From a virus, in IMG/VR virus record IMGVR_UViG_3300045049_000062, positions 1 through 57,420 of that record: a stretch of DNA of 57,420 nucleotides; one strand, 5' to 3'. This document shows positions 1-57,420 of this stretch, one piece after another (the first letter of the stretch is position 1; each line of letters starts with the position of its first letter). A program made the position numbers and the translations under genes. The notes below the pieces were generated by a model that saw nothing but the letters and a program-made list of their open reading frames with translations, was not told where the DNA came from and did not search any database.

Positions 1-1
1 C

Positions 2-298
2 CCATTGATGGACGCACTAATGCGTGACTTTGAAGCACGATCGATCTACACTGCATATATCATGCGGCCATTACGCTGGATCAAGCAGAAGCAAGAATCG
101 TTCCATAACAGTTCACCCCTCGACCGCTATCACTCGTACTTCGAGCAAGTTGTAGCGGCTGGATCTAAGCCAACACATGATGGATACAATGGCTTGATGA
201 GTGCTGAGACCTATCCGATCGACATGGTGATTGTGTCGCTACACCTTAAACAAGAATATCGGAACTTCTCAGCCGATCAATCGAGATATTACCTATGA
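2..298 (+). CDS. Hypothetical protein, 5'-truncated by window edge
   Basis: The reading frame is open from the first bases of the window to a TGA at 296-298. An ATG lies at 8, but too little upstream sequence is present to tell whether it is the true start. The visible part is about 97 residues, rich in Tyr, Arg and Ser, with no motif I recognise. Its stop overlaps the next gene's ATG (ATGA at 295-298), so it is translationally coupled to the oxygenase-like gene and probably belongs to the same cassette. Function unknown. Confidence 0.6.
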   Translation, partial: PLMDALMRDFEARSIYTAYIMRPLRWIKQKQESFHNSSPLDRYHSYFEQVVAAGSKPTHDGYNGLMSAETYPIDMVIVSLHLKQEYRNFSADQSRYYL

Positions 299-900
299 CT
301 TTCAGACTTCTTAATTCTGGTTACAGTCTTCCTGCAAAAGCTATTGAAGAACTGTTTCATTGGATTGGTGCTCCGTCTATCATGCATCAATATGGCGCTA
401 ACGAGCCAGAAGAAATTGGGTCACAGATGGTGTGGATGGAATACGATAACCCTCAATTGAAGGGCAGTGGTAGCATAGGATTCTCTCGCAATACTGCCCT
501 ATATGCACCTACTCTTGTGGACAGCACTATAAAGTTTCTGTCACATGTGTTGCCACCCAAGCTACTGCATTACAATCAAGTACACCTATTGCGTACCATA
601 GGAAGTGTTATCCCGCATGTAGATGAAGCCCGCAATTGTTGTATCAACATAGGTCTTATCAACTCGACAAAGGCTTCTACGTTTGTTAATCCGAAAGGAA
701 CGACTAGAGAAGAATTCGAATTGAAGAAAGAGCGATACGTTTGTGGAACAGGTTTTGCCTATCTACTAGACGTTAAGTCGATGCACGAAGTAGTGGCCAA
801 ACCAGGACACGAATACGTCCAACGTTTTCTAATCACACATTCGTTCAGGGAATCCTTCGAAGAAATAGAACAAGCTCATATCGAGTGGAGCACATCATGA
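295..900 (+). CDS. Putative 2-oxoglutarate/Fe(II)-dependent oxygenase (copy 1)
   Basis: A 201-residue protein with the facial-triad pattern of non-haem Fe(II)/2-oxoglutarate oxygenases. H108-V-D110 (in IPHVDE) is followed by a distal His at 164 (KSMHEV) and an Arg at 177 that could bind the 2-oxoglutarate carboxylate. These sit on strands reading like a double-stranded beta-helix (CCINIGL, FAYLLDV). Family members hydroxylate or oxidise amino acids, small molecules or nucleic-acid bases; the substrate here cannot be read. It is coupled on both sides by ATGA overlaps, to a gene running off the window edge and to a GNAT gene. A second HxD protein lies at 1312-1854. The fold assignment is motif-based; a catalytically dead cupin is the alternative. 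Confidence 0.6.
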   Translation: MTFRLLNSGYSLPAKAIEELFHWIGAPSIMHQYGANEPEEIGSQMVWMEYDNPQLKGSGSIGFSRNTALYAPTLVDSTIKFLSHVLPPKLLHYNQVHLLRTIGSVIPHVDEARNCCINIGLINSTKASTFVNPKGTTREEFELKKERYVCGTGFAYLLDVKSMHEVVAKPGHEYVQRFLITHSFRESFEEIEQAHIEWSTS

Positions 901-1349
901 TAATGACCGTTGAACGAATCAGTCTTGCCAATCTAGCAAAAGCTTGTCGCATCCAAGTATCAACACAGCAAAGCTGGTATTGTGCTCCTGTGGCATATTC
1001 GATTGCCGAGTCCAGCTTTTTCCCAAATACGTCTTGTTGGGTGTTTAAGGTAAAGGACATTCCTATAGGATTTATGGAGCTCCGTGACCATTTTCCAACG
1101 GAGGCTGATCTCTATCTTTGGCGTTTAGCAATTGGATCTGAACACCAGAAACATGGATATGGAACAACAGCATTCAAAATACTTCGCGAAAATTTGCGGA
1201 TGTTTTCAACACATGAACCTAAGAGAATTGTGAGTCCTGTACGACAAGGCGAAGGAAGTGCCGTTCCATTTTTGGAACGCATGGGTATGCGTCTAACTGG
1301 AAAGATGATGGATGAAACCCATGCTGAAATGGAACTCGTGTTGGGCTGA
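897..1349 (+). CDS. GNAT-family N-acetyltransferase
   Basis: About 150 residues. The ATG at 897 is preferred because it overlaps the upstream stop as ATGA; an in-frame GTG at 885 lies slightly upstream. The acetyl-CoA pyrophosphate-binding loop is visible as QKHGYG at about residues 84-89, preceded by the typical beta4 segment (LYLWRLAIG) and followed by the helix TAFKILRENL. The C-terminal strand reads PFLERMGMRLTG, as in many GNATs (Gcn5-related acetyltransferases, which move an acetyl group from acetyl-CoA to an amine). The acceptor is unknown. It sits between two oxygenase-like genes and upstream of two ATP-grasp ligases, so it may tailor the same small molecule, peptide or base. GNATs are known among phage thymidine-hypermodification enzymes. 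Confidence 0.8.
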   Translation: MIMTVERISLANLAKACRIQVSTQQSWYCAPVAYSIAESSFFPNTSCWVFKVKDIPIGFMELRDHFPTEADLYLWRLAIGSEHQKHGYGTTAFKILRENLRMFSTHEPKRIVSPVRQGEGSAVPFLERMGMRLTGKMMDETHAEMELVLG

Positions 1350-1854
1350 CGTAACTCCTGAACTGAGCAAGGCAGTTGGTACATTGACTAGAGATCACCT
1401 AATGTATCAACTAGCACAATATGATAGATATGAGACTCTCTTCCTATACGGATATGCGTATGAGAAAGTGTTTCCCGCAAATGTGCTGAATGCCCTCAAG
1501 CCAGACCAGATAACAAGTGCAGCCATTCTTCCACCGGGTTTACCCCCACACTCAGATTGGAAGTTAAAGACCTCCTTGAATTTCTATATAGAAGGTAAGG
1601 GAACAACCAAATTCTATGAAGCTTGCTCTTTTGCTAAGCCGCATTCGTGGCCCGGCAAGGATAGAGACATGGTATACACCCCTAATGAAGTGAAAGAATG
1701 TTTTGGTTTCAGCGTAAAACCAGGAGCAGTCGTTCTCCTAGATGTAAGCGCTATCCACTCAGTTAGTCTCTGGGAAGAACCACGCACCATGGTGCAGATG
1801 ACATGGCGCACCGACGATTTCAACACAGTCCTACAAAGAATCAAGAACCTATGA
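1312..1854 (+). CDS. Putative 2-oxoglutarate/Fe(II)-dependent oxygenase (copy 2)
   Basis: About 180 residues with the same motif order as the protein at 295-900: H80-S-D82 (LPPHSDW), a distal H149 (VSAIHSV) after GAVVLLD, and R158 (EPRTMV). This suggests a second Fe(II)/2-oxoglutarate dioxygenase. The ATG at 1312 has a GGAAAG ribosome-binding-like sequence at 1299-1304 but overlaps the GNAT gene by 38 bases; ATGs at 1321 and 1402 are possible later starts. The stop overlaps the next ATG (1851-1854), consistent with co-translation with the ATP-grasp gene. Two diverged oxygenases in one cassette suggest two oxidation steps or two substrates. Substrate unknown. Confidence 0.6.
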   Translation: MKPMLKWNSCWADVTPELSKAVGTLTRDHLMYQLAQYDRYETLFLYGYAYEKVFPANVLNALKPDQITSAAILPPGLPPHSDWKLKTSLNFYIEGKGTTKFYEACSFAKPHSWPGKDRDMVYTPNEVKECFGFSVKPGAVVLLDVSAIHSVSLWEEPRTMVQMTWRTDDFNTVLQRIKNL

Positions 1855-3032
1855 AAGATCTAGCAATACTTATTGATGCTGTCGCTAGTGGTAATGCTAT
1901 GGCTGGCGAATTGAAGTCGAGAGGGATAGAATGCTGGCATCTTTGGACTACCAAAGAGCGCAAGGAAAGCTCGGCCGGAATGTTCAATCCAGAATTCTAT
2001 ACACGTGAATACGTGATGAATAAGGAATGGATTGACATTAAAACTTCTGATCTGTGGGAAGTTAAGAGACGTATAGTAGCGATCATTCCAGGATCTGATA
2101 GCGGAGTAGCGAGCGCTGATATGTTGGCCGACAGCCTAGATGTTCAGCCAAGGAATTCAATACATACGTTAATGCGTAGACAGTCACGAGCGCAACTGAC
2201 TGGCTCTCTGGGAGAACCTGCCACTATTCATGAATTCGAATACTTCTTGATGAAGTATGGAAGAATTATAATCAAGCCAGAGCGTTCTAACGGCGGCTAC
2301 GAACGCGTCACAGTAGTTGAAAAACCTGAACAGATTCCTGCAGATACGACTGGCCTATTTGCACAACCTTTCTACTACGGAAACGAATATGGTGTGGATA
2401 CAGTTAGCTACAACGGCAGACATCGAATCGTTGCCATCTGGCGTTATAAAAAGAGATTGAATTCGATCATGCGTTGGCACGTGGAACTTGTTGATCCAGC
2501 GTGGGAACCAAGAATATGTGCGGACATCACCTACTATGTGACCAAGGTGTTGAACTGTGCAGACTATAGAGTTGGATGTACGCATACAGAAATAATGACC
2601 GCAGGAAATGACTTCTTCAACTTAATAGAGTCTAACTTCCGCAATCACAATGGTATGGACTATTTTGTGACAAAGGAGGCATGTGACCGTAATCAAGTCC
2701 AGTTGGGAATAGACGCGTATCTAGGTATTGATCGTGAATTCACCGACGACAAGCTAGCACCAAAGCCCCTGCAAAAGCGAGTCTCACAGTTGTTCTTCAC
2801 AAACACCGTTCCTGGGAAGAAGCGCAACTCCATTCCATGGGAGAACATACAGGGCTATCCGTGCGTTAAACGAATCTTCGCACCTCCTACAGAAGAACTT
2901 GCACACGACGATTTCACATATCGCAACATGACGTGCTCGATCCTTCTGATGCATCAAGATCCGAAGGAACTGATGAAGGCAGAACGATATCTTATGGAAC
3001 GCATGGCTCAGGAAGGACAGCGCTGCGTATGA
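1851..3032 (+). CDS. ATP-grasp family ligase (copy 1)
   Basis: 393 residues from the ATG at 1851 (ATGA overlap with the previous stop). ATP-grasp signatures are present: IIIKPERSNGGY at about 139-150 (ATP-binding Lys and glycine loop), a GNEYGVD segment at about 178-184, HTEI at 245-248, and the metal-binding IESNFR at about 259-264. ATP-grasp enzymes activate a carboxylate as an acyl-phosphate and join it to an amine, thiol or hydroxyl. The N-terminal third (IDAVASGNAMAGELKSRG) looks like the preceding nucleotide-fold domain. The downstream gene is a clear paralogue. In this setting the enzyme may ligate an amino acid to a small molecule or base; this is inference. Confidence 0.82.
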   Translation: MKDLAILIDAVASGNAMAGELKSRGIECWHLWTTKERKESSAGMFNPEFYTREYVMNKEWIDIKTSDLWEVKRRIVAIIPGSDSGVASADMLADSLDVQPRNSIHTLMRRQSRAQLTGSLGEPATIHEFEYFLMKYGRIIIKPERSNGGYERVTVVEKPEQIPADTTGLFAQPFYYGNEYGVDTVSYNGRHRIVAIWRYKKRLNSIMRWHVELVDPAWEPRICADITYYVTKVLNCADYRVGCTHTEIMTAGNDFFNLIESNFRNHNGMDYFVTKEACDRNQVQLGIDAYLGIDREFTDDKLAPKPLQKRVSQLFFTNTVPGKKRNSIPWENIQGYPCVKRIFAPPTEELAHDDFTYRNMTCSILLMHQDPKELMKAERYLMERMAQEGQRCV

Positions 3033-4192
3033 AGACCGTAATCATAGTCGATCCTATCGTGTCGGGTAACGGCTTTGCAGGACTGGCTAACAATCGTGGA
3101 TATAGGTGCGTTCAAGCATGGTCGTCGTTGGAACGTTTCAAGGACATGGTGAAGGCTATCAATTTCCCGCTGTACGACGATTTGTTGATTAACCACGCAC
3201 CTGCTGCCATCGAGTATCAGGTAGCAAAATATCACGACATTGCTGCCATAGTCCAGGGATCAGACACGGGCCTTGCGACTGCAGAGTTTCTTGATTCCTT
3301 GTTCAAGATCGGTAAACAAGCTTCACCTACACAAGGACAGTATCTTGCGCGCTACGATCGCTGGATGCTGACGCGTCTCCTAGAGGAACCGTGTGCATTG
3401 GCAGAATCAGAAAGCCAATTGTTAGAATTCAGGACAAAGCACGGAAAGATAGTTATCAAGCCCCGTAAGAGCTTCGGTGGTTACGATCGAGTAACTGTAT
3501 CTGACGCACAAAAGAACGATAAGATCCAACCTGTTTCTGGATTCTTCGCACAGCCTTTCCTGGAAGGCACAGAATACGCAGTTGACATGGTGTCTTATAG
3601 AGGACAGCACAAACTGTGTGCTGTCTGGCGCTACATAAAGTGGCCGAATTCGATTGCCAACCAAAGACAAGAACTGGTCATCTTTGATGAAGAGCCAGAA
3701 CTGTGCCAACGCATGTACGATTATGTAGCGAACGCGCTGGACAAATGTGAATATGCGTTTGGGGCTTCTCATTTCGAGATAATGGACACTTCAGATGGTG
3801 TGCGCTTAGTGGAAGCCAACTTTAGATCACACGGCCATGTGGATCTAAAGACTGCATGGCAGGTGTTTAAGCAGCCTCAGATGCTTGTGTGGGTTGACGC
3901 AATTCTGGAAGATAAGTTTGAACCTGGACTTCGATATGAGACACTCAAGAGATGCCATCGTATTTTAATCACCAATACGAAAGCACGTAAGGGTAAGGAC
4001 ATTGCTGAATTCGTAGCACATCTAGAGAAGCAAAAGACCACAAGCAAGATTTGGCTCCAGCAGTCTCCACACGAGGACATTCCGGTTGACGACTATACGT
4101 GGAGAAACATCATGATCAACGCTCATATCGTTGGAGCAGACAGGAATCTTCTACTTTTTGACGAACAGCACATGCGTAATCTTCTGGCTTAA
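3029..4192 (+). CDS. ATP-grasp family ligase (copy 2, paralogue)
   Basis: 387 residues from the ATG at 3029, which overlaps the upstream stop (ATGA). It aligns along its length with the preceding ligase: an IVDPIVSGNGFAGL start, IVIKPRKSFGGYDRV for the ATP-binding loop, a GTEYAVDMVSY segment, SHFEIMD, and LVEANFRSHGHVD for the Mg-binding acidic residues. The order and spacing of motifs match copy 1, so the pair arose by tandem duplication and then diverged. It is the last gene of the cassette, and a short gap precedes the next small gene. It is expected to be an ATP-dependent carboxylate-amine (or similar) ligase; the two copies may add two residues in sequence. Substrate unknown. Confidence 0.82.
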   Translation: MKTVIIVDPIVSGNGFAGLANNRGYRCVQAWSSLERFKDMVKAINFPLYDDLLINHAPAAIEYQVAKYHDIAAIVQGSDTGLATAEFLDSLFKIGKQASPTQGQYLARYDRWMLTRLLEEPCALAESESQLLEFRTKHGKIVIKPRKSFGGYDRVTVSDAQKNDKIQPVSGFFAQPFLEGTEYAVDMVSYRGQHKLCAVWRYIKWPNSIANQRQELVIFDEEPELCQRMYDYVANALDKCEYAFGASHFEIMDTSDGVRLVEANFRSHGHVDLKTAWQVFKQPQMLVWVDAILEDKFEPGLRYETLKRCHRILITNTKARKGKDIAEFVAHLEKQKTTSKIWLQQSPHEDIPVDDYTWRNIMINAHIVGADRNLLLFDEQHMRNLLA

Positions 4193-4223
4193 ATACTGTA
4201 AATAGGCAACATAGGAGGTTAAA

Positions 4224-4601
4224 GTGAGACGTTCTATGTTTTCGGATGAATATATTCTAAGGCTGTTCAAAGGAGGGCTCCTCCTTTCGTTTAAAGACTT
4301 AGGAACAATTCTCAATATGTCCAAATACAGTGCTAAAGCACGGATTGCAAAGATACGCGATCAATTGTACATCCATTCGTATGCAAAACCTCTTAAGGAA
4401 GGCTTGCGACCGCCTGCTCTGTTTGCGTATAAGGACAAAAATCAAACTGATAGTCCTCTATCAAAAACATATAGACCCCAATATGTTCGTCCGTCTAAGA
4501 AGCAAAAATCTATAGATGCTATCCCTGTGGAACAACTTACGACGGTAGCCGTGCCGTCTTTGATGTCCTGTTGGTCAAAGCCTATAAAGAGCGAAGAATA
4601 A
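4224..4601 (+). CDS. Hypothetical basic protein
   Basis: 125 residues starting at a GTG at 4224, supported by an AGGAGG ribosome-binding site at 4213-4218 with five bases of spacing. The first 60 residues (FSDEYILRLFKGG, FKDLGTILNMSKYSAKARIAKIRDQLY) read like a helix-turn-helix in which a sensor helix is followed by NMSKYSAKARIAKI, so a small DNA-binding role is possible. The remainder is Lys/Pro-rich and unrecognised. It is the last plus-strand gene before the bidirectional terminator at 4604-4638. Confidence 0.65.
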   Translation: MRRSMFSDEYILRLFKGGLLLSFKDLGTILNMSKYSAKARIAKIRDQLYIHSYAKPLKEGLRPPALFAYKDKNQTDSPLSKTYRPQYVRPSKKQKSIDAIPVEQLTTVAVPSLMSCWSKPIKSEE

Positions 4602-4603
4602 AG

Positions 4604-4638
4604 CAAAGGCCTGTAGATTACGAGTCTACAGGCCTTTG
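4604..4638. terminator. Bidirectional intrinsic terminator between convergent genes
   Basis: Perfect inverted repeat: CAAAGGCCTGTAGA at 4604-4617 pairs with TCTACAGGCCTTTG at 4625-4638, with a seven-base loop (TTACGAG). The A- and T-rich outer ends (AAAG/CTTT, then GTTGTTTG) give a U-rich tail on either strand. It lies three bases after the plus-strand stop at 4601 and just beyond the minus-strand stop at 4652, so it would end both converging transcripts. Confidence 0.88.
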
Positions 4639-4651
4639 TTGTTTGTGCTAT

Positions 4652-5155
4652 CTACGGAAGCCACGACAAGCGATTTGATACTACTGGACGCCGCATCTTC
4701 AAGAAGAGATAAGCGTCGAACAGTGTGTCAAACATTTTGGCCTTGAACGTCAGATACCACGCTACAACTAAAGGAGACCGTTCGATCCCGCCTTGACAGT
4801 GCACAAGGATATCTTGGCCGCTCTTGACTATCTGGTCGATAATGTTTGATGCATCGCCTATCTTATACAAAGAAGCCACAGCTCCGGTACGATCCAGCTT
4901 TGAGTTTGGTTTAGTAATAAGGATTGGAAGGAAATAGCACTGACCTTCGTACTCAGGACCATCCTCGTGCACACACATACGGGCTCCTCCGTAACCAGAA
5001 GCCACTTTCATGTCTCCTAAGTACAGATGCGGTACTATAAGACTAGCTACCCCACGATATGTTTCACGAACTGGTTCGCAATATTCGCAATACATATTAG
5101 GACCATCGGTCCACGTATTTGTATGCTGCCTCGAACAGATTACACATCGGTTCAT
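4652..5155 (-). CDS. Dual-specificity-type protein phosphatase with N-terminal zinc ribbon
   Basis: 167 residues. The ATG at 5155 overlaps the preceding gene's stop (ATGA on the minus strand). The active-site loop HCQGGIERSP at about 119-128 matches HCxxGxxRS of cysteine-based dual-specificity/tyrosine phosphatases, with nucleophile Cys120 and phosphate-binding Arg126. The segment VPHLYLGDMKVA near residues 41-52 resembles the common DSP start (I...LYLG). The N-terminus has CVIC and YCEYC pairs (C4, C7, C23, C26), a likely zinc ribbon. It could dephosphorylate a host protein, a nucleotide or a sugar phosphate. It is the last gene of the long minus operon. Confidence 0.78.
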   Translation of the reverse strand: MNRCVICSRQHTNTWTDGPNMYCEYCEPVRETYRGVASLIVPHLYLGDMKVASGYGGARMCVHEDGPEYEGQCYFLPILITKPNSKLDRTGAVASLYKIGDASNIIDQIVKSGQDILVHCQGGIERSPLVVAWYLTFKAKMFDTLFDAYLFLKMRRPVVSNRLSWLP

Positions 5156-5583
5156 GATGGAACCACCGCTTCCCACTTTGAGTCGCTAGAGTATCCTGGA
5201 TAGATTCGCACCACAAGTGAATTCGCGGCCTTGAATTGATAACTGTCTGGTGTTTCAGCCAGCAATCTTTCTACATCTTCTTTACGCGTTCGACAGTTAC
5301 CGTCTAGATATTTCTTGCCATCCGCGTTCGTCTTTGGCATATGTGGATCACCTATAAGGCCTCCGTGTGTCATGATTCCATTGTGGATGCCAATGATCCA
5401 GGCTTTGCCACCTGGACTTCCATTACGTTCTGGAAACCACTTATCATGCACTGAAATTTGTCCAGTTCTCCCGTCCCTCCACCATACTGCGTGACGACCA
5501 CACATGCACCACCGTGGTTTCATGTCTGCGTGCCCCGGAGCTACTACGTCACCGCATTCACCACAAAACATCAGTTTTGTCAT
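5152..5583 (-). CDS. Hypothetical zinc-ribbon protein
   Basis: 143 residues. N-terminal CGEC (7-10) and CMCG (26-29) pairs look like a zinc ribbon. The rest has no motif I know, though the segment WIIGIHNGIMTHGGLIGDPHMPKTN is glycine- and histidine-rich and could form an active or binding site. Coupled by ATGA overlap to the downstream phosphatase, which also has an N-terminal Cys pair set, so the two may act together. Confidence 0.65.
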   Translation of the reverse strand: MTKLMFCGECGDVVAPGHADMKPRWCMCGRHAVWWRDGRTGQISVHDKWFPERNGSPGGKAWIIGIHNGIMTHGGLIGDPHMPKTNADGKKYLDGNCRTRKEDVERLLAETPDSYQFKAANSLVVRIYPGYSSDSKWEAVVPS

Positions 5584-5594
5584 TTCATCTCCAT

Positions 5595-5858
5595 TTACTT
5601 GATGTTTAGAGCCTTCTTGATTTCCGCGTTCTCTTTCTTCTTGTTGGTTGCGCAGTCAATGTAAGAGTCTATTACAATGGTCGCCCAATCTTTCAAATCT
5701 TCATCCGATGACGACTTTGTTTTCGGAAGATCTTTGCAATCTTGCAGCAAGGCCGCATTGAAATTCACCGATTGTTTATCTCCTGGAACCGTTGGCATCG
5801 TGGCTGTGCATCCGGCTAAGGATGCGGCAACCATGGTCAGGAACATTAGATTCTTCAT
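5595..5858 (-). CDS. Putative outer-membrane spanin lipoprotein (Rz1-like)
   Basis: 87 residues with a signal peptide ending in a lipobox (SLAGC, Cys17), followed by a Pro/Ser/Lys-rich mature region with two further Cys. It overlaps the stop of the adjacent transmembrane coiled-coil gene by ATGA, the usual arrangement of o-spanin after i-spanin. Spanin pairs connect inner and outer membranes and fuse them at lysis in Gram-negative hosts. No holin or endolysin was recognised nearby, so the call rests on topology and gene order. A generic phage lipoprotein is the alternative. Confidence 0.62.
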   Translation of the reverse strand: MKNLMFLTMVAASLAGCTATMPTVPGDKQSVNFNAALLQDCKDLPKTKSSSDEDLKDWATIVIDSYIDCATNKKKENAEIKKALNIK

Positions 5859-6349
5859 TGCTTCACCTTTCCGTTAGCTATGTCCACCATGTCGTTGATA
5901 GTGTCCGTGAATACAGATGGCAAGTTTCGACATTCTACTGTGCCGTTTTCGACTATCACTTCAGCCGGCTCTTTCGCTCCTGGAACAGGAACCTTAACGA
6001 TCTGAATCTTCGGATTCTTACGAGCCTCTGACAACTTCTTCTCGTAGTTGGTAGTTATAGCAGTAATAGCTGCTGTTTTTGCAGCTATCTCAGTCTTCGC
6101 TTCTTCTGCCGCTTTCTTCGAATCCGTCTCTACCTGTTCGATCTTCTTAGCTCTAGCTTCCGAGTCGGCTTTAACTTGGACTACGAGTGCGTCGTATCTC
6201 TTTTCTTCCCAAGCGTATCCAATCTTGAACCCTATGAATAAGCTAAGGGAACTTACAGATAACATCACTAGTAGCATTGGATGTTCGGAAAAGAACTTGA
6301 CCACGCCACCAAATAGACCCTTCACGAACATCAATGCTGTTAAAAACAT
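5855..6349 (-). CDS. Putative inner-membrane spanin (Rz-like)
   Basis: 164 residues with an N-terminal membrane segment at about 24-46 (MLLVMLSVSSLSLFIGF), then a long Ala/Lys/Glu coiled coil (about 50-115), and a C-terminal segment with a Cys and VECRNLP. This is the type II membrane protein plus periplasmic coiled-coil layout of i-spanins. An AAGAGG ribosome-binding sequence sits just upstream of the ATG at 6349. It is followed immediately by the lipoprotein gene at 5595-5858. No sequence-level family match is claimed. Confidence 0.62.
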   Translation of the reverse strand: MFLTALMFVKGLFGGVVKFFSEHPMLLVMLSVSSLSLFIGFKIGYAWEEKRYDALVVQVKADSEARAKKIEQVETDSKKAAEEAKTEIAAKTAAITAITTNYEKKLSEARKNPKIQIVKVPVPGAKEPAEVIVENGTVECRNLPSVFTDTINDMVDIANGKVKQ

Positions 6350-6350
6350 A

Positions 6351-7127
6351 TTAGCCTCTTGATTTGTGTATTGCTTGCCGTTTTTCCAAGATCAGCAGCA
6401 GATAGTTGATACCATCCTTGATTGTTTCTTCCAATGCTTCTGTCGAATTGATATCGTCAGATACGTCCCAAATGTTCTTTCCCTTCTGTGTAACTTGTGT
6501 TACCAGCCGGTCGAATTTTCGCACTGTTGTAAACCAAGCACCAATGCCTCCGCGTTTACACCAACTAGCACCGTATTCGCCATCCTTCTGCTTCGCTAAC
6601 GCAACAAGCCCGTTCAGCATGTCTTTTAGTTCTGACCTTGCTTGCTCCAATTTGGTATAAGAGATCTCTACGTTATACATAGGAATCTCAAATTCACGTA
6701 CACGCGACCTGAAAAGGTTCACGATACTAAGCACTACAACCATGTCTTGCAGCCACCGTGTAGTCTCTGATTTTGGTTCTGGATAGATGAAAGCATTGAA
6801 GTCACGTTTCGCCATCATTTCTTCTAACGCGGTACACGCTGCAAGAACGTAAGCCCCTACCTTCTCTCCGTCTCCTTTAAAGAATAGTGTTATTCCTTCT
6901 GTCAGACGTTCGTCAACGATAGAATGCGCCATTGTGCGCATTGCATCGAAATCCGTTTTTGGCAATCCATCTACATTGCTGGCATACGTAAACTTATGGT
7001 CTGAAGCCATTGTGGATATGGTGTTTGTCGTCGGAATTGGGTTAGAAGTTGCGTCGGCAGCTTCTGCGAATCCTCGAACTACTGCGCCATTTTCTGGAGT
7101 GTTTATCGGTTGCTGTTGCATGTTCAT
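6351..7127 (-). CDS. Putative nucleotide-modification-associated (Nmad1/MazG-like) protein
   Basis: 258 residues. The C-terminal half contains YGASWCKRGGIGAWFTTVRKFDRL, then about 25 residues later EALEETIKDGINYLLLI. This resembles the all-alpha Nmad1 (former DUF1599) pattern, in which a YG.sW...G segment and R..DK..RL are followed by an acidic ES..D...D.aNY helix; the group is related to MazG NTP pyrophosphatases. Such proteins are found near phage DNA-modification enzymes and may hydrolyse unwanted dNTPs. It is coupled by ATGA overlap to the thymidylate synthase homologue, supporting a role in modified-nucleotide supply. Assignment is by eye and moderate. Confidence 0.52.
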   Translation of the reverse strand: MNMQQQPINTPENGAVVRGFAEAADATSNPIPTTNTISTMASDHKFTYASNVDGLPKTDFDAMRTMAHSIVDERLTEGITLFFKGDGEKVGAYVLAACTALEEMMAKRDFNAFIYPEPKSETTRWLQDMVVVLSIVNLFRSRVREFEIPMYNVEISYTKLEQARSELKDMLNGLVALAKQKDGEYGASWCKRGGIGAWFTTVRKFDRLVTQVTQKGKNIWDVSDDINSTEALEETIKDGINYLLLILEKRQAIHKSRG

Positions 7128-8419
7128 CCTTTAATTGGTTGAAGTTGGCTCATATCTATTGTCTGTTTCAGGCCACGTCTTTGGATCGATCGCGGATCTA
7201 ACGTCGCTCGCACAGGCCCTGCAACTTGCGGCAGGTCGTGTACAGTATCTCTGAATTCATTTCCTACTAGGGACACGTTCTTCCACACTGCCTTAACTTG
7301 TTCACTAAACGCAGCGCTACTCTGAGCGTTCATTGCGACTTCGATCTTAGTATTTCGTTTGTCGCACACGCGAATTAGCCATTGATACATGGCAATATTC
7401 CAATCATGCCATCTAAACCACGGACTTTCCTGATTCTCAGGAGCACGGAATTCACGTAGCCAGAACAAAGCGTTCTCCATGTTGTCATCGTTCTTGTAAC
7501 AGTTAAAGGCGTATGTGACTGGCTTGACTATGTACTTGAAGAAGTACGTACTGAAGTTGATGTTGAAGACATCGGTATAACTCGACATCAACAGTTGAAT
7601 ATCGTGATCGAATTTATCTTTCCATTCTTGTGCAGTGCCATCAGATTTATGACGCAGAGGACTAATCATTCCGAAATAAGGAAGGTCACGCGTTGGATCA
7701 TCGTTGTGAGCCTTCAACATGCGCTTGCTAACCTCGTTTAGTTCTAGATACAGATGACTGTTGGCCGCGATCTGTTCGTACGTACCTACTGCTAAATCAC
7801 ATGCCGATGCCACATACTCCTGCAGAATAGAAAAATGCACAACATTTGCCCCGGTCGCACCCCACACGATGTCGTTGCTTCTGTTGTATACGTTCATGTG
7901 TAAGCGACCATCCCCCATTGCGGCATCAAAGCTAGCAATCACGTTACACGGAACGTCTTTCCCATTCTTCTGGGCAGCAGGAATGTCAATTGTTGGATCC
8001 CACATTCCAAGAACTACTCGTCGATCCTCATTATTTGCACGAAGTGCCGGTATGATATAGTCGTCTAGCTGGTCGTATCCAAAATGATTTGCCCACCTAT
8101 GCCCATACCCTCCGTGAAACGTCTTTCCATCGTCAGAGAAGTTTCCAATTTGGCTTGAAAAGTAAGACACACTTTCAACATCATGTTGTCCTGCCAGCAT
8201 CCATAGACTTTCGAACAAATGGAATGCAGGATTGGCGTCACGGATTGGATCGAATGAGACTCTGTACTGAGGTCTTGTCCACATGATTGTGGCTGGACCC
8301 TTAAATCTACGTACTGGCCCATTACGACTAGCTGTTTCGATATAGTTGCCGGTCTTATTCAGTTCTGTAAGAACAGCTTGCAGCCCACGATCTGGGGTTG
8401 TTCCCTTCACGACTTTCAT
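7124..8419 (-). CDS. Thymidylate synthase family protein, possible dUMP hydroxymethylase
   Basis: 431 residues, longer than typical bacterial ThyA (about 264). Family landmarks in order: FHLFESLWMLAG (67-78, with the conserved Glu), YGHRW (105-109), the catalytic Cys158 in DVPCN, RSNDIVWG (180-187) for phosphate binding, Asn192 in GATGANVVHFS where uracil-specific enzymes keep Asn, and NSHLYL (220-225). It uses dUMP with methylene-tetrahydrofolate, making either dTMP or, in phages with modified thymine, 5-hydroxymethyl-dUMP. The neighbouring hypermodification-type genes favour hydroxymethylation, but motif reading cannot separate the two activities. The extra C-terminal region is unassigned. 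Confidence 0.85.
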   Translation of the reverse strand: MKVVKGTTPDRGLQAVLTELNKTGNYIETASRNGPVRRFKGPATIMWTRPQYRVSFDPIRDANPAFHLFESLWMLAGQHDVESVSYFSSQIGNFSDDGKTFHGGYGHRWANHFGYDQLDDYIIPALRANNEDRRVVLGMWDPTIDIPAAQKNGKDVPCNVIASFDAAMGDGRLHMNVYNRSNDIVWGATGANVVHFSILQEYVASACDLAVGTYEQIAANSHLYLELNEVSKRMLKAHNDDPTRDLPYFGMISPLRHKSDGTAQEWKDKFDHDIQLLMSSYTDVFNINFSTYFFKYIVKPVTYAFNCYKNDDNMENALFWLREFRAPENQESPWFRWHDWNIAMYQWLIRVCDKRNTKIEVAMNAQSSAAFSEQVKAVWKNVSLVGNEFRDTVHDLPQVAGPVRATLDPRSIQRRGLKQTIDMSQLQPIKG

Positions 8420-8428
8420 TATTTCGCC

Positions 8429-8944
8429 TTAGTTCATGTTTATGTGTTGGACTACAGTCTTAGCGTAGTTCTCTAACGCTTCGAGCGTGCTGTACCCTCT
8501 AAGATTGAAGGTATATCCATCACGAGATGGTTCCTCAAACAACTTCGCAGTATCTGGGAATCGCGATTGTTCTGGGGTGATTGTATTCATCCAGATCTTT
8601 ACATGGTTGAACTGGAACGGCAATTCTGTGCGAATGGCCCAATCGTACGTTCTACGAGTTCGTTCTGTGGGATTTACGAAGTCGACGATTACTGTCTTGT
8701 TTAGGTTCCACATATTTTCACCACTGACTACTGTCGGTGGTTCTGCCAGCGCGATAGCAGCTAGACGCCCCATTCGCCACGCTTGTATGGCTCGATCATC
8801 ATCTGTGAATTTCAAATCTGTGCTAATAGAAGAGCGCACCACATCCGCATTAATGCGTGCCCCTCCAATCAATTTATGAATCATGTCTCCCAAAGTGGTC
8901 TTTCCACTTCCGGGCAAACCAAAGAGTGTGATTACAGTTTTCAT
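8429..8944 (-). CDS. Adenylylsulfate-kinase-like P-loop kinase
   Basis: 171 residues. Walker A is GLPGSGKT at 9-16. Then come NADVVR (32-37), DLKFTDDDRAIQAWRMGRLA (43-62), VDFVNPTERTRR (87-98) and a late SRFPDTAKLFEEP (127-139). This order follows APS kinase (CysC): GxxGSGKST, DGDxxR, lGFsxxDRxexxRRxgevA, FxSPxxxxR and the late GF(T)xxxxPYExP lid. APS kinase phosphorylates adenylyl sulfate to PAPS, the sulfate donor of sulfotransferases, and a sulfotransferase lies in this operon at 13490-14332. The alternative is a 5-hmdUMP or 5-hmdU-DNA kinase, since phage base-modification loci also use P-loop kinases. Confidence 0.7.
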   Translation of the reverse strand: MKTVITLFGLPGSGKTTLGDMIHKLIGGARINADVVRSSISTDLKFTDDDRAIQAWRMGRLAAIALAEPPTVVSGENMWNLNKTVIVDFVNPTERTRRTYDWAIRTELPFQFNHVKIWMNTITPEQSRFPDTAKLFEEPSRDGYTFNLRGYSTLEALENYAKTVVQHINMN

Positions 8945-8964
8945 GTTCTTACTTTACACATTGA

Positions 8965-9204
8965 TTATTCTTGATCTTCGCGACTTACTGTGATGCAAAC
9001 TTGCCTAGTGCCATCTGCCTTGCGATCGATAAAGACGACATCCACCTTCCTCTTGTCACCTTCTGGTAAATGGACTTCTATATTTGATGGTTTGGGATTA
9101 CGTATTTCCTCTTCCATGCGTGTGATTAGACGCTCCAACGCTCCGTTGTCGCGACCGTAATATGCGTTCATTGCTTCCGTAAGATTACGGCTCTTTTGAT
9201 CCAT
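8965..9204 (-). CDS. Small hypothetical protein
   Basis: 79 residues: an N-terminal helical, charged half (ALERLITRMEEEI) and a C-terminal strand-rich half (RKVDVVFIDRKADG, RQVCITVSRE). No recognised family. It lies between the APS-kinase-like gene and a small Cys-containing gene in the minus operon. Confidence 0.55.
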   Translation of the reverse strand: MDQKSRNLTEAMNAYYGRDNGALERLITRMEEEIRNPKPSNIEVHLPEGDKRKVDVVFIDRKADGTRQVCITVSREDQE

Positions 9205-9240
9205 GTACTTCTGCCTTTGTTGGTGACACTGTGAATCAAA

Positions 9241-9495
9241 TTACGTGCCGTTGTTTGCTTCTAGCAGAAGACGGAGCGCCTCTTTTCCAGCGTGCTGTCC
9301 GCACAGATGTTTCCCATTTATGACATAGGAGCTGCTCTGTGCACAAAGATTAGATCCACGAGTACGCCAATTGTCATGTGTTGTTTTCTCTGCTTCGCAT
9401 CTTGGAGTGGGTGGTCTTGGAACTGGTGCTATTAGCTGTTTGATTTCAGTCTTAGGAACCTGCATAGCGTGATCGCGGTTCGCCTTCTCCTCCAT
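9241..9495 (-). CDS. Small hypothetical Cys/His protein
   Basis: About 84 residues if started at the ATG at 9495; an ATG at 9465 would reduce the overlap with the gene upstream from 44 to 14 bases. Neither has a strong ribosome-binding site. The C-terminal part (NLCAQSSSYVINGKHLCGQHAG) has two Cys and a His that might bind metal. Function unknown. Confidence 0.5.
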   Translation of the reverse strand: MEEKANRDHAMQVPKTEIKQLIAPVPRPPTPRCEAEKTTHDNWRTRGSNLCAQSSSYVINGKHLCGQHAGKEALRLLLEANNGT

Positions 9496-10423
9496 ACAAT
9501 CTACAGATCTTGTCGTATTCGCATAGGCAGTTTGAGACATTTGGCATGCTGAGGTCTGCAAACCCTGTTCTGTAGTCATCTGTCCACCACTTTGGGTTGA
9601 TAAGTTCTTTTGCTCTTTCATTCATTAGTCCCCTAAGTTTAATCATGTACGGGTTGAGTTTTGCACCGCGAATCTCTGCCCTTTTGCCGCCACTAATTAA
9701 GCGAGCCATTCCGCGAGTAGTGCCAGGACCTGGACTGGTATACGTATGAACGTCAGGTGCGCGTCCTAACCATCTGTTGGAGTATGACAAATCTACAGCT
9801 ACTTGATAGGCCATGAACGCTCCCCACCCATGACACTTTGTCATCTGTCCAACAAAAGCTTCCATCGACGTATGAGCTGCTTTGTTCAATTTTTCCCGAT
9901 TACGCCACAGTCCTTCTATGCCGAAGTACGGAATGTAGTAGACCTTGCGGGTATCTGGAACCTTTGCCCCTTGTGGAAACACTGAGTTTACTATGTATGC
10001 TCCTGTGATTACTTTCTCTTTGCGATCTGCACGTTCGGCCAATACACGATACAGTTTTGCTGCACTATAGAGTTCGTAGGGCCATGCACGTTCTTTGAGA
10101 CACTCGGCCAACGTGTCAGGCCAATTGATCAAACGTGAAATGGCTAGCATTAGCCATAGATTCTCGTTTTTCTCAAATGGTTTGATTACGTTGTTGATGA
10201 TCCATTCGCTGACCGTATCCAGTTCTCTGTAGATGTTGCAGAACCTGTAGTTGCGCAACATTGGATCCTTAGTCCATGGTCGTTCTTTCTTCAGAACGAA
10301 ACGCCGTAGATATATCTTGTGCCGCTCAATCCAAAATTTGACAATGCTATCGAGCTGATTTTGTTCTTCTGGTTTGAATAGAAAGTCATCAGTGTTATCA
10401 AACAACTCAACTTGCTTTGACAT
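9452..10423 (-). CDS. DNA thymidine hypermodification protein (aGPT-PPlase / 5-hmdU kinase helical-domain superfamily)
   Basis: 323 residues, nearly all helical. Recognisable blocks of the alpha-glutamyl/putrescinyl-thymine pyrophosphorylase superfamily: a WIERHKIYLRR helix, RPWTKDPML, YRFCNIYREL (59-68), LINWPDTLAE (98-107), CHGWGAFMAYQ (197-207), GPGTTRGMARL (232-242), CLCEYDK (299-305) and GEGEPRSRY (312-320). In phages such as M6, ViI, phiW-14 and SP10, members of this superfamily work on 5-hydroxymethyl-dU in DNA, where the hydroxymethyl is activated and replaced by an amino acid or amine. Which clade (kinase-associated or transferase) applies here cannot be decided by eye. The operon also encodes a thymidylate synthase homologue and a P-loop kinase. 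Confidence 0.82.
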   Translation of the reverse strand: MSKQVELFDNTDDFLFKPEEQNQLDSIVKFWIERHKIYLRRFVLKKERPWTKDPMLRNYRFCNIYRELDTVSEWIINNVIKPFEKNENLWLMLAISRLINWPDTLAECLKERAWPYELYSAAKLYRVLAERADRKEKVITGAYIVNSVFPQGAKVPDTRKVYYIPYFGIEGLWRNREKLNKAAHTSMEAFVGQMTKCHGWGAFMAYQVAVDLSYSNRWLGRAPDVHTYTSPGPGTTRGMARLISGGKRAEIRGAKLNPYMIKLRGLMNERAKELINPKWWTDDYRTGFADLSMPNVSNCLCEYDKICRLYGGEGEPRSRYAGS

Positions 10424-11159
10424 ATCCCTGCTCTTTTTGATACGCAGCCAGAAGGGACGGTGTTCCCAAGTTAACGAACGTCCCGTCTAGTTCGTAGCTT
10501 TCAGCTTCTATTTGCGTGTTGATAACATCGCTCAACTTCAGTTCCTTTGAGCCGCATTCTTGTTGTGCGTCGTAGACTGCGAATCTGAATAGATCTATTG
10601 ATCTGAACCAATATGCTCCCACATTAATCATGTCGCCAGCGGCTACACCACCTTCTGTTATCCGAACTGTTCCCTTTCTTGAGACAGTTGCTGCATCCGG
10701 CGTGTCGTGCTGTGCGGTAATCGTATACACGACTGCGTCCGTTTCCTTTAGAACTGCATGCTGTCTGATGGCGTCTAATTGTGATTTACCGTTGTTCATC
10801 CTTACGAAGCAGTCACTATCTAGTAACAACAAGCTGTCGCTTCCACGCCAGCTTAGAGTAGCCGCGACTGCACTCCATACAGGCCCTGCATTGACTAGAT
10901 CTGGCACGTAGATGGTCTCTAACCAGTCGCAGTGACTTCGTTCTACATGTTTACGAAACGCTGACTGTGTTACGAATGACACTAGATGTGAACTTCCTAC
11001 AAATCCTAATCCCAGCTTGCGTGCCACGTACTCATACATACAGGATACATGGTCGTATGTAGACGCATTTTCGTTAACCGGGATAAATGGCTTTGGCACT
11101 GTATGTCCGTCTCTAACGAACCTAGAACCAGCACCTGCCCCCATCAACATGATGATCAT
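10407..11159 (-). CDS. Nucleotidyltransferase (sugar-phosphate NTP transferase-like)
   Basis: 250 residues. Start chosen at 11159, where ATGA overlaps the upstream stop. The N-terminus MIIMLMGAGAGSRF...VPKPF is the GxGxR...PKP signature of nucleoside triphosphate-sugar nucleotidyltransferases, and LLLLDSD (110-116) supplies the metal-binding Asp. Such enzymes condense an NTP with a phosphorylated sugar, choline or similar group. The GAYWFRSIDLF and FVNLGTPSLLAAY segments near the end fit the family's second half. With the adjacent NTase-kinase fusion it probably makes an activated donor for the glycosyltransferases upstream. Sugar and nucleotide are unknown. Confidence 0.8.
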   Translation of the reverse strand: MIIMLMGAGAGSRFVRDGHTVPKPFIPVNENASTYDHVSCMYEYVARKLGLGFVGSSHLVSFVTQSAFRKHVERSHCDWLETIYVPDLVNAGPVWSAVAATLSWRGSDSLLLLDSDCFVRMNNGKSQLDAIRQHAVLKETDAVVYTITAQHDTPDAATVSRKGTVRITEGGVAAGDMINVGAYWFRSIDLFRFAVYDAQQECGSKELKLSDVINTQIEAESYELDGTFVNLGTPSLLAAYQKEQGYVKAS

Positions 11160-12637
11160 ACTTCTTTCACCCATTCTTCGTAGAGCTCTTCTGCCTTGTT
11201 TAGAAGACGTCGAACTCGTTTCGCATTGTCCCTGTGCAGCGGCAGCATACTGTAGAACAGCAGAGCAGTCGCACCCAACAGGACTGTACGCTCTAGGCCG
11301 TAGACCTTTGTCACATACTCGTCGATTCTGCGACCAATGAAGACCGCTGCGTTCGCTTCCTTTTCGTTCGGAGGCATGTTCGCAACGATCAAATCGTAAC
11401 ACGCATATGTCGAGTGGTAGATCTTTGCTACATCGTACAGCTGACTGCCGAGTATGGCACCCCGAGGATCGATCACGTGGATGTTGTCGGTCCGTTGGTC
11501 ATACAGAATGTTCGAGAAGCAGAGGTCGCCGTGCACATACGAGAGAGTGTGCTCGTAGTTTTGTTGGCGCATCCATGAGATAACATGTTTGGCGTGTACC
11601 TTGTATGGCTCACGCAGTAGCTCGACTCGCCCCTCGCTCTTCGTCAACAGCATTGGATCGTCGAACACCCAATCGTTGGTATTGGCTCGGAACTCACGTC
11701 TCGCAGTCTCGAGGAACAACGATAGCTTGTTCCAGATGTTGTTCCACCACTCCAATGGATGACGACCGTACACCAGCAGTTCTGCCAACGACGGAGCAGC
11801 AATGTATTCCATTTCATAGGAATTGACGTCCACCTGACGGACACGAGGTGTGTACATCTGGAGAGCTGGTGGGATGTTCGCGTACCATCCGGTCTCTGCG
11901 GCAATGCGATCCGCGGTACTCTTCTTCACCAGATTGCCTCGTGCGTTCAACGAGATCGTGTTGAAGTGCCGTGTTGACAACAGATTGCGTTTGGAGCGGT
12001 AGTAGGTGCTCAGGTGGCCGAAATCGAACCAATTGCTCTCGTCGACTTGGACCTCGAACTTCGAAGCCTCCGCCATCGCCTTGTCGTACGCATACACAGC
12101 CGAGTCTGTGATCAGGTCTTCCACCTTCACGAGATAGCTGAACTTGCCTACGAACACACCACGTTCACCACGCTGCCAGTTGAATGGTGTGTACTCCTCG
12201 CTTGTGATCGCAATCCCGGACGGGCCACCCAGAACTGAAGACGACAGCAGTGTGTCTCCGTTCAGAACGTGGATCATCCACTGATCGTCGATGAACAGGC
12301 TTCTCTCTGCGCCACAAAGTGGCGTGTCGAGCCAAAACTTGAAGATGTCGACCAGCTTGTCGTGCGTCTCCTTCATATCGGCTGTGTCCATCTCGTAGAT
12401 TGACACTTCCTTGTTCATGTAGTTGCCGACGATGTCTGTGATCATTGGCTCTGTGCCCGGAGGCACAGCAATGAACACGTGACGCATTCCCTGAATCTTG
12501 AAGGCTTCCTCCACCTGCTTACGCAGCAAAGTATCTGGCCCAATCGGCACAGCACACGCCGGGATCTTGGCACCGAACTCTGCTTGCAGTTCGGGGTCTG
12601 CGTATGCTGCGCTGAGAATAAAGAGTACGCTCTTCAT
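11156..12637 (-). CDS. Nucleotidyltransferase-like domain fused to APH/choline-kinase-like domain
   Basis: 493 residues from the ATG at 12637 (ATGA overlap). The N-terminal half has an NTase layout, with HVLNGDTLL (123-131) for the metal Asp, but lacks a clear GxGxR loop at the start (MKSVLFILSAAYADPE), so this half may be inactive or divergent. A linker with FDFGHLSTYYRSKRNLLSTRHFN is typical of capsule-type NTase-kinase fusions. The C-terminal half is aminoglycoside-phosphotransferase-like: VHGDLCFSNIL (368-378) as catalytic loop and VIDPRG (388-393) as metal-binding DxR/G. It may phosphorylate and activate a small alcohol or sugar. Adjacent genes are a second NTase and a glycosyltransferase. 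Confidence 0.78.
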   Translation of the reverse strand: MKSVLFILSAAYADPELQAEFGAKIPACAVPIGPDTLLRKQVEEAFKIQGMRHVFIAVPPGTEPMITDIVGNYMNKEVSIYEMDTADMKETHDKLVDIFKFWLDTPLCGAERSLFIDDQWMIHVLNGDTLLSSSVLGGPSGIAITSEEYTPFNWQRGERGVFVGKFSYLVKVEDLITDSAVYAYDKAMAEASKFEVQVDESNWFDFGHLSTYYRSKRNLLSTRHFNTISLNARGNLVKKSTADRIAAETGWYANIPPALQMYTPRVRQVDVNSYEMEYIAAPSLAELLVYGRHPLEWWNNIWNKLSLFLETARREFRANTNDWVFDDPMLLTKSEGRVELLREPYKVHAKHVISWMRQQNYEHTLSYVHGDLCFSNILYDQRTDNIHVIDPRGAILGSQLYDVAKIYHSTYACYDLIVANMPPNEKEANAAVFIGRRIDEYVTKVYGLERTVLLGATALLFYSMLPLHRDNAKRVRRLLNKAEELYEEWVKEV

Positions 12638-13500
12638 AGTAGCTCGTTCTTGTTCCTTGTTGTGTCGATGCCCCACTTCTTGAGGAGGGCTGCGGTCATC
12701 TTGTTCTCGCTTTCACGAGACGCTTCTTTGTTGAAGGCTTTGCGCCAAGCGACACGGACTTCCTTTCGTGGGATGCTGTCCTTGTATGCTTTCTGCTGCA
12801 CTTCAACGATGCCTGGATACCGCTTGGCAAGCTTCTCAGCATCACGATCGGACTTCTCGATTGTGCGCTCTTCGGTCATGCCACCGTGCTTAGCGAATTG
12901 CTGATCGACCAGCAGACGATAGCTCACGATGTTGCGGTATCCAAGCTGCAGGAGTTGCAGAGTGTAGTCCATGTCCTCGCGAGTACCCATGGAACCGAGC
13001 CTGCACTTCTTCTGGATGATCTTCGTTTGATAACCAAGCACGTACATCATGCGCGTGTTGATCTGCCAGCGGAAGTTCTTCTCCTGCGCTCCCATGCGAG
13101 CAGCAATGCCCGCGTGTGCGTAGTGTTCCAACGCCCGCTCGAAGTTGAGCCACGAACGATTGCCACCTTCGTGGTCGTTCGGAATGGTGATCAGCTTCTT
13201 CTCGGCGAAGGTAGGTCGATAGCAGAAGCGGAGATCATCATCCAGCATGACCATACGGTCGTACCGACATTGCTCAATGATCCATGCACGTTTCTGTGCG
13301 ATGTTCTTCACATCGTCCGGCTGGATCAGCACTGGAACCTCGTACTTGCGCTCCAGTTTCTTTGCTTCTTCCTTGACACACACTAGGACTACACGGCCCT
13401 TCTTCACACCACTACTAAGTGGAATGCGGGCAAGCGTTGTCTGTGCTTTCAACCGTCTGTAAGTTGGGATGTAGATGATAGTGTCATCCTTATATGCCAT
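12634..13500 (-). CDS. TET-associated-glycosyltransferase-like (TAGT) glycosyltransferase, copy 1
   Basis: 288 residues. GT-A features: IPTYRR near the start, VVLVCVKEE, a VMLDDDLRF metal/nucleotide-sugar motif (84-92), and TREDMDYTLQLL for the catalytic acidic region. The HYAHAGIAARMGAQ and INTRMMYVLGY segments match the TAGT family, which adds sugars to hydroxymethylated bases in phage DNA. The start at 13500 overlaps the sulfotransferase stop by 11 bases. Two further related enzymes lie upstream in the operon. The expected acceptor is a hydroxymethylated base in phage DNA; a protein or surface glycan is possible. Confidence 0.75.
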   Translation of the reverse strand: MAYKDDTIIYIPTYRRLKAQTTLARIPLSSGVKKGRVVLVCVKEEAKKLERKYEVPVLIQPDDVKNIAQKRAWIIEQCRYDRMVMLDDDLRFCYRPTFAEKKLITIPNDHEGGNRSWLNFERALEHYAHAGIAARMGAQEKNFRWQINTRMMYVLGYQTKIIQKKCRLGSMGTREDMDYTLQLLQLGYRNIVSYRLLVDQQFAKHGGMTEERTIEKSDRDAEKLAKRYPGIVEVQQKAYKDSIPRKEVRVAWRKAFNKEASRESENKMTAALLKKWGIDTTRNKNELL

Positions 13501-14332
13501 GTTTCTTCCTCAGTTCTTCGAGCTGACGCAGATAGCCGTCAGCACGGTCCATCTGCTCTGCGGCAGCCTCGCGCCAGTATCCACATTGTTCAGGCACAGA
13601 GAGATTGCGAACATCTCCACATGGATCGTACTTATACCATGGATGGGTGTTTCGCTCGATCACGTTCAGATGACGACCACGCGCGATTTCTGCTGTGGCT
13701 GGCATCTGATACCCGAACAGGATGAAGTCCATCTCATAGATATCATGGATGCGTTCCAACACATCCTCAGCGATATCCGACAGGCCAAGGCGCGACGGTA
13801 GCTTGTATTTACCGTGTTCCTTTTCGTGTCCGAGTTCCTTGTACTCGATTCCGGCTAGACGGCACACATTTCGCCAGTCACGGTACAGATTCTCGTGCCT
13901 TCCGATGTAGTCAGCAATACACTTGTTCCCCTCGTAGAAGAAGTAATACTGCGGGCAGAAGTGCGTGAACTCCCAGTCGTAGCGCACGTTGGCACGCGTC
14001 AGGTGCTTGCGCGCCCACTCGTTGAACTCCGCATTGACTTGATCTGGATGCTGCCTGCGATATTCGTCCCATGCGCTGAACAGACGATCGTACGGATGAC
14101 GCACGAATCCGAAGGTGAAGTACTCCTTCAGATTGATGCGCGGCCACACTGTCTTGAGCTCTGCGGCTGGCACATGGAACAGTTCCACAACGCGATCGAT
14201 TCCAGCGAAGTACCGCTGGTACTCCAGTTGGTATTCGTTGGTGTCGTACTCGAAGAGAGCTCGACGGATGCTCGTTCCTGCTGCCTTCGGGTTATGCAAG
14301 AACATGAACTTCTTGTGGTCACTGATAATCAC
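13490..14332 (-). CDS. Carbohydrate-type sulfotransferase
   Basis: 280 residues, GTG start at 14332 with AAGAGG seven bases upstream. The N-terminal FMFLHNPKAAGTSIRRAL carries the 5'-phosphosulfate-binding loop (K16, G19-T20-S21), and FGFVRHPYDRLFSAW (75-89) is the 3'-phosphate-binding motif RxPxxRxxS. This is the arrangement in HNK-1/dermatan-type carbohydrate sulfotransferases (Sulfotransfer_2). They move sulfate from PAPS to a sugar hydroxyl. It lies between two glycosyltransferase genes, overlapping both neighbours (11 and 14 bases), and an APS-kinase-like gene is in the same operon. A sulfated glycan product is likely; whether on DNA, virion or host is unknown. Phage-encoded examples are unusual. 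Confidence 0.84.
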   Translation of the reverse strand: MIISDHKKFMFLHNPKAAGTSIRRALFEYDTNEYQLEYQRYFAGIDRVVELFHVPAAELKTVWPRINLKEYFTFGFVRHPYDRLFSAWDEYRRQHPDQVNAEFNEWARKHLTRANVRYDWEFTHFCPQYYFFYEGNKCIADYIGRHENLYRDWRNVCRLAGIEYKELGHEKEHGKYKLPSRLGLSDIAEDVLERIHDIYEMDFILFGYQMPATAEIARGRHLNVIERNTHPWYKYDPCGDVRNLSVPEQCGYWREAAAEQMDRADGYLRQLEELRKKHGI

Positions 14333-15221
14333 TGAGGAGCCTCTTCAAATATGCCTTGTCTTTGCCTTGGAACTTGAGCTCCTCGGCCAACAGTTTCTTG
14401 CCCTTCTCCATGAACTTGGCACGCTTCTCCGGATCGAGATCCAATCCAGGCGCATTCATGAAGTCCACACGCAGAAACGACGCAACGTGCTGAGCCTGCT
14501 TGCCGCGCTTGATGAGACCTGGAAACAATACCATCTGTCTCAGGAAAGAGTCCAGCACATCTTCCTTCTTGCGTTGTGAGCCAGCACCGCTCTTGTCCTT
14601 CGGATCGAAGGCAGTACTCCACAGAAAGCGGTAGTCGATCACCGACTTGTATCCGGCAGTCAACACATACAGATTGTGGATGGTGTCAATGCCCCAGATG
14701 TTCCGTGTAGCTGCCTTATCCACCAGACGCAACAGCACATCCACATCGTAGCCAGCAAGACACACGCACTTGTGATTGTAGCGTTGCATCCCGTACTGTG
14801 CGATAGCATCCTTGTGTCGGAAGTAAGGACCAGCCCCGACCATCGAGTGCTCCTTGAAGAGCTTCGGTGCGTCTTTCAACAGCCACTTATCGGTAATCGA
14901 AGGATCGTCACGACCAGATAGGTGCTTCTTCTGTTCCTCGTCCCATGCAAACAGGCCGAGATCGTCTTCCAGCACCAGAGCGTACTTGCCGCCTTGACGT
15001 TGATGATGCTCGAACGTCTTGTAGCGTTTACGTTCCAAGTGAATGTCGTCCGACGTACCAAGGAACGAGAGCCCCTTACCGTAGTCTTCTGCCTTGTGCG
15101 CTTTGATCTCTGAACGTGGGCACACCATCGTGATGTGCTTGCGTGCTTCTGGTGAGACGTACTTCAACGTCTTCTGTTTACCTACTCGTCCTCGAGTTAG
15201 GAGGTAGATTCCATAGCTCAT
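14319..15221 (-). CDS. TAGT-like glycosyltransferase, copy 2
   Basis: 300 residues from the ATG at 15221, which overlaps the HNH-like gene's stop (ATGA). It shares the layout of the other two glycosyltransferases: an IYLLTRGRVG start, HITMVCPRSE (29-38), then a YALVLEDDLGLF motif (80-91) with the acidic pair of GT-A enzymes. The C-terminal 100 residues (KKEDVLDSFLRQM...) diverge, and the DYTLQLL motif of copies 1 and 3 is replaced by IWGIDTIHNLYVL. It probably uses a nucleotide sugar; acceptor unknown. Divergence from copies 1 and 3 suggests it attaches a different sugar or position. Confidence 0.68.
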   Translation of the reverse strand: MSYGIYLLTRGRVGKQKTLKYVSPEARKHITMVCPRSEIKAHKAEDYGKGLSFLGTSDDIHLERKRYKTFEHHQRQGGKYALVLEDDLGLFAWDEEQKKHLSGRDDPSITDKWLLKDAPKLFKEHSMVGAGPYFRHKDAIAQYGMQRYNHKCVCLAGYDVDVLLRLVDKAATRNIWGIDTIHNLYVLTAGYKSVIDYRFLWSTAFDPKDKSGAGSQRKKEDVLDSFLRQMVLFPGLIKRGKQAQHVASFLRVDFMNAPGLDLDPEKRAKFMEKGKKLLAEELKFQGKDKAYLKRLLSDYQ

Positions 15222-15724
15222 GCGTAACTCCCGACCCAACCTTTGTGATGTTCTTTCTTACCTCCGCATACCGCTTTCATGCAGGAGTAGTCGAGTCCAT
15301 AACGACGGCAGAATCTCTTGAGATTGTCTCCAATGTAAGTGTTCCACCTTGGTGAAGTCACTTTGAACATCCGCGCTAGCTTCCGACCAATCTCGATGTT
15401 GCCACCGTTGGAAGCGCGTTCTGCCAAGTTTTGTTCCATCGGAATGAAACGACAGTTGCCCCATTCGTAGTTGCCAACGTCGCCGATCCTGCCCATCTGA
15501 AACTTGCCTTTAGACTTTCCGATCTGATGCGGCTTCTGTACGTCGGCACGTTTAGCGAGTTTCATGTATTGACGGAATGTCAGTAAACATTTGCGACCGT
15601 GAAGGTTTGCGTTACCTCTCAGGTCCCGCCACTTCCTACGCCATAGCTTCCAGTCTTCACCATCGAATCCAAGTTCAACGAGCGTAGCACGAGCCTCGTT
15701 CTCAAGAAGCCAACGATCTCTCAT
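15218..15724 (-). CDS. Putative HNH-like homing endonuclease
   Basis: 168 residues, coupled by ATGA overlaps on both sides. The central region KGKFQMGRIGDVGNYEWGNCRFIPMEQN resembles the C-terminal part of phage HNH endonucleases, where RIDN..GY..GNCRW....EN supplies catalytic and metal-binding residues. The C-terminal part (KVTSPRWNTYIGDNLKRFCRRYGLDYSCMKAV) looks like a helix-turn-helix DNA-binding repeat of the type found in homing enzymes. A free-standing homing nuclease inserted between two glycosyltransferase genes would explain its lack of pathway logic. The full HNH motif is not clear, so this is moderate confidence. Confidence 0.6.
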   Translation of the reverse strand: MRDRWLLENEARATLVELGFDGEDWKLWRRKWRDLRGNANLHGRKCLLTFRQYMKLAKRADVQKPHQIGKSKGKFQMGRIGDVGNYEWGNCRFIPMEQNLAERASNGGNIEIGRKLARMFKVTSPRWNTYIGDNLKRFCRRYGLDYSCMKAVCGGKKEHHKGWVGSYA

Positions 15725-16485
15725 ACAAGGCCTCCGATCTTAGCTGCGCCACGCCAACTGACTCTGGTGTTGGAGTCTGGGTGCGCTGCTGAAGGCGGTT
15801 TCTCCTTGACAACGTCAGGGTGCAACTTCAGAAGCTTTCGGAAGGACTTCTGTGCCGCTTCGCGTGTGCGTTCATTGCTCAAGCCTCCAGGTGCGTCCGC
15901 CTTACGTTGGGCAACGGCCATGTCGTAGGTCAAAGCAAGACGAACACCACCTTTCAGAAGCTGAAGTGTGTAGTCAATGTCTTCGTAGTAGCGGAGACGA
16001 CCCCACACGATCTTCTTCACGGCCTTCTGAGACATACCGAAAGCGAAGCCAAGGTGCGAGTTCTCTTTGACTCCGCCCTTCGGTGCAAACGCCTTGGTGC
16101 CGAGACCGACACACGCATACTTCTTGCAGAGTGCAGGAAGTGTCTTGCTCCAGAACTCCTTCGTCTTCTCTTTCTCCGAAGACGCGACAGTGTGCTTCTC
16201 ACCGTTGAAGACGTAGAAGTACAGATCGTCGTCGAACATGAAAGTGAACTTGTGCAACTTGCCGAGCACAGTCATCATCCACTCACGCTTCTTGTACAGA
16301 GAAGTGATGAACTCCGGTTGCGGATACACGTTCACAGTAGGGTAGTTCTTTTTGAGTGCTTTCACCTCTTCAGCAGGGCACACGAGTGTGATGTGCTTGT
16401 GCAGGTATTTCGGCAAGCGCTCGACTGTCAATTGACTATTCGTTCGGCCGCGAGTTGGTATCAGGATGTGATAAGAAGCTGTCAT
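15721..16485 (-). CDS. TAGT-like glycosyltransferase, copy 3
   Basis: 254 residues from the ATG at 16485; the open frame extends further upstream but would overlap the zinc-knuckle gene much more. Motifs: ILIPTRGRTNSQLT (7-20), HITLVCPAEEV, KKREWMMTVL, TFMFDDDLYF (81-90) and YYEDIDYTLQLL. It is closest to copy 1 in layout (IPT.R, DDDL, E/D-DYTLQLL) and matches the TAGT pattern. Like copy 1 it may glycosylate hydroxymethylated bases in DNA. The three copies differ enough to imply distinct donors or acceptors rather than recent duplication. Confidence 0.74.
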   Translation of the reverse strand: MTASYHILIPTRGRTNSQLTVERLPKYLHKHITLVCPAEEVKALKKNYPTVNVYPQPEFITSLYKKREWMMTVLGKLHKFTFMFDDDLYFYVFNGEKHTVASSEKEKTKEFWSKTLPALCKKYACVGLGTKAFAPKGGVKENSHLGFAFGMSQKAVKKIVWGRLRYYEDIDYTLQLLKGGVRLALTYDMAVAQRKADAPGGLSNERTREAAQKSFRKLLKLHPDVVKEKPPSAAHPDSNTRVSWRGAAKIGGLV

Positions 16486-16870
16486 GATAGTGGCAAAAAT
16501 ACGGACAGATGCCTTCGTCGTGATGACCACGGCAGCGCGGACATGTTCCTGGAGTTGGCTCGGACTCTTCTTCATTTTTCAGAGAACAATCCTCTGTCTT
16601 GTGCAGTCCAAGACAATGATCGCAACACGGTTCATTGTTCCACACCATTCCATTGTCAAGATTTGGATCTTCTGGTGGGCCGAACACGATACGATCGTCT
16701 TGGTAGGGCTCGTCCTTCTTCTGATAGTCCTCGATCTTTGGCTCAGGTTCGTTGAACGGTTGTCCGTACTGAGCAGCAACTATCATATGCGCAAACCATA
16801 GATCGTGGGCATTCCTCCAACGCAGAAGTTCTTGCACAGATCTTAAACCGTTTCTTGTAGGGCTAGTCAT
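16436..16870 (-). CDS. Protein with twin zinc-knuckle-like motifs
   Basis: 144 residues. Two identical-spacing Cys/His clusters are visible: C83-x2-C86-x3-H90-x4-C95 and C110-x2-C113-x3-H117-x4-C122, one residue shorter than the retroviral-type CCHC knuckle. Extra Cys/His follow (C126, H127, H129). The linker is acidic and Pro-rich. Zinc knuckles often bind single-stranded nucleic acid. It overlaps the glycosyltransferase downstream by 50 bases, and its ATG at 16870 overlaps the previous stop (ATGA). Function unknown. Confidence 0.62.
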   Translation of the reverse strand: MTSPTRNGLRSVQELLRWRNAHDLWFAHMIVAAQYGQPFNEPEPKIEDYQKKDEPYQDDRIVFGPPEDPNLDNGMVWNNEPCCDHCLGLHKTEDCSLKNEEESEPTPGTCPRCRGHHDEGICPYFCHYHDSFLSHPDTNSRPNE

Positions 16871-17154
16871 AATCCGTGATCCTCTCCCGGGAATTTTACC
16901 AAATCGTCCACTTGTCCGCTTAGGTACGCAGTTAGTGCATCAGGAGGTAATTCGATTGGAACATATATCGAATTTCGTGTTTGAAACACCCCTCGTTCAC
17001 CGATCTCTATTACTTTACTAGTAAACGCTGTATCCGGTTTGTCTGGAGATAGTGGATGATTTAGCGCCCAGACAATCGCTGGTTCTCCTAGCACGATCTT
17101 GGTTCCAGGGGCTTTTGCATCATAGTTCACGACTGGCTTTAAATCTACTTTCAT
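16867..17154 (-). CDS. Hypothetical beta-rich protein
   Basis: 95 residues from the ATG at 17154 (ATGA overlap with the previous stop). It looks strand-rich (TKIVLGEPAIVWAL, SKVIEIGERGVFQTRNSIYVPI), with no motif I recognise. Such small beta proteins are common between phage replication genes. Function unknown. Confidence 0.6.
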   Translation of the reverse strand: MKVDLKPVVNYDAKAPGTKIVLGEPAIVWALNHPLSPDKPDTAFTSKVIEIGERGVFQTRNSIYVPIELPPDALTAYLSGQVDDLVKFPGEDHGL

Positions 17155-17384
17155 GATATATCCTTCCGTGCTACTAACTCCACACACGCTGAGTTAACCA
17201 TGCTGATGCAAAGTTGCTGTGCGTAGATGCCGCCGATAATTTTCCGCATCTTTTCAAACATCTGTGGCATCACATCGTCCGCATTAAAGGGTGTTCCAGT
17301 TCCGAATCGCATTACCTCTTTCGCCAACCTCGGAAGTCCATACATAGCCTCAAAATGGGCAAAGACTGCATCAGGTGTTTTCAT
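17151..17384 (-). CDS. Small hypothetical helical protein
   Basis: 77 residues, predicted largely helical by composition, ATG at 17384 overlapping the primase stop (ATGA). No known motif. Coupling to the primase may point to a replication-related role, but nothing in the sequence shows it. Confidence 0.58.
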   Translation of the reverse strand: MKTPDAVFAHFEAMYGLPRLAKEVMRFGTGTPFNADDVMPQMFEKMRKIIGGIYAQQLCISMVNSACVELVARKDIS

Positions 17385-18436
17385 CTTAGCGCTCCTTCTA
17401 CTGAGTCAATGTACTTATCTGGACACGAAAATGGATCCATCTCGTTGTCCCACAGTAACTGCTTCTTACCATTTCCTAGATCCTTGGTCATTTGCTTCCC
17501 ATTCTTGCCCAACCTAGGTGTACGGTATTTCCACAGAGCAAGATACTTCACGTCGAAGAAGTGCTTGCAGTTCTTATACACGGCACGAGTCGCTTTGATT
17601 CCAGCATCATCACCATCGAAGGACAGGATCAGGTTCTCTACACCCGCATCTTCTAGCAGTTCGCGTTTGTGTGAGCTCCAATTCATGGCACCCAATACCG
17701 AAGTGGCTGGAATATCACGATCAAGATATCTTAGACTATCACGCGGGCCTTCACACAGTACCATCGTCTTCAGACGTTGCTTCTTCATCAACTTGATGGC
17801 ATAATCGAAGTATAGAAGACCCCACTTTCTACTCCAGTTTATTCCATCCTCTGCCTTCGCATTAAGGTACGAAGGCTTATCGTCTTTTGGTTTTTCAATC
17901 TTTGCCTTGACATAACCTCGAAGTTCTTTGTTGATGTAGACTGGAAGCCAAACAAACGGCATTCCGCCCCACCCGCTATGAAGCACATACTGCGCTCCAA
18001 TCTTTTTCAAAAGATCGACTTTCACTCCTCTCCATTTCTTGAATGGAAAATCATCTTGAAAATCAAGTTCCTTAAGTTCTGGGAATTTTAGTCTCTCTGA
18101 CCGTGATCCAAATAAATCGTCTCGGAATGACTTTGGATCCGCAAAGTGCTTGAGTTCTAGCTTCTTTGGTCTAGCGAATTTCCTTAAATTCAAGGTAGTC
18201 GCTAGATCATTCCAGCTAACACTTTTATCGCAGCCAAAACAGAACATCCACCCAACTGGACCTTCTCGTTCAGCCGGATCAAGACCGATGATCGCACTGG
18301 GATTCTTATCGTTGTGATAAGGACAGCAGATCATGAATTTTGATCCCAAATCTTTCTTTGGGCCTGGAAGAGTATTGAGCTCTTCGCGTACCAGACGCAC
18401 TTTATCGTCTGTGTTATTGACGGCAAATCCCATCAT
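17381..18436 (-). CDS. DnaG-type DNA primase
   Basis: 351 residues. An N-terminal CHC2-type zinc finger is visible (C38, H41, C66, C69 in CCPYHND and CFGCD) with the usual KNPSAII between. A Toprim fold follows: VLCEGPRDSLRYL (with E229), LGAMNWS, and ILSFDGDDAGIKA (metal-binding DxD at 274-276). It lays down RNA primers for lagging-strand synthesis. It is shorter than bacterial DnaG (about 580) because it lacks the C-terminal helicase-binding domain; a DnaB-like helicase is encoded separately at 35123. It has a tandem ATG start (18436/18433) and is the first large gene of the minus operon. Confidence 0.86.
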   Translation of the reverse strand: MMGFAVNNTDDKVRLVREELNTLPGPKKDLGSKFMICCPYHNDKNPSAIIGLDPAEREGPVGWMFCFGCDKSVSWNDLATTLNLRKFARPKKLELKHFADPKSFRDDLFGSRSERLKFPELKELDFQDDFPFKKWRGVKVDLLKKIGAQYVLHSGWGGMPFVWLPVYINKELRGYVKAKIEKPKDDKPSYLNAKAEDGINWSRKWGLLYFDYAIKLMKKQRLKTMVLCEGPRDSLRYLDRDIPATSVLGAMNWSSHKRELLEDAGVENLILSFDGDDAGIKATRAVYKNCKHFFDVKYLALWKYRTPRLGKNGKQMTKDLGNGKKQLLWDNEMDPFSCPDKYIDSVEGALR

Positions 18437-18594
18437 CTTGCTTCCACTCTATTGGACAACGTTACTAGGGTCCATATGCTTCTCATTTACAAGGTGCAGG
18501 TATCTCTCGCCCGTAATTTTATGCATTAACGTGGGTGGGCCATCACCAACCATATTGCTTGACCTGTAAATGATTTGTGTAGAAAGCCGCGCCA
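18437..18594. promoter_or_regulatory. Divergent intergenic region between the two replication operons
   Basis: This 158-base interval separates the minus operon (primase outward) from the plus operon (18595 outward), so promoters for both should lie here or be read from here. I see no convincing sigma70 -35/-10 pair. A CTGTAAATGATT element at 18564-18575 resembles TGTAAA elements seen in other gaps. Part of the interval may encode a 34-residue protein on the minus strand. Confidence 0.4.
18449..18553 (-). CDS. Possible small protein upstream of primase
   Basis: A 34-codon frame (begins MVGDGPPTLMHKITG, ends DPSNVVQ) with a plausible AGG ribosome-binding triplet about nine bases upstream. It would be the first gene of the minus operon, 12 bases before the primase start. 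Composition is protein-like and not low-complexity, but at this length chance cannot be excluded. Confidence 0.35.
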   Translation of the reverse strand: MVGDGPPTLMHKITGERYLHLVNEKHMDPSNVVQ

Positions 18595-18954
18595 ATGCGT
18601 AGTAAAAGAGTTAACGCCATGATGATTAAAAATTTAGAGATGGAACCTTCGATTGCAGCTGATATTGTTGATGTCGAAGGCACAATCGAATTGATGACCA
18701 ATGCACTTGACATTTTCTGTGATCATGTCACATCGAATTTCGAGCAGAAGATTTACGTTCCCGCATCGTTGGATCACGAACTAGAAGCTGTGATCACAAC
18801 CACTATCTTGGAACGTAATCCGCATCTAAAGGATAGATTCTATCTGACATTTGAACGTGAGCCCGGTGACGTGTACGAAGTAAATATCCGAATCTGCAAA
18901 ACTCCGTTGCAAGAACATTTGGAATCGATGTCTGGATCTAGCAGATGGCATTAA
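18595..18954 (+). CDS. Hypothetical protein, first gene of plus replication operon
   Basis: 119 residues from 18595; an alternative start at 18619 or 18622 (ATGATG) has AAAGAG about eight bases upstream. The sequence is acidic and mixed alpha/beta (ELMTNALDIFCDHV, RFYLTFEREPGDVYEVNIRI). No family recognised. It overlaps the Cas4/AddB-like nuclease gene by ten bases. Confidence 0.62.
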   Translation: MRSKRVNAMMIKNLEMEPSIAADIVDVEGTIELMTNALDIFCDHVTSNFEQKIYVPASLDHELEAVITTTILERNPHLKDRFYLTFEREPGDVYEVNIRICKTPLQEHLESMSGSSRWH

Positions 18955-19937
18955 AAGTAAAACCAGACGCAACAGACAAAGACTTTCAAATGCTTCTTCA
19001 TCGTTTGATGAACGAAGCAGAAGAAGAGATTGTAGACCATCCTGTCAAGCCGGATCGCTTCTTTTTCTTGAGGCCATCCGGCTTTCCGTATTGTGGACTA
19101 AGAAAACTGTTGACGGCACCAAAGCAATTAACAGAGGGAGAAACCAGCGAACTAGCAGGTGGATACTTTACAGCGGTGGGGACAGCTGCGCATACAACAT
19201 TCCAATCCCATATAGGACGTAACCAGTTCATCGTTGGGAATTGGAAGTGCAATGAATGTGGTAAGTTTACCAAGTTTCATACCTTTCGTTTATGCAAATG
19301 TGGGTCCAAGCCCGTCTACGAGGAGCTTGAAGTAAAGTATAAGAATACAGTCGTTGGTCATCTTGATGGTTTGGTCAAGATCAAGATGGGTGATCGGTGG
19401 ATCTACATTGTCATCGACTATAAGACTGCGACGACCAGTAAAATTGCCAAGGGTCGTACAGACGATACTGTTTTTCCATACGCATACAATGTGCAGCAGA
19501 TAAAGCGATATGTCGTGTTATTAGAGTTGTGCTACAACATCAAGGTGCACGGATGGGCACTCATTTACCTGAATCGTGATGTACCATTAGGCGAGAAGAA
19601 TCGGAACATCGTATACGTAACGGTACCGGAATCAGAGAAGAAGGCACTTAAACGCGAGATGGATGAATGGGTGAAAACTCATCGGATGGTATTGCGAGCA
19701 CACAGCCTGAAGCACTTCAAAGAGATTGAAGCTCGCAAACTTTGTAGCTCTGCTCATGACTATCGCACGAATTGGATGAACGACTACTCTAAGTGTCCGA
19801 TAGAGCCATTCTGCTTTGACAGTAAGCGATTGGAACGCAAGATCGATGAGAAGCTTGGGCACAAGGTCTACCCATTGATCAATATGGCCCCCAAACACAT
19901 TAGGAAAGGTTTGGACATGAAGAAGGTTGAAGTATGA
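18945..19937 (+). CDS. PD-(D/E)XK nuclease, Cas4/AddB-like with probable Fe-S cluster
   Basis: 330 residues. RecB-family nuclease motifs: GTAAH (79-83), GHLDG (138-142, D141), DYKTAT (158-163, D158/K160) and a Q-containing helix NVQQIKRY (182-189). A lone Cys (C50, in PYCGLRKLL) and a C-terminal trio (C267, C284, C290) match the four-cysteine iron-sulfur arrangement of Cas4 and AddB. A separate pair set (C102, C105, C117, C119) looks like an inserted zinc ribbon. Known relatives are single-strand or end-processing exonucleases. In this replication operon it probably serves recombination or DNA end processing. No CRISPR array or other cas genes are nearby. Confidence 0.82.
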   Translation: MALKVKPDATDKDFQMLLHRLMNEAEEEIVDHPVKPDRFFFLRPSGFPYCGLRKLLTAPKQLTEGETSELAGGYFTAVGTAAHTTFQSHIGRNQFIVGNWKCNECGKFTKFHTFRLCKCGSKPVYEELEVKYKNTVVGHLDGLVKIKMGDRWIYIVIDYKTATTSKIAKGRTDDTVFPYAYNVQQIKRYVVLLELCYNIKVHGWALIYLNRDVPLGEKNRNIVYVTVPESEKKALKREMDEWVKTHRMVLRAHSLKHFKEIEARKLCSSAHDYRTNWMNDYSKCPIEPFCFDSKRLERKIDEKLGHKVYPLINMAPKHIRKGLDMKKVEV

Positions 19938-20071
19938 TGAATCCAAAGACTGGTCTTGACCCAGAAGCAAAATTTCTAGACGACGGACATTGGTTGTGGC
20001 CAATACTGATGATCGTGCTCTTTCTCGCCGTCGTATTTATTGGCTCGTATGTAATCTCTAACTCACCATGA
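19934..20071 (+). CDS. Small single-pass membrane protein
   Basis: 45 residues (begins MMNPKTGLDPEAKF). The core WLWPILMIVLFLAVVFIGSY is a clear membrane segment at about 20-39, with a short polar C-terminus. ATGA overlaps join it to both neighbours, which supports translation. Role unknown; small phage membrane proteins can be holins, antiholins or exclusion factors, but nothing here distinguishes these. Confidence 0.7.
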   Translation: MMNPKTGLDPEAKFLDDGHWLWPILMIVLFLAVVFIGSYVISNSP

Positions 20072-20292
20072 CCACATTTGTAGACGCAGAGGTGATCACC
20101 ATCGAACGACCAGACGTCATGGGCATGATCGCACAATCACCAACTGATATATACGTGCTAAATCAGCAGACGGTGGGGCCTAATTTCGATCCCGGCCAGT
20201 TCCGTCCAGGACAGAAAGTGCGAATTTTCTTTTCCGGACTTAATCCAGGTGATGATCAGCCACAGATTACAGGAGTTACGAGTCTGTCTTAA
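20068..20292 (+). CDS. Small beta-rich hypothetical protein
   Basis: 74 residues with a strand-rich layout (FVDAEVITIERP, GQKVRIFFSGL, PQITGVTSLS) suggesting a small beta-barrel such as an OB-like or SH3-like fold. No motif. Coupled by ATGA to the membrane-protein gene upstream. Confidence 0.55.
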   Translation: MTTFVDAEVITIERPDVMGMIAQSPTDIYVLNQQTVGPNFDPGQFRPGQKVRIFFSGLNPGDDQPQITGVTSLS

Positions 20293-20317
20293 GCGATTAG
20301 CATAGGAATAAAGAACA

Positions 20318-20785
20318 ATGTACTACGAAGACGGTCATCGATTGCCCACCGTAACGGATAAGATGATACGCGGCTTCTTTGGTCGCTATCGCTTTCTATC
20401 AAACTTTCATCTGTGTCCTGTGTATGTGCAAGGAATAACGTATCCATCGTCAGAACACGCATACATGGCAATGAAGACGTTAAAGATCATGCAACGTCGT
20501 GAGATTTCAAAGCTAGAAACTCCTAGAGAAGCCAAGATCTTCGGAACAAGTGCTAGAATAAAACTGCGCCCCAATTGGGATGAAATACGTTTAGATAAAA
20601 TGTATGATGTCCTAAGGTGTAAATTTGTACAGAACAAAGAGTTGCGCCTCCTTCTGGCGGGAACTGCTGACCGCTATCTAGAAGAAACCAACGACTGGAA
20701 CGATACGTTTTGGGGCGTCTGTGACGGTGTAGGTCAAAACAATTTGGGTAAGACACTTATGCGTCTTCGGAAAGAATTATCATGA
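20318..20785 (+). CDS. NADAR-family ADP-ribose glycosidase
   Basis: 155 residues, full-length for the NADAR (YbiA-like) fold. Family blocks: FLSNF (26-30), TYPSSEHAYMAMK (41-53, with the conserved Glu46), KMYDVLRCKFVQN, and near the end WGVCDGVGQNNLGKTLMRLR, which matches the W.....G.N.LG..LM..R core. NADARs cleave N-glycosidic bonds; some act on riboflavin intermediates and others remove ADP-ribose from guanine in DNA, reversing DarT-type toxins. In a phage the latter (counter-defence) is more attractive. The start is preceded by an AGGA element. Substrate not proven. Confidence 0.82.
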   Translation: MYYEDGHRLPTVTDKMIRGFFGRYRFLSNFHLCPVYVQGITYPSSEHAYMAMKTLKIMQRREISKLETPREAKIFGTSARIKLRPNWDEIRLDKMYDVLRCKFVQNKELRLLLAGTADRYLEETNDWNDTFWGVCDGVGQNNLGKTLMRLRKELS

Positions 20786-21087
20786 CATTAGTAGCTGAAG
20801 CAAGATTGCGTGTTCTGCGCTACAATCACAGATGGCGCACGCCTCCGGGGCACGAGATCCGTTACGGTGGCGACAATCCTTTGGAACTTGTATACGAAGA
20901 GAAACTACAGCAGTTTATAGACGGTCAATGGCAAGATGTTCCGGTAGTGGTAGAAGAAAGGATCCCAGAAGATCCACGTGAATTAAAGCGCAGAAGAGAG
21001 CGAGAAGAAAGACGCATTCATATGGATAGGCTGAATGCAGAACTTAAGAAGTCTGCACAAAGAACTTCTAGTACAGGTCCAGGGTAA
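20782..21087 (+). CDS. Hypothetical charged protein
   Basis: 101 residues. An N-terminal beta-rich part (LRVLRYNHRWRTPPG, LELVYEEKLQQFIDGQWQDVPVVVEER) is followed by a long Arg/Glu-rich helix. No recognised family. ATGA coupling with NADAR upstream and TAATG with the QueC-like gene downstream places it in a tight three-gene group. Confidence 0.6.
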   Translation: MTLVAEARLRVLRYNHRWRTPPGHEIRYGGDNPLELVYEEKLQQFIDGQWQDVPVVVEERIPEDPRELKRRREREERRIHMDRLNAELKKSAQRTSSTGPG

Positions 21088-21719
21088 TGGACTTCCAAAC
21101 GCATACACCGACTGGTGTACGAACAATACGGATCACAATCCCGAGAGAGCCATTTGGTGTTCTGATGTCGGGCGGATTGGACAGTTCAGTGATGATGTGT
21201 CTAATCCTACAGACTTATTTGCTTGAGGGGTCGACCGTTCCGTTCTGTGCTATCAACGTTCGACGTGGATTCGGTACTGAGGTGTTCTTTGCACGCATGA
21301 TTGACAGGATAAGCAGTCTATTCCAGAGACAAATTGACACTATTAGCCTGCCACTACCACCTGGAACTGCAGATAAGGACTGCTTGACAGTTCCGGCAAT
21401 TCCTTTCTTAGACAATAGTCCATACAAATCTGTATTTAGTGCAGATACTTCCAATCCAGAAGGAGTGCGTGTTGATCAGGCACCTGAACGGACACCTGTC
21501 GAGAAACAATTTTCGTTCAAGCGATGGCATCTGCCTTTTCTACACTGCGACAAGTCTCACGTTGTCCAATTGATGTACAATCTAGGACTGACTTTCATTG
21601 AGACAGAATCACATACATGCTTTGCTAGTCAGGACCTACGCTGCGGGAACTGCTTTCAATGTCAAGAACGTGCGTGGGCGTACAAGACTCTTGATCTAAC
21701 CGATAATGGGATTTACTAA
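21087..21719 (+). CDS. QueC-like PP-loop ATPase
   Basis: 210 residues, close to the usual QueC length (about 230). The PP-loop SGGLDSS lies at 28-34. A C-terminal zinc site C178-x7-C186-x2-C189-x2-C192 (CFASQDLRCGNCFQC) followed by RAWAYKTLD resembles QueC, 7-cyano-7-deazaguanine synthase. QueC converts 7-carboxy-7-deazaguanine to preQ0 with ATP and ammonia. No QueD, QueE or DpdA gene is visible in the window, so it may rely on host precursors or do another adenylation-type step; QueC-like proteins also appear in defence systems. Start TAATG overlaps the previous stop. Confidence 0.75.
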   Translation: MDFQTHTPTGVRTIRITIPREPFGVLMSGGLDSSVMMCLILQTYLLEGSTVPFCAINVRRGFGTEVFFARMIDRISSLFQRQIDTISLPLPPGTADKDCLTVPAIPFLDNSPYKSVFSADTSNPEGVRVDQAPERTPVEKQFSFKRWHLPFLHCDKSHVVQLMYNLGLTFIETESHTCFASQDLRCGNCFQCQERAWAYKTLDLTDNGIY

Positions 21720-21720
21720 C

Positions 21721-22122
21721 ATGCAACGAAGAAGTTTCCTAAAAGGTATGTTGATGGCAGGAATAGCTCCTGCAATAGTCAAGTCCGAGATCTTGATGCC
21801 AGTCAAGAAGATCGTCACGCCACAGGACAAGGACTTCTGGAAGTTCACACCCAACGATGAAGAGACCGCAGCCAAACTGCGAGCACTCGGCATCAGTGAC
21901 AACTTCCTGAAGAGCGATCCGTTTCCGCCAGCGAAAGAGTTCAAGCACAAGGTCATCATCACAGAGAGCGACCTGCTCGACGACAAGTACGCTGACGCCG
22001 TGCAACAATTCATGCTGGAGGAAGACCGAAAGTTCCAGCAAGAGTTGGGTCGACTGATGGCAGAAGAGATCAAAGCCATGTCACAGCGCAAAGGCTTCCT
22101 TCGTCGCATCCTCAATGGCTAA
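21721..22122 (+). CDS. Hypothetical protein with twin-arginine (Tat) signal
   Basis: 133 residues from the ATG at 21721. The N-terminus MQRRSFLKGMLMAG carries the Tat consensus RRxFLK followed by a hydrophobic stretch (MLMAGIAPAIV). The mature part is helical and acidic/basic mixed, with no catalytic motif. A Tat signal implies export of a folded protein by the host, which is uncommon for phage genes. Its DNA looks more G+C-rich than its neighbours (33 of 60 bases G or C at 21841-21900). It could be a host-derived gene fragment. Function unknown. Confidence 0.72.
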   Translation: MQRRSFLKGMLMAGIAPAIVKSEILMPVKKIVTPQDKDFWKFTPNDEETAAKLRALGISDNFLKSDPFPPAKEFKHKVIITESDLLDDKYADAVQQFMLEEDRKFQQELGRLMAEEIKAMSQRKGFLRRILNG

Positions 22123-23017
22123 GGTCCTTGTGCACGACGGCAATTGGATCCTACATCGCGCATTTTCGATGGCAGCCAAACACCGAAACCCAGACAACTT
22201 GGAAAAGAACGCGCTGACTGGTTTCTTGTCTATGGTGTGTAATGTGTCATTGGAGCGTCGGGCCACTCATGTTCTAGTTTGTTTTGATGGACCTGAGACC
22301 TTCCGTAAGGACATCTACAAGAAATACAAAGCCAATCGTGGGAAGCCGGGTCAAGGAACGACATTGATTAAACACGACGGTACAGAGATTCACACGAAGA
22401 TCGAAGTAGGCACGTTGATCAAACCAGCCAAGAAGATTCTGACGATGGCAGGCTTAACGTACAGTCATAAGCGTAAGCATGAGTCGGATGACCTGATGGC
22501 TAGCGCTGCTGTATCCTTGTATGATGTAGCGTTCGTTGAGATCAACACTGGCGACAAGGACCTGAACTATTGCGTTAACGATAGAGTAAAGATCTACAAC
22601 TCAAAAGACAAGGTGCTGGTTGATGAAAAATGGATCAAGAAGCGGTGGGGAATTCGTCCCAAGCAAATGCGAGATTTGTTGTGCTTACTCGGAGACGCCG
22701 TCGACAATATTCCAGGCACACCCGGATTTGGCCCAAAGACCGCAATCAAATTTCTACAAGAATATGGGTCAATCAAGCGGGCCTTGGATACCCGCGATGG
22801 TCGTGCGTTGCTCAAACCTCACGCAGCACAGTTGCAGCTGGCAAGAGCACTTGTAACTCTTAAGACAGACGTAACGTATCAACTCGAAGACCTTGTTATA
22901 CAAGACTTTGACAAAGAACTAACAGAACACGTCTGGAAAATTCCTGATTCGCTGAAACTGCTTGGCGACACGCGCAAAGCAGCATCAATCAAGGGCCTCT
23001 TTGGAAGACGAACATGA
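22115..23017 (+). CDS. 5'-3' exonuclease / flap endonuclease (Pol I N-terminal type)
   Basis: 300 residues. Metal-site motifs of the FEN/5' nuclease family: VHDGNW (7-11, D8), CFDGP (56-60), FRKDIYKKYKANR (63-75), ESDDLMAS (123-130), NTGDKDL (144-150) and the helix-hairpin-helix LLGDAVDNIPGTPGFGPKTA (191-210). It removes RNA primers and 5' flaps during phage replication. The GTP-like separate polymerase is not in this window. The start overlaps the Tat-signal gene by eight bases. Confidence 0.9.
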   Translation: MAKVLVHDGNWILHRAFSMAAKHRNPDNLEKNALTGFLSMVCNVSLERRATHVLVCFDGPETFRKDIYKKYKANRGKPGQGTTLIKHDGTEIHTKIEVGTLIKPAKKILTMAGLTYSHKRKHESDDLMASAAVSLYDVAFVEINTGDKDLNYCVNDRVKIYNSKDKVLVDEKWIKKRWGIRPKQMRDLLCLLGDAVDNIPGTPGFGPKTAIKFLQEYGSIKRALDTRDGRALLKPHAAQLQLARALVTLKTDVTYQLEDLVIQDFDKELTEHVWKIPDSLKLLGDTRKAASIKGLFGRRT

Positions 23018-23229
23018 ACGAAGTCAAGACTGAGTATCTTACGGCTGAAGAAGCGCGCACAATACTTCTAGACGGGGGTCAAGTGACGAACGGTATACAT
23101 TTCTTTGGTAGCGAACGCGGTGGATGCCATTCAGGAGAAAACTGTTGTGCTATTGAATTCAAAGACATCGATGAGGCCATGCATTATATGGCACGGACAA
23201 CAAACTTCAAAAATCTGAGGAGACTGTGA
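23014..23229 (+). CDS. Small hypothetical protein
   Basis: 71 residues with a central Gly/Cys-rich segment (FFGSERGGCHSGENCCAIEF) and a C-terminal helix (DEAMHYMARTTN). Joined to the exonuclease by ATGA overlap. No family recognised. Confidence 0.58.
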   Translation: MNEVKTEYLTAEEARTILLDGGQVTNGIHFFGSERGGCHSGENCCAIEFKDIDEAMHYMARTTNFKNLRRL

Positions 23230-23369
23230 TGAGCATTACCGATACGGACACCGAAGCCAGCAGCGAAGATTTTGATCTCAACGATATAGAACTCGATGAC
23301 GATGTTGAGATGGATGAACTCGAAGATGACATGGATACTTCCATCGAGGATGAGGAAGAAGACTTGTGA
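23229..23369 (+). CDS. Small highly acidic protein
   Basis: 46 residues, over half Asp/Glu (DDDVEMDELEDDMD), starting at the ATG overlapping the previous stop (TGATG at 23227-23231) and ending in the GTG start of the next gene. The extreme acidity resembles DNA mimics or chaperone-like tails, but no specific family fits. Confidence 0.58.
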   Translation: MSITDTDTEASSEDFDLNDIELDDDVEMDELEDDMDTSIEDEEEDL

Positions 23370-23554
23370 TCGTCAGGGGTGAAAAACAGGACTCCAACCT
23401 GAACATAATATGTGACTCGTTGAGGAAGCAGAACATTGGTTTCATATCAATAGGATGGGTCTACATTAAGATCCCATTTACGTTTCTATGGTTGGGAGAG
23501 CGTCATCCTGGGCGTGCCGCAAACGGTCCATTGTATTTAGGAAAGAAAACATGA
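23366..23554 (+). CDS. Small hypothetical protein
   Basis: 62 residues from a GTG at 23366 that overlaps the acidic gene's stop. Contains IGFISIGWVYIKIPFTFLWL, hydrophobic enough for membrane contact, flanked by basic residues. The stop overlaps the metalloprotease ATG (23551-23554). Function unknown. Confidence 0.5.
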   Translation: MIVRGEKQDSNLNIICDSLRKQNIGFISIGWVYIKIPFTFLWLGERHPGRAANGPLYLGKKT

Positions 23555-24552
23555 AGGAACAACAATACGTTATCGTTAAAGTCGGTGACGATAAACCGTT
23601 TTTGGCACAGATCGAGAAGATCAAAGGTGAGTGTGCGCTGGTGGTGCCACAGAAAGATGTTCACATAAAGCGCGACGTGATCGAAGTCCAGAAGAAGCAG
23701 ATCCGGGTAGTGTTAGGTGTCAACCCACTTCCTGGTCGTGTACATGGATTCGATCTAAACAACCTATATCGAAAGACCATTGAACATAGTTTCTGGGGTC
23801 CGATCCACTTCTTCATCAAGCCAGAAGACAGCATCATGAAGGTCTTGAAGAAGGGCCTAGACAGCAGTGCCAAGATAGTCGAGAAGCTCGGTCTGGAAGC
23901 ATATGCCAATGGACTGTTCGAAACCGAGATTCGTGCCAAGACAGGTCGTTACGCTGGGATGTATAAGCATGGAGGCAAGGACAAGCCGAATCGTGTCTGG
24001 TACGCGCCAGAGTTTTCGATGGGTAACCACGAGGCAATGGAATATGTAATTCTACACGAGTTCGGGCATGTTATCAGATTCAACGGCGTTCTTTCCAACA
24101 AGATGCGCAACCGTTGGCTCCGACTGTACCAGAAGACAATCGAACAAGTGAAGGTTCCATCCAAAGAACTTGACAAGATACTTCATGGTATTGCTGAACA
24201 GGACGAGAGTCAAGTCTCGTTCAATGCGGCTCTGAAGGAAGCGACCGCCGATTGTCATCCGCGTTTCAAGAAAGCTATCTTGCAATGGTTGAAAGAAACA
24301 CACAGGATCTCACCTCGCGAACTAGAAATTATGTGGCGTGCTGGCAATACAAAAGATATCGCCGACTTCTGGCCTGATCACCTTATTGACACGCACGACC
24401 TGAGACCCAAGGTCACTGAGTACGCCACGAAAAACGTTGAAGAGCTGTTTGCTGAGTGTTTCTCGTTTTATGCTCAGAAAAAGAAACTACCGGAGGTATG
24501 CGTTCGTTTGCTCGAAGAGTCTCTAGCACGTGCGAAAGTAGAGCGCAATTAG
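23551..24552 (+). CDS. Zinc metalloprotease-like protein (HEFGH)
   Basis: 333 residues from the ATG at 23551 (ATGA overlap). A zinc site VILHEFGHVI gives H169-E170-x2-H173, and a later EELFAECFSFY (297-307) supplies a probable third Glu ligand, as in gluzincins. The N-terminal 60 residues form a small beta-rich domain. It is not a tape-measure or virion protein by context; it lies between replication genes, so it could cleave a host or phage protein. The HExxH pattern is seen directly; peptidase activity is inference. Confidence 0.75.
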   Translation: MKEQQYVIVKVGDDKPFLAQIEKIKGECALVVPQKDVHIKRDVIEVQKKQIRVVLGVNPLPGRVHGFDLNNLYRKTIEHSFWGPIHFFIKPEDSIMKVLKKGLDSSAKIVEKLGLEAYANGLFETEIRAKTGRYAGMYKHGGKDKPNRVWYAPEFSMGNHEAMEYVILHEFGHVIRFNGVLSNKMRNRWLRLYQKTIEQVKVPSKELDKILHGIAEQDESQVSFNAALKEATADCHPRFKKAILQWLKETHRISPRELEIMWRAGNTKDIADFWPDHLIDTHDLRPKVTEYATKNVEELFAECFSFYAQKKKLPEVCVRLLEESLARAKVERN

Positions 24553-24556
24553 AAGA

Positions 24557-25435
24557 ATGGAATATGCCCTCGTACCTAACAATCGAGCACTAGTCGTCAT
24601 AGAGAAAGTGCCGGAGCTGATAGATGTAGCGTTAGATCATCAAATCGTTGTTCTAAAGAAAGAAATCGAAGAACTACAGAGTCTTACGCATGGTTTAGAA
24701 AGCCAGATCGGCAGATCACTTAACGCTCTATGTTTCAAATATCCAGAAATAGCAAGACGTTTGTACCTCAAGCTGAATACATTGCGTGAGCTGCAAGGAC
24801 AGTGCCCGGTAGACGCGTCTATTGATCCATTCACGATGAGAAACAAGGACGGTGTTAACGAGGAAGAAGAACGAGCCAAGTTAGAAGCGGAGGCGGAAGC
24901 TGAAGCACGTAAAGCTATAGACGCATTGGACGATAAAGACTTAACGCCAGAAATGCGTAAGGAGAAATTCTTAGAACGCAAGAAGAAGGAACGGTGTAAA
25001 CGACTGTTCCTCAAGATAGCCAAGCTAACTCATCCTGATAAGATCAAGGATGCAGAGCTGCACGGAACTTTCCACGAAGCACGAACAGCCTATGCAGCAC
25101 TTCAAGAAGACGAACTTGAGGTCATGCTAAAGAACGTTCAAGAATATACGGCAATCAAGTTCAACCGTGGCAAATTCAGGGACTTCAAACGTAAACGTAT
25201 CGAACACAGTAAAGGCTTGAAGCAGGCTGTACAAACCAGTCTAGATCGATTGAAGACCAGTATGGCCTATCAGTGTATGGAAACATACATGTCTGGTAAC
25301 ATGGTGTTCGCTAGGATAGCCTATGACGACTTCATCGATCAGCAATGCTATCAGCTTCAAAAAGCAATAGACAATTTGCGCGAGCAAATGAGAATGCAAG
25401 ATCCACGTAAATTTACGGCCACAAGCTCGTGGTAA
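24557..25435 (+). CDS. J-domain (DnaJ-like) protein
   Basis: 292 residues. A J-domain-like core lies at about 144-185: CKRLFLKIAKLTHPDKIKD with the HPDK signature at 159-162 that stimulates Hsp70 ATPase, then the helix TFHEARTAYAAL. The J-domain is internal rather than N-terminal, preceded by a coiled coil (30-120, Glu/Ala-rich) and followed by a helical region with few motifs. It may recruit host DnaK to a phage assembly or replication complex. No zinc-finger or C-terminal DnaJ domain in this protein. Confidence 0.75.
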   Translation: MEYALVPNNRALVVIEKVPELIDVALDHQIVVLKKEIEELQSLTHGLESQIGRSLNALCFKYPEIARRLYLKLNTLRELQGQCPVDASIDPFTMRNKDGVNEEEERAKLEAEAEAEARKAIDALDDKDLTPEMRKEKFLERKKKERCKRLFLKIAKLTHPDKIKDAELHGTFHEARTAYAALQEDELEVMLKNVQEYTAIKFNRGKFRDFKRKRIEHSKGLKQAVQTSLDRLKTSMAYQCMETYMSGNMVFARIAYDDFIDQQCYQLQKAIDNLREQMRMQDPRKFTATSSW

Positions 25436-25453
25436 TATTACAAGGAGCAACCG

Positions 25454-25873
25454 ATGCCATTAAAACCGTCAATGACGATGGTTCAAATCCTAGCCAAGAC
25501 TCCGCAGTCTCGTCGTGACAATGCGCAGTTTGTTCATGTAAGAAGCGCAAAGATGCAGAAGACTTCATACGGGACATTGAAGTACATTGCTCAGACGTAT
25601 TCCACGCACGATGCTAACGGTCTGCCGAAGAAAGGCACCCCCGTCATGCACCAAACCATTGTGGAAACTAATGGCAAGCAGGTGGTAGTTGAATGTGACT
25701 GTGAAGACTTTTGGGCCGTTTGGGAGTTTGCTCTCAACCAGAAACGGGCGGCTCGCATCAAACATTCCAATGGACAGCCTCCAGTCGAACGCAACCCAAA
25801 ATGGAGACCCGGCTGCTGCAAGCATATTTTTGAGTTCGGTTCTGATCTGCTACGAAAGGGGAAAGTAGCATGA
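25454..25873 (+). CDS. SWIM-type zinc-finger protein
   Basis: 139 residues with a SWIM pattern: C81-x-C83 (VVECDCEDF), a roughly 38-residue spacer, then C122-x-H124 (GCCKHIFEF). SWIM domains bind DNA or protein and are found in recombination-related proteins. It has an AAGGAG ribosome-binding site upstream of the ATG at 25454. The rest is unassigned. Confidence 0.66.
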   Translation: MPLKPSMTMVQILAKTPQSRRDNAQFVHVRSAKMQKTSYGTLKYIAQTYSTHDANGLPKKGTPVMHQTIVETNGKQVVVECDCEDFWAVWEFALNQKRAARIKHSNGQPPVERNPKWRPGCCKHIFEFGSDLLRKGKVA

Positions 25874-26295
25874 GTATCGACTGTTCAACAGTAGACTTCG
25901 AAAAGATCTCCAAACTCTTTAACGAGATTGCACGGTATACTTTACCGCGGATGTTTTCGAACATCGCTGGAGTTGGAATAGTAGGTATGACCGAACAGGA
26001 CGCGATCGATGTTGGCACACAACTCAAGAAATTCCTGTTAGGTGGTTTATATGTTGAGGGGTGCGGTTACGATCAGGTGAAGTCCGGCTCAGTGTTCAAA
26101 TGGAAGTACTATGTAGGAATAGTCTTCTTGGAAAACATGCTATTCCCTACTCAGGCGATAGCTGGCATGGAGCAGAGTCTAAACTATGCGTATCGTTGCG
26201 CAACTGATGATCAAGATCGCATGACTATCGAAGTGGATGACATGATTGTCAACCGTTTTGGTGAACGGTATTTCAAACCATTCAAAAGGAAATGA
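25870..26295 (+). CDS. Hypothetical protein
   Basis: 141 residues, mixed alpha/beta, with no signature seen. ATGA overlaps tie it to the SWIM-finger gene and the next gene. Segment FKWKYYVGIVFLENMLFPTQAI may form a hydrophobic core. Confidence 0.6.
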   Translation: MSIDCSTVDFEKISKLFNEIARYTLPRMFSNIAGVGIVGMTEQDAIDVGTQLKKFLLGGLYVEGCGYDQVKSGSVFKWKYYVGIVFLENMLFPTQAIAGMEQSLNYAYRCATDDQDRMTIEVDDMIVNRFGERYFKPFKRK

Positions 26296-26639
26296 ACATG
26301 ACAGAAGACATCATTACAAAAATTGCTGCACTCACTTTCAGAGTTGTTGGGAAGGTAAGTCACCCAACAGTTTTCGTTATCGCGAGCCGTCTTGGGATAG
26401 CAGATGCCGCAGCATATGAATTGCGTAAGTACGTACCGGATTCAGTGACCATCACACCCGTCAGCACTTACGATGGCAATTTGCGTATCATTCGTGGCAG
26501 AACAGCTCTTGCAGCAATCTTCGTAGATTGTCATCTTGAAACTGAAGAGAACAGGCTATCTTTGGAACGGTCCTTGCAGACTGTGTCTGAAATGACTGGA
26601 ACACCAGTCCAGTCGATGATTCATACGTACGGAAATTGA
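26292..26639 (+). CDS. Hypothetical protein
   Basis: 115 residues with alternating strands and helices (FRVVGKVSHPTVFVIASRLG, SVTITPVSTYDGNLRIIRGRTALAAIFVDCHL). No recognised family. Coupled by ATGA overlap to the preceding gene. Confidence 0.6.
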   Translation: MNMTEDIITKIAALTFRVVGKVSHPTVFVIASRLGIADAAAYELRKYVPDSVTITPVSTYDGNLRIIRGRTALAAIFVDCHLETEENRLSLERSLQTVSEMTGTPVQSMIHTYGN

Positions 26640-26646
26640 GGCTAGC

Positions 26647-27660
26647 GTGTCAGGGAAGTCATATCAGCATAGTGAAGCGTTTGCCACCCTAAAGGGGACT
26701 AACGAGAAGATAGGGGTCAATCTTACAAGCTATCAATATTTGACTGTTCTTGATAACTTGTTGTATGAGTCACTGACACCAATCCTGGTCACAACCAAGT
26801 TCTTTGACGTATTCTTGTCACAGATCATTGGTTGGCAGACCATGAACCCAAAGCGCAAGACGTGTGGCGCCGGTCGTGTTGGACTAGCCACACTGAGCAC
26901 CCTATTCTTCTTGACGGCTGATCCGAAACAGAAGGTGAAGTTGGTCAAGCGCATGAAGTTGCATCGCAACATCTTGTTCGAGTGCATCACACGCTGGCTC
27001 GATCTTGTCAACGATTATCCCAAACTGTCTATAGCTATCGGAAATGCAGAGGTTCTAGAAGCGATACAAGAACTGCATGAGACGGCTCTCATGCGGCAAG
27101 GTTATTCCTTGCATTCGACATTCTCCACAGTTCTATTCTGGTATAAGAAGGCACGGACCTTCAAGGAACAGATTATGGAGAAATTCACACGAATGACGAT
27201 TAGTAAAGCGCAGTCGGATTATGCTGACCTGCTTGAAAAGAAGATCATCAGTGAAACTGAGAATCTTAGCGACATGGTTCAATCTTATATGATGACTATG
27301 TCAAAAGCCATTGACAAGTGTGATGCAGATAAAGGTGTTCTTACTTCGTACATCAATTCATGGCTCAAGAGTGCGCGGAACAATGTAGAAAAGCGATCGA
27401 GCAACGACGGAAGCCAGCTGCATAAGAAGATTGGGGGCACACGTGTAGAACATGTAGACTTGGAAGACGTTGAGGACACGGTATCTGACGACGATGCGCG
27501 TGAACGTGATGATCAGATTAGGCGAGTTAGACAGATCGCAAAACTGTTCGATCCTAAAGGATACGGACGATTAATGCTCGGAATACAAGAATTGCTCACC
27601 GAGGATGACAGACAAAGACTTCTTGCATTGGCTGTAAATGGACAGTCAGTTGTAAAGTAA
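26647..27660 (+). CDS. Putative phage sigma-like factor
   Basis: 337 residues, GTG start with GAGG six bases upstream. Residues 221-243 (AIDKCDADKGVLTSYINSWL and on) resemble sigma70 region 2, where a helix A(I/V)DK(F/Y)D..KG...(S/T)(T/S)Y....W..... includes the -10 recognition helix. The N-terminal half is helical and unassigned; the C-terminal part (DDARERDDQIRRVRQIAKLF, ELLTEDDRQRLLAL) has no clear region 4 HTH. If correct, it could redirect host RNA polymerase to phage middle or late promoters. It precedes a terminator-like hairpin. Moderate confidence. Confidence 0.5.
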   Translation: MSGKSYQHSEAFATLKGTNEKIGVNLTSYQYLTVLDNLLYESLTPILVTTKFFDVFLSQIIGWQTMNPKRKTCGAGRVGLATLSTLFFLTADPKQKVKLVKRMKLHRNILFECITRWLDLVNDYPKLSIAIGNAEVLEAIQELHETALMRQGYSLHSTFSTVLFWYKKARTFKEQIMEKFTRMTISKAQSDYADLLEKKIISETENLSDMVQSYMMTMSKAIDKCDADKGVLTSYINSWLKSARNNVEKRSSNDGSQLHKKIGGTRVEHVDLEDVEDTVSDDDARERDDQIRRVRQIAKLFDPKGYGRLMLGIQELLTEDDRQRLLALAVNGQSVVK

Positions 27661-27664
27661 ACGT

Positions 27665-27694
27665 AGGGCCACTCGTATGGCCCTTTGGCGTTTT
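27665..27694 (+). terminator. Intrinsic terminator
   Basis: AGGGCCA (27665-27671) pairs with TGGCCCT (27678-27684), loop CTCGTA, followed by TTGGCGTTTT. It lies five bases after the sigma-like gene's stop and before the sliding-clamp-like gene. The G+C-rich seven-base-pair stem and T-rich tail fit an intrinsic terminator, although the T run is interrupted. Confidence 0.62.
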
Positions 27695-27709
27695 GAACGT
27701 GGAACAATA

Positions 27710-28783
27710 ATGACCATTAAGATCGACAACGCAATCTTTGGCACGGCTTTGAAATCTATGCAGAAGCTAGCACAGCCGGAGGTTGTCACATTGGTATTCA
27801 AGGGACAGACACTCATCATAAAGGGTGCTGGTCAATCGAACAGCTGTCGTGTTAAGCTCGATATTGAATCGGATGAGGAAAGCAAGCAAGAGGTGACGGT
27901 CGACATTGCCACTCTTGTAAGCACGACAGATAAGCTGAAGGAATTGGAGTTTGAAGTTAGCTCATCTTCATTGAAGATCAAGAGTCGTAACTTCAAGGTC
28001 GACATCACTGCCATCGATGGGCAGCCTGTAGAAGTAGTTCCGAAAGAAGTGCTATCTGGCAGCGAAGGTTTTGTTCTTGGGTCTAAGTTAATGGCAGAAC
28101 TGCTTCGATACTTGCCAAAGATAGAGCTTCGTCCATTGCTAAGCACGTATTCTGAGTGTCCAATTGGGATTAAGAGCGGACCGAACGGCACGTTCGTTGC
28201 CTGCTTCGACTTCGTGCAATCAGCGTTCCTAAGACTTAAAACCCCCTCTAAAGAGAAGTTTGAATTCGTATTGCCGTCCATTGGTCAGTTCAATACCTTG
28301 ACCAAGGAATTGAGTGGACAGAAGTATCGCCTTGTTATCACAGACACCACTTTGTATGCGTTCAACGATGTGATCCAGGTAGCGTTGGCACTTCCTCAAC
28401 AAGAAGGTGAACAGTTGCAACTAGCCGATGTGATTGGGCTAGCCAAGTCTGTGAAAGAATTGAAATACAAACGTTTGGTTCTCAACACAGACAAGGTGAA
28501 ACATTTCTTGTCTAACAGTCGTGCTGTATACGATAAGGACAGCCTATTCACCCTGACTGCCAAAGGAGACAAGGCAAAAGTTGAACTCAAAGCAACTGTA
28601 GGCAACACAGCCATGACGATGAAACTAGAAGAACCAGTTAAACGCATTGAGATTAAATGTGATCTGAACTTCTTCTCATCAATTGTCAACAAGTCATCGG
28701 CAAAACAACTGGAGTTGCAGGCAACGTCGGAATTGTTGTTGCTGAAGGAAGGCAAGATCTCTTATCTATTGAGTTTGGTTTAA
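27710..28783 (+). CDS. Putative sliding clamp (DNA polymerase III beta-like)
   Basis: 357 residues from the ATG at 27710, close to the 366 of bacterial beta clamps and much longer than T4-type clamps. It is beta-rich throughout with repeated strand patterns, a LEFEVSSSSLKIKSRNFKVDI segment like clamp domain 1, and a C-terminal LLLLKEGKISYLLSLV resembling the beta-clamp end. It would tether the replicative polymerase to DNA. Identification is from length, beta pattern and C-terminal resemblance, not strong motifs. Its own position after a terminator suggests separate transcription. Confidence 0.55.
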   Translation: MTIKIDNAIFGTALKSMQKLAQPEVVTLVFKGQTLIIKGAGQSNSCRVKLDIESDEESKQEVTVDIATLVSTTDKLKELEFEVSSSSLKIKSRNFKVDITAIDGQPVEVVPKEVLSGSEGFVLGSKLMAELLRYLPKIELRPLLSTYSECPIGIKSGPNGTFVACFDFVQSAFLRLKTPSKEKFEFVLPSIGQFNTLTKELSGQKYRLVITDTTLYAFNDVIQVALALPQQEGEQLQLADVIGLAKSVKELKYKRLVLNTDKVKHFLSNSRAVYDKDSLFTLTAKGDKAKVELKATVGNTAMTMKLEEPVKRIEIKCDLNFFSSIVNKSSAKQLELQATSELLLLKEGKISYLLSLV

Positions 28784-28790
28784 TAAAGAG

Positions 28791-29225
28791 ATGCAACTTG
28801 AAGTAAGTCAGTCGTATAATCTGAACGTCATAACGCCCTTCATGCAAAAGGGTCAGCAGTATTATCTCTTGTTTCGGAGAGAGTGCGAAAGCGGCCCGTT
28901 CTACGTTCGGGATACTGCTTACAGAGTCAGCACCTACTTCCATGTTGGGGAAATCTATAGACCGGTAGACGGTTCGTTCGGGGTACGCAATAGAATAGTT
29001 GGGAACATTTTTTACACACAAGCTCATTGCCGTTGTGAAGGATCATTCATAATGGCATACAGTGGTGTGTTTGCCGAACAAGTGCAACGCTCGATTCCTG
29101 CCGGATTCAGCATGGATCTTGTAGTAAAGGAACGCGGCTTCCATATGTTCCATCAAAAGAACAAAGCGACACTGATAGTTAGTCCTGCGATCAAGACATC
29201 TATCAGAGAAAATCTTGAGGTCTAA
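28791..29225 (+). CDS. Hypothetical protein
   Basis: 144 residues, beta-rich (QQYYLLFRRECESGPFYVRD, HVGEIYRPVDGSF). No motif. AAAGAG lies just upstream. It follows the clamp-like gene closely, so they may be co-transcribed. Confidence 0.58.
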   Translation: MQLEVSQSYNLNVITPFMQKGQQYYLLFRRECESGPFYVRDTAYRVSTYFHVGEIYRPVDGSFGVRNRIVGNIFYTQAHCRCEGSFIMAYSGVFAEQVQRSIPAGFSMDLVVKERGFHMFHQKNKATLIVSPAIKTSIRENLEV

Positions 29226-29226
29226 C

Positions 29227-29505
29227 ATGAGTATTGTTACATTAGACGATATCATTACTGCCATTAAAGACGAAGTAATGAAGCGCGGGTATCCATTCTT
29301 CGCACGTGGGATAGTGTTTCAGAACACTAAAGATTTGGCAGCGATCAATGTAGTTGATGTCCGCCTAAACGGAGACTATGCATTCCGCAGAGATGTTGAA
29401 CGTATGCTGAACATGCAGTCACCTGTCGGAACTAAGATAGTGGTAAAAGAACTCAACCTCTTTGAGAAGTGGACATGCTGGTCTCTTAAGAAAGTCACCA
29501 TATGA
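29227..29505 (+). CDS. Hypothetical protein
   Basis: 92 residues from the ATG at 29227, alpha/beta, no family recognised. Similar in size and layout to the small protein at 26292-26639 (N-terminal helix TLDDIITAIKDEV, then strands with RLNGDYAFRRDVERML), which may be a distant relative. Confidence 0.58.
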   Translation: MSIVTLDDIITAIKDEVMKRGYPFFARGIVFQNTKDLAAINVVDVRLNGDYAFRRDVERMLNMQSPVGTKIVVKELNLFEKWTCWSLKKVTI

Positions 29506-29780
29506 GTTTGCTTGCATTGTTCAGGAAATCACGAGTTAGAAGCCCAATTAAACGTGAGATTACCAATTTGCGTTCTGCGATTAGTAGAACTGAACAACGC
29601 ATTCAAGAAATGGAAGATACGGCGTGGTCCACATGGGGTATATGCTGTCATTCGTGCGCTGCTTCAGCAGAGTATGGACCAACCTACTGGAATCTAGGCG
29701 AGAAGAACGAACGCAGGCAGAAGCGCCTAAACGAACTTGAAAGAAAGCTGGAACGAGATGCCCAAGCACAAGAAAAATGA
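29502..29780 (+). CDS. Small coiled-coil hypothetical protein
   Basis: 92 residues, two charged helices separated by a Trp/Cys segment (WSTWGICCHSC). ATGA overlap with the preceding gene. Possibly a scaffold for metal or protein binding; no family known. Confidence 0.55.
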   Translation: MSLLALFRKSRVRSPIKREITNLRSAISRTEQRIQEMEDTAWSTWGICCHSCAASAEYGPTYWNLGEKNERRQKRLNELERKLERDAQAQEK

Positions 29781-30315
29781 AACAATGGACCCGGACGATT
29801 TGCGGGACAGCGTCAAAGCAGACGAACACTATAGACGCTTCCGACGAATTGTCAAGAACATCGCACAAGAGATCAACATCGAAAAGTTGCACGCCGAATT
29901 GCTGCGTTTGCATTCTGGCCGTAAGAGTCGAACATTGTTCGTGAAGAGACCTAGCGTTGACACGGTGCAAGAAGCAGGATTGCAAGATAGTGCGTATCGC
30001 AGCCGAATGGCCGAGATCTACGTCGAAGTGGACTATCACCTTGGAATGCTTGCCGAAGCAGTAGACAAGATACGCAAGCACTTTATCCACGAATATCGTG
30101 ACAACATGGAAGGTCTAAAGACGAAAGGCGAACGCCTTTCGTACGCAGACCAGTATATCCAGAGTGGTTTGTCCTTGATGCACAAGTTGAAGCGACTACT
30201 GTCTACAGCTGACGTCTTTATCAAAGACATCGACCAGACTGGCTATAGCTTTAAGAATACGATCAAGACGCTCGAGATTCTCTATAGTCACAAAAATGAC
30301 AAGAAGAGTATTTAA
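29758..30315 (+). CDS. Hypothetical helical protein
   Basis: 185 residues from the ATG at 29758 (a later ATG at 29785 is possible). Strongly helical and charged, with an HxxGRKSRTLFVKRPS basic loop and a DYHLGMLAEAVDKIRKHFIHEY helix. No motif I recognise. Overlaps the preceding coiled-coil gene by 23 bases. Confidence 0.6.
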   Translation: MPKHKKNETMDPDDLRDSVKADEHYRRFRRIVKNIAQEINIEKLHAELLRLHSGRKSRTLFVKRPSVDTVQEAGLQDSAYRSRMAEIYVEVDYHLGMLAEAVDKIRKHFIHEYRDNMEGLKTKGERLSYADQYIQSGLSLMHKLKRLLSTADVFIKDIDQTGYSFKNTIKTLEILYSHKNDKKSI

Positions 30316-30325
30316 GGAGTTTGAC

Positions 30326-30439
30326 GTGCGTGGTAAGTGGAACCTCTGGACTATTCTCTTCTTCATACCATTTCTGATAGCATACGGCGTAGGCAAACTC
30401 TGGGATAATCTTAAGAACGGAAGGAATCCAAGACCATGA
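30326..30439 (+). CDS. Small single-pass membrane protein
   Basis: 37 residues, GTG start with AAGGAG at 30314-30319 (six-base spacing). The segment LWTILFFIPFLIAYGVG (7-23) is a membrane helix with a basic N-terminus and a basic C-terminal tail. The stop overlaps the next ATG (ATGA). Strong ribosome-binding site and coupling support it as real. Function unknown. Confidence 0.68.
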   Translation: MRGKWNLWTILFFIPFLIAYGVGKLWDNLKNGRNPRP

Positions 30440-30645
30440 TAACTGGAAGACCTATTTGCGAGACTTGTCAAGGGGCAGGTGAGATCAGAACAGGAACATG
30501 GGGCAAATCGATCAAGTGCCCAACGTGCAAGAACCCCTCATACGTCACGAGTTACGTGCCGGGCGGATGTCAGATTGAAGCGTACTTGTCACGCGTGTGT
30601 GAACGTGGAACTCGAAGCTGCAAAATCGATCACAAAGATGGTTGA
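30436..30645 (+). CDS. Small zinc-finger protein (DnaJ Cys-rich-like)
   Basis: 69 residues with CETCQGAGEIRTG and KCPTCKN: one CxxCxGxG repeat paired with CxxC, as in half of the DnaJ cysteine-rich domain. ATGA overlap with the membrane-protein gene. Likely a structural zinc site; partner unknown. Confidence 0.6.
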   Translation: MITGRPICETCQGAGEIRTGTWGKSIKCPTCKNPSYVTSYVPGGCQIEAYLSRVCERGTRSCKIDHKDG

Positions 30646-30823
30646 TATTGATCTTACTGAAGGGCGTCCATATATCAGACTGGATCTAGAAGAAGACCTA
30701 CTCGTAAAGGAAGGTCAATTCCTACTAATCGACTTTGAAGAAGAGCGCGCTTATGTCATAAGTGAAGGTAGGAAGATGGTGCGTATGGTTAGGGCCAAGG
30801 TACGAAAGCACGAACAATCATGA
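30638..30823 (+). CDS. Small hypothetical protein
   Basis: 61 residues from the ATG at 30638, acidic first half and basic second half (VRMVRAKVRKHEQ). The start overlaps the upstream zinc-finger gene by eight bases; the stop overlaps the dCMP deaminase ATG. No family recognised. Confidence 0.52.
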   Translation: MVDIDLTEGRPYIRLDLEEDLLVKEGQFLLIDFEEERAYVISEGRKMVRMVRAKVRKHEQS

Positions 30824-31284
30824 GTGAACTTTGGGATCGTCGTTTCCTTGAATTGGCAGAACACATTGCATCGTGGTCTAAAGATCCATCGACTAAGGTT
30901 GGTGCTGTCTTGGTAGATGCAGACAAGATCGTGACAGGCATGGGATACAATGGTTTCCCACGTGGAGTGGTTGACTCGGACGATCGTCTCCAACATCGAC
31001 CAACGAAGTACGCGATGGTCGTACACGCAGAAGTCAACGCCATCTTGATGGCGGGGTCACGCGCAAAGGGTTGCACATTGTATGTCTGGTGGCCTACGTT
31101 TCCTATTCCTTGTAATGAATGCTGCAAGGTGGTGATTCAAGCGGGTGTCAAGGAAGTCGTAGGCATTGAACCGAACCCTGAATATGCAAGTCGCGCTGAA
31201 CAATGGCAGAAATCGATTGAAATCTCACAAGCAATGTGCAACGAATCTGGGGTCAAGTATAGAACGATTCCACAATGGAAGTGA
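30820..31284 (+). CDS. Deoxycytidylate (dCMP) deaminase
   Basis: 154 residues. Zinc-deaminase signatures: HAEVNAI (69-75, zinc His69 and catalytic Glu71) and PCNECC (97-102, zinc Cys98 and Cys101). The N-terminal WDRRFLELAEHIASWSKDPSTKVGAV and NGFPRGV match dCMP deaminases. It converts dCMP to dUMP, the substrate of the thymidylate synthase or hydroxymethylase at 7124-8419, so it links nucleotide supply to possible thymine modification. Confidence 0.9.
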   Translation: MSELWDRRFLELAEHIASWSKDPSTKVGAVLVDADKIVTGMGYNGFPRGVVDSDDRLQHRPTKYAMVVHAEVNAILMAGSRAKGCTLYVWWPTFPIPCNECCKVVIQAGVKEVVGIEPNPEYASRAEQWQKSIEISQAMCNESGVKYRTIPQWK

Positions 31285-31300
31285 CATGTAAAGTGAGTAC

Positions 31301-32845
31301 ATGAGCAGAGATCTAGTTCCAGTCAAAGTATATCTTAAAGACGGTATCTACGTCCCTATGAAGTTTGTCGAAGACATTCATATGGAAAAGGTAGAGCGTA
31401 GATATGAGCGGCACATCTATCTCAAGGAGCAAGTGTGTGAGAAATGTGAATACTTTGGAGAACGCCCTTCAGACATTTGTGAGGGTTGTCCCAACTACAA
31501 AGGGTTATATCGCCTACACAAAACCGTCGAGTTCAAGGGTAAGGAGTGCCTTCGGCTCCCTTACGGGGACCGTGCTGGTATCAAGAAGATCTTCGGAGAT
31601 GATCTTAAGATTAAGGATCTCACCCCAGAGATCCCAATGCGGAAGCCTTTCAAACTCACAGTCAAACTCAAGGCCGATCAAATTCCCGCGGTCGAGAAGA
31701 TGCTCAAGGTACGAAGTGGGGTACTCAAATCACCACCTCGCTCCGGAAAGACTGTTATGGCTGCCGCAGTCATCGCGAAAATGGGGCTCAAAACCATCGT
31801 CCTTGCTTCGCAACAGGATTGGCTTGACAACTTCTTAGAGACATTCATCGGTTCAGACACTCAGGACGCGATGACTAATGCCAGTCCAAAGCGTGTGGGG
31901 ATGGCAAAGAAGCTGGAAGACTTTGAGCGTTATGATGTGGCCCTTGCCACGTATCAGACATTTCTTAGTCCAAGGGGCAAGAAGCTGTTGAAAAAGATCA
32001 GCAGCATGTTTAGCGTGCTGGTGTTGGACGAAGTGCAGTTTTCGGCAGCGTTAGAATTCAGCCGGGTCCTAGGTACGTTCAACGCGCGATACAAGTTTGG
32101 TCTATCAGGTACACCAGAACGTAAGGACACTCTGGAATGGGTGACCTACAAACTGATGGGCAACATTTTCTACGAGAACAAGGTCAAACGACTACGCCCC
32201 CGTATCGAAGTCGTACATCCGCCATTTGTTGGGAAATTGCCGCAGTCATGGGTATATGCAATCAACAAACTTGAAAAACATCCGGAACGATTGAAGTTCA
32301 TTGCTCAAGAAGCAGTGAAGGACATCAAGGCTGGTCATACTGTGCTGATTCCAATGCAACGCATTCCTGTGATCAAAGCGCTCACACAAGCCATCAATAT
32401 GTTGATGGATAAGAATGTCGCAGCAGCATTCCATGGAGGGACGCCAAAATCACAACGTGTAAAAGGCAATCGCAAAGAACTCATTGACAAAATGCGTCGC
32501 GGGAAACTTCGATGCTTTGTCGGGCAGACGAGACTGTTGTCTACTGGCATTAACATCCCCCGTGCCTCAATGTTGTATCAGTGTAGTCCTTCAAGCAATT
32601 TGCCTAAGGCAGATCAACGCTTCTCTCGTGTGTTGACTCCAGACGATAGTAAACCAGTTCCAGTATTCAAGTATTTCGCTGACGACATCGACATGGTTCG
32701 GAATTGTATGCGGGCAGAGCATTTTGGCTGCGTCTGGCCAACGTTCAGGCCTATGATGGATCCTAAAACAAAGGTGAGACTTGATGACTACTTCAAAAAC
32801 AGAAAGAGCCGCGGTCCAGCCGAATACGCAGGCGGTTACATCTAG
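31301..32845 (+). CDS. Superfamily 2 DNA helicase (UvsW-like)
   Basis: 514 residues. An N-terminal zinc finger (C46, C49, C60, C63) is followed by helicase motifs: KLKADQIPAVEKML (Q-like), SPPRSGKT (144-151, Walker A), VLDEVQF (241-247, a DEVQ box), GLSGTPERKD (267-276, motif III) and motif VI-like QRFSRVL. The arrangement resembles UvsW/RecG-like annealing helicases that remodel recombination intermediates. The zinc finger before the helicase core is a distinguishing feature. Confidence 0.82.
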   Translation: MSRDLVPVKVYLKDGIYVPMKFVEDIHMEKVERRYERHIYLKEQVCEKCEYFGERPSDICEGCPNYKGLYRLHKTVEFKGKECLRLPYGDRAGIKKIFGDDLKIKDLTPEIPMRKPFKLTVKLKADQIPAVEKMLKVRSGVLKSPPRSGKTVMAAAVIAKMGLKTIVLASQQDWLDNFLETFIGSDTQDAMTNASPKRVGMAKKLEDFERYDVALATYQTFLSPRGKKLLKKISSMFSVLVLDEVQFSAALEFSRVLGTFNARYKFGLSGTPERKDTLEWVTYKLMGNIFYENKVKRLRPRIEVVHPPFVGKLPQSWVYAINKLEKHPERLKFIAQEAVKDIKAGHTVLIPMQRIPVIKALTQAINMLMDKNVAAAFHGGTPKSQRVKGNRKELIDKMRRGKLRCFVGQTRLLSTGINIPRASMLYQCSPSSNLPKADQRFSRVLTPDDSKPVPVFKYFADDIDMVRNCMRAEHFGCVWPTFRPMMDPKTKVRLDDYFKNRKSRGPAEYAGGYI

Positions 32846-33488
32846 GCGTCTAGATGAAATAGAGCTTAAACGACAGACCATCTACGAGCTGGTAAGTAGA
32901 CTTCGGACCAGAGCACAGATCAGAAGGCAAATTCCTGTGCGTAAATCTGTTCAAGAAGGCAAACCAGATAGACTAGCGGATCTTCTCGACGAAGCTGCTA
33001 CGATGCTCTTAAGCCTAGCACCATTCTCAGAGACTGGAAAACAAGTTGGAGACATTCCGAATGGAACGTTCTTCCAACGATGGGGAATGGAAGGAACATG
33101 GCTTAAGCGCAGGGATAGCGATCGTTGCGGATACATATGGTGTCACAAAGTCGACAATGAAGCAACAACTGAATTGTTGCATTGCCAAGAGGCCGTTAAG
33201 CCCGTTGGGAGACCGTTGACCGCTCACCATTGCCAGAATGGAACAGTCGATGTATGTCTTGCAGCGAACTTCTCTAGACTAGGAACTGTATGTCCTCACG
33301 GCAGTTGCGACATCGACGATTCGGTCCGGTGTGAACACCTAAAGAACTATGAACAAGACAACGAAAGTCAAATTGGACGAGGAGCTGAAGCCTCTACTTC
33401 GGTCGATGGGAATGAACTGGATGGCACAGAAGCAGCATCCATTCGACTTCCAACCAGCGACACTAAAGGTGACACTGGATGGTCTTAA
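32784..33488 (+). CDS. Hypothetical protein with Cys/His-rich region
   Basis: 234 residues from the ATG at 32784 (TTG at 32781 is an alternative). It starts inside the helicase gene and ends 140 bases inside the next gene, an unusually long overlap. The middle contains a Cys/His cluster (LLHCQEAV, AHHCQ, VCLAANF, VCPHGSC, RCEHLKN) that could bind zinc. The last 45 residues are low-complexity and may be a shadow of the following gene's frame, which raises the possibility of a sequencing frameshift or programmed slip near 33340. Confidence 0.5.
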   Translation: MTTSKTERAAVQPNTQAVTSRRLDEIELKRQTIYELVSRLRTRAQIRRQIPVRKSVQEGKPDRLADLLDEAATMLLSLAPFSETGKQVGDIPNGTFFQRWGMEGTWLKRRDSDRCGYIWCHKVDNEATTELLHCQEAVKPVGRPLTAHHCQNGTVDVCLAANFSRLGTVCPHGSCDIDDSVRCEHLKNYEQDNESQIGRGAEASTSVDGNELDGTEAASIRLPTSDTKGDTGWS

Positions 33489-33927
33489 ACCTAAGATCTT
33501 TCAAAAGGCTGCACAGATTGAGATGATGGACAAATTCCTGGATCATCCGCATGTTCCTGGAACGTTCGGTGTCATGTCCCACCCTACTGATGGGAAGGCA
33601 GTTCTGCTTGCAGCGTGGATGATGGAGCAAGCATATAGACAAGGATTAACGATGATGAAGTGGTACGATGTCACAGGCGGATTCGATTGTCCTCTGCTGC
33701 AAGAACGTGCCAACATCAGTCTGCTAGTGTTGAACAATGTCGGACCGGACAGCAGCCAAACTAAGAAGGAGAAGCTACGCGATCTACTCGTCAGCTATGC
33801 CGATATTGCGAAGATTGTGGTAGTCAACGGATGCGATCCATATACGTTCTTCACCGAGCACATGCGTATGCCATTGTCTGGCATCTGCTACATCACCAAT
33901 AAGATCGTGAAAGCGGTAGAGGTATGA
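33349..33927 (+). CDS. Hypothetical protein
   Basis: 192 residues from the ATG at 33349; ATGs at 33406, 33412 and 33421 would reduce the overlap with the previous frame. Alpha/beta with segments like AVLLAAWMMEQAYRQG, NISLLVLNNVGPDS, AKIVVVNGCDPYTFF, which look like a Rossmann- or AAA-like sheet but without a Walker A. It might be a helicase-loader relative that has lost the P-loop; this is speculative. Confidence 0.6.
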   Translation: MNKTTKVKLDEELKPLLRSMGMNWMAQKQHPFDFQPATLKVTLDGLKPKIFQKAAQIEMMDKFLDHPHVPGTFGVMSHPTDGKAVLLAAWMMEQAYRQGLTMMKWYDVTGGFDCPLLQERANISLLVLNNVGPDSSQTKKEKLRDLLVSYADIAKIVVVNGCDPYTFFTEHMRMPLSGICYITNKIVKAVEV

Positions 33928-34322
33928 GTGTAGTCTACATAGACACAAACTGCAGAAGCGGTCCCTATCCAGTACCAGTCGGACTTTGCTTGACCAAGGA
34001 AGATTGGGATGCTGAGATGAAAGAGTGGATGATGACCCACGAGTGGGACTTGTGTGATTGCACACGCACAGTTACCAATGCCATGGGGAACGGTCTGCGC
34101 TGTATCATCTGTCTACCGACTCTATGTGTTAAGAACAATCTACAAGAGCAAATTGAAGTGATTGCTCATGAAGCTACACATGCATGGCAAGCTATTCGTG
34201 ACGTCATTAAAGAGGAGTTTCCAGCACCAGAACAGGAAGCGTATGCCATAAGTTGGATCACTGGATGGATTTTCAGTCAAGTATTCGGTGAACAAGTGCG
34301 AATAGAAGTGAGAACACAATAA
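33924..34322 (+). CDS. Putative zinc metallopeptidase (HEATH)
   Basis: 132 residues. VIAHEATHAWQAI gives an HExxH motif (H82, E83, H86), followed by PAPEQEAYAISWI, where an acidic residue 17-20 positions later could be the third ligand. This compact form occurs in phage proteins of unknown target. Four Cys in the middle (CDC, CIIC) may add a metal site. ATGA overlap upstream and TAATG downstream. Activity is inferred from motif only. Confidence 0.62.
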   Translation: MSVVYIDTNCRSGPYPVPVGLCLTKEDWDAEMKEWMMTHEWDLCDCTRTVTNAMGNGLRCIICLPTLCVKNNLQEQIEVIAHEATHAWQAIRDVIKEEFPAPEQEAYAISWITGWIFSQVFGEQVRIEVRTQ

Positions 34323-34528
34323 TGTCTTGTCCAAATTGTAGTTGCCAACATTGTAAGTTAGAGCGTGAAGCGGATCGGACAGAACGTTATAGACAATGGG
34401 ATCTTCTTCCAAAGTGTGAGGCATGTAATGGAACAGGTCAAGTAGAAGATGTCTGTGGTCACTATGTTGCTATTGTAAAATGTTGCTATTGTTCAGGAAC
34501 TGGCAAACAAGGGATGGGAAGACGGTAA
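34322..34528 (+). CDS. Small zinc-finger protein (DnaJ Cys-rich-like)
   Basis: 68 residues with CPNCSCQHC, then CEACNGTGQVEDVCG and CCYCSGTGK. Two CxxCxGTG repeats resemble the DnaJ cysteine-rich domain. TAATG overlap with the metallopeptidase gene. Similar in style to the protein at 30436-30645. Confidence 0.62.
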   Translation: MSCPNCSCQHCKLEREADRTERYRQWDLLPKCEACNGTGQVEDVCGHYVAIVKCCYCSGTGKQGMGRR

Positions 34529-34911
34529 TGGAATGGTTTAGACACACATACTATAGACTACTGCTATGGTGGAGAGACCCTGATGTAGATGTGATAGCAG
34601 ACTATGAGACGCTGATCCGATTGGCACGTAGGTGTGCTTACGATTTCAAACATGCGTCTGACTACATTCCAACAGAAGAACGTCCTAAGATCAATTGGCT
34701 TTCAGGAATAAACTGGGGACAACGTGCTACCATGTGGACTGATCTATTTGCCAAAGGAAATCCAGGAAAGGATTATCGACAAGATTTAGTTCGTGACCTA
34801 GATATGGCAACGATGGCAGTGGAGTCTATGATGGAGGTAATGAAAGAGAATGGCCTTGAAGATAAGATTCCAGCGCACATTGTTGACCGTTATACCAAGA
34901 TGCCATTCTAA
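34528..34911 (+). CDS. Hypothetical protein
   Basis: 127 residues from the ATG at 34528 (overlaps the previous stop as TAATG). Helical, with an N-terminal WFRHTYYRLLLWW amphipathic segment that could contact membrane. No family recognised. Confidence 0.6.
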   Translation: MEWFRHTYYRLLLWWRDPDVDVIADYETLIRLARRCAYDFKHASDYIPTEERPKINWLSGINWGQRATMWTDLFAKGNPGKDYRQDLVRDLDMATMAVESMMEVMKENGLEDKIPAHIVDRYTKMPF

Positions 34912-34946
34912 CTGTGTAAATGGATAACAATTACTAGGAGCATCGC

Positions 34947-35126
34947 ATGCAAGACAATGTAGACTGGCAACGGCTAAAGGAAATCAGGGAACGATGCACC
35001 GAACTTGAACGCGAGGGTAAGGCCGAAGAACAGGAACACAGAGATCTTGTGGAAGAATACTGTAGAGTATTACACGCTTCACCAATTACAGAAGACGACA
35101 TTAAGTGGGCGCAGGGTAAAGAATGA
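34947..35126 (+). CDS. Small hypothetical protein preceding the replicative helicase
   Basis: 59 residues (begins MQDNVDWQRLKEIR) with AGGAG at 34936-34940, six bases before the ATG. Helical and charged. Its stop overlaps the DnaB-like helicase ATG (ATGA), so it is translationally coupled to it and may be a helicase accessory factor. The gap before it (34912-34946) contains TGTGTAAA. Confidence 0.65.
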   Translation: MQDNVDWQRLKEIRERCTELEREGKAEEQEHRDLVEEYCRVLHASPITEDDIKWAQGKE

Positions 35127-36532
35127 GGTTAATCAGTCCACGTACAGAACTAGCTGTACTGAAGGCCGGAACACATCGAAATCCATCAATAAGCGGAACA
35201 GTTCTTAGTGGTATTGACGAATCGTACTTCTATCAAGAAAGTAGCATAGAGACTTTCCACCGGATCCAAAAACATCTAAAGAAAAACGGTGAAGTACCTT
35301 CGTGGCGTGATCTGTGCGAAGACCCGAAGCTCAGTGAAGAAGTACGTGCACGTCTCAAGAAGTACGCCAAGAGCGATATCGAGCCAATCAAAAGCCGCAA
35401 AGAGGCTCTATCGGCGGTTAGGCGTCTAAACGAATATAGACAATTACGAGGACTTGCAACTCTATCAGAGTCGATCCACAAGAAACTGCGCAAGGAGAAA
35501 GTAAGTGTCGAAGACCTACTGGATCAGACAGGGGAAGATCTGGTTAGTTTGCGCAGCAAGCGTTCTGATGACGCTGTTGTTGTTCGTTTTGGTGTTGGGA
35601 ATAACGCCGATGCTGTCGTCAAGCGACTGCTAGACAAGTCCACTGCGGAATATTTGCCTACTGGATTCGATGAGTTCGATTCCAAGAACGGAGGCATCTC
35701 ACCCGGTAACCTTTTCACAATCGGTGGAAGTTCCGGCGGCGGTAAATCGACGCTAGCTTCTCAGCTTGGCATCAATTGGTCAGAAATGGGTGAGCACGTA
35801 TGCATGGTGCCGCTCGAGATGACCGAGGATGAGATGACTGCGCGCGCAATGGCGAATGCAGCGGAACTAGATGTACGCAAGATCTTGTTCCGAAAACTAA
35901 GTACCGACGAGGAAAAGAAATACAAGAAGGCGTATCGTAAGTTTGTGATGCGTCGTAAGGAGAAGGAAGGTAGCCTCACCTTCTGGAAACCTAAAGCCGA
36001 CATGACGATCGAAGAGATTCTAGCGTGTACGTACACAATGAATCCCAGTGTAATCGTCATTGACTATATCTCATTGCTAAAGGGCGTTGATGGTGATGAT
36101 CAATGGCAGAAGCTCGGTGCTGTGGCTCGCTACTGCAAGGTCTATGCAGAAACCCACAACATAATCATCGTACTACTCTGTCAAGTATCAGAAGAAGGAA
36201 AGATTCGGTATGCACAGGCCATCAAGGAACATTCGAACTATTGCTGGACCTTTGTGTCGACAAAGGAAACTCGGGAAGCAGGCATCATGTGCATCTCGCA
36301 GATCAAAGCACGTAACGGTGAACTGTTCGACTTCAACCTCAAGACCAACATGGCACACATGAGGGTTCGTAGCATGACCTCAGAAGAGCGGGATGCGCAG
36401 TCGAGTAAGAGTGTGACAACCAGCAAGAAAGGAAAGAATGGTGGAAAAACTGGAGGATCTGTTAGAGAATCTGATAGACATGGAAATCCAAAGTATCTCA
36501 AGGACATTACAGACGATGATGACGACGACTGA
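35123..36532 (+). CDS. DnaB-like replicative DNA helicase
   Basis: 469 residues. RecA-fold motifs: GGSSGGGKST (201-210, Walker A), MVPLEMTEDEMTAR (DnaB motif 2 style), PSVIVIDYISLL (308-319, Walker B), and IIIVLLCQVS for motif 3. The N-terminal 180 residues are helical, and the C-terminal tail is Ser/Lys/Gly-rich and ends in a run of Asp. It unwinds the replication fork and works with the primase at 17381-18436, which lacks a helicase-binding domain visible by length. ATGA overlap with the small gene upstream. Confidence 0.86.
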   Translation: MRLISPRTELAVLKAGTHRNPSISGTVLSGIDESYFYQESSIETFHRIQKHLKKNGEVPSWRDLCEDPKLSEEVRARLKKYAKSDIEPIKSRKEALSAVRRLNEYRQLRGLATLSESIHKKLRKEKVSVEDLLDQTGEDLVSLRSKRSDDAVVVRFGVGNNADAVVKRLLDKSTAEYLPTGFDEFDSKNGGISPGNLFTIGGSSGGGKSTLASQLGINWSEMGEHVCMVPLEMTEDEMTARAMANAAELDVRKILFRKLSTDEEKKYKKAYRKFVMRRKEKEGSLTFWKPKADMTIEEILACTYTMNPSVIVIDYISLLKGVDGDDQWQKLGAVARYCKVYAETHNIIIVLLCQVSEEGKIRYAQAIKEHSNYCWTFVSTKETREAGIMCISQIKARNGELFDFNLKTNMAHMRVRSMTSEERDAQSSKSVTTSKKGKNGGKTGGSVRESDRHGNPKYLKDITDDDDDD

Positions 36533-37130
36533 CGATGGATCGGAACCAAGTCCAGAATATGTTGATCAGGATCGAAAGAATTTATCGGTCAATCACGATG
36601 AAGCACGTGAGCTTGCGCAGATCAAACACAGCGAATCCAATCTGGCCAGATGCTATCTCGACATAGAGAAACGCAAGGATGCGGCATATGAGGAACGCAA
36701 TCGTCTCGTGGCTTTGCTTGCTAGAATGTTCCCATCAGGTTTAGCAAAGACAGCAATCGAAGGATGGTCTGAAGACTGGCACAACTGTGTGTACATCAAT
36801 ACTCCAGCCGGTCAATTGAGCTGGCACATTCATGATAGTCAGATGTATCTGTTTGAAGGCCTTCCTCCGTATACCGGACAATGGGACGGTCATACGACAG
36901 AAGAGAAGTACGATCGTATTGAGAAACTGGTTGGGGATATAGCACAAGGTGTTTTCAGTCCCCTGTCAGTAGTGTTCACGACTGTATACGGCAAGAACAT
37001 GTATTGCCCACAGCACGGGACATGCCCAGTTCCTGATACGTGCGCATTCAAAAGAACATGCGACCCGATGATGATCAATCATAAGGTAACAACGACAGTT
37101 TTCTTGAACCCTAGAGGTCCAGTCAAGTAG
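36516..37130 (+). CDS. Hypothetical protein, WDGHTT-type
   Basis: 204 residues from the ATG at 36516 or 36519, just inside the helicase's Asp-rich end. It has an alpha-helical first half and a central block GWSEDWHNCVYINTPAGQL, HDSQMYLF, then QWDGHTTEEKYDRIEKL. The WDGHTT..EKY..I pattern recurs in phage proteins of unknown function. The C-terminal Cys cluster (MYCPQHGTCPVPDTC) may bind metal. No function assigned. Confidence 0.65.
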   Translation: MMTTTDDGSEPSPEYVDQDRKNLSVNHDEARELAQIKHSESNLARCYLDIEKRKDAAYEERNRLVALLARMFPSGLAKTAIEGWSEDWHNCVYINTPAGQLSWHIHDSQMYLFEGLPPYTGQWDGHTTEEKYDRIEKLVGDIAQGVFSPLSVVFTTVYGKNMYCPQHGTCPVPDTCAFKRTCDPMMINHKVTTTVFLNPRGPVK

Positions 37131-37136
37131 TCTAAG

Positions 37137-37778
37137 ATGTTGGATAGTAAAAGGAATCTAAGTCCTATATGGGCCTCAGTTCAATTAGATGATATAGGTG
37201 CAGGGTATAAAAAGGCTACAAAATCAATAGCCAAACAAGCTTCACTTCCAAAGGGAAAGACTAAAGCTGATAGGAAGATACATTCTATCTATAGACGTCT
37301 CCATATATTGGAAAGTGAGGATGAACGCAGAGGGCGTGAACGACATAAATTTCTAAATGGAAACAGTCGTTTCATTTTCTATGTTCTCAAGCCTCCTGTT
37401 CTAATTAAGAAGCCAAAACGAAAAGATGTAATAGAAAGACAGGCGATCAACGCTAAGACCAGAATTGCTCCTGCAACACGAGCGAAATTCGCGTCAACAC
37501 TAGGTCTAAACATTGATCGCACAACGAAGTTCTTTGTCGAAGAGATATTGCCCCGCACTGAATCGTTGTTCACGGCCACAGCCAATATAGACGAAATCGT
37601 GCAGCAAATAACTGACGATGGAGCCAAACTTCCTATGGAATTTATCCGTCGTAAAATGACGGAGGCTGTGCATCTGCGTATTGTCAGATTCATAGGACAG
37701 CAATTCAACTTGACAAAAGAGGAACAGAAACTACTCTTAGCTGAGTGGATAGCTAAAACGAAACCTCCGCTATTTTGA
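37137..37778 (+). CDS. Hypothetical protein, possible terminase small subunit
   Basis: 213 residues, very basic in the first half (KGKTKADRKIHSIYRRLH, PKRKDVIERQAINAKTR) and helical in the second half. Its position directly upstream of the large terminase is where a small, DNA-binding terminase subunit would be expected. No motif confirms this. Confidence 0.5.
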   Translation: MLDSKRNLSPIWASVQLDDIGAGYKKATKSIAKQASLPKGKTKADRKIHSIYRRLHILESEDERRGRERHKFLNGNSRFIFYVLKPPVLIKKPKRKDVIERQAINAKTRIAPATRAKFASTLGLNIDRTTKFFVEEILPRTESLFTATANIDEIVQQITDDGAKLPMEFIRRKMTEAVHLRIVRFIGQQFNLTKEEQKLLLAEWIAKTKPPLF

Positions 37779-37801
37779 TGTACGTATTAAGGAACATCAA
37801 T

Positions 37802-40057
37802 ATGGCGACTAAAAAAGACAAATTCGAGAAACGCGTTCGTAACTACGTCGATAATCTGTTCGGCGTCAGTTCGAACGCGTTCGGTACGACCGGGAATGAT
37901 TCTGGCACTGGATTCGATCCTAGTCAACGTCCAGATGATTATATGCCGACGGACCAGATTGATAAGGACAATGAATTCGATCTTATCCATCTGGTTGATA
38001 AAGCAATCGATCCGCTGACTGGTGTTCCGCGCGATATCAAGATACCAGAAGGTGATTTCAAGGAAGCAAAGAACTTCTTTGATTTCTGCACCAATTTCAG
38101 AGGCTCTGAATCTAAGTTCCCATTCAGTCGGCAGATGCATTTGATGCTCAATCTGTACGCTGAAATCTGCCCTCGTTGCACTCCAAAGAAGTTACTCAAT
38201 ATCCATAACATTCCAGTGGATTTTGAGGGACGTGAGATGAACGAACTGGTGACCATCACAAACTATGGGGTGTGTCCAAAGTGCGGTGGTCAAAAATCTG
38301 ATTTCATCCGCAACAGAGAACTCAACGAATACGTTGAAATGAATTTGTGTATCGGTCAACGTGCCGGTAAGTCGACTACTGTCGGTGCGGGTGCTGAATA
38401 TCTGACACACAAATACCTGATGTATCCACGATTGGCTGGAATCTGCCGTGGTATATCGGCAGCTACCCCGTTGGTAGCTACCTTCGTCGGATATCGATAT
38501 TCAGACGCGTTCAACCTGTTATACAGTCCTATCATCAAGGGTATAGAAGCCAGTCCGTGGTTCACAGAATACCATAAGATGCTAGATCACTATGGTGAGA
38601 AACATGGCCTAGAATTCTATCGCAAGAAAGACGAATTCTTGCGTTATACCCATAAAAACATTGAACTGTGGCCCGCAGGTCCGTCAAAACGAGGTCTTCG
38701 TGGACGTACGCGTTGGCTTACAGCAATTGACGAACTTGGATGGTTTCCGATTGCTGATGCAGTAAAGAAAGGGAAAGGACCTGCTGATCAAGATGATGAT
38801 CGAGAACGCGCATCTGCGGATGGCGTGTACGATGCTCTCGATCGTTCTCTTCTGACCATACGGGAAGAAATGTCGTGGCTCTATCAAAAGGGTCATAATC
38901 GTTTCTTGCAAGCGTACGCAATGAACGTGTCGAGCCCTAGTTCTCAAGCAGACAAGATTACACGTCTTGTAGAAGAGAATAAGAATAGCGACACGAACTT
39001 TGCGCTACGTCTTCCTACATGGGAAATAAATCCGTATCTACCACGCACGTCTAAGCGTATTGTCAATGCCTATCGCAAAGATCCAGTTGCGGCCGAGCGT
39101 GACTATGGAGCGAATCCGCCGCTGAACGCTGCATCGTTCATCATGCAAGAAGAGGCAGAACGCGCGTTCTTGGGTCCAAATCGTGCATCTGTCACAGTGC
39201 TTACTAAGCGCATCAACGATGTTATGCGTCAAGGTGCTCGGATAGAGACATCGAGCGCTCCACAGCCCTGTCCCGCCAGTTTAATGTCGCTGGACGCTGG
39301 CTTGACGAATAACAGTTTTGCTGTGACTGTTCTCCAGCTGCAGGAACTTCAGGTTGGTAAGATCGAGAGTATCGTAGTCAATGTCCCGGTAGTGATCGAA
39401 ATCCAACCACGGAAAGGACATAAACTCCATTATCCAATGATCTACAAGAATGTGTTGAAGCCTCTGATCGAACAGTTCAATGTTCGTTATTTATTCGCCG
39501 ATCGTTGGAATTCGATTACTACACTTGACACGGCAATGGAAGATTTCGCTGCTACCAAATTGATTGCCGATCAATACAGTGTCAAGTATTCAGATTTCAT
39601 CCAAACGAAATCGTATGTAGAAGAAGGTAAATTGATCTTACCAAAACTGGAAATGGATGGCGAAGCAATTCGTCGTGTAGACAGTTATCCAGAATACTTT
39701 CTTGGAAAACCGGCCGCCCATTTATTGTTCCAGATGATAACCGTAAAGGACATGGGAAAGACGGTTATCAAGGGGGATGCATATACTGATGATATTTTCC
39801 GCGCACTGGTATTAGGGGTATCTAGAATCCTAGACGAGAAAATCAAACCAGAAATCTTGAAAATGACTTCGTTGATTACTCGTCCTCGATTGACAGGAGC
39901 AATCGGAGCTGGTCGTAGTACACCCGTCGGGCAGATCAGTAATCCGTTGCACACTTACGCAATAGGAAATTCTCAAACAAGATTGCTGCCTGCTGCTCGT
40001 CCTGCTACAGGCGGAAATAGTGTCGTAATCCGGCATGGTCGCAGCGGAGGCTTTTAA
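37802..40057 (+). CDS. Terminase large subunit
   Basis: 751 residues from the ATG at 37802, chosen for AAGGA eight bases upstream; an ATG at 37775 overlaps the previous gene but lacks a ribosome-binding site. ATPase motifs: GQRAGKS (185-191, Walker A) and WLTAIDELGWF (309-311 acidic, Walker B). The nuclease part begins with MSLDAGLTNNSFAV and YLFADRWNS, Asp-bearing strands of the RNase H-like domain. A Cys4 pair set (C123, C126, C158, C161) sits just before Walker A and probably binds zinc. It packages phage DNA into the prohead through the portal encoded downstream. Confidence 0.85.
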   Translation: MATKKDKFEKRVRNYVDNLFGVSSNAFGTTGNDSGTGFDPSQRPDDYMPTDQIDKDNEFDLIHLVDKAIDPLTGVPRDIKIPEGDFKEAKNFFDFCTNFRGSESKFPFSRQMHLMLNLYAEICPRCTPKKLLNIHNIPVDFEGREMNELVTITNYGVCPKCGGQKSDFIRNRELNEYVEMNLCIGQRAGKSTTVGAGAEYLTHKYLMYPRLAGICRGISAATPLVATFVGYRYSDAFNLLYSPIIKGIEASPWFTEYHKMLDHYGEKHGLEFYRKKDEFLRYTHKNIELWPAGPSKRGLRGRTRWLTAIDELGWFPIADAVKKGKGPADQDDDRERASADGVYDALDRSLLTIREEMSWLYQKGHNRFLQAYAMNVSSPSSQADKITRLVEENKNSDTNFALRLPTWEINPYLPRTSKRIVNAYRKDPVAAERDYGANPPLNAASFIMQEEAERAFLGPNRASVTVLTKRINDVMRQGARIETSSAPQPCPASLMSLDAGLTNNSFAVTVLQLQELQVGKIESIVVNVPVVIEIQPRKGHKLHYPMIYKNVLKPLIEQFNVRYLFADRWNSITTLDTAMEDFAATKLIADQYSVKYSDFIQTKSYVEEGKLILPKLEMDGEAIRRVDSYPEYFLGKPAAHLLFQMITVKDMGKTVIKGDAYTDDIFRALVLGVSRILDEKIKPEILKMTSLITRPRLTGAIGAGRSTPVGQISNPLHTYAIGNSQTRLLPAARPATGGNSVVIRHGRSGGF

Positions 40058-40069
40058 TTTGATGTAGCT

Positions 40070-40101
40070 GCGTCTCAGGTGATCAATACACCTCGAGACG
40101 C
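40070..40101 (+). other. Strong RNA hairpin between terminase and next gene
   Basis: GCGTCTCAGGTG (40070-40081) pairs with CACCTCGAGACGC (40089-40101) with one bulged C and a seven-base loop. No T-run follows, so it is not a standard terminator. It may stabilise an mRNA end or modulate translation of the downstream gene. Confidence 0.55.
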
Positions 40102-40126
40102 GTTCCCAATTTCAGGAGCGTCAATT

Positions 40127-40429
40127 ATGACAGAACGCATTATCCCAGACGTAATGAAACCAGAACAAGCAAAATCCGAGACTGCTGCTGAGAACATTAA
40201 TCCAATGTTTGAAGAACAACGAGCAACTGATGAAGAATGCCTAGATTGTGCATCTGGTCGTTTGCATGAGCATACAAAGAAAGAAACTGCACGAATGGAG
40301 AACGTTCGAGAAGGTATTTGTCCTTCATGCGGTGAACAAATGCGTCTCAGTGTAGCGAACGGTATTCCCGTTCACGTGTGCATGGAACATAGTGTGGTAA
40401 TGCCACTGCGCGATCCGGAGCCAATCTAA
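40127..40429 (+). CDS. Small zinc-finger hypothetical protein
   Basis: 100 residues from the ATG at 40127, with CAGGAG nine to fourteen bases upstream. Contains CPSCGEQM and VCMEH, a possible zinc site, and an acidic N-terminus. TAATG overlap with the portal gene downstream suggests co-translation. Function unknown. Confidence 0.62.
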   Translation: MTERIIPDVMKPEQAKSETAAENINPMFEEQRATDEECLDCASGRLHEHTKKETARMENVREGICPSCGEQMRLSVANGIPVHVCMEHSVVMPLRDPEPI

Positions 40430-42357
40430 TGTTTGGAACAGGACGTCGGTTCTCGGTAACCGGCAATAATCTAAAAGTGAGTCGTGCACAAAGTCCTGTC
40501 CAGACGAAGGCGGTGACAGCACGACATAAAGAAGAAGCTTTCATTTACGGAGGTGCATCGTTAGGTGTCGGATTTAACGCCGGAAACACCAACATGCAGA
40601 TCACTGCGGGCGGAATGATCCAGCAAGTCGGGATGCTTGCCGGACTTGTGCCGCAGAATGAAAAACTGCTTCGCAAGTTCTATCGCGACATATACTACTA
40701 TGATTCGGTAGGTGGATCCGCGGCTGATATGCTGTCAACTTTCCCGTTTTCTGATTTCACCTTGACAGGTGTTGATCAGGATCGTGTAGACAAGTATCTA
40801 GAATCGATGGTGCGCCTGAACATTCGCCAATTGATGCCGAGCGTTACCTTAGGTTATTTGGTAGACGGCGAATATTGCTCAAGTCTGATCTTCAATCAGA
40901 AAGAGAAAGTGTTTGTCGACATGATCAACTATCCAGTTGATGATTGCAATGTCGAACACACCGCATTCTTGGGTCTTGATCCAATCATTACCGTAAAGAC
41001 AAACGAAGCTCTTCGTCGCTTTATTCAGAGTGATAATAGACAGGCAAAGGCGTTGCGAAATGTGCTGCCAAAGTCTCTGATGGCTGTTTTGCAAGAACCA
41101 AGCTTTGAGCTCGATCCGCTAACTGCTCTATACGTAGCGCGTCGCACGATTCCTGGTTCTGAACCTCTCTCATGGTTGAAACGTCTGTTGCCTGCCTATT
41201 TGTTCGAGCGTACTATGTATCGCACAACATTGGTTGAGGCACAGCGTCGTGTGCGCGCTATGTTGCACGTAGCGATGGGCGACGATGTACACGAATTCAC
41301 TCCCGAAGAAATGGCGGAAACAGTCAACCAGTTCCAGTTGGCTGATCAAGACCCGTTGGGTGCTGTTGTTGGTACACGAAACAATGTTCAAGCACAGGAA
41401 ATCCGTCAGGGCGGTGATTTCTGGAAGTGGACAGACGTGATCGACAACTTGACGCCATACAAACTACGTTGCCTTGGCATCTCAGAAGCCTTCTTGGCCG
41501 GTGACAGCAATTACTCAAACGTAGAAACTGGCATGTCGGTGTTCATGGAGAACACCGACGCGTTGCGCAGCTATCTAACGTATGAGGTTCTGACCAACAA
41601 GGTGTTCCCAATTGTTGCGGTTGCAAACGACTTCTTCAAACCAGGAAAGACTGTAGATACAGAAACTCGTCGTCGGATGACCTTCCAGCTTTCGAACCAC
41701 AATGATCTAGATATACCTACTGTTCGTTGGCACAAACGTTTGGAAGCCAAGTCTGAAGAAAACATGATGGATCTGTTAGATCAGCTGTCGACAAAGGGAT
41801 TCCCGATTCCGCTTCGTATGTGGGCTGCTGCGGCAAAGGTTGATATCAATAGTTTGTTGCAAGATCTTGAACAAGACGAGCTGTTGAAGAAGCAGATTGA
41901 GAGTATTACTGGACAACCAGCAGACAAAATTGGTGTTCCAATGGTAGACGCTGATGGAAACCCGATTGATGGTGGATCTGGAGCGGGCGGCGCTGGATCT
42001 AACGAAGACTTTGATGACTATGACGATGAAGACAGCAGCGACGGTGGTAGTGATAGTCGTCCTGGAGCAGGGTTTGGCGGCGGTGCAGAAGAAGCCTCGT
42101 TACGCAGCCTAACGTCCAGGGGAGGAATTCGTCGCGTGCCTTTGCTAAGCCGTAAGTTCAGCGAGCATCAGTCTGAGATAAAAGGTCAGACGAAGACGGG
42201 AAAGCCGAAATACATCATCAATCAGGCGCGCGCATCTAGAGAAATGAATAGCCTGATTGTGAAAGCAGCTATGGAACTTTCACGTCATCCAGAACGCAAA
42301 GCAAGAGTATTGAGCGACCTTCGTAAGAAGGCTGGCAAGATTCCAAAGCTAATCTAA
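40429..42357 (+). CDS. Portal protein
   Basis: 642 residues, directly after the terminase as is usual. The sequence has portal-like features: RKFYRDIYYYDSVGGSAADML, a long helical centre, and LGISEAFLAGDSNYSNVETGM followed by VLTNKVFPI, which resembles the clip/stem segment and the conserved helix of large myovirus portals. A Gly/Asp-rich linker near residues 510-555 separates a basic C-terminal tail. The portal forms the dodecameric DNA entry ring and anchors the tail. The call relies on size, neighbour and layout. Confidence 0.75.
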   Translation: MFGTGRRFSVTGNNLKVSRAQSPVQTKAVTARHKEEAFIYGGASLGVGFNAGNTNMQITAGGMIQQVGMLAGLVPQNEKLLRKFYRDIYYYDSVGGSAADMLSTFPFSDFTLTGVDQDRVDKYLESMVRLNIRQLMPSVTLGYLVDGEYCSSLIFNQKEKVFVDMINYPVDDCNVEHTAFLGLDPIITVKTNEALRRFIQSDNRQAKALRNVLPKSLMAVLQEPSFELDPLTALYVARRTIPGSEPLSWLKRLLPAYLFERTMYRTTLVEAQRRVRAMLHVAMGDDVHEFTPEEMAETVNQFQLADQDPLGAVVGTRNNVQAQEIRQGGDFWKWTDVIDNLTPYKLRCLGISEAFLAGDSNYSNVETGMSVFMENTDALRSYLTYEVLTNKVFPIVAVANDFFKPGKTVDTETRRRMTFQLSNHNDLDIPTVRWHKRLEAKSEENMMDLLDQLSTKGFPIPLRMWAAAAKVDINSLLQDLEQDELLKKQIESITGQPADKIGVPMVDADGNPIDGGSGAGGAGSNEDFDDYDDEDSSDGGSDSRPGAGFGGGAEEASLRSLTSRGGIRRVPLLSRKFSEHQSEIKGQTKTGKPKYIINQARASREMNSLIVKAAMELSRHPERKARVLSDLRKKAGKIPKLI

Positions 42358-42367
42358 GGTTATAGAA

Positions 42368-43798
42368 ATGGAATATATCGGCAAGCGAGCTGCTGCTCGT
42401 GTAACTGCATTTCGACAGCTAGAAACTGCAGATTGGTGGCAAGAGCTAAGCCCCGAGGGGCAAGCAGAGTACCTGAAAGAACATCCAGACTCAAAGAAAG
42501 CAAAAGAAATACACGAACAGCGTAAGCAGGCTCAGCTAAAGAGACCTTCGATCAAGACGCATGAAGACCATCTGGAGAAGCAAGAACATCCAGACATGGT
42601 AAAACATGCAGATGATCATCCAAAGAATATAGAACATCTACATCCTGATGCGCAGAAGTTCTTTAAGGAAGGTCAAGACAAACCTGGATCACCTGAACGC
42701 AAGGCCGCAGGATCTGCCATTAAAAAGATGGCGTCTAAGATCATGCAGGCTACGAAGAAAGCTGCTGCTCATAACGTCAAAGAGTGGAAGCATGGCGTAA
42801 AGGGAATTGCAAAAGCCATTCATGGAAAGAAGCTTTCGGATCACGAGAAGGAAGGCGTAAAGGCAATCATTAAAGATGTGCTGGTCACAGCTGGCATCGT
42901 AGCAGTAGGCGGTGGTCTTGCCCATGGCGTATTGGCGGCAATGGCACACGTAGGTCGTGATCTTCTGGCCGAGACAATGTTCAAGACAATTGCGCATGGC
43001 ATCATTGAGCATGGAACAGAAGTAGCGTCGACAGAAAATGTATCTGCAGCCGCAATAGCATTCACTGCGTTGGTACACGAAGTGTTGGCCGATGCAGATC
43101 TAGAAGAAGCTGCAGGAAAGTTACCACTCAAGAAGGGTAAGAAAAATGATAAGAAGACCAAAAAGTCGGAGAAAGACGATTCCAAGTCAAAGAGCAAGAA
43201 GCTCGATGACAGAGAGAAAGAGGATGAAGAGAATTCTGACTCGGATGATAATGGCGGAACGTCGGAAGACGAGGATTCCGAGTTATCGTCTGAGTCGGAT
43301 GATGTACCATCCAATGGAACCGAAGAAGACGATAAAGCTGACGACCACGACCCTGAGACTCAAGAAGCTATTACGCAGGTCATCTCCTTCCTTGCGAAAT
43401 TCGCTGAGCAGGGTAAGATACCCAAGGAGGCTTGGCTAGCAGCGGCCTCGGAAGAGCCGATGGAAGACGGCAAAATCTTTCCAGACGGCGAACCATCTAA
43501 GGAAGAGGACGAAGATGAACTTGAGTCTGAAGAAGATGGTGTAAATGAAATCGATGAAGACGCCGAGGATGATGACGGGCCAGAAGGCGACGGGGCTACA
43601 ATTGAAGATAAAGTTAAGCAGAAGAACCCGGATGATCCACCAAAGAATCCGAAGCTTAAGAACAAGGATAAAACAGAAGATGAAGAAGGAGACGAGGATG
43701 ATAATACATCAGAAGACGATGACTCGGAAATCGATGAGACACCGTCGAAGAAGGTAGATAAATCCAAGAAGTTCCCTCCTAAGAAAGACAAGGAGTAA
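42368..43798 (+). CDS. Putative prohead scaffold/core protein
   Basis: 476 residues in two parts. The N-terminal 240 are basic and helical, starting with a WWQELSPEGQAEYLKEHPDSK motif seen at the start of phage head-assembly proteins, then a hydrophobic Ala/Gly-rich stretch (KDVLVTAGIVAVGGGLAHGVL). The last 230 are extremely Asp/Glu/Ser/Lys-rich and low complexity. Acidic disordered proteins after the portal are often scaffolds. Its antisense frames give long serine-rich readings that are artefacts of the repeats. Confidence 0.52.
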   Translation: MEYIGKRAAARVTAFRQLETADWWQELSPEGQAEYLKEHPDSKKAKEIHEQRKQAQLKRPSIKTHEDHLEKQEHPDMVKHADDHPKNIEHLHPDAQKFFKEGQDKPGSPERKAAGSAIKKMASKIMQATKKAAAHNVKEWKHGVKGIAKAIHGKKLSDHEKEGVKAIIKDVLVTAGIVAVGGGLAHGVLAAMAHVGRDLLAETMFKTIAHGIIEHGTEVASTENVSAAAIAFTALVHEVLADADLEEAAGKLPLKKGKKNDKKTKKSEKDDSKSKSKKLDDREKEDEENSDSDDNGGTSEDEDSELSSESDDVPSNGTEEDDKADDHDPETQEAITQVISFLAKFAEQGKIPKEAWLAAASEEPMEDGKIFPDGEPSKEEDEDELESEEDGVNEIDEDAEDDDGPEGDGATIEDKVKQKNPDDPPKNPKLKNKDKTEDEEGDEDDNTSEDDDSEIDETPSKKVDKSKKFPPKKDKE

Positions 43799-43800
43799 TC

Positions 43801-44274
43801 ATGGATGTCTACAAATTGGGCCTAGTGTCCGATACGTGGACTGATCAAGTCAAGACACGTGCGGTGCGCGAGGTCTTGACTGTTGCTCGGTTAGCACGTT
43901 TGGAAGGACTCCAGTTGATAGTCGGGGCAAACGTTGATCTAAAAGCACTCCTCGGTGGAATTTTCGACATTACTATTGCTGAAGACATGATGGGTTGTGA
44001 TACTTATCGTGTATACATCGACTACGAAAACCGTGTAGCTTCTGATTCTGACGTCGCTGATCCATTAGCTGTGTTAGACAGATTGCCAGAAGACGCAGAC
44101 TATGAGTTGGTTGAGCTAAACAAAGGCAAACCATTGCCAGGACTTGTGATCGACAAAGATCCATACGGCGGATGCTTGCCGGAGAACAAGGACATCCAAA
44201 TCATTCAACCGATCATCGACCTAAATCGTCCACCACCTCCTGCAGTTCGCAATCCAGAGGACTACCTGTACTAG
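43801..44274 (+). CDS. Hypothetical virion-region protein
   Basis: 157 residues, alpha/beta, with a Pro-rich C-terminus (NRPPPPAVRNPEDYLY). No motif. It lies between the scaffold-like gene and several small genes. Confidence 0.6.
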   Translation: MDVYKLGLVSDTWTDQVKTRAVREVLTVARLARLEGLQLIVGANVDLKALLGGIFDITIAEDMMGCDTYRVYIDYENRVASDSDVADPLAVLDRLPEDADYELVELNKGKPLPGLVIDKDPYGGCLPENKDIQIIQPIIDLNRPPPPAVRNPEDYLY

Positions 44275-44290
44275 AATAAACATCAATATC

Positions 44291-44398
44291 ATGGGCTGGA
44301 AAATTCTTGCGTTTGTAATATGGTCAATCGCATGCATCGTTTTGGGTGCATATAATCAATTCGCCGTGTATCTGGCCCTTGCGATTGTGGGCCTTTAA
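44291..44398 (+). CDS. Small membrane protein
   Basis: 35 residues, almost entirely hydrophobic: ILAFVIWSIACIVLGAY followed by YLALAIVGL. One or two membrane passes. No strong ribosome-binding site, so confidence is limited. Function unknown. Confidence 0.5.
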   Translation: MGWKILAFVIWSIACIVLGAYNQFAVYLALAIVGL

Positions 44399-44417
44399 CC
44401 TAAATTTGGAACACAAA

Positions 44418-44660
44418 ATGCACAATATTTTCCAACAACGTCCTGGAATTGGAACTGCGCGAGCTTCTGACCTGCAACGACCAGCGTGGACTCCGCCACG
44501 CGAACAGCGTGAAGCTGGTGAATGGGAACAATGCCATTGCGATTGTCATCGTCGTCCAGGACAGGTCAAGCATGTAATTGCCTGCTGCACAGGAGGTTGG
44601 AAACAAACTCTCAAAGGCCGGATGAACGAAAAGAAGAGTAAACAAGAGGCAGCCAAATGA
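44418..44660 (+). CDS. Small Cys/His protein, tandem paralogue 1
   Basis: 80 residues from the ATG at 44418. The core EWEQCHCDCHRRPG, then HVIACCTGGWKQTLKG has the pattern CxCDCH...CC.GGWK also found in the next gene. Likely a zinc or metal-binding module. The ATGA overlap with the next gene shows they are co-translated. Confidence 0.6.
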   Translation: MHNIFQQRPGIGTARASDLQRPAWTPPREQREAGEWEQCHCDCHRRPGQVKHVIACCTGGWKQTLKGRMNEKKSKQEAAK

Positions 44661-44938
44661 GCATCATGCCTCCGACCCGTCGTGAAATCGATTTTAGCTG
44701 GATGTTCAATCCACCTGTAGAAGAGATGAATGCTGGATGGTGGGAACAGTGTACCTGTGATTGTCATTACACAAACGCTGTTCATTGTATGCCATGTTGT
44801 CAAGGTGGATGGAAGCTGACATTCACCGGAATTATTGAGCGCCAAAAGAAAAGGGAACGAGAGCAAGAAGTCCGCGCCCGTAAAGAACAACGTGCTGCCC
44901 TGTATAAACCGACACACGGTGGATATCCAAATGTCTAA
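44657..44938 (+). CDS. Small Cys/His protein, tandem paralogue 2
   Basis: 93 residues. WWEQCTCDCHYTN and HCMPCCQGGWKLTFTG align with the preceding protein (EQCxCDCH and CCxGGWKxTxxG), so this is a tandem duplicate with a different tail: a long Arg/Glu/Lys helix. Function unknown. Confidence 0.6.
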   Translation: MSIMPPTRREIDFSWMFNPPVEEMNAGWWEQCTCDCHYTNAVHCMPCCQGGWKLTFTGIIERQKKREREQEVRARKEQRAALYKPTHGGYPNV

Positions 44939-45269
44939 AGCAAGAATAATGGTTAACGCGATATTGTCTAACAACCAAGGTCGCGTAACGAATACATGGC
45001 TGTCAAATAGGGAAAATGGTTGTGTCAAAGTAAACTTTCAATATAATGATGACGTAGATTCAAAACATTGGGTCCTAATAAAGGAACCAGAACACGATGT
45101 TGTGATGTTCCAAGGAAGTGATTGTCGTTGGCGTGCTCTACCGACAGATGAGTCCGACACGGATCTGTTGGAAGCCATTGAACCTATTTCGTTTTTCTTG
45201 ACTTTTAATCGAGAAGAAAAGACCCCAATTGAACATGTCCGTGACGTAGTGAGGATGTTTGGTGGCTAG
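44931..45269 (+). CDS. Hypothetical protein
   Basis: 112 residues from the ATG at 44931, overlapping the previous gene by eight bases. Beta-rich (GCVKVNFQYNDDVDSKHWVLIKE). No family recognised. Confidence 0.58.
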   Translation: MSKARIMVNAILSNNQGRVTNTWLSNRENGCVKVNFQYNDDVDSKHWVLIKEPEHDVVMFQGSDCRWRALPTDESDTDLLEAIEPISFFLTFNREEKTPIEHVRDVVRMFGG

Positions 45270-45801
45270 AGGTAAGTTGTTCCTAGTGCGTCACGGTGAA
45301 AGCATGGGTAATGCTTGGCCTGAGGCCTATCGTGCCGATGAGCGCAACTTCTTGACCCCACAAGGGGTTCTGCAATCACAGTTGGTCGGTGGATGGTTTG
45401 CTCGCATGGGATATAAGTTCGATCATTTGTATTCCAGCAATCTGACACGCGCTCGTCATACTATGGCCGTTATCTTACATGAAACTGGGTGGAAGCGTCC
45501 GTGGATCAATCTGCCGTCTTTAAATGAGATGTCGGATCCAGACAATCCAGAAGAAGAGGCCAGAGTACGAGGCGCGTTCCACAACATCATTAACACATGG
45601 ACTGACGGTGACATGTTGATCGTCAGTCATTATCATTGCATGCAGGTTATGTTTGAATACCTGCCTGTCGAACGGAAGAACATAGAAAGTTATGGGGGAC
45701 GTCGTGTAGGAAATGGGGTTCCATTCATGTGGGATCCAGATCCAGAACACGAGTGGCGTATCACGTGCCCCGACATGACACAGATAGGTGAACAAACTTG
45801 A
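45262..45801 (+). CDS. Histidine phosphatase (phosphoglycerate-mutase-like)
   Basis: 179 residues from the GTG at 45262 (GAGG seven bases upstream; TTG at 45259 is an alternative). FLVRHGES gives the catalytic RHG motif (10-12), LYSSNLTRARHTM the second Arg, and MLIVSHYHCM the second catalytic His. The fold transfers phosphate through phospho-His; substrates range from sugar phosphates to nucleotides and proteins. It overlaps the preceding gene by eight bases. Another phosphatase is at 4652-5155. Confidence 0.85.
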   Translation: MARGKLFLVRHGESMGNAWPEAYRADERNFLTPQGVLQSQLVGGWFARMGYKFDHLYSSNLTRARHTMAVILHETGWKRPWINLPSLNEMSDPDNPEEEARVRGAFHNIINTWTDGDMLIVSHYHCMQVMFEYLPVERKNIESYGGRRVGNGVPFMWDPDPEHEWRITCPDMTQIGEQT

Positions 45802-45841
45802 AATAGCAGTATCATTCACATCTAACATTCAGGGAAGTATC

Positions 45842-46117
45842 ATGAGCAGTAGCGACTTCGACCTACTCAAGACGGTGTTTACATACGCGTGGCCAATAGT
45901 CATCGGTATAAGCACCTACTTGTGGAAACTACAGAACGAAAAGATCGAGTCGATTAAGAAGGCCGCAAAAGAAGAAGCTGATGACATCAAGGCCGAAATG
46001 GAAAGACAACGCGACAACATTGCTAAGCTATTTGACGCAGACACTGCAATTCGTAGCGAGGCTGAAAAGCGTCATATAGAAATCATGCGTGACATCAACA
46101 ACATGGTTCGCAAGTAA
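45842..46117 (+). CDS. Membrane-anchored coiled-coil protein
   Basis: 91 residues from the ATG at 45842, with GGAAG upstream. A membrane segment (VFTYAWPIVIGISTYLW) is followed by a Lys/Glu/Ala coiled coil. Similar in layout to an i-spanin or small tail-tube accessory protein; function unknown. Confidence 0.62.
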   Translation: MSSSDFDLLKTVFTYAWPIVIGISTYLWKLQNEKIESIKKAAKEEADDIKAEMERQRDNIAKLFDADTAIRSEAEKRHIEIMRDINNMVRK

Positions 46118-46128
46118 CGAGAGTAAGA

Positions 46129-48003
46129 ATGAAAAACTTCAAGGCGATGCCACTTGCACAGAAGAAGATGTTGTATCTTCGTGCCAAGAAAGCGTATTAC
46201 GAATCTGATAAACCGATCTTAACAGATGAAGAATTCGATCGTCTTGAAGACTTAATCAAGGACGAAGATCCCAAATGGTCTGGATTTAAGACCGGAGCTC
46301 CAGTAGGCGTTAAGAAGACAAAGAAGAAGCTGCCGATCCCAATGGGTAGCCTTGATAAGATCAAGAAACCGGAACAGGTACAGCGTGTACTAGAAGCGTG
46401 GGAAGAGCTAGTCCTAAGCTACAAAGTGGACGGGGCATCTTTAGAGCTTGTGTACGAAGGTATTCCGACTCAGTTGTATACACGAGGCAATGGTCAGATC
46501 GGTGGTGATGTCAGTTACTTGATTCCTCATCTTCGCGGCATTCCAAAGAAACTGGGCACCAAAAAACGCGTTATTGTGCGGTGTGAAGGCATCTTCACAA
46601 AGGCGGGCTTTGCCAAATACAGAAAAGAATTCGATGCGCCACGTAACGCTGCGTCTGGCATTCTAAACAGAAAGGATGTCCATCCAGCGACCAAAGATCT
46701 ACAGATAGTTGCTCTGCAACTCTTAGAACCAAATGTAAAACCGAGCGACGGTCTACGTTGGTTGAAGAAGAGCGGATTTACTGTAGTTCCATTCAAAGTC
46801 GTAAAGGCTGCGCAGCTGAACTATAATCGACTGACACGTTTGTTGAAGAAAGCGAAAGCAGAGTCGAAATACGAATGCGACGGTCTAGTTCTAACACGAA
46901 ACACGAAGAACATACTTCCGAAATCTGGCAATCCGGATTGGGGAGTAGCCTTCAAAGAGACTGTAGAAGTTGACGAAGCACCAACAACGAAGATTCTAAA
47001 GACATTGTGGAAAGTAAGTCCTCACGGATACTTGATCCCACGTTATGAAGTAAGTCCAATCAAGATGTCAGATGGATCGACCGTTCGTTTTGCTGCGGCT
47101 AAGAATCCTAGATTTGCAACTAACATGGGTCTCGGTCCAGGAGCGATTGTCCGTTTGGTTAAATCAGGGGACATCATCCCTGAAATTATTGGTGTAGAAA
47201 AGAAAGCCAAGTTCATCCTACCAGATCCAAAAGAACATGGGTCTTATCATTGGGACAAGAACAAAGTACACTTGGTTCTAGACGATCCGAAGTCTAATGA
47301 AGAGTTTAGAGTACAAAAGATAGCCCGCACGTTTGGCCGACTAGATATTGACTTCATGCGTGGAGCGACTATCAAGAGATTGGCAGAAGTTGGAATCAAC
47401 AGTGTATCCAAAATTCTGAAAGCAACTCCTGAAGATTTCTTGACCGTACCTGGATTTAAAGACGCGACGGCTAATAAATTGTGGACCGCGATCCACACCA
47501 AAATAGATGCTGGTTTTCCGATCGTAAAGCTAGCGGATGCTAGTGGACAATTTCCTCGCGGCATTGGTGATGTACAACTACAAGCGGTAGAAGAGCGGTT
47601 TAATTTAATGCAATTGGCTCAGCTGCCAGCATCTCAGATTGAGAAGAAAATTCGTGGCATTTCTGGCATTGGGCCGGAGCGTGCCACAATGATCGCCAAA
47701 GGATTGCCAAAGTTTGCAAAATGGCTACAGATCACTAAGATCAAGGTCGTAAAGCCAAAGCAAGTCAAGGTAAGGAGCCTGAAGCTTCAAGGGGTAAATG
47801 TCACATGGACTTCTTATCGCAATAAAGATCAAGAAGCAATCGTTCAACAGAATGGTGGTCAAGTAGTGAGTTGGTCTGTTAAGAAAACCACGGTATTGCT
47901 TTATAGCCCAACAGGGAAAATGAGCAGCAAACTCACACAGGCGAAAGAGGCTGGAATTCCGACTCTGACCTGGGAACAGTTTACCAAGAAATATGGTTTG
48001 TAG
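46129..48003 (+). CDS. ligA: NAD-dependent DNA ligase
   Basis: 624 residues, near the usual length of about 670. The nucleotidyl lysine is K99 in SYKVDGAS (KxDG). Domain Ia-like TDEEFDRLEDLI, adenylation motifs (TRGNGQIGGDV; ECDGLVLTR), an OB segment, helix-hairpin-helix repeats (FLTVPGFKDATANKLW; ISGIGPERATMIAKGL) and a C-terminal BRCT domain (LQGVNVTWTSYRNKDQEAIV...) are in order. The four-Cys zinc finger normally after the OB fold is absent: that region (SYHWDKNKVHLVLDDPKSN) has no Cys. It seals nicks in phage DNA during replication and repair. Confidence 0.88.
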   Translation: MKNFKAMPLAQKKMLYLRAKKAYYESDKPILTDEEFDRLEDLIKDEDPKWSGFKTGAPVGVKKTKKKLPIPMGSLDKIKKPEQVQRVLEAWEELVLSYKVDGASLELVYEGIPTQLYTRGNGQIGGDVSYLIPHLRGIPKKLGTKKRVIVRCEGIFTKAGFAKYRKEFDAPRNAASGILNRKDVHPATKDLQIVALQLLEPNVKPSDGLRWLKKSGFTVVPFKVVKAAQLNYNRLTRLLKKAKAESKYECDGLVLTRNTKNILPKSGNPDWGVAFKETVEVDEAPTTKILKTLWKVSPHGYLIPRYEVSPIKMSDGSTVRFAAAKNPRFATNMGLGPGAIVRLVKSGDIIPEIIGVEKKAKFILPDPKEHGSYHWDKNKVHLVLDDPKSNEEFRVQKIARTFGRLDIDFMRGATIKRLAEVGINSVSKILKATPEDFLTVPGFKDATANKLWTAIHTKIDAGFPIVKLADASGQFPRGIGDVQLQAVEERFNLMQLAQLPASQIEKKIRGISGIGPERATMIAKGLPKFAKWLQITKIKVVKPKQVKVRSLKLQGVNVTWTSYRNKDQEAIVQQNGGQVVSWSVKKTTVLLYSPTGKMSSKLTQAKEAGIPTLTWEQFTKKYGL

Positions 48004-48018
48004 GTCGTTGGAGGATTT

Positions 48019-48249
48019 ATGATAAAACGTCCGATCAGTCAAAATTCAGCACGTTCTGGCGGATTGTCCAGTGATGCCAGCTCCATTCTGAGCAAATCAA
48101 CAAGACGTGTTCCGGCGAGTTCGACCCTTACTCAACAAGGAATTGCAAATGTGAACGATGTTGGTTCGGACACACAGATAGTAAATCAAACGTCCACGCT
48201 GCCTATTACTGACTTGGTATATGTTTTTGAACAATCTCTGACGCAATAA
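48019..48249 (+). CDS. Small hypothetical protein
   Basis: 76 residues with GGAGGA just before the ATG. Ser/Thr-rich N-terminus, no motif. Small head or tail accessory protein is possible from position. Confidence 0.6.
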   Translation: MIKRPISQNSARSGGLSSDASSILSKSTRRVPASSTLTQQGIANVNDVGSDTQIVNQTSTLPITDLVYVFEQSLTQ

Positions 48250-48254
48250 TGGGC

Positions 48255-48274
48255 CAATGTATTTTTATACATTG
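48255..48274 (+). other. AT-rich hairpin after the small gene
   Basis: CAATGTAT (48255-48262) pairs with ATACATTG (48267-48274) across a TTTT loop. It lies just after a stop codon but has no T-run; it may be a weak terminator or mRNA processing site. Confidence 0.38.
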
Positions 48275-48305
48275 CACAACAGACTAGGAGTCTAGGACAA
48301 ATCCT

Positions 48306-48728
48306 ATGGATTATCCGACACGACAAGATTTCCTGGCTATGCAGGAACAGTCTGCGAGACTGGCGCAGCGAATAGCTGACGAATTTCGCTCTCTTGGATT
48401 AGCAGGGGTGAAGTCGCTGACGGAAGAACCTACGATCGTAGTGGATATAAGTATTCCATATCCGACGTTCAGCGTAACGTTGACTGGAGACCGGACTCTT
48501 TCGTTTGTAGGAGGCTCAGCAGCTCTCGACCGACGTAAGATCATACTTGAAGTAACTCAAGGAACATCCGGAGGATGGTCGTTAGTTCCTGATTCTAGTG
48601 TAGTGTTTGGGACCGATATAACAGACATTAGCCTCAGTGCGCAACCTGGAAAGACAGATGTTCTAGGATTCCTATACATAGACTCGATTGGAAAATACCG
48701 GCTGATAGCTATATCTCATGGCTACTAG
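48306..48728 (+). CDS. Putative virion structural protein
   Basis: 140 residues. N-terminal helix (QDFLAMQEQSARLAQRIADEF) then a strand-rich domain (SIPYPTFSVTLTGDRTLSFVGG, TDVLGFLYIDSIGKYRLIAIS) like phage fibre or baseplate attachment modules. No catalytic motif. Position among virion genes supports a structural role. Confidence 0.6.
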   Translation: MDYPTRQDFLAMQEQSARLAQRIADEFRSLGLAGVKSLTEEPTIVVDISIPYPTFSVTLTGDRTLSFVGGSAALDRRKIILEVTQGTSGGWSLVPDSSVVFGTDITDISLSAQPGKTDVLGFLYIDSIGKYRLIAISHGY

Positions 48729-48765
48729 TCAGATCAGTTCTCAAAACATACAGGAGTAAGCATAT

Positions 48766-49503
48766 ATGTTTACAGGTAACTCTAGATCCGGAGGATTTGA
48801 AAGAGCAGATGCTTTTGATACCGGACATCCAGCGGTTATGTCGCAAATGACACAAAAAGAAGACGCAAGCGCAACTGGCGTTTATGATGCCGTTTGCTAT
48901 ATTCCGCGGGCACAAGATTTAGCATCTTATATCAAGACTAGAGACATGATCCAAGAGATCAAGTCTGGCGGCTGGTTCTCACGCGTAACCCATGCTCGTA
49001 AACTGAACTATCTTGAACAAAAGTTTGATGAGTTCGAGCTCGAAGTAATGTGGACTGACCGTGCAAAGAACGTAGTTACCACCGTAGGCAAAAACTTAGC
49101 TCTTGATAGCTACTTGGCCGGATCTTCGTACACAGTGGTAGGTCCTTACATGGGTTTGATTAGCTCCACATCTTGGTCGGCAGTGTCTGCCTCTGACACG
49201 ATGTCGAGCCACGCTGGATGGTTGGAAGCAGGAAACGCGAACGCCCCAACGTATACATCACCTCGTAAGACCGCTGCGTGGTCATCAGCGTCTAGTGGAT
49301 CCAAAGCTCTGTCCTCAGCATTATCGTTCGCTATGACTGGAACTGGAACAGTGAAAGGTTGCTTCTTGGTTTTTGGTTCTGGTGCTGTATCAACGATCGA
49401 TAACACATCTGGAACCTTGTATTCAGCAGGTCTGTTTACAGGCGGTGATCAGCCTGTTGTTAACGGAAATACATTGTCCGTGTCATATACGGCCGCACTA
49501 TAA
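48766..49503 (+). CDS. Putative virion structural protein
   Basis: 245 residues, preceded by AGGAG. A helical N-terminus contains the VVTTVGKNLALDSYLAG segment found in phage structural proteins, followed by a Gly/Ser/Thr-rich beta region (SYTVVGPYMGLISS, SALSFAMTGTGTVKGCFLVFGSG). Probably a tail or head decoration protein. Exact role unknown. Confidence 0.65.
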   Translation: MFTGNSRSGGFERADAFDTGHPAVMSQMTQKEDASATGVYDAVCYIPRAQDLASYIKTRDMIQEIKSGGWFSRVTHARKLNYLEQKFDEFELEVMWTDRAKNVVTTVGKNLALDSYLAGSSYTVVGPYMGLISSTSWSAVSASDTMSSHAGWLEAGNANAPTYTSPRKTAAWSSASSGSKALSSALSFAMTGTGTVKGCFLVFGSGAVSTIDNTSGTLYSAGLFTGGDQPVVNGNTLSVSYTAAL

Positions 49504-49517
49504 TTCGGAGAAATATC

Positions 49518-49805
49518 ATGGCAGCTCCTTTTCCAAAAGGTACTCGTGTACGTCAAGTACTTCCTCCTCCAGAAGAAGGCATAGTCACAAAATTCGACGT
49601 CGATCAAATTTCGGGTGATCGTCAATACTTGGTAGAATGGCCAGACGCGAAGGATCCAACAGTGATCCATAGCGGATTCTATTCTGAAAGCGAATTGGAA
49701 AAAGTTGAGGATGCAGTTCTGGCCCCAGCCCCAACTCCCAGCCCAACACAAGCACCGGATCCTGGTGTTGCAGACACCACAGCAGCTCCATCAACTCCTC
49801 AGTAA
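49518..49805 (+). CDS. KOW-like small protein with Pro/Ala tail
   Basis: 95 residues. FPKGTRVRQVLPPPEEGIVTKFDVDQ and RQYLVEWPD resemble a KOW/Tudor-like barrel, then a Pro/Ala/Thr-rich disordered tail. It is the last gene before the terminator at 49824-49863. Function unknown. Confidence 0.6.
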   Translation: MAAPFPKGTRVRQVLPPPEEGIVTKFDVDQISGDRQYLVEWPDAKDPTVIHSGFYSESELEKVEDAVLAPAPTPSPTQAPDPGVADTTAAPSTPQ

Positions 49806-49823
49806 ACAAGAGGTTCATTATAG

Positions 49824-49863
49824 AAAACGCCCTGCTACTGATGACCCGGTAGTGGGGCGTTTT
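49824..49863 (+). terminator. Intrinsic terminator
   Basis: AAAACGCCCTGCTAC (49824-49838) pairs with GTAGTGGGGCGTTTT (49849-49863), fifteen pairs including two G-U pairs, ten-base loop. The A-run on one side and T-run on the other make a strong terminator after the gene ending at 49805. Transcription of the next structural cluster may start from here. Confidence 0.85.
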
Positions 49864-49896
49864 GCTATTCAAACCCAGTTTAAAGAACAATAGAAT

Positions 49897-51036
49897 ATGA
49901 TGCATACCCATTCTGATAGACTAGAACGTTGGTTAGGCTCGGCGGAAACGAAGAAACTTTCAGATTCAATGAAAGATTTCTATTGGCCTGTGGCCGTGGC
50001 TGGAGTTCCTGGGTCTGTTTATGCAATGCCAGGAGGTGACTTTACAGGAGAGATTAAGGCAGGGTCCGAGATTTCTGCCATAGAGTTGGGGGATTCTAGA
50101 ACAAAGAGCTATGCTAGAGAACGCAGAGCGCTGCTCACACGTCGCAAAACTGGACACAGGAACGATAATAGAGACGCCTTGGACAAACGTTATCGAACGT
50201 TTAGTAGCATCAGTCAGATGATTGCGGCCACTACTGCAGGAAAAGGTCAGTTCTTCTATTTTCGTAAAGCAGGGACGATCGGGACAGTAACAGCTGTGGG
50301 AAGCGCTCAGGATTTGTGGGTGGCTGGAGGAACTCCAGTAGCAGGTTCTGCCGGGGCTGCTGCCCCCGGAGGTACTGTTCACACCAATGCTTCGACGGGT
50401 GCAATTCCGTTTACGAATCCAACGAATTCTAATACGTTACACTATGTGAACGGATATACTGCGTATTCCAATCCTGATTGTGTACTCCTATACGATCGTC
50501 TGTTTTCTGTCGCAAAGACGATGTCGAGCACATCGGCTGAAAACGTAACCGGAGTTCCGACTAGATATCAGAACGGAACGGGTACTGCAGAAGACTATAT
50601 AGGCGGCAGTTTCATAATGCCGACTGTAACAGCCACTCTGAATTCCACGGCTCATAACTGGACAGTTACTTACACAAATCAGGCTTCTGTTTCAAATTCA
50701 AATACTGCTACTGCTGTGGCTAGCGCGGCAATCGGTCAGGTAGACGTAGTCACGAAATGGTTTTTACCTCTTGTGTCAGGAGATATCGGAGTTAAGAACA
50801 TAACACAATTAACATGTAGTGCATCCGTTACTGGATCAATCACGTTTGTTATCGGGCATCCAATTGCATTCTTTCCCAACTCTATTGCAGGTGCAGTAAC
50901 GATGCTAGATGGAACCTATACAGCGTTTAACTTACCTCGTGTATATGACAATGCGTGTCTGGCGTTTTTAGACACTGGAAAGCAGATCACTACTGCTCAA
51001 CTCTATACGGGAATGCTGCAATTCTTGGCAGAATAA
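49897..51036 (+). CDS. Structural protein paralogue 1 of 3
   Basis: 379 residues. Starts MMHTHSDRLERWLG and has blocks shared by all three copies: FYWPVAVAGVPGSVYAMPGGDF (about 28-49), a basic linker, LLYDRLFSVAKTMSS (about 196-211), VTGVPTRYQN (217-226), and RVYDNACLAFL near the end. The first 100 residues look helical and charged; the rest is Gly/Ser/Thr-rich beta sheet. Its likely role is a repeated virion component (decoration, fibre or capsid-associated). It follows a strong terminator, so it may head its own transcript. Confidence 0.72.
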   Translation: MMHTHSDRLERWLGSAETKKLSDSMKDFYWPVAVAGVPGSVYAMPGGDFTGEIKAGSEISAIELGDSRTKSYARERRALLTRRKTGHRNDNRDALDKRYRTFSSISQMIAATTAGKGQFFYFRKAGTIGTVTAVGSAQDLWVAGGTPVAGSAGAAAPGGTVHTNASTGAIPFTNPTNSNTLHYVNGYTAYSNPDCVLLYDRLFSVAKTMSSTSAENVTGVPTRYQNGTGTAEDYIGGSFIMPTVTATLNSTAHNWTVTYTNQASVSNSNTATAVASAAIGQVDVVTKWFLPLVSGDIGVKNITQLTCSASVTGSITFVIGHPIAFFPNSIAGAVTMLDGTYTAFNLPRVYDNACLAFLDTGKQITTAQLYTGMLQFLAE

Positions 51037-51038
51037 AG

Positions 51039-52202
51039 ATGAAACATACTCATTCTGATAGACTAGAACGTTGGATTGGAAGTGCCGCAGTAGAGGAACT
51101 ATCTCATTCAATGAGGAAGTTTTATTGGCCTATTGCAGTAGCGGGTGTTCCAGGAGAAGTTTACGCGATGCCTGGAGGTGACTTCGTTGGTACTATAGAG
51201 GTAGGAACAGAAGTATCAGCAAAGGAAATAGTGCGCGAAAGAATCAGAAAGCAGCGACGTCAAGAACAAGTAAAGATCAGAAATCATAAAATTTCACGTT
51301 CTCAGTCGATACAAGAATCTAAGGATCAGCGTGCCTTTTCCTGGAGCACTGTGAGCGATATACTTGCTTCGATGACTACCAATGGAAAGACACAAAGTCT
51401 AGCGTTTTCTAAGACGGGATCTACGTTAAGCGCAACTCGTGTTGGTATGGATTTCTGGTATGTAGGTCCACAGCCAGCAGCTGGTGCGAATGGCGCTGCG
51501 GCTCCGGGTGGCACTGTGCATACGAGCTCAAACACTGGAGCCTTGCCGTTTGTCAATCCTTCTACGACAAACACAGCACACTACATATCTGCGGCTGTCA
51601 TAGCAAATCAAACAGGGTCTACTCTGCTCCTATATGATCGCCTATTTTCTGTCGCAAAGACGATGTCAAGTTCAGCCACTGAAGCTGTGACGGGCGTCCC
51701 TACAAGGTATCAGAATACTGTAGTAGGAAATGAAGACTATGTTGGAGGAAACTTCTGCTATCCAGTAGTCAATTCAACCCTTCCGGCAACTGCTCATAAC
51801 TGGACTGTATGTCAGTATACGAATCAAGCAGGTTCTACAGGAAAAAGTTTCGGTAGCGGAACAGGACTTTCGTTAGGAACAAACACCTTATACAATTTGG
51901 ATCTTGGGGCCAGTGCGCAGTTCTTTTTAGATTTAGCTTCTGGAGATGTTGGAGTCAAAGCATTGACTCAAATGCAATGCAGTGTAGCGACGTTAACTGG
52001 AGGCATAGACTTCGTTCTCGCGCATCCGATAGCAATGATGCCATGTCCTTTGGCAAATATGCTATGCGTATGTGATGGTCTCTATACTGCATTCAGCATT
52101 CAGCGCATTTATGACAACGCGTGTTTGTCACTAATGACAATATCTACTCAGGTCGCAACTGCAACGACATATCAAGGCACGATAACATTGGTCAACGAAT
52201 GA
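51039..52202 (+). CDS. Structural protein paralogue 2 of 3
   Basis: 387 residues from the ATG at 51039, three bases after the previous stop. Same order of blocks as copy 1 (HTHSDRLERWIG, FYWPIAVAGVPG, LLLYDRLFSVAKTM, VTGVPTRYQNT, RIYDNACLSLM). Nucleotide identity with copy 1 and with copy 3 appears in short perfect patches (for example 38 bases at 51681-51718 shared with copy 3). The variable basic linker and the Ser-rich region differ most. Confidence 0.72.
   Translation: MKHTHSDRLERWIGSAAVEELSHSMRKFYWPIAVAGVPGEVYAMPGGDFVGTIEVGTEVSAKEIVRERIRKQRRQEQVKIRNHKISRSQSIQESKDQRAFSWSTVSDILASMTTNGKTQSLAFSKTGSTLSATRVGMDFWYVGPQPAAGANGAAAPGGTVHTSSNTGALPFVNPSTTNTAHYISAAVIANQTGSTLLLYDRLFSVAKTMSSSATEAVTGVPTRYQNTVVGNEDYVGGNFCYPVVNSTLPATAHNWTVCQYTNQAGSTGKSFGSGTGLSLGTNTLYNLDLGASAQFFLDLASGDVGVKALTQMQCSVATLTGGIDFVLAHPIAMMPCPLANMLCVCDGLYTAFSIQRIYDNACLSLMTISTQVATATTYQGTITLVNE
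51681..51718. repeat. 38-base repeat, copy in structural paralogue 2
   Basis: Identical to 52835-52872; the flanking bases differ on both sides. It encodes the EAVTGVPTRYQNT block. The surrounding sequence is much more diverged, so the patch stands out as probable gene conversion or recombination between the two paralogues. Confidence 0.85.
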
Positions 52203-53350
52203 AATACGTTCATACTCACTCAGATAGACTAGAAAGATGGCTCGGTGCAGATAAGGTTGCGTGGGTCACTGAAGCGATGCGAGACTTCTATTGGCCAATC
52301 GCAGTAGCAGGCGTTCCTGGGACAGTATATGCTATGCCGGGCGGCGATTTTACTGGAAAGATAACAGTAGGTCAAGAGATGTCGGTTGACGATCGTGCTT
52401 TTGACATAGTTCGTTGCGAAACAGCTAAAAATCGCGCACTAGTTCAGAAGCATAAAAGATTTCACAAGCAAGATGAGCATGGAATAGATCGTAAGCAGTT
52501 TAACATTACGTCTCTATCAACAATGATCGGATCGCGAGGTAAGGTTAGCAATATCCCATTCGCGAAACTTTCACTCGCAGCTAATACTGCTGGACAGTCA
52601 TGCGATTGGTGGCCTAGGAACGGATCTCCACCGACTGGTGTTGTAGGAGGAGCTGCCCCATCAGGGACTGTTCTTGATTATAGCTCAACAGGCGCTCTTC
52701 CGTATGCTAATCCTGTGGTAAGTAATTCAAACAGATTTATGAGTGTCTCGTTTGGAGCATTGGCAGCTAACACTTCACTACTGCTCTATGATCGTTTGTT
52801 TTCTGTGTCCAAAACTATGTCTAGTTCGGCTACAGAAGCTGTGACGGGCGTCCCTACAAGGTATCAGAATACCTCCACTGGAAACGATGATTACATCGGA
52901 GGTAATTTTTGTTATCCATTGGCTAACACTACGTTGGCGGCAGTCGCTCATAGTTGGACAGTCTGCCAATACACCAATCAAGCAGGAACTGCGAGTCAAT
53001 CATTTCCGTCAGTGACAGGGGTGTCTGGGTGCGTTGCAGGCGCTGTCGACATGGCAGTTCCGAGTGGATGGTTTATGCCTCTCGCATCTGGTGATGTTGG
53101 TGTCAAAGCTATATCACAGATGCAGTGCAGTGTGGCAACGGTGACTGGCACTCTAGAGTTCGTGGTCGGACACCCAATTGCGTTCTTTCCGTATCCGTTG
53201 GCAAACATTGTTTCTAATTATGATGCTCTATACACGTCTCTACAGATGACGCGTATTTATGACAACGCTTGTTTATCTATGATGGAGATAAACAAAATCA
53301 CAACTGCTTCCGCGAACATTACAGGAAACATTGTTCTGACAGAAGAATAA
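52199..53350 (+). CDS. Structural protein paralogue 3 of 3
   Basis: 383 residues from the ATG at 52199 (ATGA with copy 2). Blocks HTHSDRLERWLG, FYWPIAVAGVPGTVYAMPGG, LLLYDRLFSVSKTM, VTGVPTRYQNTS, RIYDNACLSMM are conserved. Copy 3 shares the perfect 38-base patch at 52835-52872 with copy 2. Three tandem copies suggest either a multimer with distinct subunits or antigenic/receptor-binding variation. No known family name assigned. Confidence 0.72.
   Translation: MKYVHTHSDRLERWLGADKVAWVTEAMRDFYWPIAVAGVPGTVYAMPGGDFTGKITVGQEMSVDDRAFDIVRCETAKNRALVQKHKRFHKQDEHGIDRKQFNITSLSTMIGSRGKVSNIPFAKLSLAANTAGQSCDWWPRNGSPPTGVVGGAAPSGTVLDYSSTGALPYANPVVSNSNRFMSVSFGALAANTSLLLYDRLFSVSKTMSSSATEAVTGVPTRYQNTSTGNDDYIGGNFCYPLANTTLAAVAHSWTVCQYTNQAGTASQSFPSVTGVSGCVAGAVDMAVPSGWFMPLASGDVGVKAISQMQCSVATVTGTLEFVVGHPIAFFPYPLANIVSNYDALYTSLQMTRIYDNACLSMMEINKITTASANITGNIVLTEE
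52835..52872. repeat. 38-base repeat, copy in structural paralogue 3
   Basis: Identical to 51681-51718, in the same reading frame and at the same place in the paralogous protein. Copy 1 has a diverged version at the corresponding position (near 50545). Confidence 0.85.
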
Positions 53351-53361
53351 GGATCATCCAA

Positions 53362-55941
53362 ATGGCAGCTGGCATTCCAGTAGTTAGCGGTACAGTCTTT
53401 GCACCAAACATTTCAAGTCTGTCTGGCTTAGACATATCGCGTCTTTTGTTAGAAGATGCTAGTTATTCTGCTTCCATCGCCGAATCGGGAACGGCTGTCG
53501 ATTCTGAAACAGGTGATCTGCAATATTTTGTTTCAGAATCAGAAAGTGGATCTGCTTCGGAATCCGAAGATAGAACATTAGCTGCATCTGCATCACAATC
53601 AGAAGTCGAATACAACTGGATTAGAAATAATACTGGAGTAGGAGCAGTAGCTGGAACCCCCGGAACAATCCCAACAGATTGGGCAATTGCATTCGGAGGG
53701 GCGACAGGAATATCTTCTTCAATCGTTGGCACCGGAACAGAAAACAACATTCCATACATAGACATCAGAATTTTTGGAACAAGTTCTACGGGAGTAACTA
53801 CAACCACTGGAATATTTGCCGAATTCAATCAAAGTGTAGTTTCTGCCGCCAGCAACTCTTGGACAGTGTCTTTCTACATAAAAGTGACTGCCGGTAGCAT
53901 GAACAACGTCAATAACGGCATTCTCATAGCCGGAGTTCATGAGTATAGTGGTGCAGGTTCTTTCTTAAGATTTACATCAGCGGGATCGGGTCAGGTTACA
54001 CCGACGGGAAATGCATTAAACACACAACGTTTCATAGGATCATTTTCTGTTCTGAATGCATCCACTGTTGCATTAAGACCAATCATCGGAGTAGGCATTC
54101 CTACTGGAGTTCCGATCGATATAACTCTTCGCATAGGACAGTGGCAACTTCAAACAGGAACGGCTGCCACTCCTGCAGTGTCTACTAGCGGAACCGTGCA
54201 GACTTTGACGTATGACAGTATTTCGACACTTGCGTCGGCTACTGAGAGTGAAAGTGGCTTGGCCATAGATGCAGAGTCAAATTCTGTTCTCCAATTTCAA
54301 GAAGACGATGGGAATGCACTAGACGCTCTAGATTCTTCAATGTCTTCGACAGAGGCACAAATAGAATCGGGAACAGCCACTGATGAAGATGATGTTCAAG
54401 CTCTGATGTCAGTTACTGGCACAGAGTCTATTTCGGCTACTGAGGCGGAAAGCTTAACTGAATCTGCTTCACCTGATATCACTGAATCTGGAGCAGCTAA
54501 TGATCTAGTAACAGAAGGGGTTGCGCAAGCTCAGGAAGACGACGGATCTGCGATCGATAATCCCTTTGCATCAGCTACTGACTTGGTATCTGCTTTAGAA
54601 TCAGATTCTGGGACAGAAGCATCGTCATCCAGCCTAAATGCACCGACGATTCAAGCAGAGGCGGTAACTGTCCTAGATAATTCAATAGTCACTGGAGTGA
54701 TTAAACCAGCATCTCAGGCTGAATCAAATTTCTCATCAGAAACGTCCGTTTCAGCGATAGGAACTCTAGCACTGTTGGATGAACCAATAACAGCAGATGA
54801 GTCACTAAGCGGAGTTACGACTGAGTCTACTTCAGTGGTTGAATCAACATCCGCATCTTCCGCCCAAGATCGTTTGGAAGCCGCATTCGCAGCTGTGTTG
54901 GAAGCAGGATCTGCTACCGACAGTAAGGATCGGTCTTTAACTCTAAACGACAACCAGAAAGATACCGCAAATCCAATTGACTTGATAGATGGGGCTAAAA
55001 CAGTATATCCGTCTCAGAGCGAATCTATCTATGGTTCGGAATATAGTTCTACATCAATGGCTACTGTAGTATCTGAGACAGAAATAGGGATCGGAGTAGA
55101 TTCATCATCAGGTTTAACTGTTCGTCCAGGATCAGCCCAAGAGTCTGTCTCTGCCGCTGATTTGGCGATACAGTCAGATAGCATTAATCCGATGGTAGTC
55201 GAAGATGCATCTTCGACCGTTAATTCGAACAGAACATCCTTGCAAGTTGCGGTCACAGCAGAAGTTGGGAATCTGAATGATACATCGGCTTCTTCTGAAC
55301 AACAACCTGTGGTGCTGACTGAAACAGGAACGGCATCTTCTCCAGTAAGCAGCGTAGCTTTGATTTCTCCATCTGTTACAGAGGAAGGAAGTTCTGCAGA
55401 TTCTATTTCGAACACGAGTCTGTTTGCAACGTCCTTGACAGAAAATGAATCAGCTTTAGACACATTGGTGGTAAATGCCCTTCGTAGTGCAGAGATAGTA
55501 GAAATTGGGACCCCAACTGATCCTAATTCTGTCTCATTATCCGTAAACGTAATAGATGTTGAGGCCTCTGTTGCTGCTGACGTCGGGTCATCAGGTTATT
55601 CGATTCTGGTTTCCAATGTTGAGAACGCGATAGCTTCTGATCTAACAGCTTCTACAATTGCAATGATTGTAGGAGCTTTAGAAGCAGCGGCAGCCACTTC
55701 ACTACAAGATTCGGTAATCGTTTCTTTCGCCGACATATTGAACAGCGTTGCGGCCACTGATTCAGTGGACAGAATAATTGCCATCGATCTAGTGATACAA
55801 GAATCATTAACTGGGCAGGATACCCTAACAGTAAATATGACGGTAGCACTTTCCCAATCTGAATTAGTGTCAGCGACCGATCGGACATATGTTCGTTTCA
55901 AGGTCACAACCAATCTTTCACGAATGTTTGCTGTCTTCTGA
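53362..55941 (+). CDS. Repeat-rich tail-fibre-like protein
   Basis: 859 residues from the ATG at 53362. After a short N-terminal region comes a probable carbohydrate-binding beta-sandwich (about 85-300: NWIRNNTGVGAVAGTPGTIP, then SNSWTVSFYIKV and FIGSFSVLNAS), typical of phage fibres. The remaining 550 residues are Ser/Ala/Thr/Glu-rich and repeat a motif like ES.(G/S).A.D with 20-30 residue spacing (for example ESGTAVDSE, ESGTATDED, EAGSATDSKD). Such repeats can form long fibrous or disordered stalks. Probably a host-surface-contacting or baseplate-attached fibre. It ends at a terminator-like hairpin. Confidence 0.7.
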   Translation: MAAGIPVVSGTVFAPNISSLSGLDISRLLLEDASYSASIAESGTAVDSETGDLQYFVSESESGSASESEDRTLAASASQSEVEYNWIRNNTGVGAVAGTPGTIPTDWAIAFGGATGISSSIVGTGTENNIPYIDIRIFGTSSTGVTTTTGIFAEFNQSVVSAASNSWTVSFYIKVTAGSMNNVNNGILIAGVHEYSGAGSFLRFTSAGSGQVTPTGNALNTQRFIGSFSVLNASTVALRPIIGVGIPTGVPIDITLRIGQWQLQTGTAATPAVSTSGTVQTLTYDSISTLASATESESGLAIDAESNSVLQFQEDDGNALDALDSSMSSTEAQIESGTATDEDDVQALMSVTGTESISATEAESLTESASPDITESGAANDLVTEGVAQAQEDDGSAIDNPFASATDLVSALESDSGTEASSSSLNAPTIQAEAVTVLDNSIVTGVIKPASQAESNFSSETSVSAIGTLALLDEPITADESLSGVTTESTSVVESTSASSAQDRLEAAFAAVLEAGSATDSKDRSLTLNDNQKDTANPIDLIDGAKTVYPSQSESIYGSEYSSTSMATVVSETEIGIGVDSSSGLTVRPGSAQESVSAADLAIQSDSINPMVVEDASSTVNSNRTSLQVAVTAEVGNLNDTSASSEQQPVVLTETGTASSPVSSVALISPSVTEEGSSADSISNTSLFATSLTENESALDTLVVNALRSAEIVEIGTPTDPNSVSLSVNVIDVEASVAADVGSSGYSILVSNVENAIASDLTASTIAMIVGALEAAAATSLQDSVIVSFADILNSVAATDSVDRIIAIDLVIQESLTGQDTLTVNMTVALSQSELVSATDRTYVRFKVTTNLSRMFAVF

Positions 55942-55964
55942 TTCGGGATAAATCAGTTTATTTT
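55938..55964 (+). terminator. Terminator-like hairpin at end of fibre gene
   Basis: CTGATT (55938-55943) pairs with AATCAG (55951-55956), seven-base loop, followed by TTTATTTT. It overlaps the fibre gene's stop codon. The stem is only six pairs, so this is weaker than the other terminators. Confidence 0.45.
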
Positions 55965-55999
55965 GATATAGGTGTCATACATATGGAGGATCTGCGAAC

Positions 56000-56785
56000 G
56001 TGTTAGTCCTAGCGAATCTGTCTAGCGACGGGATCATTGTTCACGAACATGGGGGCGTGAGCATCCCGCCCTACGTGAAAATGAAGACCTCCTATGCAGT
56101 TTGCGCTTTGGATACAGCAGACGCGTATCGAATAGATTTTCTCAAAGAACACTGGCATTACTTCAATAAACATTTGTTCGGTGGTCTTCTTAGAGAACCC
56201 ACTTTTAGTCTAAGTAACAAGAAACGAAATCTTGGCACATGGTATAAAGACCAACGTATGATAGAAATCGCTAAACGAATGTTCAAACAACCGAAGTCAA
56301 CTCAGTTGTTGGGGACATTGGTTCATGAGATGGCACACCAATACGATGACGAGATATTGCATACACGCGATTCAGATGTTCATGGTCAGAGTTGGCAGCA
56401 CATCATGGCGTCAATCGGATTGACAACTGATGCGAAGTATATGGGTCCTCCATTAAAGACAGTGGACAAGATACAACAAGAAGAGCAACATCGTCGTATT
56501 CTCGACAATAATGCACAAATCGATCCATACAGTTTTAAGACTGATAAATATCTGGTCTTAAGATTTGTGAGCCCTTCCCAAGGAGTGGACACTCCAATCG
56601 TGATCGAACCTTCACATGAACTACCTGTAAAGTATTTCTACGGATGGAAGGTCCGAAAAGACGGAACGTTGGATGGTCAAAGAAAAATGTTCAATGTGTC
56701 ATTTGTTGTAGTTCCAGGTCCGTTGAAGATTCGGACTCCATTGTATCGTGAAGCACAGAAGCGTGCCGACGAACTAAACCAGTAA
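56000..56785 (+). CDS. SprT-like zinc metalloprotease-domain protein
   Basis: 261 residues, GTG start with GGAGGA nine bases upstream. The SprT-like core: LKEHWHYFNKHLFGG, LGTLVHEMAHQYDDEI (H109, E110, H113) and VHGQSWQHIMASIGL (third ligand His128). This HExxH...HG..W layout matches SprT/Spartan-type proteases, which in cells cut DNA-protein crosslinks; the phage forms are uncharacterised. The C-terminal 120 residues have no zinc ribbon and are unassigned. It follows the fibre gene. Confidence 0.82.
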   Translation: MLVLANLSSDGIIVHEHGGVSIPPYVKMKTSYAVCALDTADAYRIDFLKEHWHYFNKHLFGGLLREPTFSLSNKKRNLGTWYKDQRMIEIAKRMFKQPKSTQLLGTLVHEMAHQYDDEILHTRDSDVHGQSWQHIMASIGLTTDAKYMGPPLKTVDKIQQEEQHRRILDNNAQIDPYSFKTDKYLVLRFVSPSQGVDTPIVIEPSHELPVKYFYGWKVRKDGTLDGQRKMFNVSFVVVPGPLKIRTPLYREAQKRADELNQ

Positions 56786-56810
56786 CCCATGTTTGAAAGC
56801 AGTACACATC

Positions 56811-57047
56811 ATGCGTCGTTTTGTCAAGACAGTGCTTACTATTGGTGCCTTCCTTCTTTACTTCGCAGGATGTGCTAGCATAAATGAGGATAGTTCTGAA
56901 CAACAGAAGGCTCCTTCAAAGATGGGTTACAAGATAGAATGCTTCATGGGAAAGATACGGAGTATCCAACTTTATGTCAACGGCCCAGGAATATGGGAGT
57001 TGGACAAAGATGAATTAGGTATATGCGATGGCAACGATAGGACCTAA
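56811..57047 (+). CDS. Small lipoprotein
   Basis: 78 residues from the ATG at 56811. A signal peptide VLTIGAFLLYFAGC with a lipobox (FAGC, Cys21) suggests a lipid-anchored protein. The mature part (SINEDSSEQQKAPSK, YKIECFMGK) is small, with further Cys. Possible superinfection-exclusion or lysis role, unproven. Overlaps the next frame by 20 bases. Confidence 0.62.
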   Translation: MRRFVKTVLTIGAFLLYFAGCASINEDSSEQQKAPSKMGYKIECFMGKIRSIQLYVNGPGIWELDKDELGICDGNDRT

Positions 57048-57420
57048 TGCTAAGAAGCCGATTGGACCACAGGCAGGAGACTACGTTCAGTTTCCTGACA
57101 CGCGCCCTACCCATCGAGGACAGACAATAAACACTGTTTTCGATCAAGGCGGTTCACATCTTCTAATAAGAACAAATCCAAAGACAAATGCTGCGTGGTA
57201 TGTTGATGAAAATTTCAAAGAACAATTCAAAATAGACTACGATGGTCAAGCCCACGATGGAAAAAGCAAATGGATAGTACGTTTACGCAAACCGATCCCA
57301 ATTGGCAAGTCTATATGGACAGTAGAGTTGTTCATAGACGGACGTCCAGTAGGAAAGTACGAAACAACCGCTCCATCAGAAGTAAAGGCGTTAGCAAACG
57401 CGGTGGTCCGATGGTGTGGC
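57028..57420 (+). CDS. Hypothetical protein, truncated at window end
   Basis: 131 residues open to the end of the window, starting at the ATG at 57028. Beta-rich (PQAGDYVQFPDT, WIVRLRKPIPIGKSIWTVELF). No motif recognised. The gene continues beyond the sequence. Confidence 0.6.
   Translation, partial: MATIGPNAKKPIGPQAGDYVQFPDTRPTHRGQTINTVFDQGGSHLLIRTNPKTNAAWYVDENFKEQFKIDYDGQAHDGKSKWIVRLRKPIPIGKSIWTVELFIDGRPVGKYETTAPSEVKALANAVVRWCG

Follow-up and report, generated by a model that had tools for sequence, protein, structure and literature searches.

What does a phage sulfotransferase act on when its gene lies between glycosyltransferase genes, and does the phage make the PAPS that this enzyme would consume? 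The question is raised by a 57,420-nucleotide fragment of a giant phage (the window), in which a minus-strand gene run extends from about position 18436 down to 4652. The genes of a predicted sulfotransferase (SULF) and of an APS-kinase-related P-loop kinase (KIN) are both inside this single run, whose grouping as a putative operon follows gene spacing. The gene set shared by the window and the cultured Ralstonia jumbo phage RSL1 appears to place a thymine derivative in viral DNA and to add sugars to it, and the sugar is probably tipped with sulfate.

Gene content of the cluster

The following genes of the run bear on this question.

15721..16575, minus strand: TAGT1, TET-associated-type glycosyltransferase, predicted to act on a DNA base or a DNA-linked sugar (Pfam TAGT 1.1e-36, PHROG 842 4.2e-43)
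15218..15724, minus strand: HNH endonuclease (PHROG HNH families 1.5e-11)
14319..15239, minus strand: TAGT2, divergent TAGT glycosyltransferase (Pfam TAGT 3.2e-4, below cut-off; PHROG 842 1.4e-32)
13490..14332, minus strand: SULF, predicted PAPS-dependent carbohydrate-type sulfotransferase (Sulfotransfer_2, PAPS motifs, Foldseek)
12634..13500, minus strand: TAGT3, TAGT glycosyltransferase (Pfam TAGT 5.5e-20, PHROG 842 9.7e-48)
11156..12676, minus strand: two-part protein, nucleotidyltransferase-like N-terminal region (recognized by eye) and APH/choline-kinase-like C-terminal sugar kinase
10407..11159, minus strand: sugar-1-phosphate nucleotidyltransferase-like protein (NCBIfam sugar-1-phosphate nucleotidylyltransferase 3.8e-6, MurU 1.6e-4, both below cut-off)
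9452..10423, minus strand: HMUDK_hel protein, homologue of M6 gp55, 5-hmdU hypermodification (PF18723 1e-40)
8965..9204, minus strand: small protein of 79 aa, no family match in profile searches
8429..8944, minus strand: KIN, lid-less P-loop kinase related to APS kinases, candidate for PAPS formation (APS_kinase, APS contacts, AlphaFold model)
7124..8419, minus strand: thymidylate-synthase (TS) homologue, predicted dUMP hydroxymethylase (Thymidylat_synt 1.9e-18, PHROG 5131 2.3e-96)

The run encodes a TS homologue, HMUDK_hel, three TAGTs, two activated-sugar enzymes, KIN and SULF, and the DNA-hypermodification context proposed in the sequence-only reading of this locus is stronger than it first seemed. 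The TS homologue carries the active-site strings DxPCN, NRSND and GAN of M6 gp58, and HMUDK_hel is 35% identical to M6 gp55, with many positions invariant across four phages. The PF20691 cut-off was passed by TAGT1 and TAGT3, TAGT2 being under it and matching PHROG 842. TAGT1 has orthologues of 63-72% identity in the clusters of contigs L009, L010 (taken as RSL1) and L011, and orthologues of TAGT2 (57-62% identical) adjoin SULF in L009 and RSL1. The HNH endonuclease gene between them is found in L009 (68%), the same site being empty in RSL1 and L011, and is probably a mobile insertion. Among the activated-sugar enzymes, the two-part protein matches APH (4.2e-5) and Choline_kinase (9.6e-4, over residues 353-421), and its gene keeps its cluster position in L009, RSL1, L011 and L088; the nucleotidyltransferase-like protein, whose reading frame opens upstream at 11402 and whose conserved part starts from the ATG at 11159, had no match in a Pfam profile search.

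The sulfotransferase and the kinase

SULF (280 aa, GTG start) matches Pfam Sulfotransfer_2 over profile positions 4-252 of 252 (E=7.8e-22, 79 bits for a cut-off of 22) and PHROG 3347, "Galactose-3-O-sulfotransferase", at 1.6e-37. Its 5'-phosphosulfate loop is FLHNPKAAGTSI (HNPKAAGTS) and its 3'-phosphate binding motif is FVRHPYDRLFSAW; residues H13, N14, P15, K16, G19, T20, V77, R78, P80 and R83 are invariant between SULF and seven cluster-linked relatives. A sequence search of the PDB with SULF gave no match, and a Foldseek search with its model gave weak matches (E > 0.04), the first 14 of which were all sulfotransferases or the related retinol dehydratase, with heparan sulfate 6-O-sulfotransferase at the top. 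The SULF gene shares 14 bp with the upstream TAGT gene, its start lying in the 3' end of the TAGT2 gene, and 11 bp with the downstream TAGT gene. The sequence-only reading had described a sulfotransferase with both PAPS motifs between glycosyltransferase genes, and profile and gene neighbours both bear this out.

KIN (171 aa), noted in the same reading as an APS-kinase-like P-loop kinase sharing the minus-strand run with SULF, matches APS_kinase at 4.1e-7 (30.6 bits, cut-off 21.1) and AAA_33 at 3e-7, and APS_kinase is the best Pfam match of its family members in related viruses, down to 1.2e-16 and with 57.1 bits for the RSL1 orthologue. KIN is below every NCBIfam equivalog cut-off, scoring 23.8 bits with the apsK equivalog profile for 138.7 required (62.2 for the best relative tested). 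In the CysC enzyme of Mtb, APS is contacted by Asp480, Arg483, Phe492 and Arg497, and the lid contributes Arg559, Lys562 and Phe576 (PMC4373884). The equivalents of the first four, D34, R37, F46 and R51 in KIN, are conserved in 197, 197, 196 and 197, respectively, of 197 KIN homologue sequences. The lid, a segment of about 16 residues with a K-G-L-Y-K-K motif that carries the ATP-stacking Arg and the Lys touching the gamma-phosphate, is missing, a conserved R-F-x-D-T being found instead, and the equivalents of Arg559, Lys562 and Phe576 are absent along with it. The AlphaFold model of KIN (pLDDT 84) matched APS kinases and gluconate kinases with equally good scores in a fold search. In a phylogenetic tree KIN grouped with CysC and was split from M6-type kinases at 100/100, the profile of the M6-type 5-hmdU DNA kinase (PF18748) did not match KIN, and no significant similarity to M6 gp54 was detected. 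Grouping, retained APS contacts and the co-occurrence with SULF described below together support the assignment of KIN to the APS-kinase type and not to the 5-hmdU/dNMP kinase type. Synthesis of PAPS by KIN is likely and, given the missing CysC lid, no more than that.

Gene pairing across viral loci

The cluster is kept in eight other viral contigs, RSL1 among them, its form being conserved in the window, L009, RSL1, L011 and L088 and looser in L012, L089, L091 and L251. These relatives were recovered by scans with alignments and not with single sequences, as scans for close relatives from the window SULF alone or HMUDK_hel alone found nothing; the sequences in the TAGT alignment diverged too far for a scan of the collection. 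Among 88 HMUDK_hel loci, KIN and SULF were both present in nine and both absent from 79, with no locus carrying only one of them, so that KIN accompanies SULF in 9/9 cases and is found in 0/79 loci without it (Fisher 1.8e-12, uncorrected for shared ancestry, several of the nine contigs being of common descent). The two genes directly overlap in other viruses. TAGT (45 loci) and the M6-type kinase (38 loci) are mutually exclusive among the HMUDK_hel loci, with an overlap of 0, and 36 loci combining HMUDK_hel, TAGT and TS have neither a P-loop kinase nearby nor a sulfotransferase. PF18748 was not found in seven related records (RSL1 and relatives), the same search being positive in M6, and PF18724, the amino-acid:DNA transferase, was absent from the scanned operon proteins and from these seven records (a record search run without positive control). 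Each RSL1-like record tested contained one APS_kinase match, with none in M6 or in two records of the HMUDK_hel, TAGT and TS type.

Gene order and the label HMUDK_hel in Pfam had pointed to a 5-hmdU DNA kinase split into two proteins, with KIN as its catalytic half. This candidate was rejected because KIN has no significant similarity to M6 gp54 and falls in a separate clade, and because the 36 loci do without any P-loop kinase, with KIN tracking SULF.

Predicted pathway and relation to known systems

On balance, we lean towards reading the cluster as a branch of thymidine hypermodification in phages that includes glycosylation and sulfation, in which a terminal DNA-linked sugar is sulfated with PAPS supplied via KIN. 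The TS homologue would form 5-hydroxymethyl-dUMP and hence 5-hmdU in DNA, as its active-site motifs, identical to those of M6 gp58, suggest. HMUDK_hel, a family common to M6, would then act with the TAGTs, which replace the M6-type kinase and amino-acid transferase, to put a sugar on 5-hmdU, a step that we infer because of this exchange of partners across the 88 loci. The activated sugar would come from the APH-type kinase and the nucleotidyltransferases, and further TAGTs may lengthen the DNA-linked sugar. SULF, coupled to TAGT2, would transfer sulfate from PAPS to this sugar, and KIN would convert host APS to PAPS. The product, DNA with sulfated glycosyl-5-hmdU, would plausibly be shielded against host nucleases. 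A phage ATP sulfurylase was searched for and not found, and APS would therefore come from the host; two strong matches to APS_kinase, both full-length, were found in Cupriavidus necator (the genome of L286), and PAPS too may thus be provided by the host.

Other acceptors of SULF are possible because related phage sulfotransferases occur without HMUDK_hel or TAGT: one adjoins a UDP-galactopyranose-mutase-like gene (L250) and another lies in a sugar-biosynthesis cluster (L265). Sulfotransfer_2 enzymes mostly use glycan acceptors. SULF and the glycosyltransferases might accordingly modify a non-DNA glycan, such as a glycoprotein of the virion or the lipopolysaccharide or capsule of the host, so that superinfection is blocked or adsorption altered, and the genes for DNA modification would then be mere neighbours. 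We regard this as unlikely, since in the nine cluster-bearing contigs SULF is placed among TAGT, HMUDK_hel and TS genes, with direct TAGT overlap in several, and TAGTs are linked to DNA-base glycosylation. It is very improbable that sulfation activates instead of decorating, with a sulfate ester of the 5-hydroxymethyl group as the leaving group when another nucleophile is attached. The M6-type kinase and the amino-acid:DNA transferase are indeed missing from the SULF-bearing clusters, and hypermodification in M6-type phages passes via a phosphorylated intermediate (PMC6449724); however, the glycosylation route needs no activation by sulfate or kinase because the 36 loci have neither, and SULF resembles carbohydrate sulfotransferases.

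The part assigned to KIN can be questioned separately. Its substrate could be 5-hmdU in DNA, or else an activated sugar or a different anion linked to a nucleotide, with SULF working on host PAPS, an alternative that is compatible with sulfation of the DNA-linked sugar as regards SULF itself and that we consider possible, if rather doubtful. The missing lid and the equal fold-search scores of gluconate kinases speak for it, as does the CysC-like Cj1415, which is a cytidine diphosphoramidate kinase, and KIN homologues without a sulfotransferase are common (66/80 viral and 80/80 bacterial loci selected by KIN). Against it stand the invariant phosphosulfate and adenine contacts, the constant association of KIN with SULF across HMUDK_hel loci, the 36 loci that need no kinase, and contigs L265-L270, where a canonical CysC with its lid takes the place of KIN near SULF and adjoins the same HxGH nucleotidyltransferase. 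The proposal of the sequence-only reading that the phage may make its own PAPS is supported by APS contacts and pairing, and is weakened by the absent lid and by the wider occurrence of the family.

Proteins and polysaccharides often carry sulfate esters, but to our knowledge none is known on DNA; a literature search returned no relevant report of them on DNA and no paper tying a sulfotransferase to phage DNA modification. DNA sulfation in cluster-bearing phages is what we infer from gene content, and the more specific proposal, that in RSL1-like jumbo phages the 5-hmdU-linked sugars of the DNA bear sulfate esters, with PAPS from the phages' own lid-less APS kinase, is put forward tentatively, at slightly less than an even chance. 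If true, sulfated DNA would be a new class of nucleic-acid modification, of interest to wider nucleic-acid chemistry, with new sulfotransferases for DNA labelling, and would point to strongly anionic major-groove groups as a way of evading defence. Since the cluster is also present in RSL1, which is cultured and published, a direct test is feasible. That HMUDK_hel changes partners, being found either with kinase and amino-acid transferase or with TAGT, would moreover give a gene-content rule predicting the chemistry of 5-hmdU phages.

Among known systems, the 5-NedU pathway of Pseudomonas phage M6 shares with the cluster HMUDK_hel and, close to it, a TS homologue whose active-site motifs are identical, whereas PF18748 and PF18724 are replaced here by TAGTs, activated-sugar enzymes, the APS-kinase-like protein and a sulfotransferase; of the marks of the amino-acid-type thymidine hypermodification of M6 and ViI, the TS homologue and HMUDK_hel are present and PF18724 is lacking. 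KIN resembles CysC APS kinases and PAPS synthases in its P-loop, its D-x-x-R and the F and R contacts to phosphosulfate and adenine, and differs from them by the lost lid and its sub-cut-off equivalog scores. Phage-annotated sulfotransferases (PHROG 3347; DLP6 AAY80_051) have similar Sulfotransfer_2-type motifs, and in DLP6 a TAGT, an APH-like protein and a KIN fusion are scattered over a genome without HMUDK_hel; a literature search gave no published link of these sulfotransferases to DNA modification. The TAGTs of T6-like phages, which have di-glucosylated hmdC, share PF20691 and PHROG 842 and have DNA bases or DNA-linked sugars as expected targets, the T6 enzyme likely extending glucosyl-hmdC in DNA by a second glucose (PMC13390438). 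The present cluster differs from theirs in that the predicted base is 5-hmdU and not hmdC, and in combining three TAGTs with a sulfotransferase.

Sulfotransferase and kinase genes in one minus-strand run

The sequence-only reading had placed a sulfotransferase with both PAPS motifs between glycosyltransferase genes, and a P-loop kinase in the same operon; both genes were confirmed. The product of 13490-14332(-) matched Sulfotransfer_2 (7.8e-22) and PHROG 3347 (1.6e-37) in profile searches, and both PAPS motifs were found. Foldseek matches to its AlphaFold model (pLDDT 81) were weak (best E 0.045), the top 14 being sulfotransferases or the related retinol dehydratase and the first a heparan sulfate 6-O-sulfotransferase. 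The gene overlaps TAGT-family glycosyltransferase genes on both sides, by 14 bp upstream and 11 bp downstream. The kinase at 8429-8944(-) matched APS_kinase at 4.1e-7 and the generic AAA_33 at 3e-7. Judged by sequence, the family identity of both proteins is established. All annotated genes from ~18436 down to 4652 lie on the minus strand, including a primase gene and the following:

Minus-strand run, ~18436 to 4652 (-): three TAGT-family glycosyltransferases (profile searches)
Minus-strand run, ~18436 to 4652 (-): HNH endonuclease (profile searches)
11156-12676 (-): APH-type kinase whose N-terminal region looks like a nucleotidyltransferase
10407-11159 (-): sugar-1-phosphate nucleotidyltransferase-like protein (weak MurU match, 1.6e-4)
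Minus-strand run (-): HMUDK_hel protein, of the 5-hmdU hypermodification family
Minus-strand run (-): thymidylate-synthase homologue
4652-5176 (-): last in the run, a protein resembling dual-specificity phosphatases (3.2e-12)

The APH-type kinase and its neighbouring nucleotidyltransferase recall the AmgK-MurU aminosugar salvage pair, and the MurU match beside such a kinase points to an aminosugar as a possible identity of the sugar on the DNA. On the plus strand, the window also carries a NADAR-domain protein (20318-20785, 1.9e-24), shortly followed by a QueC-like protein matched in its C-terminal part alone (21087-21719, 3.2e-9), and, in tandem at 885-4192, a GNAT acetyltransferase with two proteins that weakly resemble ATP-grasp enzymes, which may form a further small-molecule or modification module.

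Conservation and pairing in other viruses

The window is a fragment, a virus record of 57,420 bases; by HMUDK_hel its nearest relative is L088 (80% identity), a locus on a contig of 248,884 bases. Three loci, L009, L011 and L010, which we take to be Ralstonia phage RSL1 (231,255 bp; PMC8504454), share the order kinase, TAGT, APH, nucleotidyltransferase, TAGT1, TAGT2, sulfotransferase, HMUDK_hel and thymidylate-synthase homologue. The window and L088 hold the same families in a partly different order, and looser forms occur in L012, L089, L091 and L251. In six of these sequences (the window, L009, RSL1, L011, L012 and L088) a TAGT gene touches or overlaps the sulfotransferase gene. By sequence, conservation of the cluster is established. 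L009 has the HNH gene and RSL1 lacks it, a pattern that fits a mobile insertion. In the RSL1-like phages (L010, L009, L011 and L091) the kinase ends in a domain of ~80 residues (IRYNTxSDGxTxxWRII), which other viruses encode as a small ORF of its own next to the kinase, for example at L236:9844-10206 in a nine-locus neighbour cluster.

Among 88 HMUDK_hel loci, from which known duplicate contigs had been removed, kinase and sulfotransferase were both present in nine, both absent from 79 and never single (Fisher 1.8e-12, a value that ignores shared ancestry). The nine comprise several related jumbo phages and the shorter contigs L012 and L251. The two genes directly overlap in L075, L081, L083, L086 and L275-L280. 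HMUDK_hel (loci L088-L167, with the counts taken over the 88) was found in two mutually exclusive settings, with an M6-type P-loop kinase (38 loci, usually with an amino-acid:DNA transferase) or with TAGT and no such kinase (45 loci; overlap 0). As read from these gene neighbourhoods, both the pairing and the exclusion are established. The two settings suggest that HMUDK_hel serves as an adaptor that reads DNA, and that the kinase implied by the Pfam name is misleading for the TAGT branch.

A lid-less relative of APS kinase

The kinase could be a PAPS producer or a 5-hmdU kinase, and these roles were compared on three predictions, concerning co-occurrence, need and residues. HMUDK_hel, TAGT and the thymidylate-synthase homologue occur without a nearby P-loop kinase in 36 loci, indicating that the TAGT branch needs no 5-hmdU kinase. 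Neither PF18748 (M6-type 5-hmdU DNA kinase) nor PF18724 (amino-acid:DNA transferase) turned up when the RSL1 record and those of six relatives were searched by profile; as controls, PF18748 was recovered in M6 by record search, and the PF18724 model matched M6 gp51 in direct scan only. In the crystallographically defined site of Mycobacterium tuberculosis CysC, APS is held by core residues Asp480, Arg483, Phe492 and Arg497, and by Lys562 and Phe576 of the lid (PMC4373884). The core residues correspond to D34, R37, F46 and R51 of the window kinase, conserved in 197/197, 197/197, 196/197 and 197/197 homologues; by sequence, conservation of these predicted APS contacts is established. The kinase also grouped with CysC in a tree, separated from M6-type kinases at 100/100 support, which bears out its earlier description as APS-kinase-like. 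The lid is missing, profile scores fall far below equivalog level, and in fold searches the model matched gluconate kinases and APS kinases alike. On balance we consider it fairly probable that this kinase makes PAPS; it would draw on APS from the host, since profile searches of related records found no ATP sulfurylase (PF01747).

When loci were selected by the kinase instead, a sulfotransferase lay nearby in 14 of 80 viral and none of 80 bacterial loci, and in most of these loci an HxGH nucleotidyltransferase is either part of the kinase protein or its neighbour. In L265-L270 a nucleotidyltransferase of this type has canonical, lid-bearing CysC beside it, near a sulfotransferase, suggesting that CysC and the lid-less kinase can stand in for each other. 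In L265 (13063-14420), L266 and L268-L270 this CysC is directly followed by the HxGH protein, with the sulfotransferase ~2.4 kb away; the module is a candidate for compact sulfate activation in which HxGH might replace ATP sulfurylase. Lid-less homologues fused or adjacent to HxGH nucleotidyltransferases (GRxQPxHxGH, ISATxxR) are widespread in phages, marine Pelagibacter and SAR86 (viral loci L168-L247, genome loci L286-L365), the bacterial ones often near proteins resembling, by eye, DMSP demethylase DmdA and methylene-THF reductase.

Proposed acceptor of the sulfate and comparison with cultured phages

TAGT enzymes have been linked to DNA glycosylation, and that of T6 likely adds a second glucose to glucosyl-hmdC (PMC13390438). 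The base made by the cluster should be 5-hmdU; most simply, the product would be DNA bearing a sulfated glycosyl-5-hmdU: the thymidylate-synthase homologue would act as the hydroxymethylase, HMUDK_hel would partner TAGT, the kinase would supply PAPS, and the sulfotransferase would act on the DNA, presumably with a protective function. The main rival acceptor is a non-DNA glycan, because some phages have related sulfotransferases but neither HMUDK_hel nor TAGT; in L250 (230 kb contig, 8632-10891) one adjoins a UDP-galactopyranose-mutase-like gene, and the record holds neither family. Literature searches combining sulfotransferase with phage and DNA modification or sulfur metabolism returned nothing relevant; key papers of the field might hold an earlier mention.

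A second cultured phage with such genes is Stenotrophomonas phage DLP6 (KU682439), in which they are scattered over the genome:

24235-24852: TAGT
26229-27062: APH-like protein
38223-38837: sulfotransferase
129043-129774: kinase-HxGH fusion

The DNA of Pseudomonas phage M6 contains 5-(2-aminoethyl)deoxyuridine, which derives from 5-hmdU (PMC6449724). The window resembles M6 in its HMUDK_hel protein, 35% identical to gp55, and in its thymidylate-synthase homologue, which has the same active-site strings as gp58 (DxPCN, NRSND, GAN), but differs in that no counterpart of the M6 P-loop kinase or amino-acid:DNA transferase was found among the operon proteins scanned.
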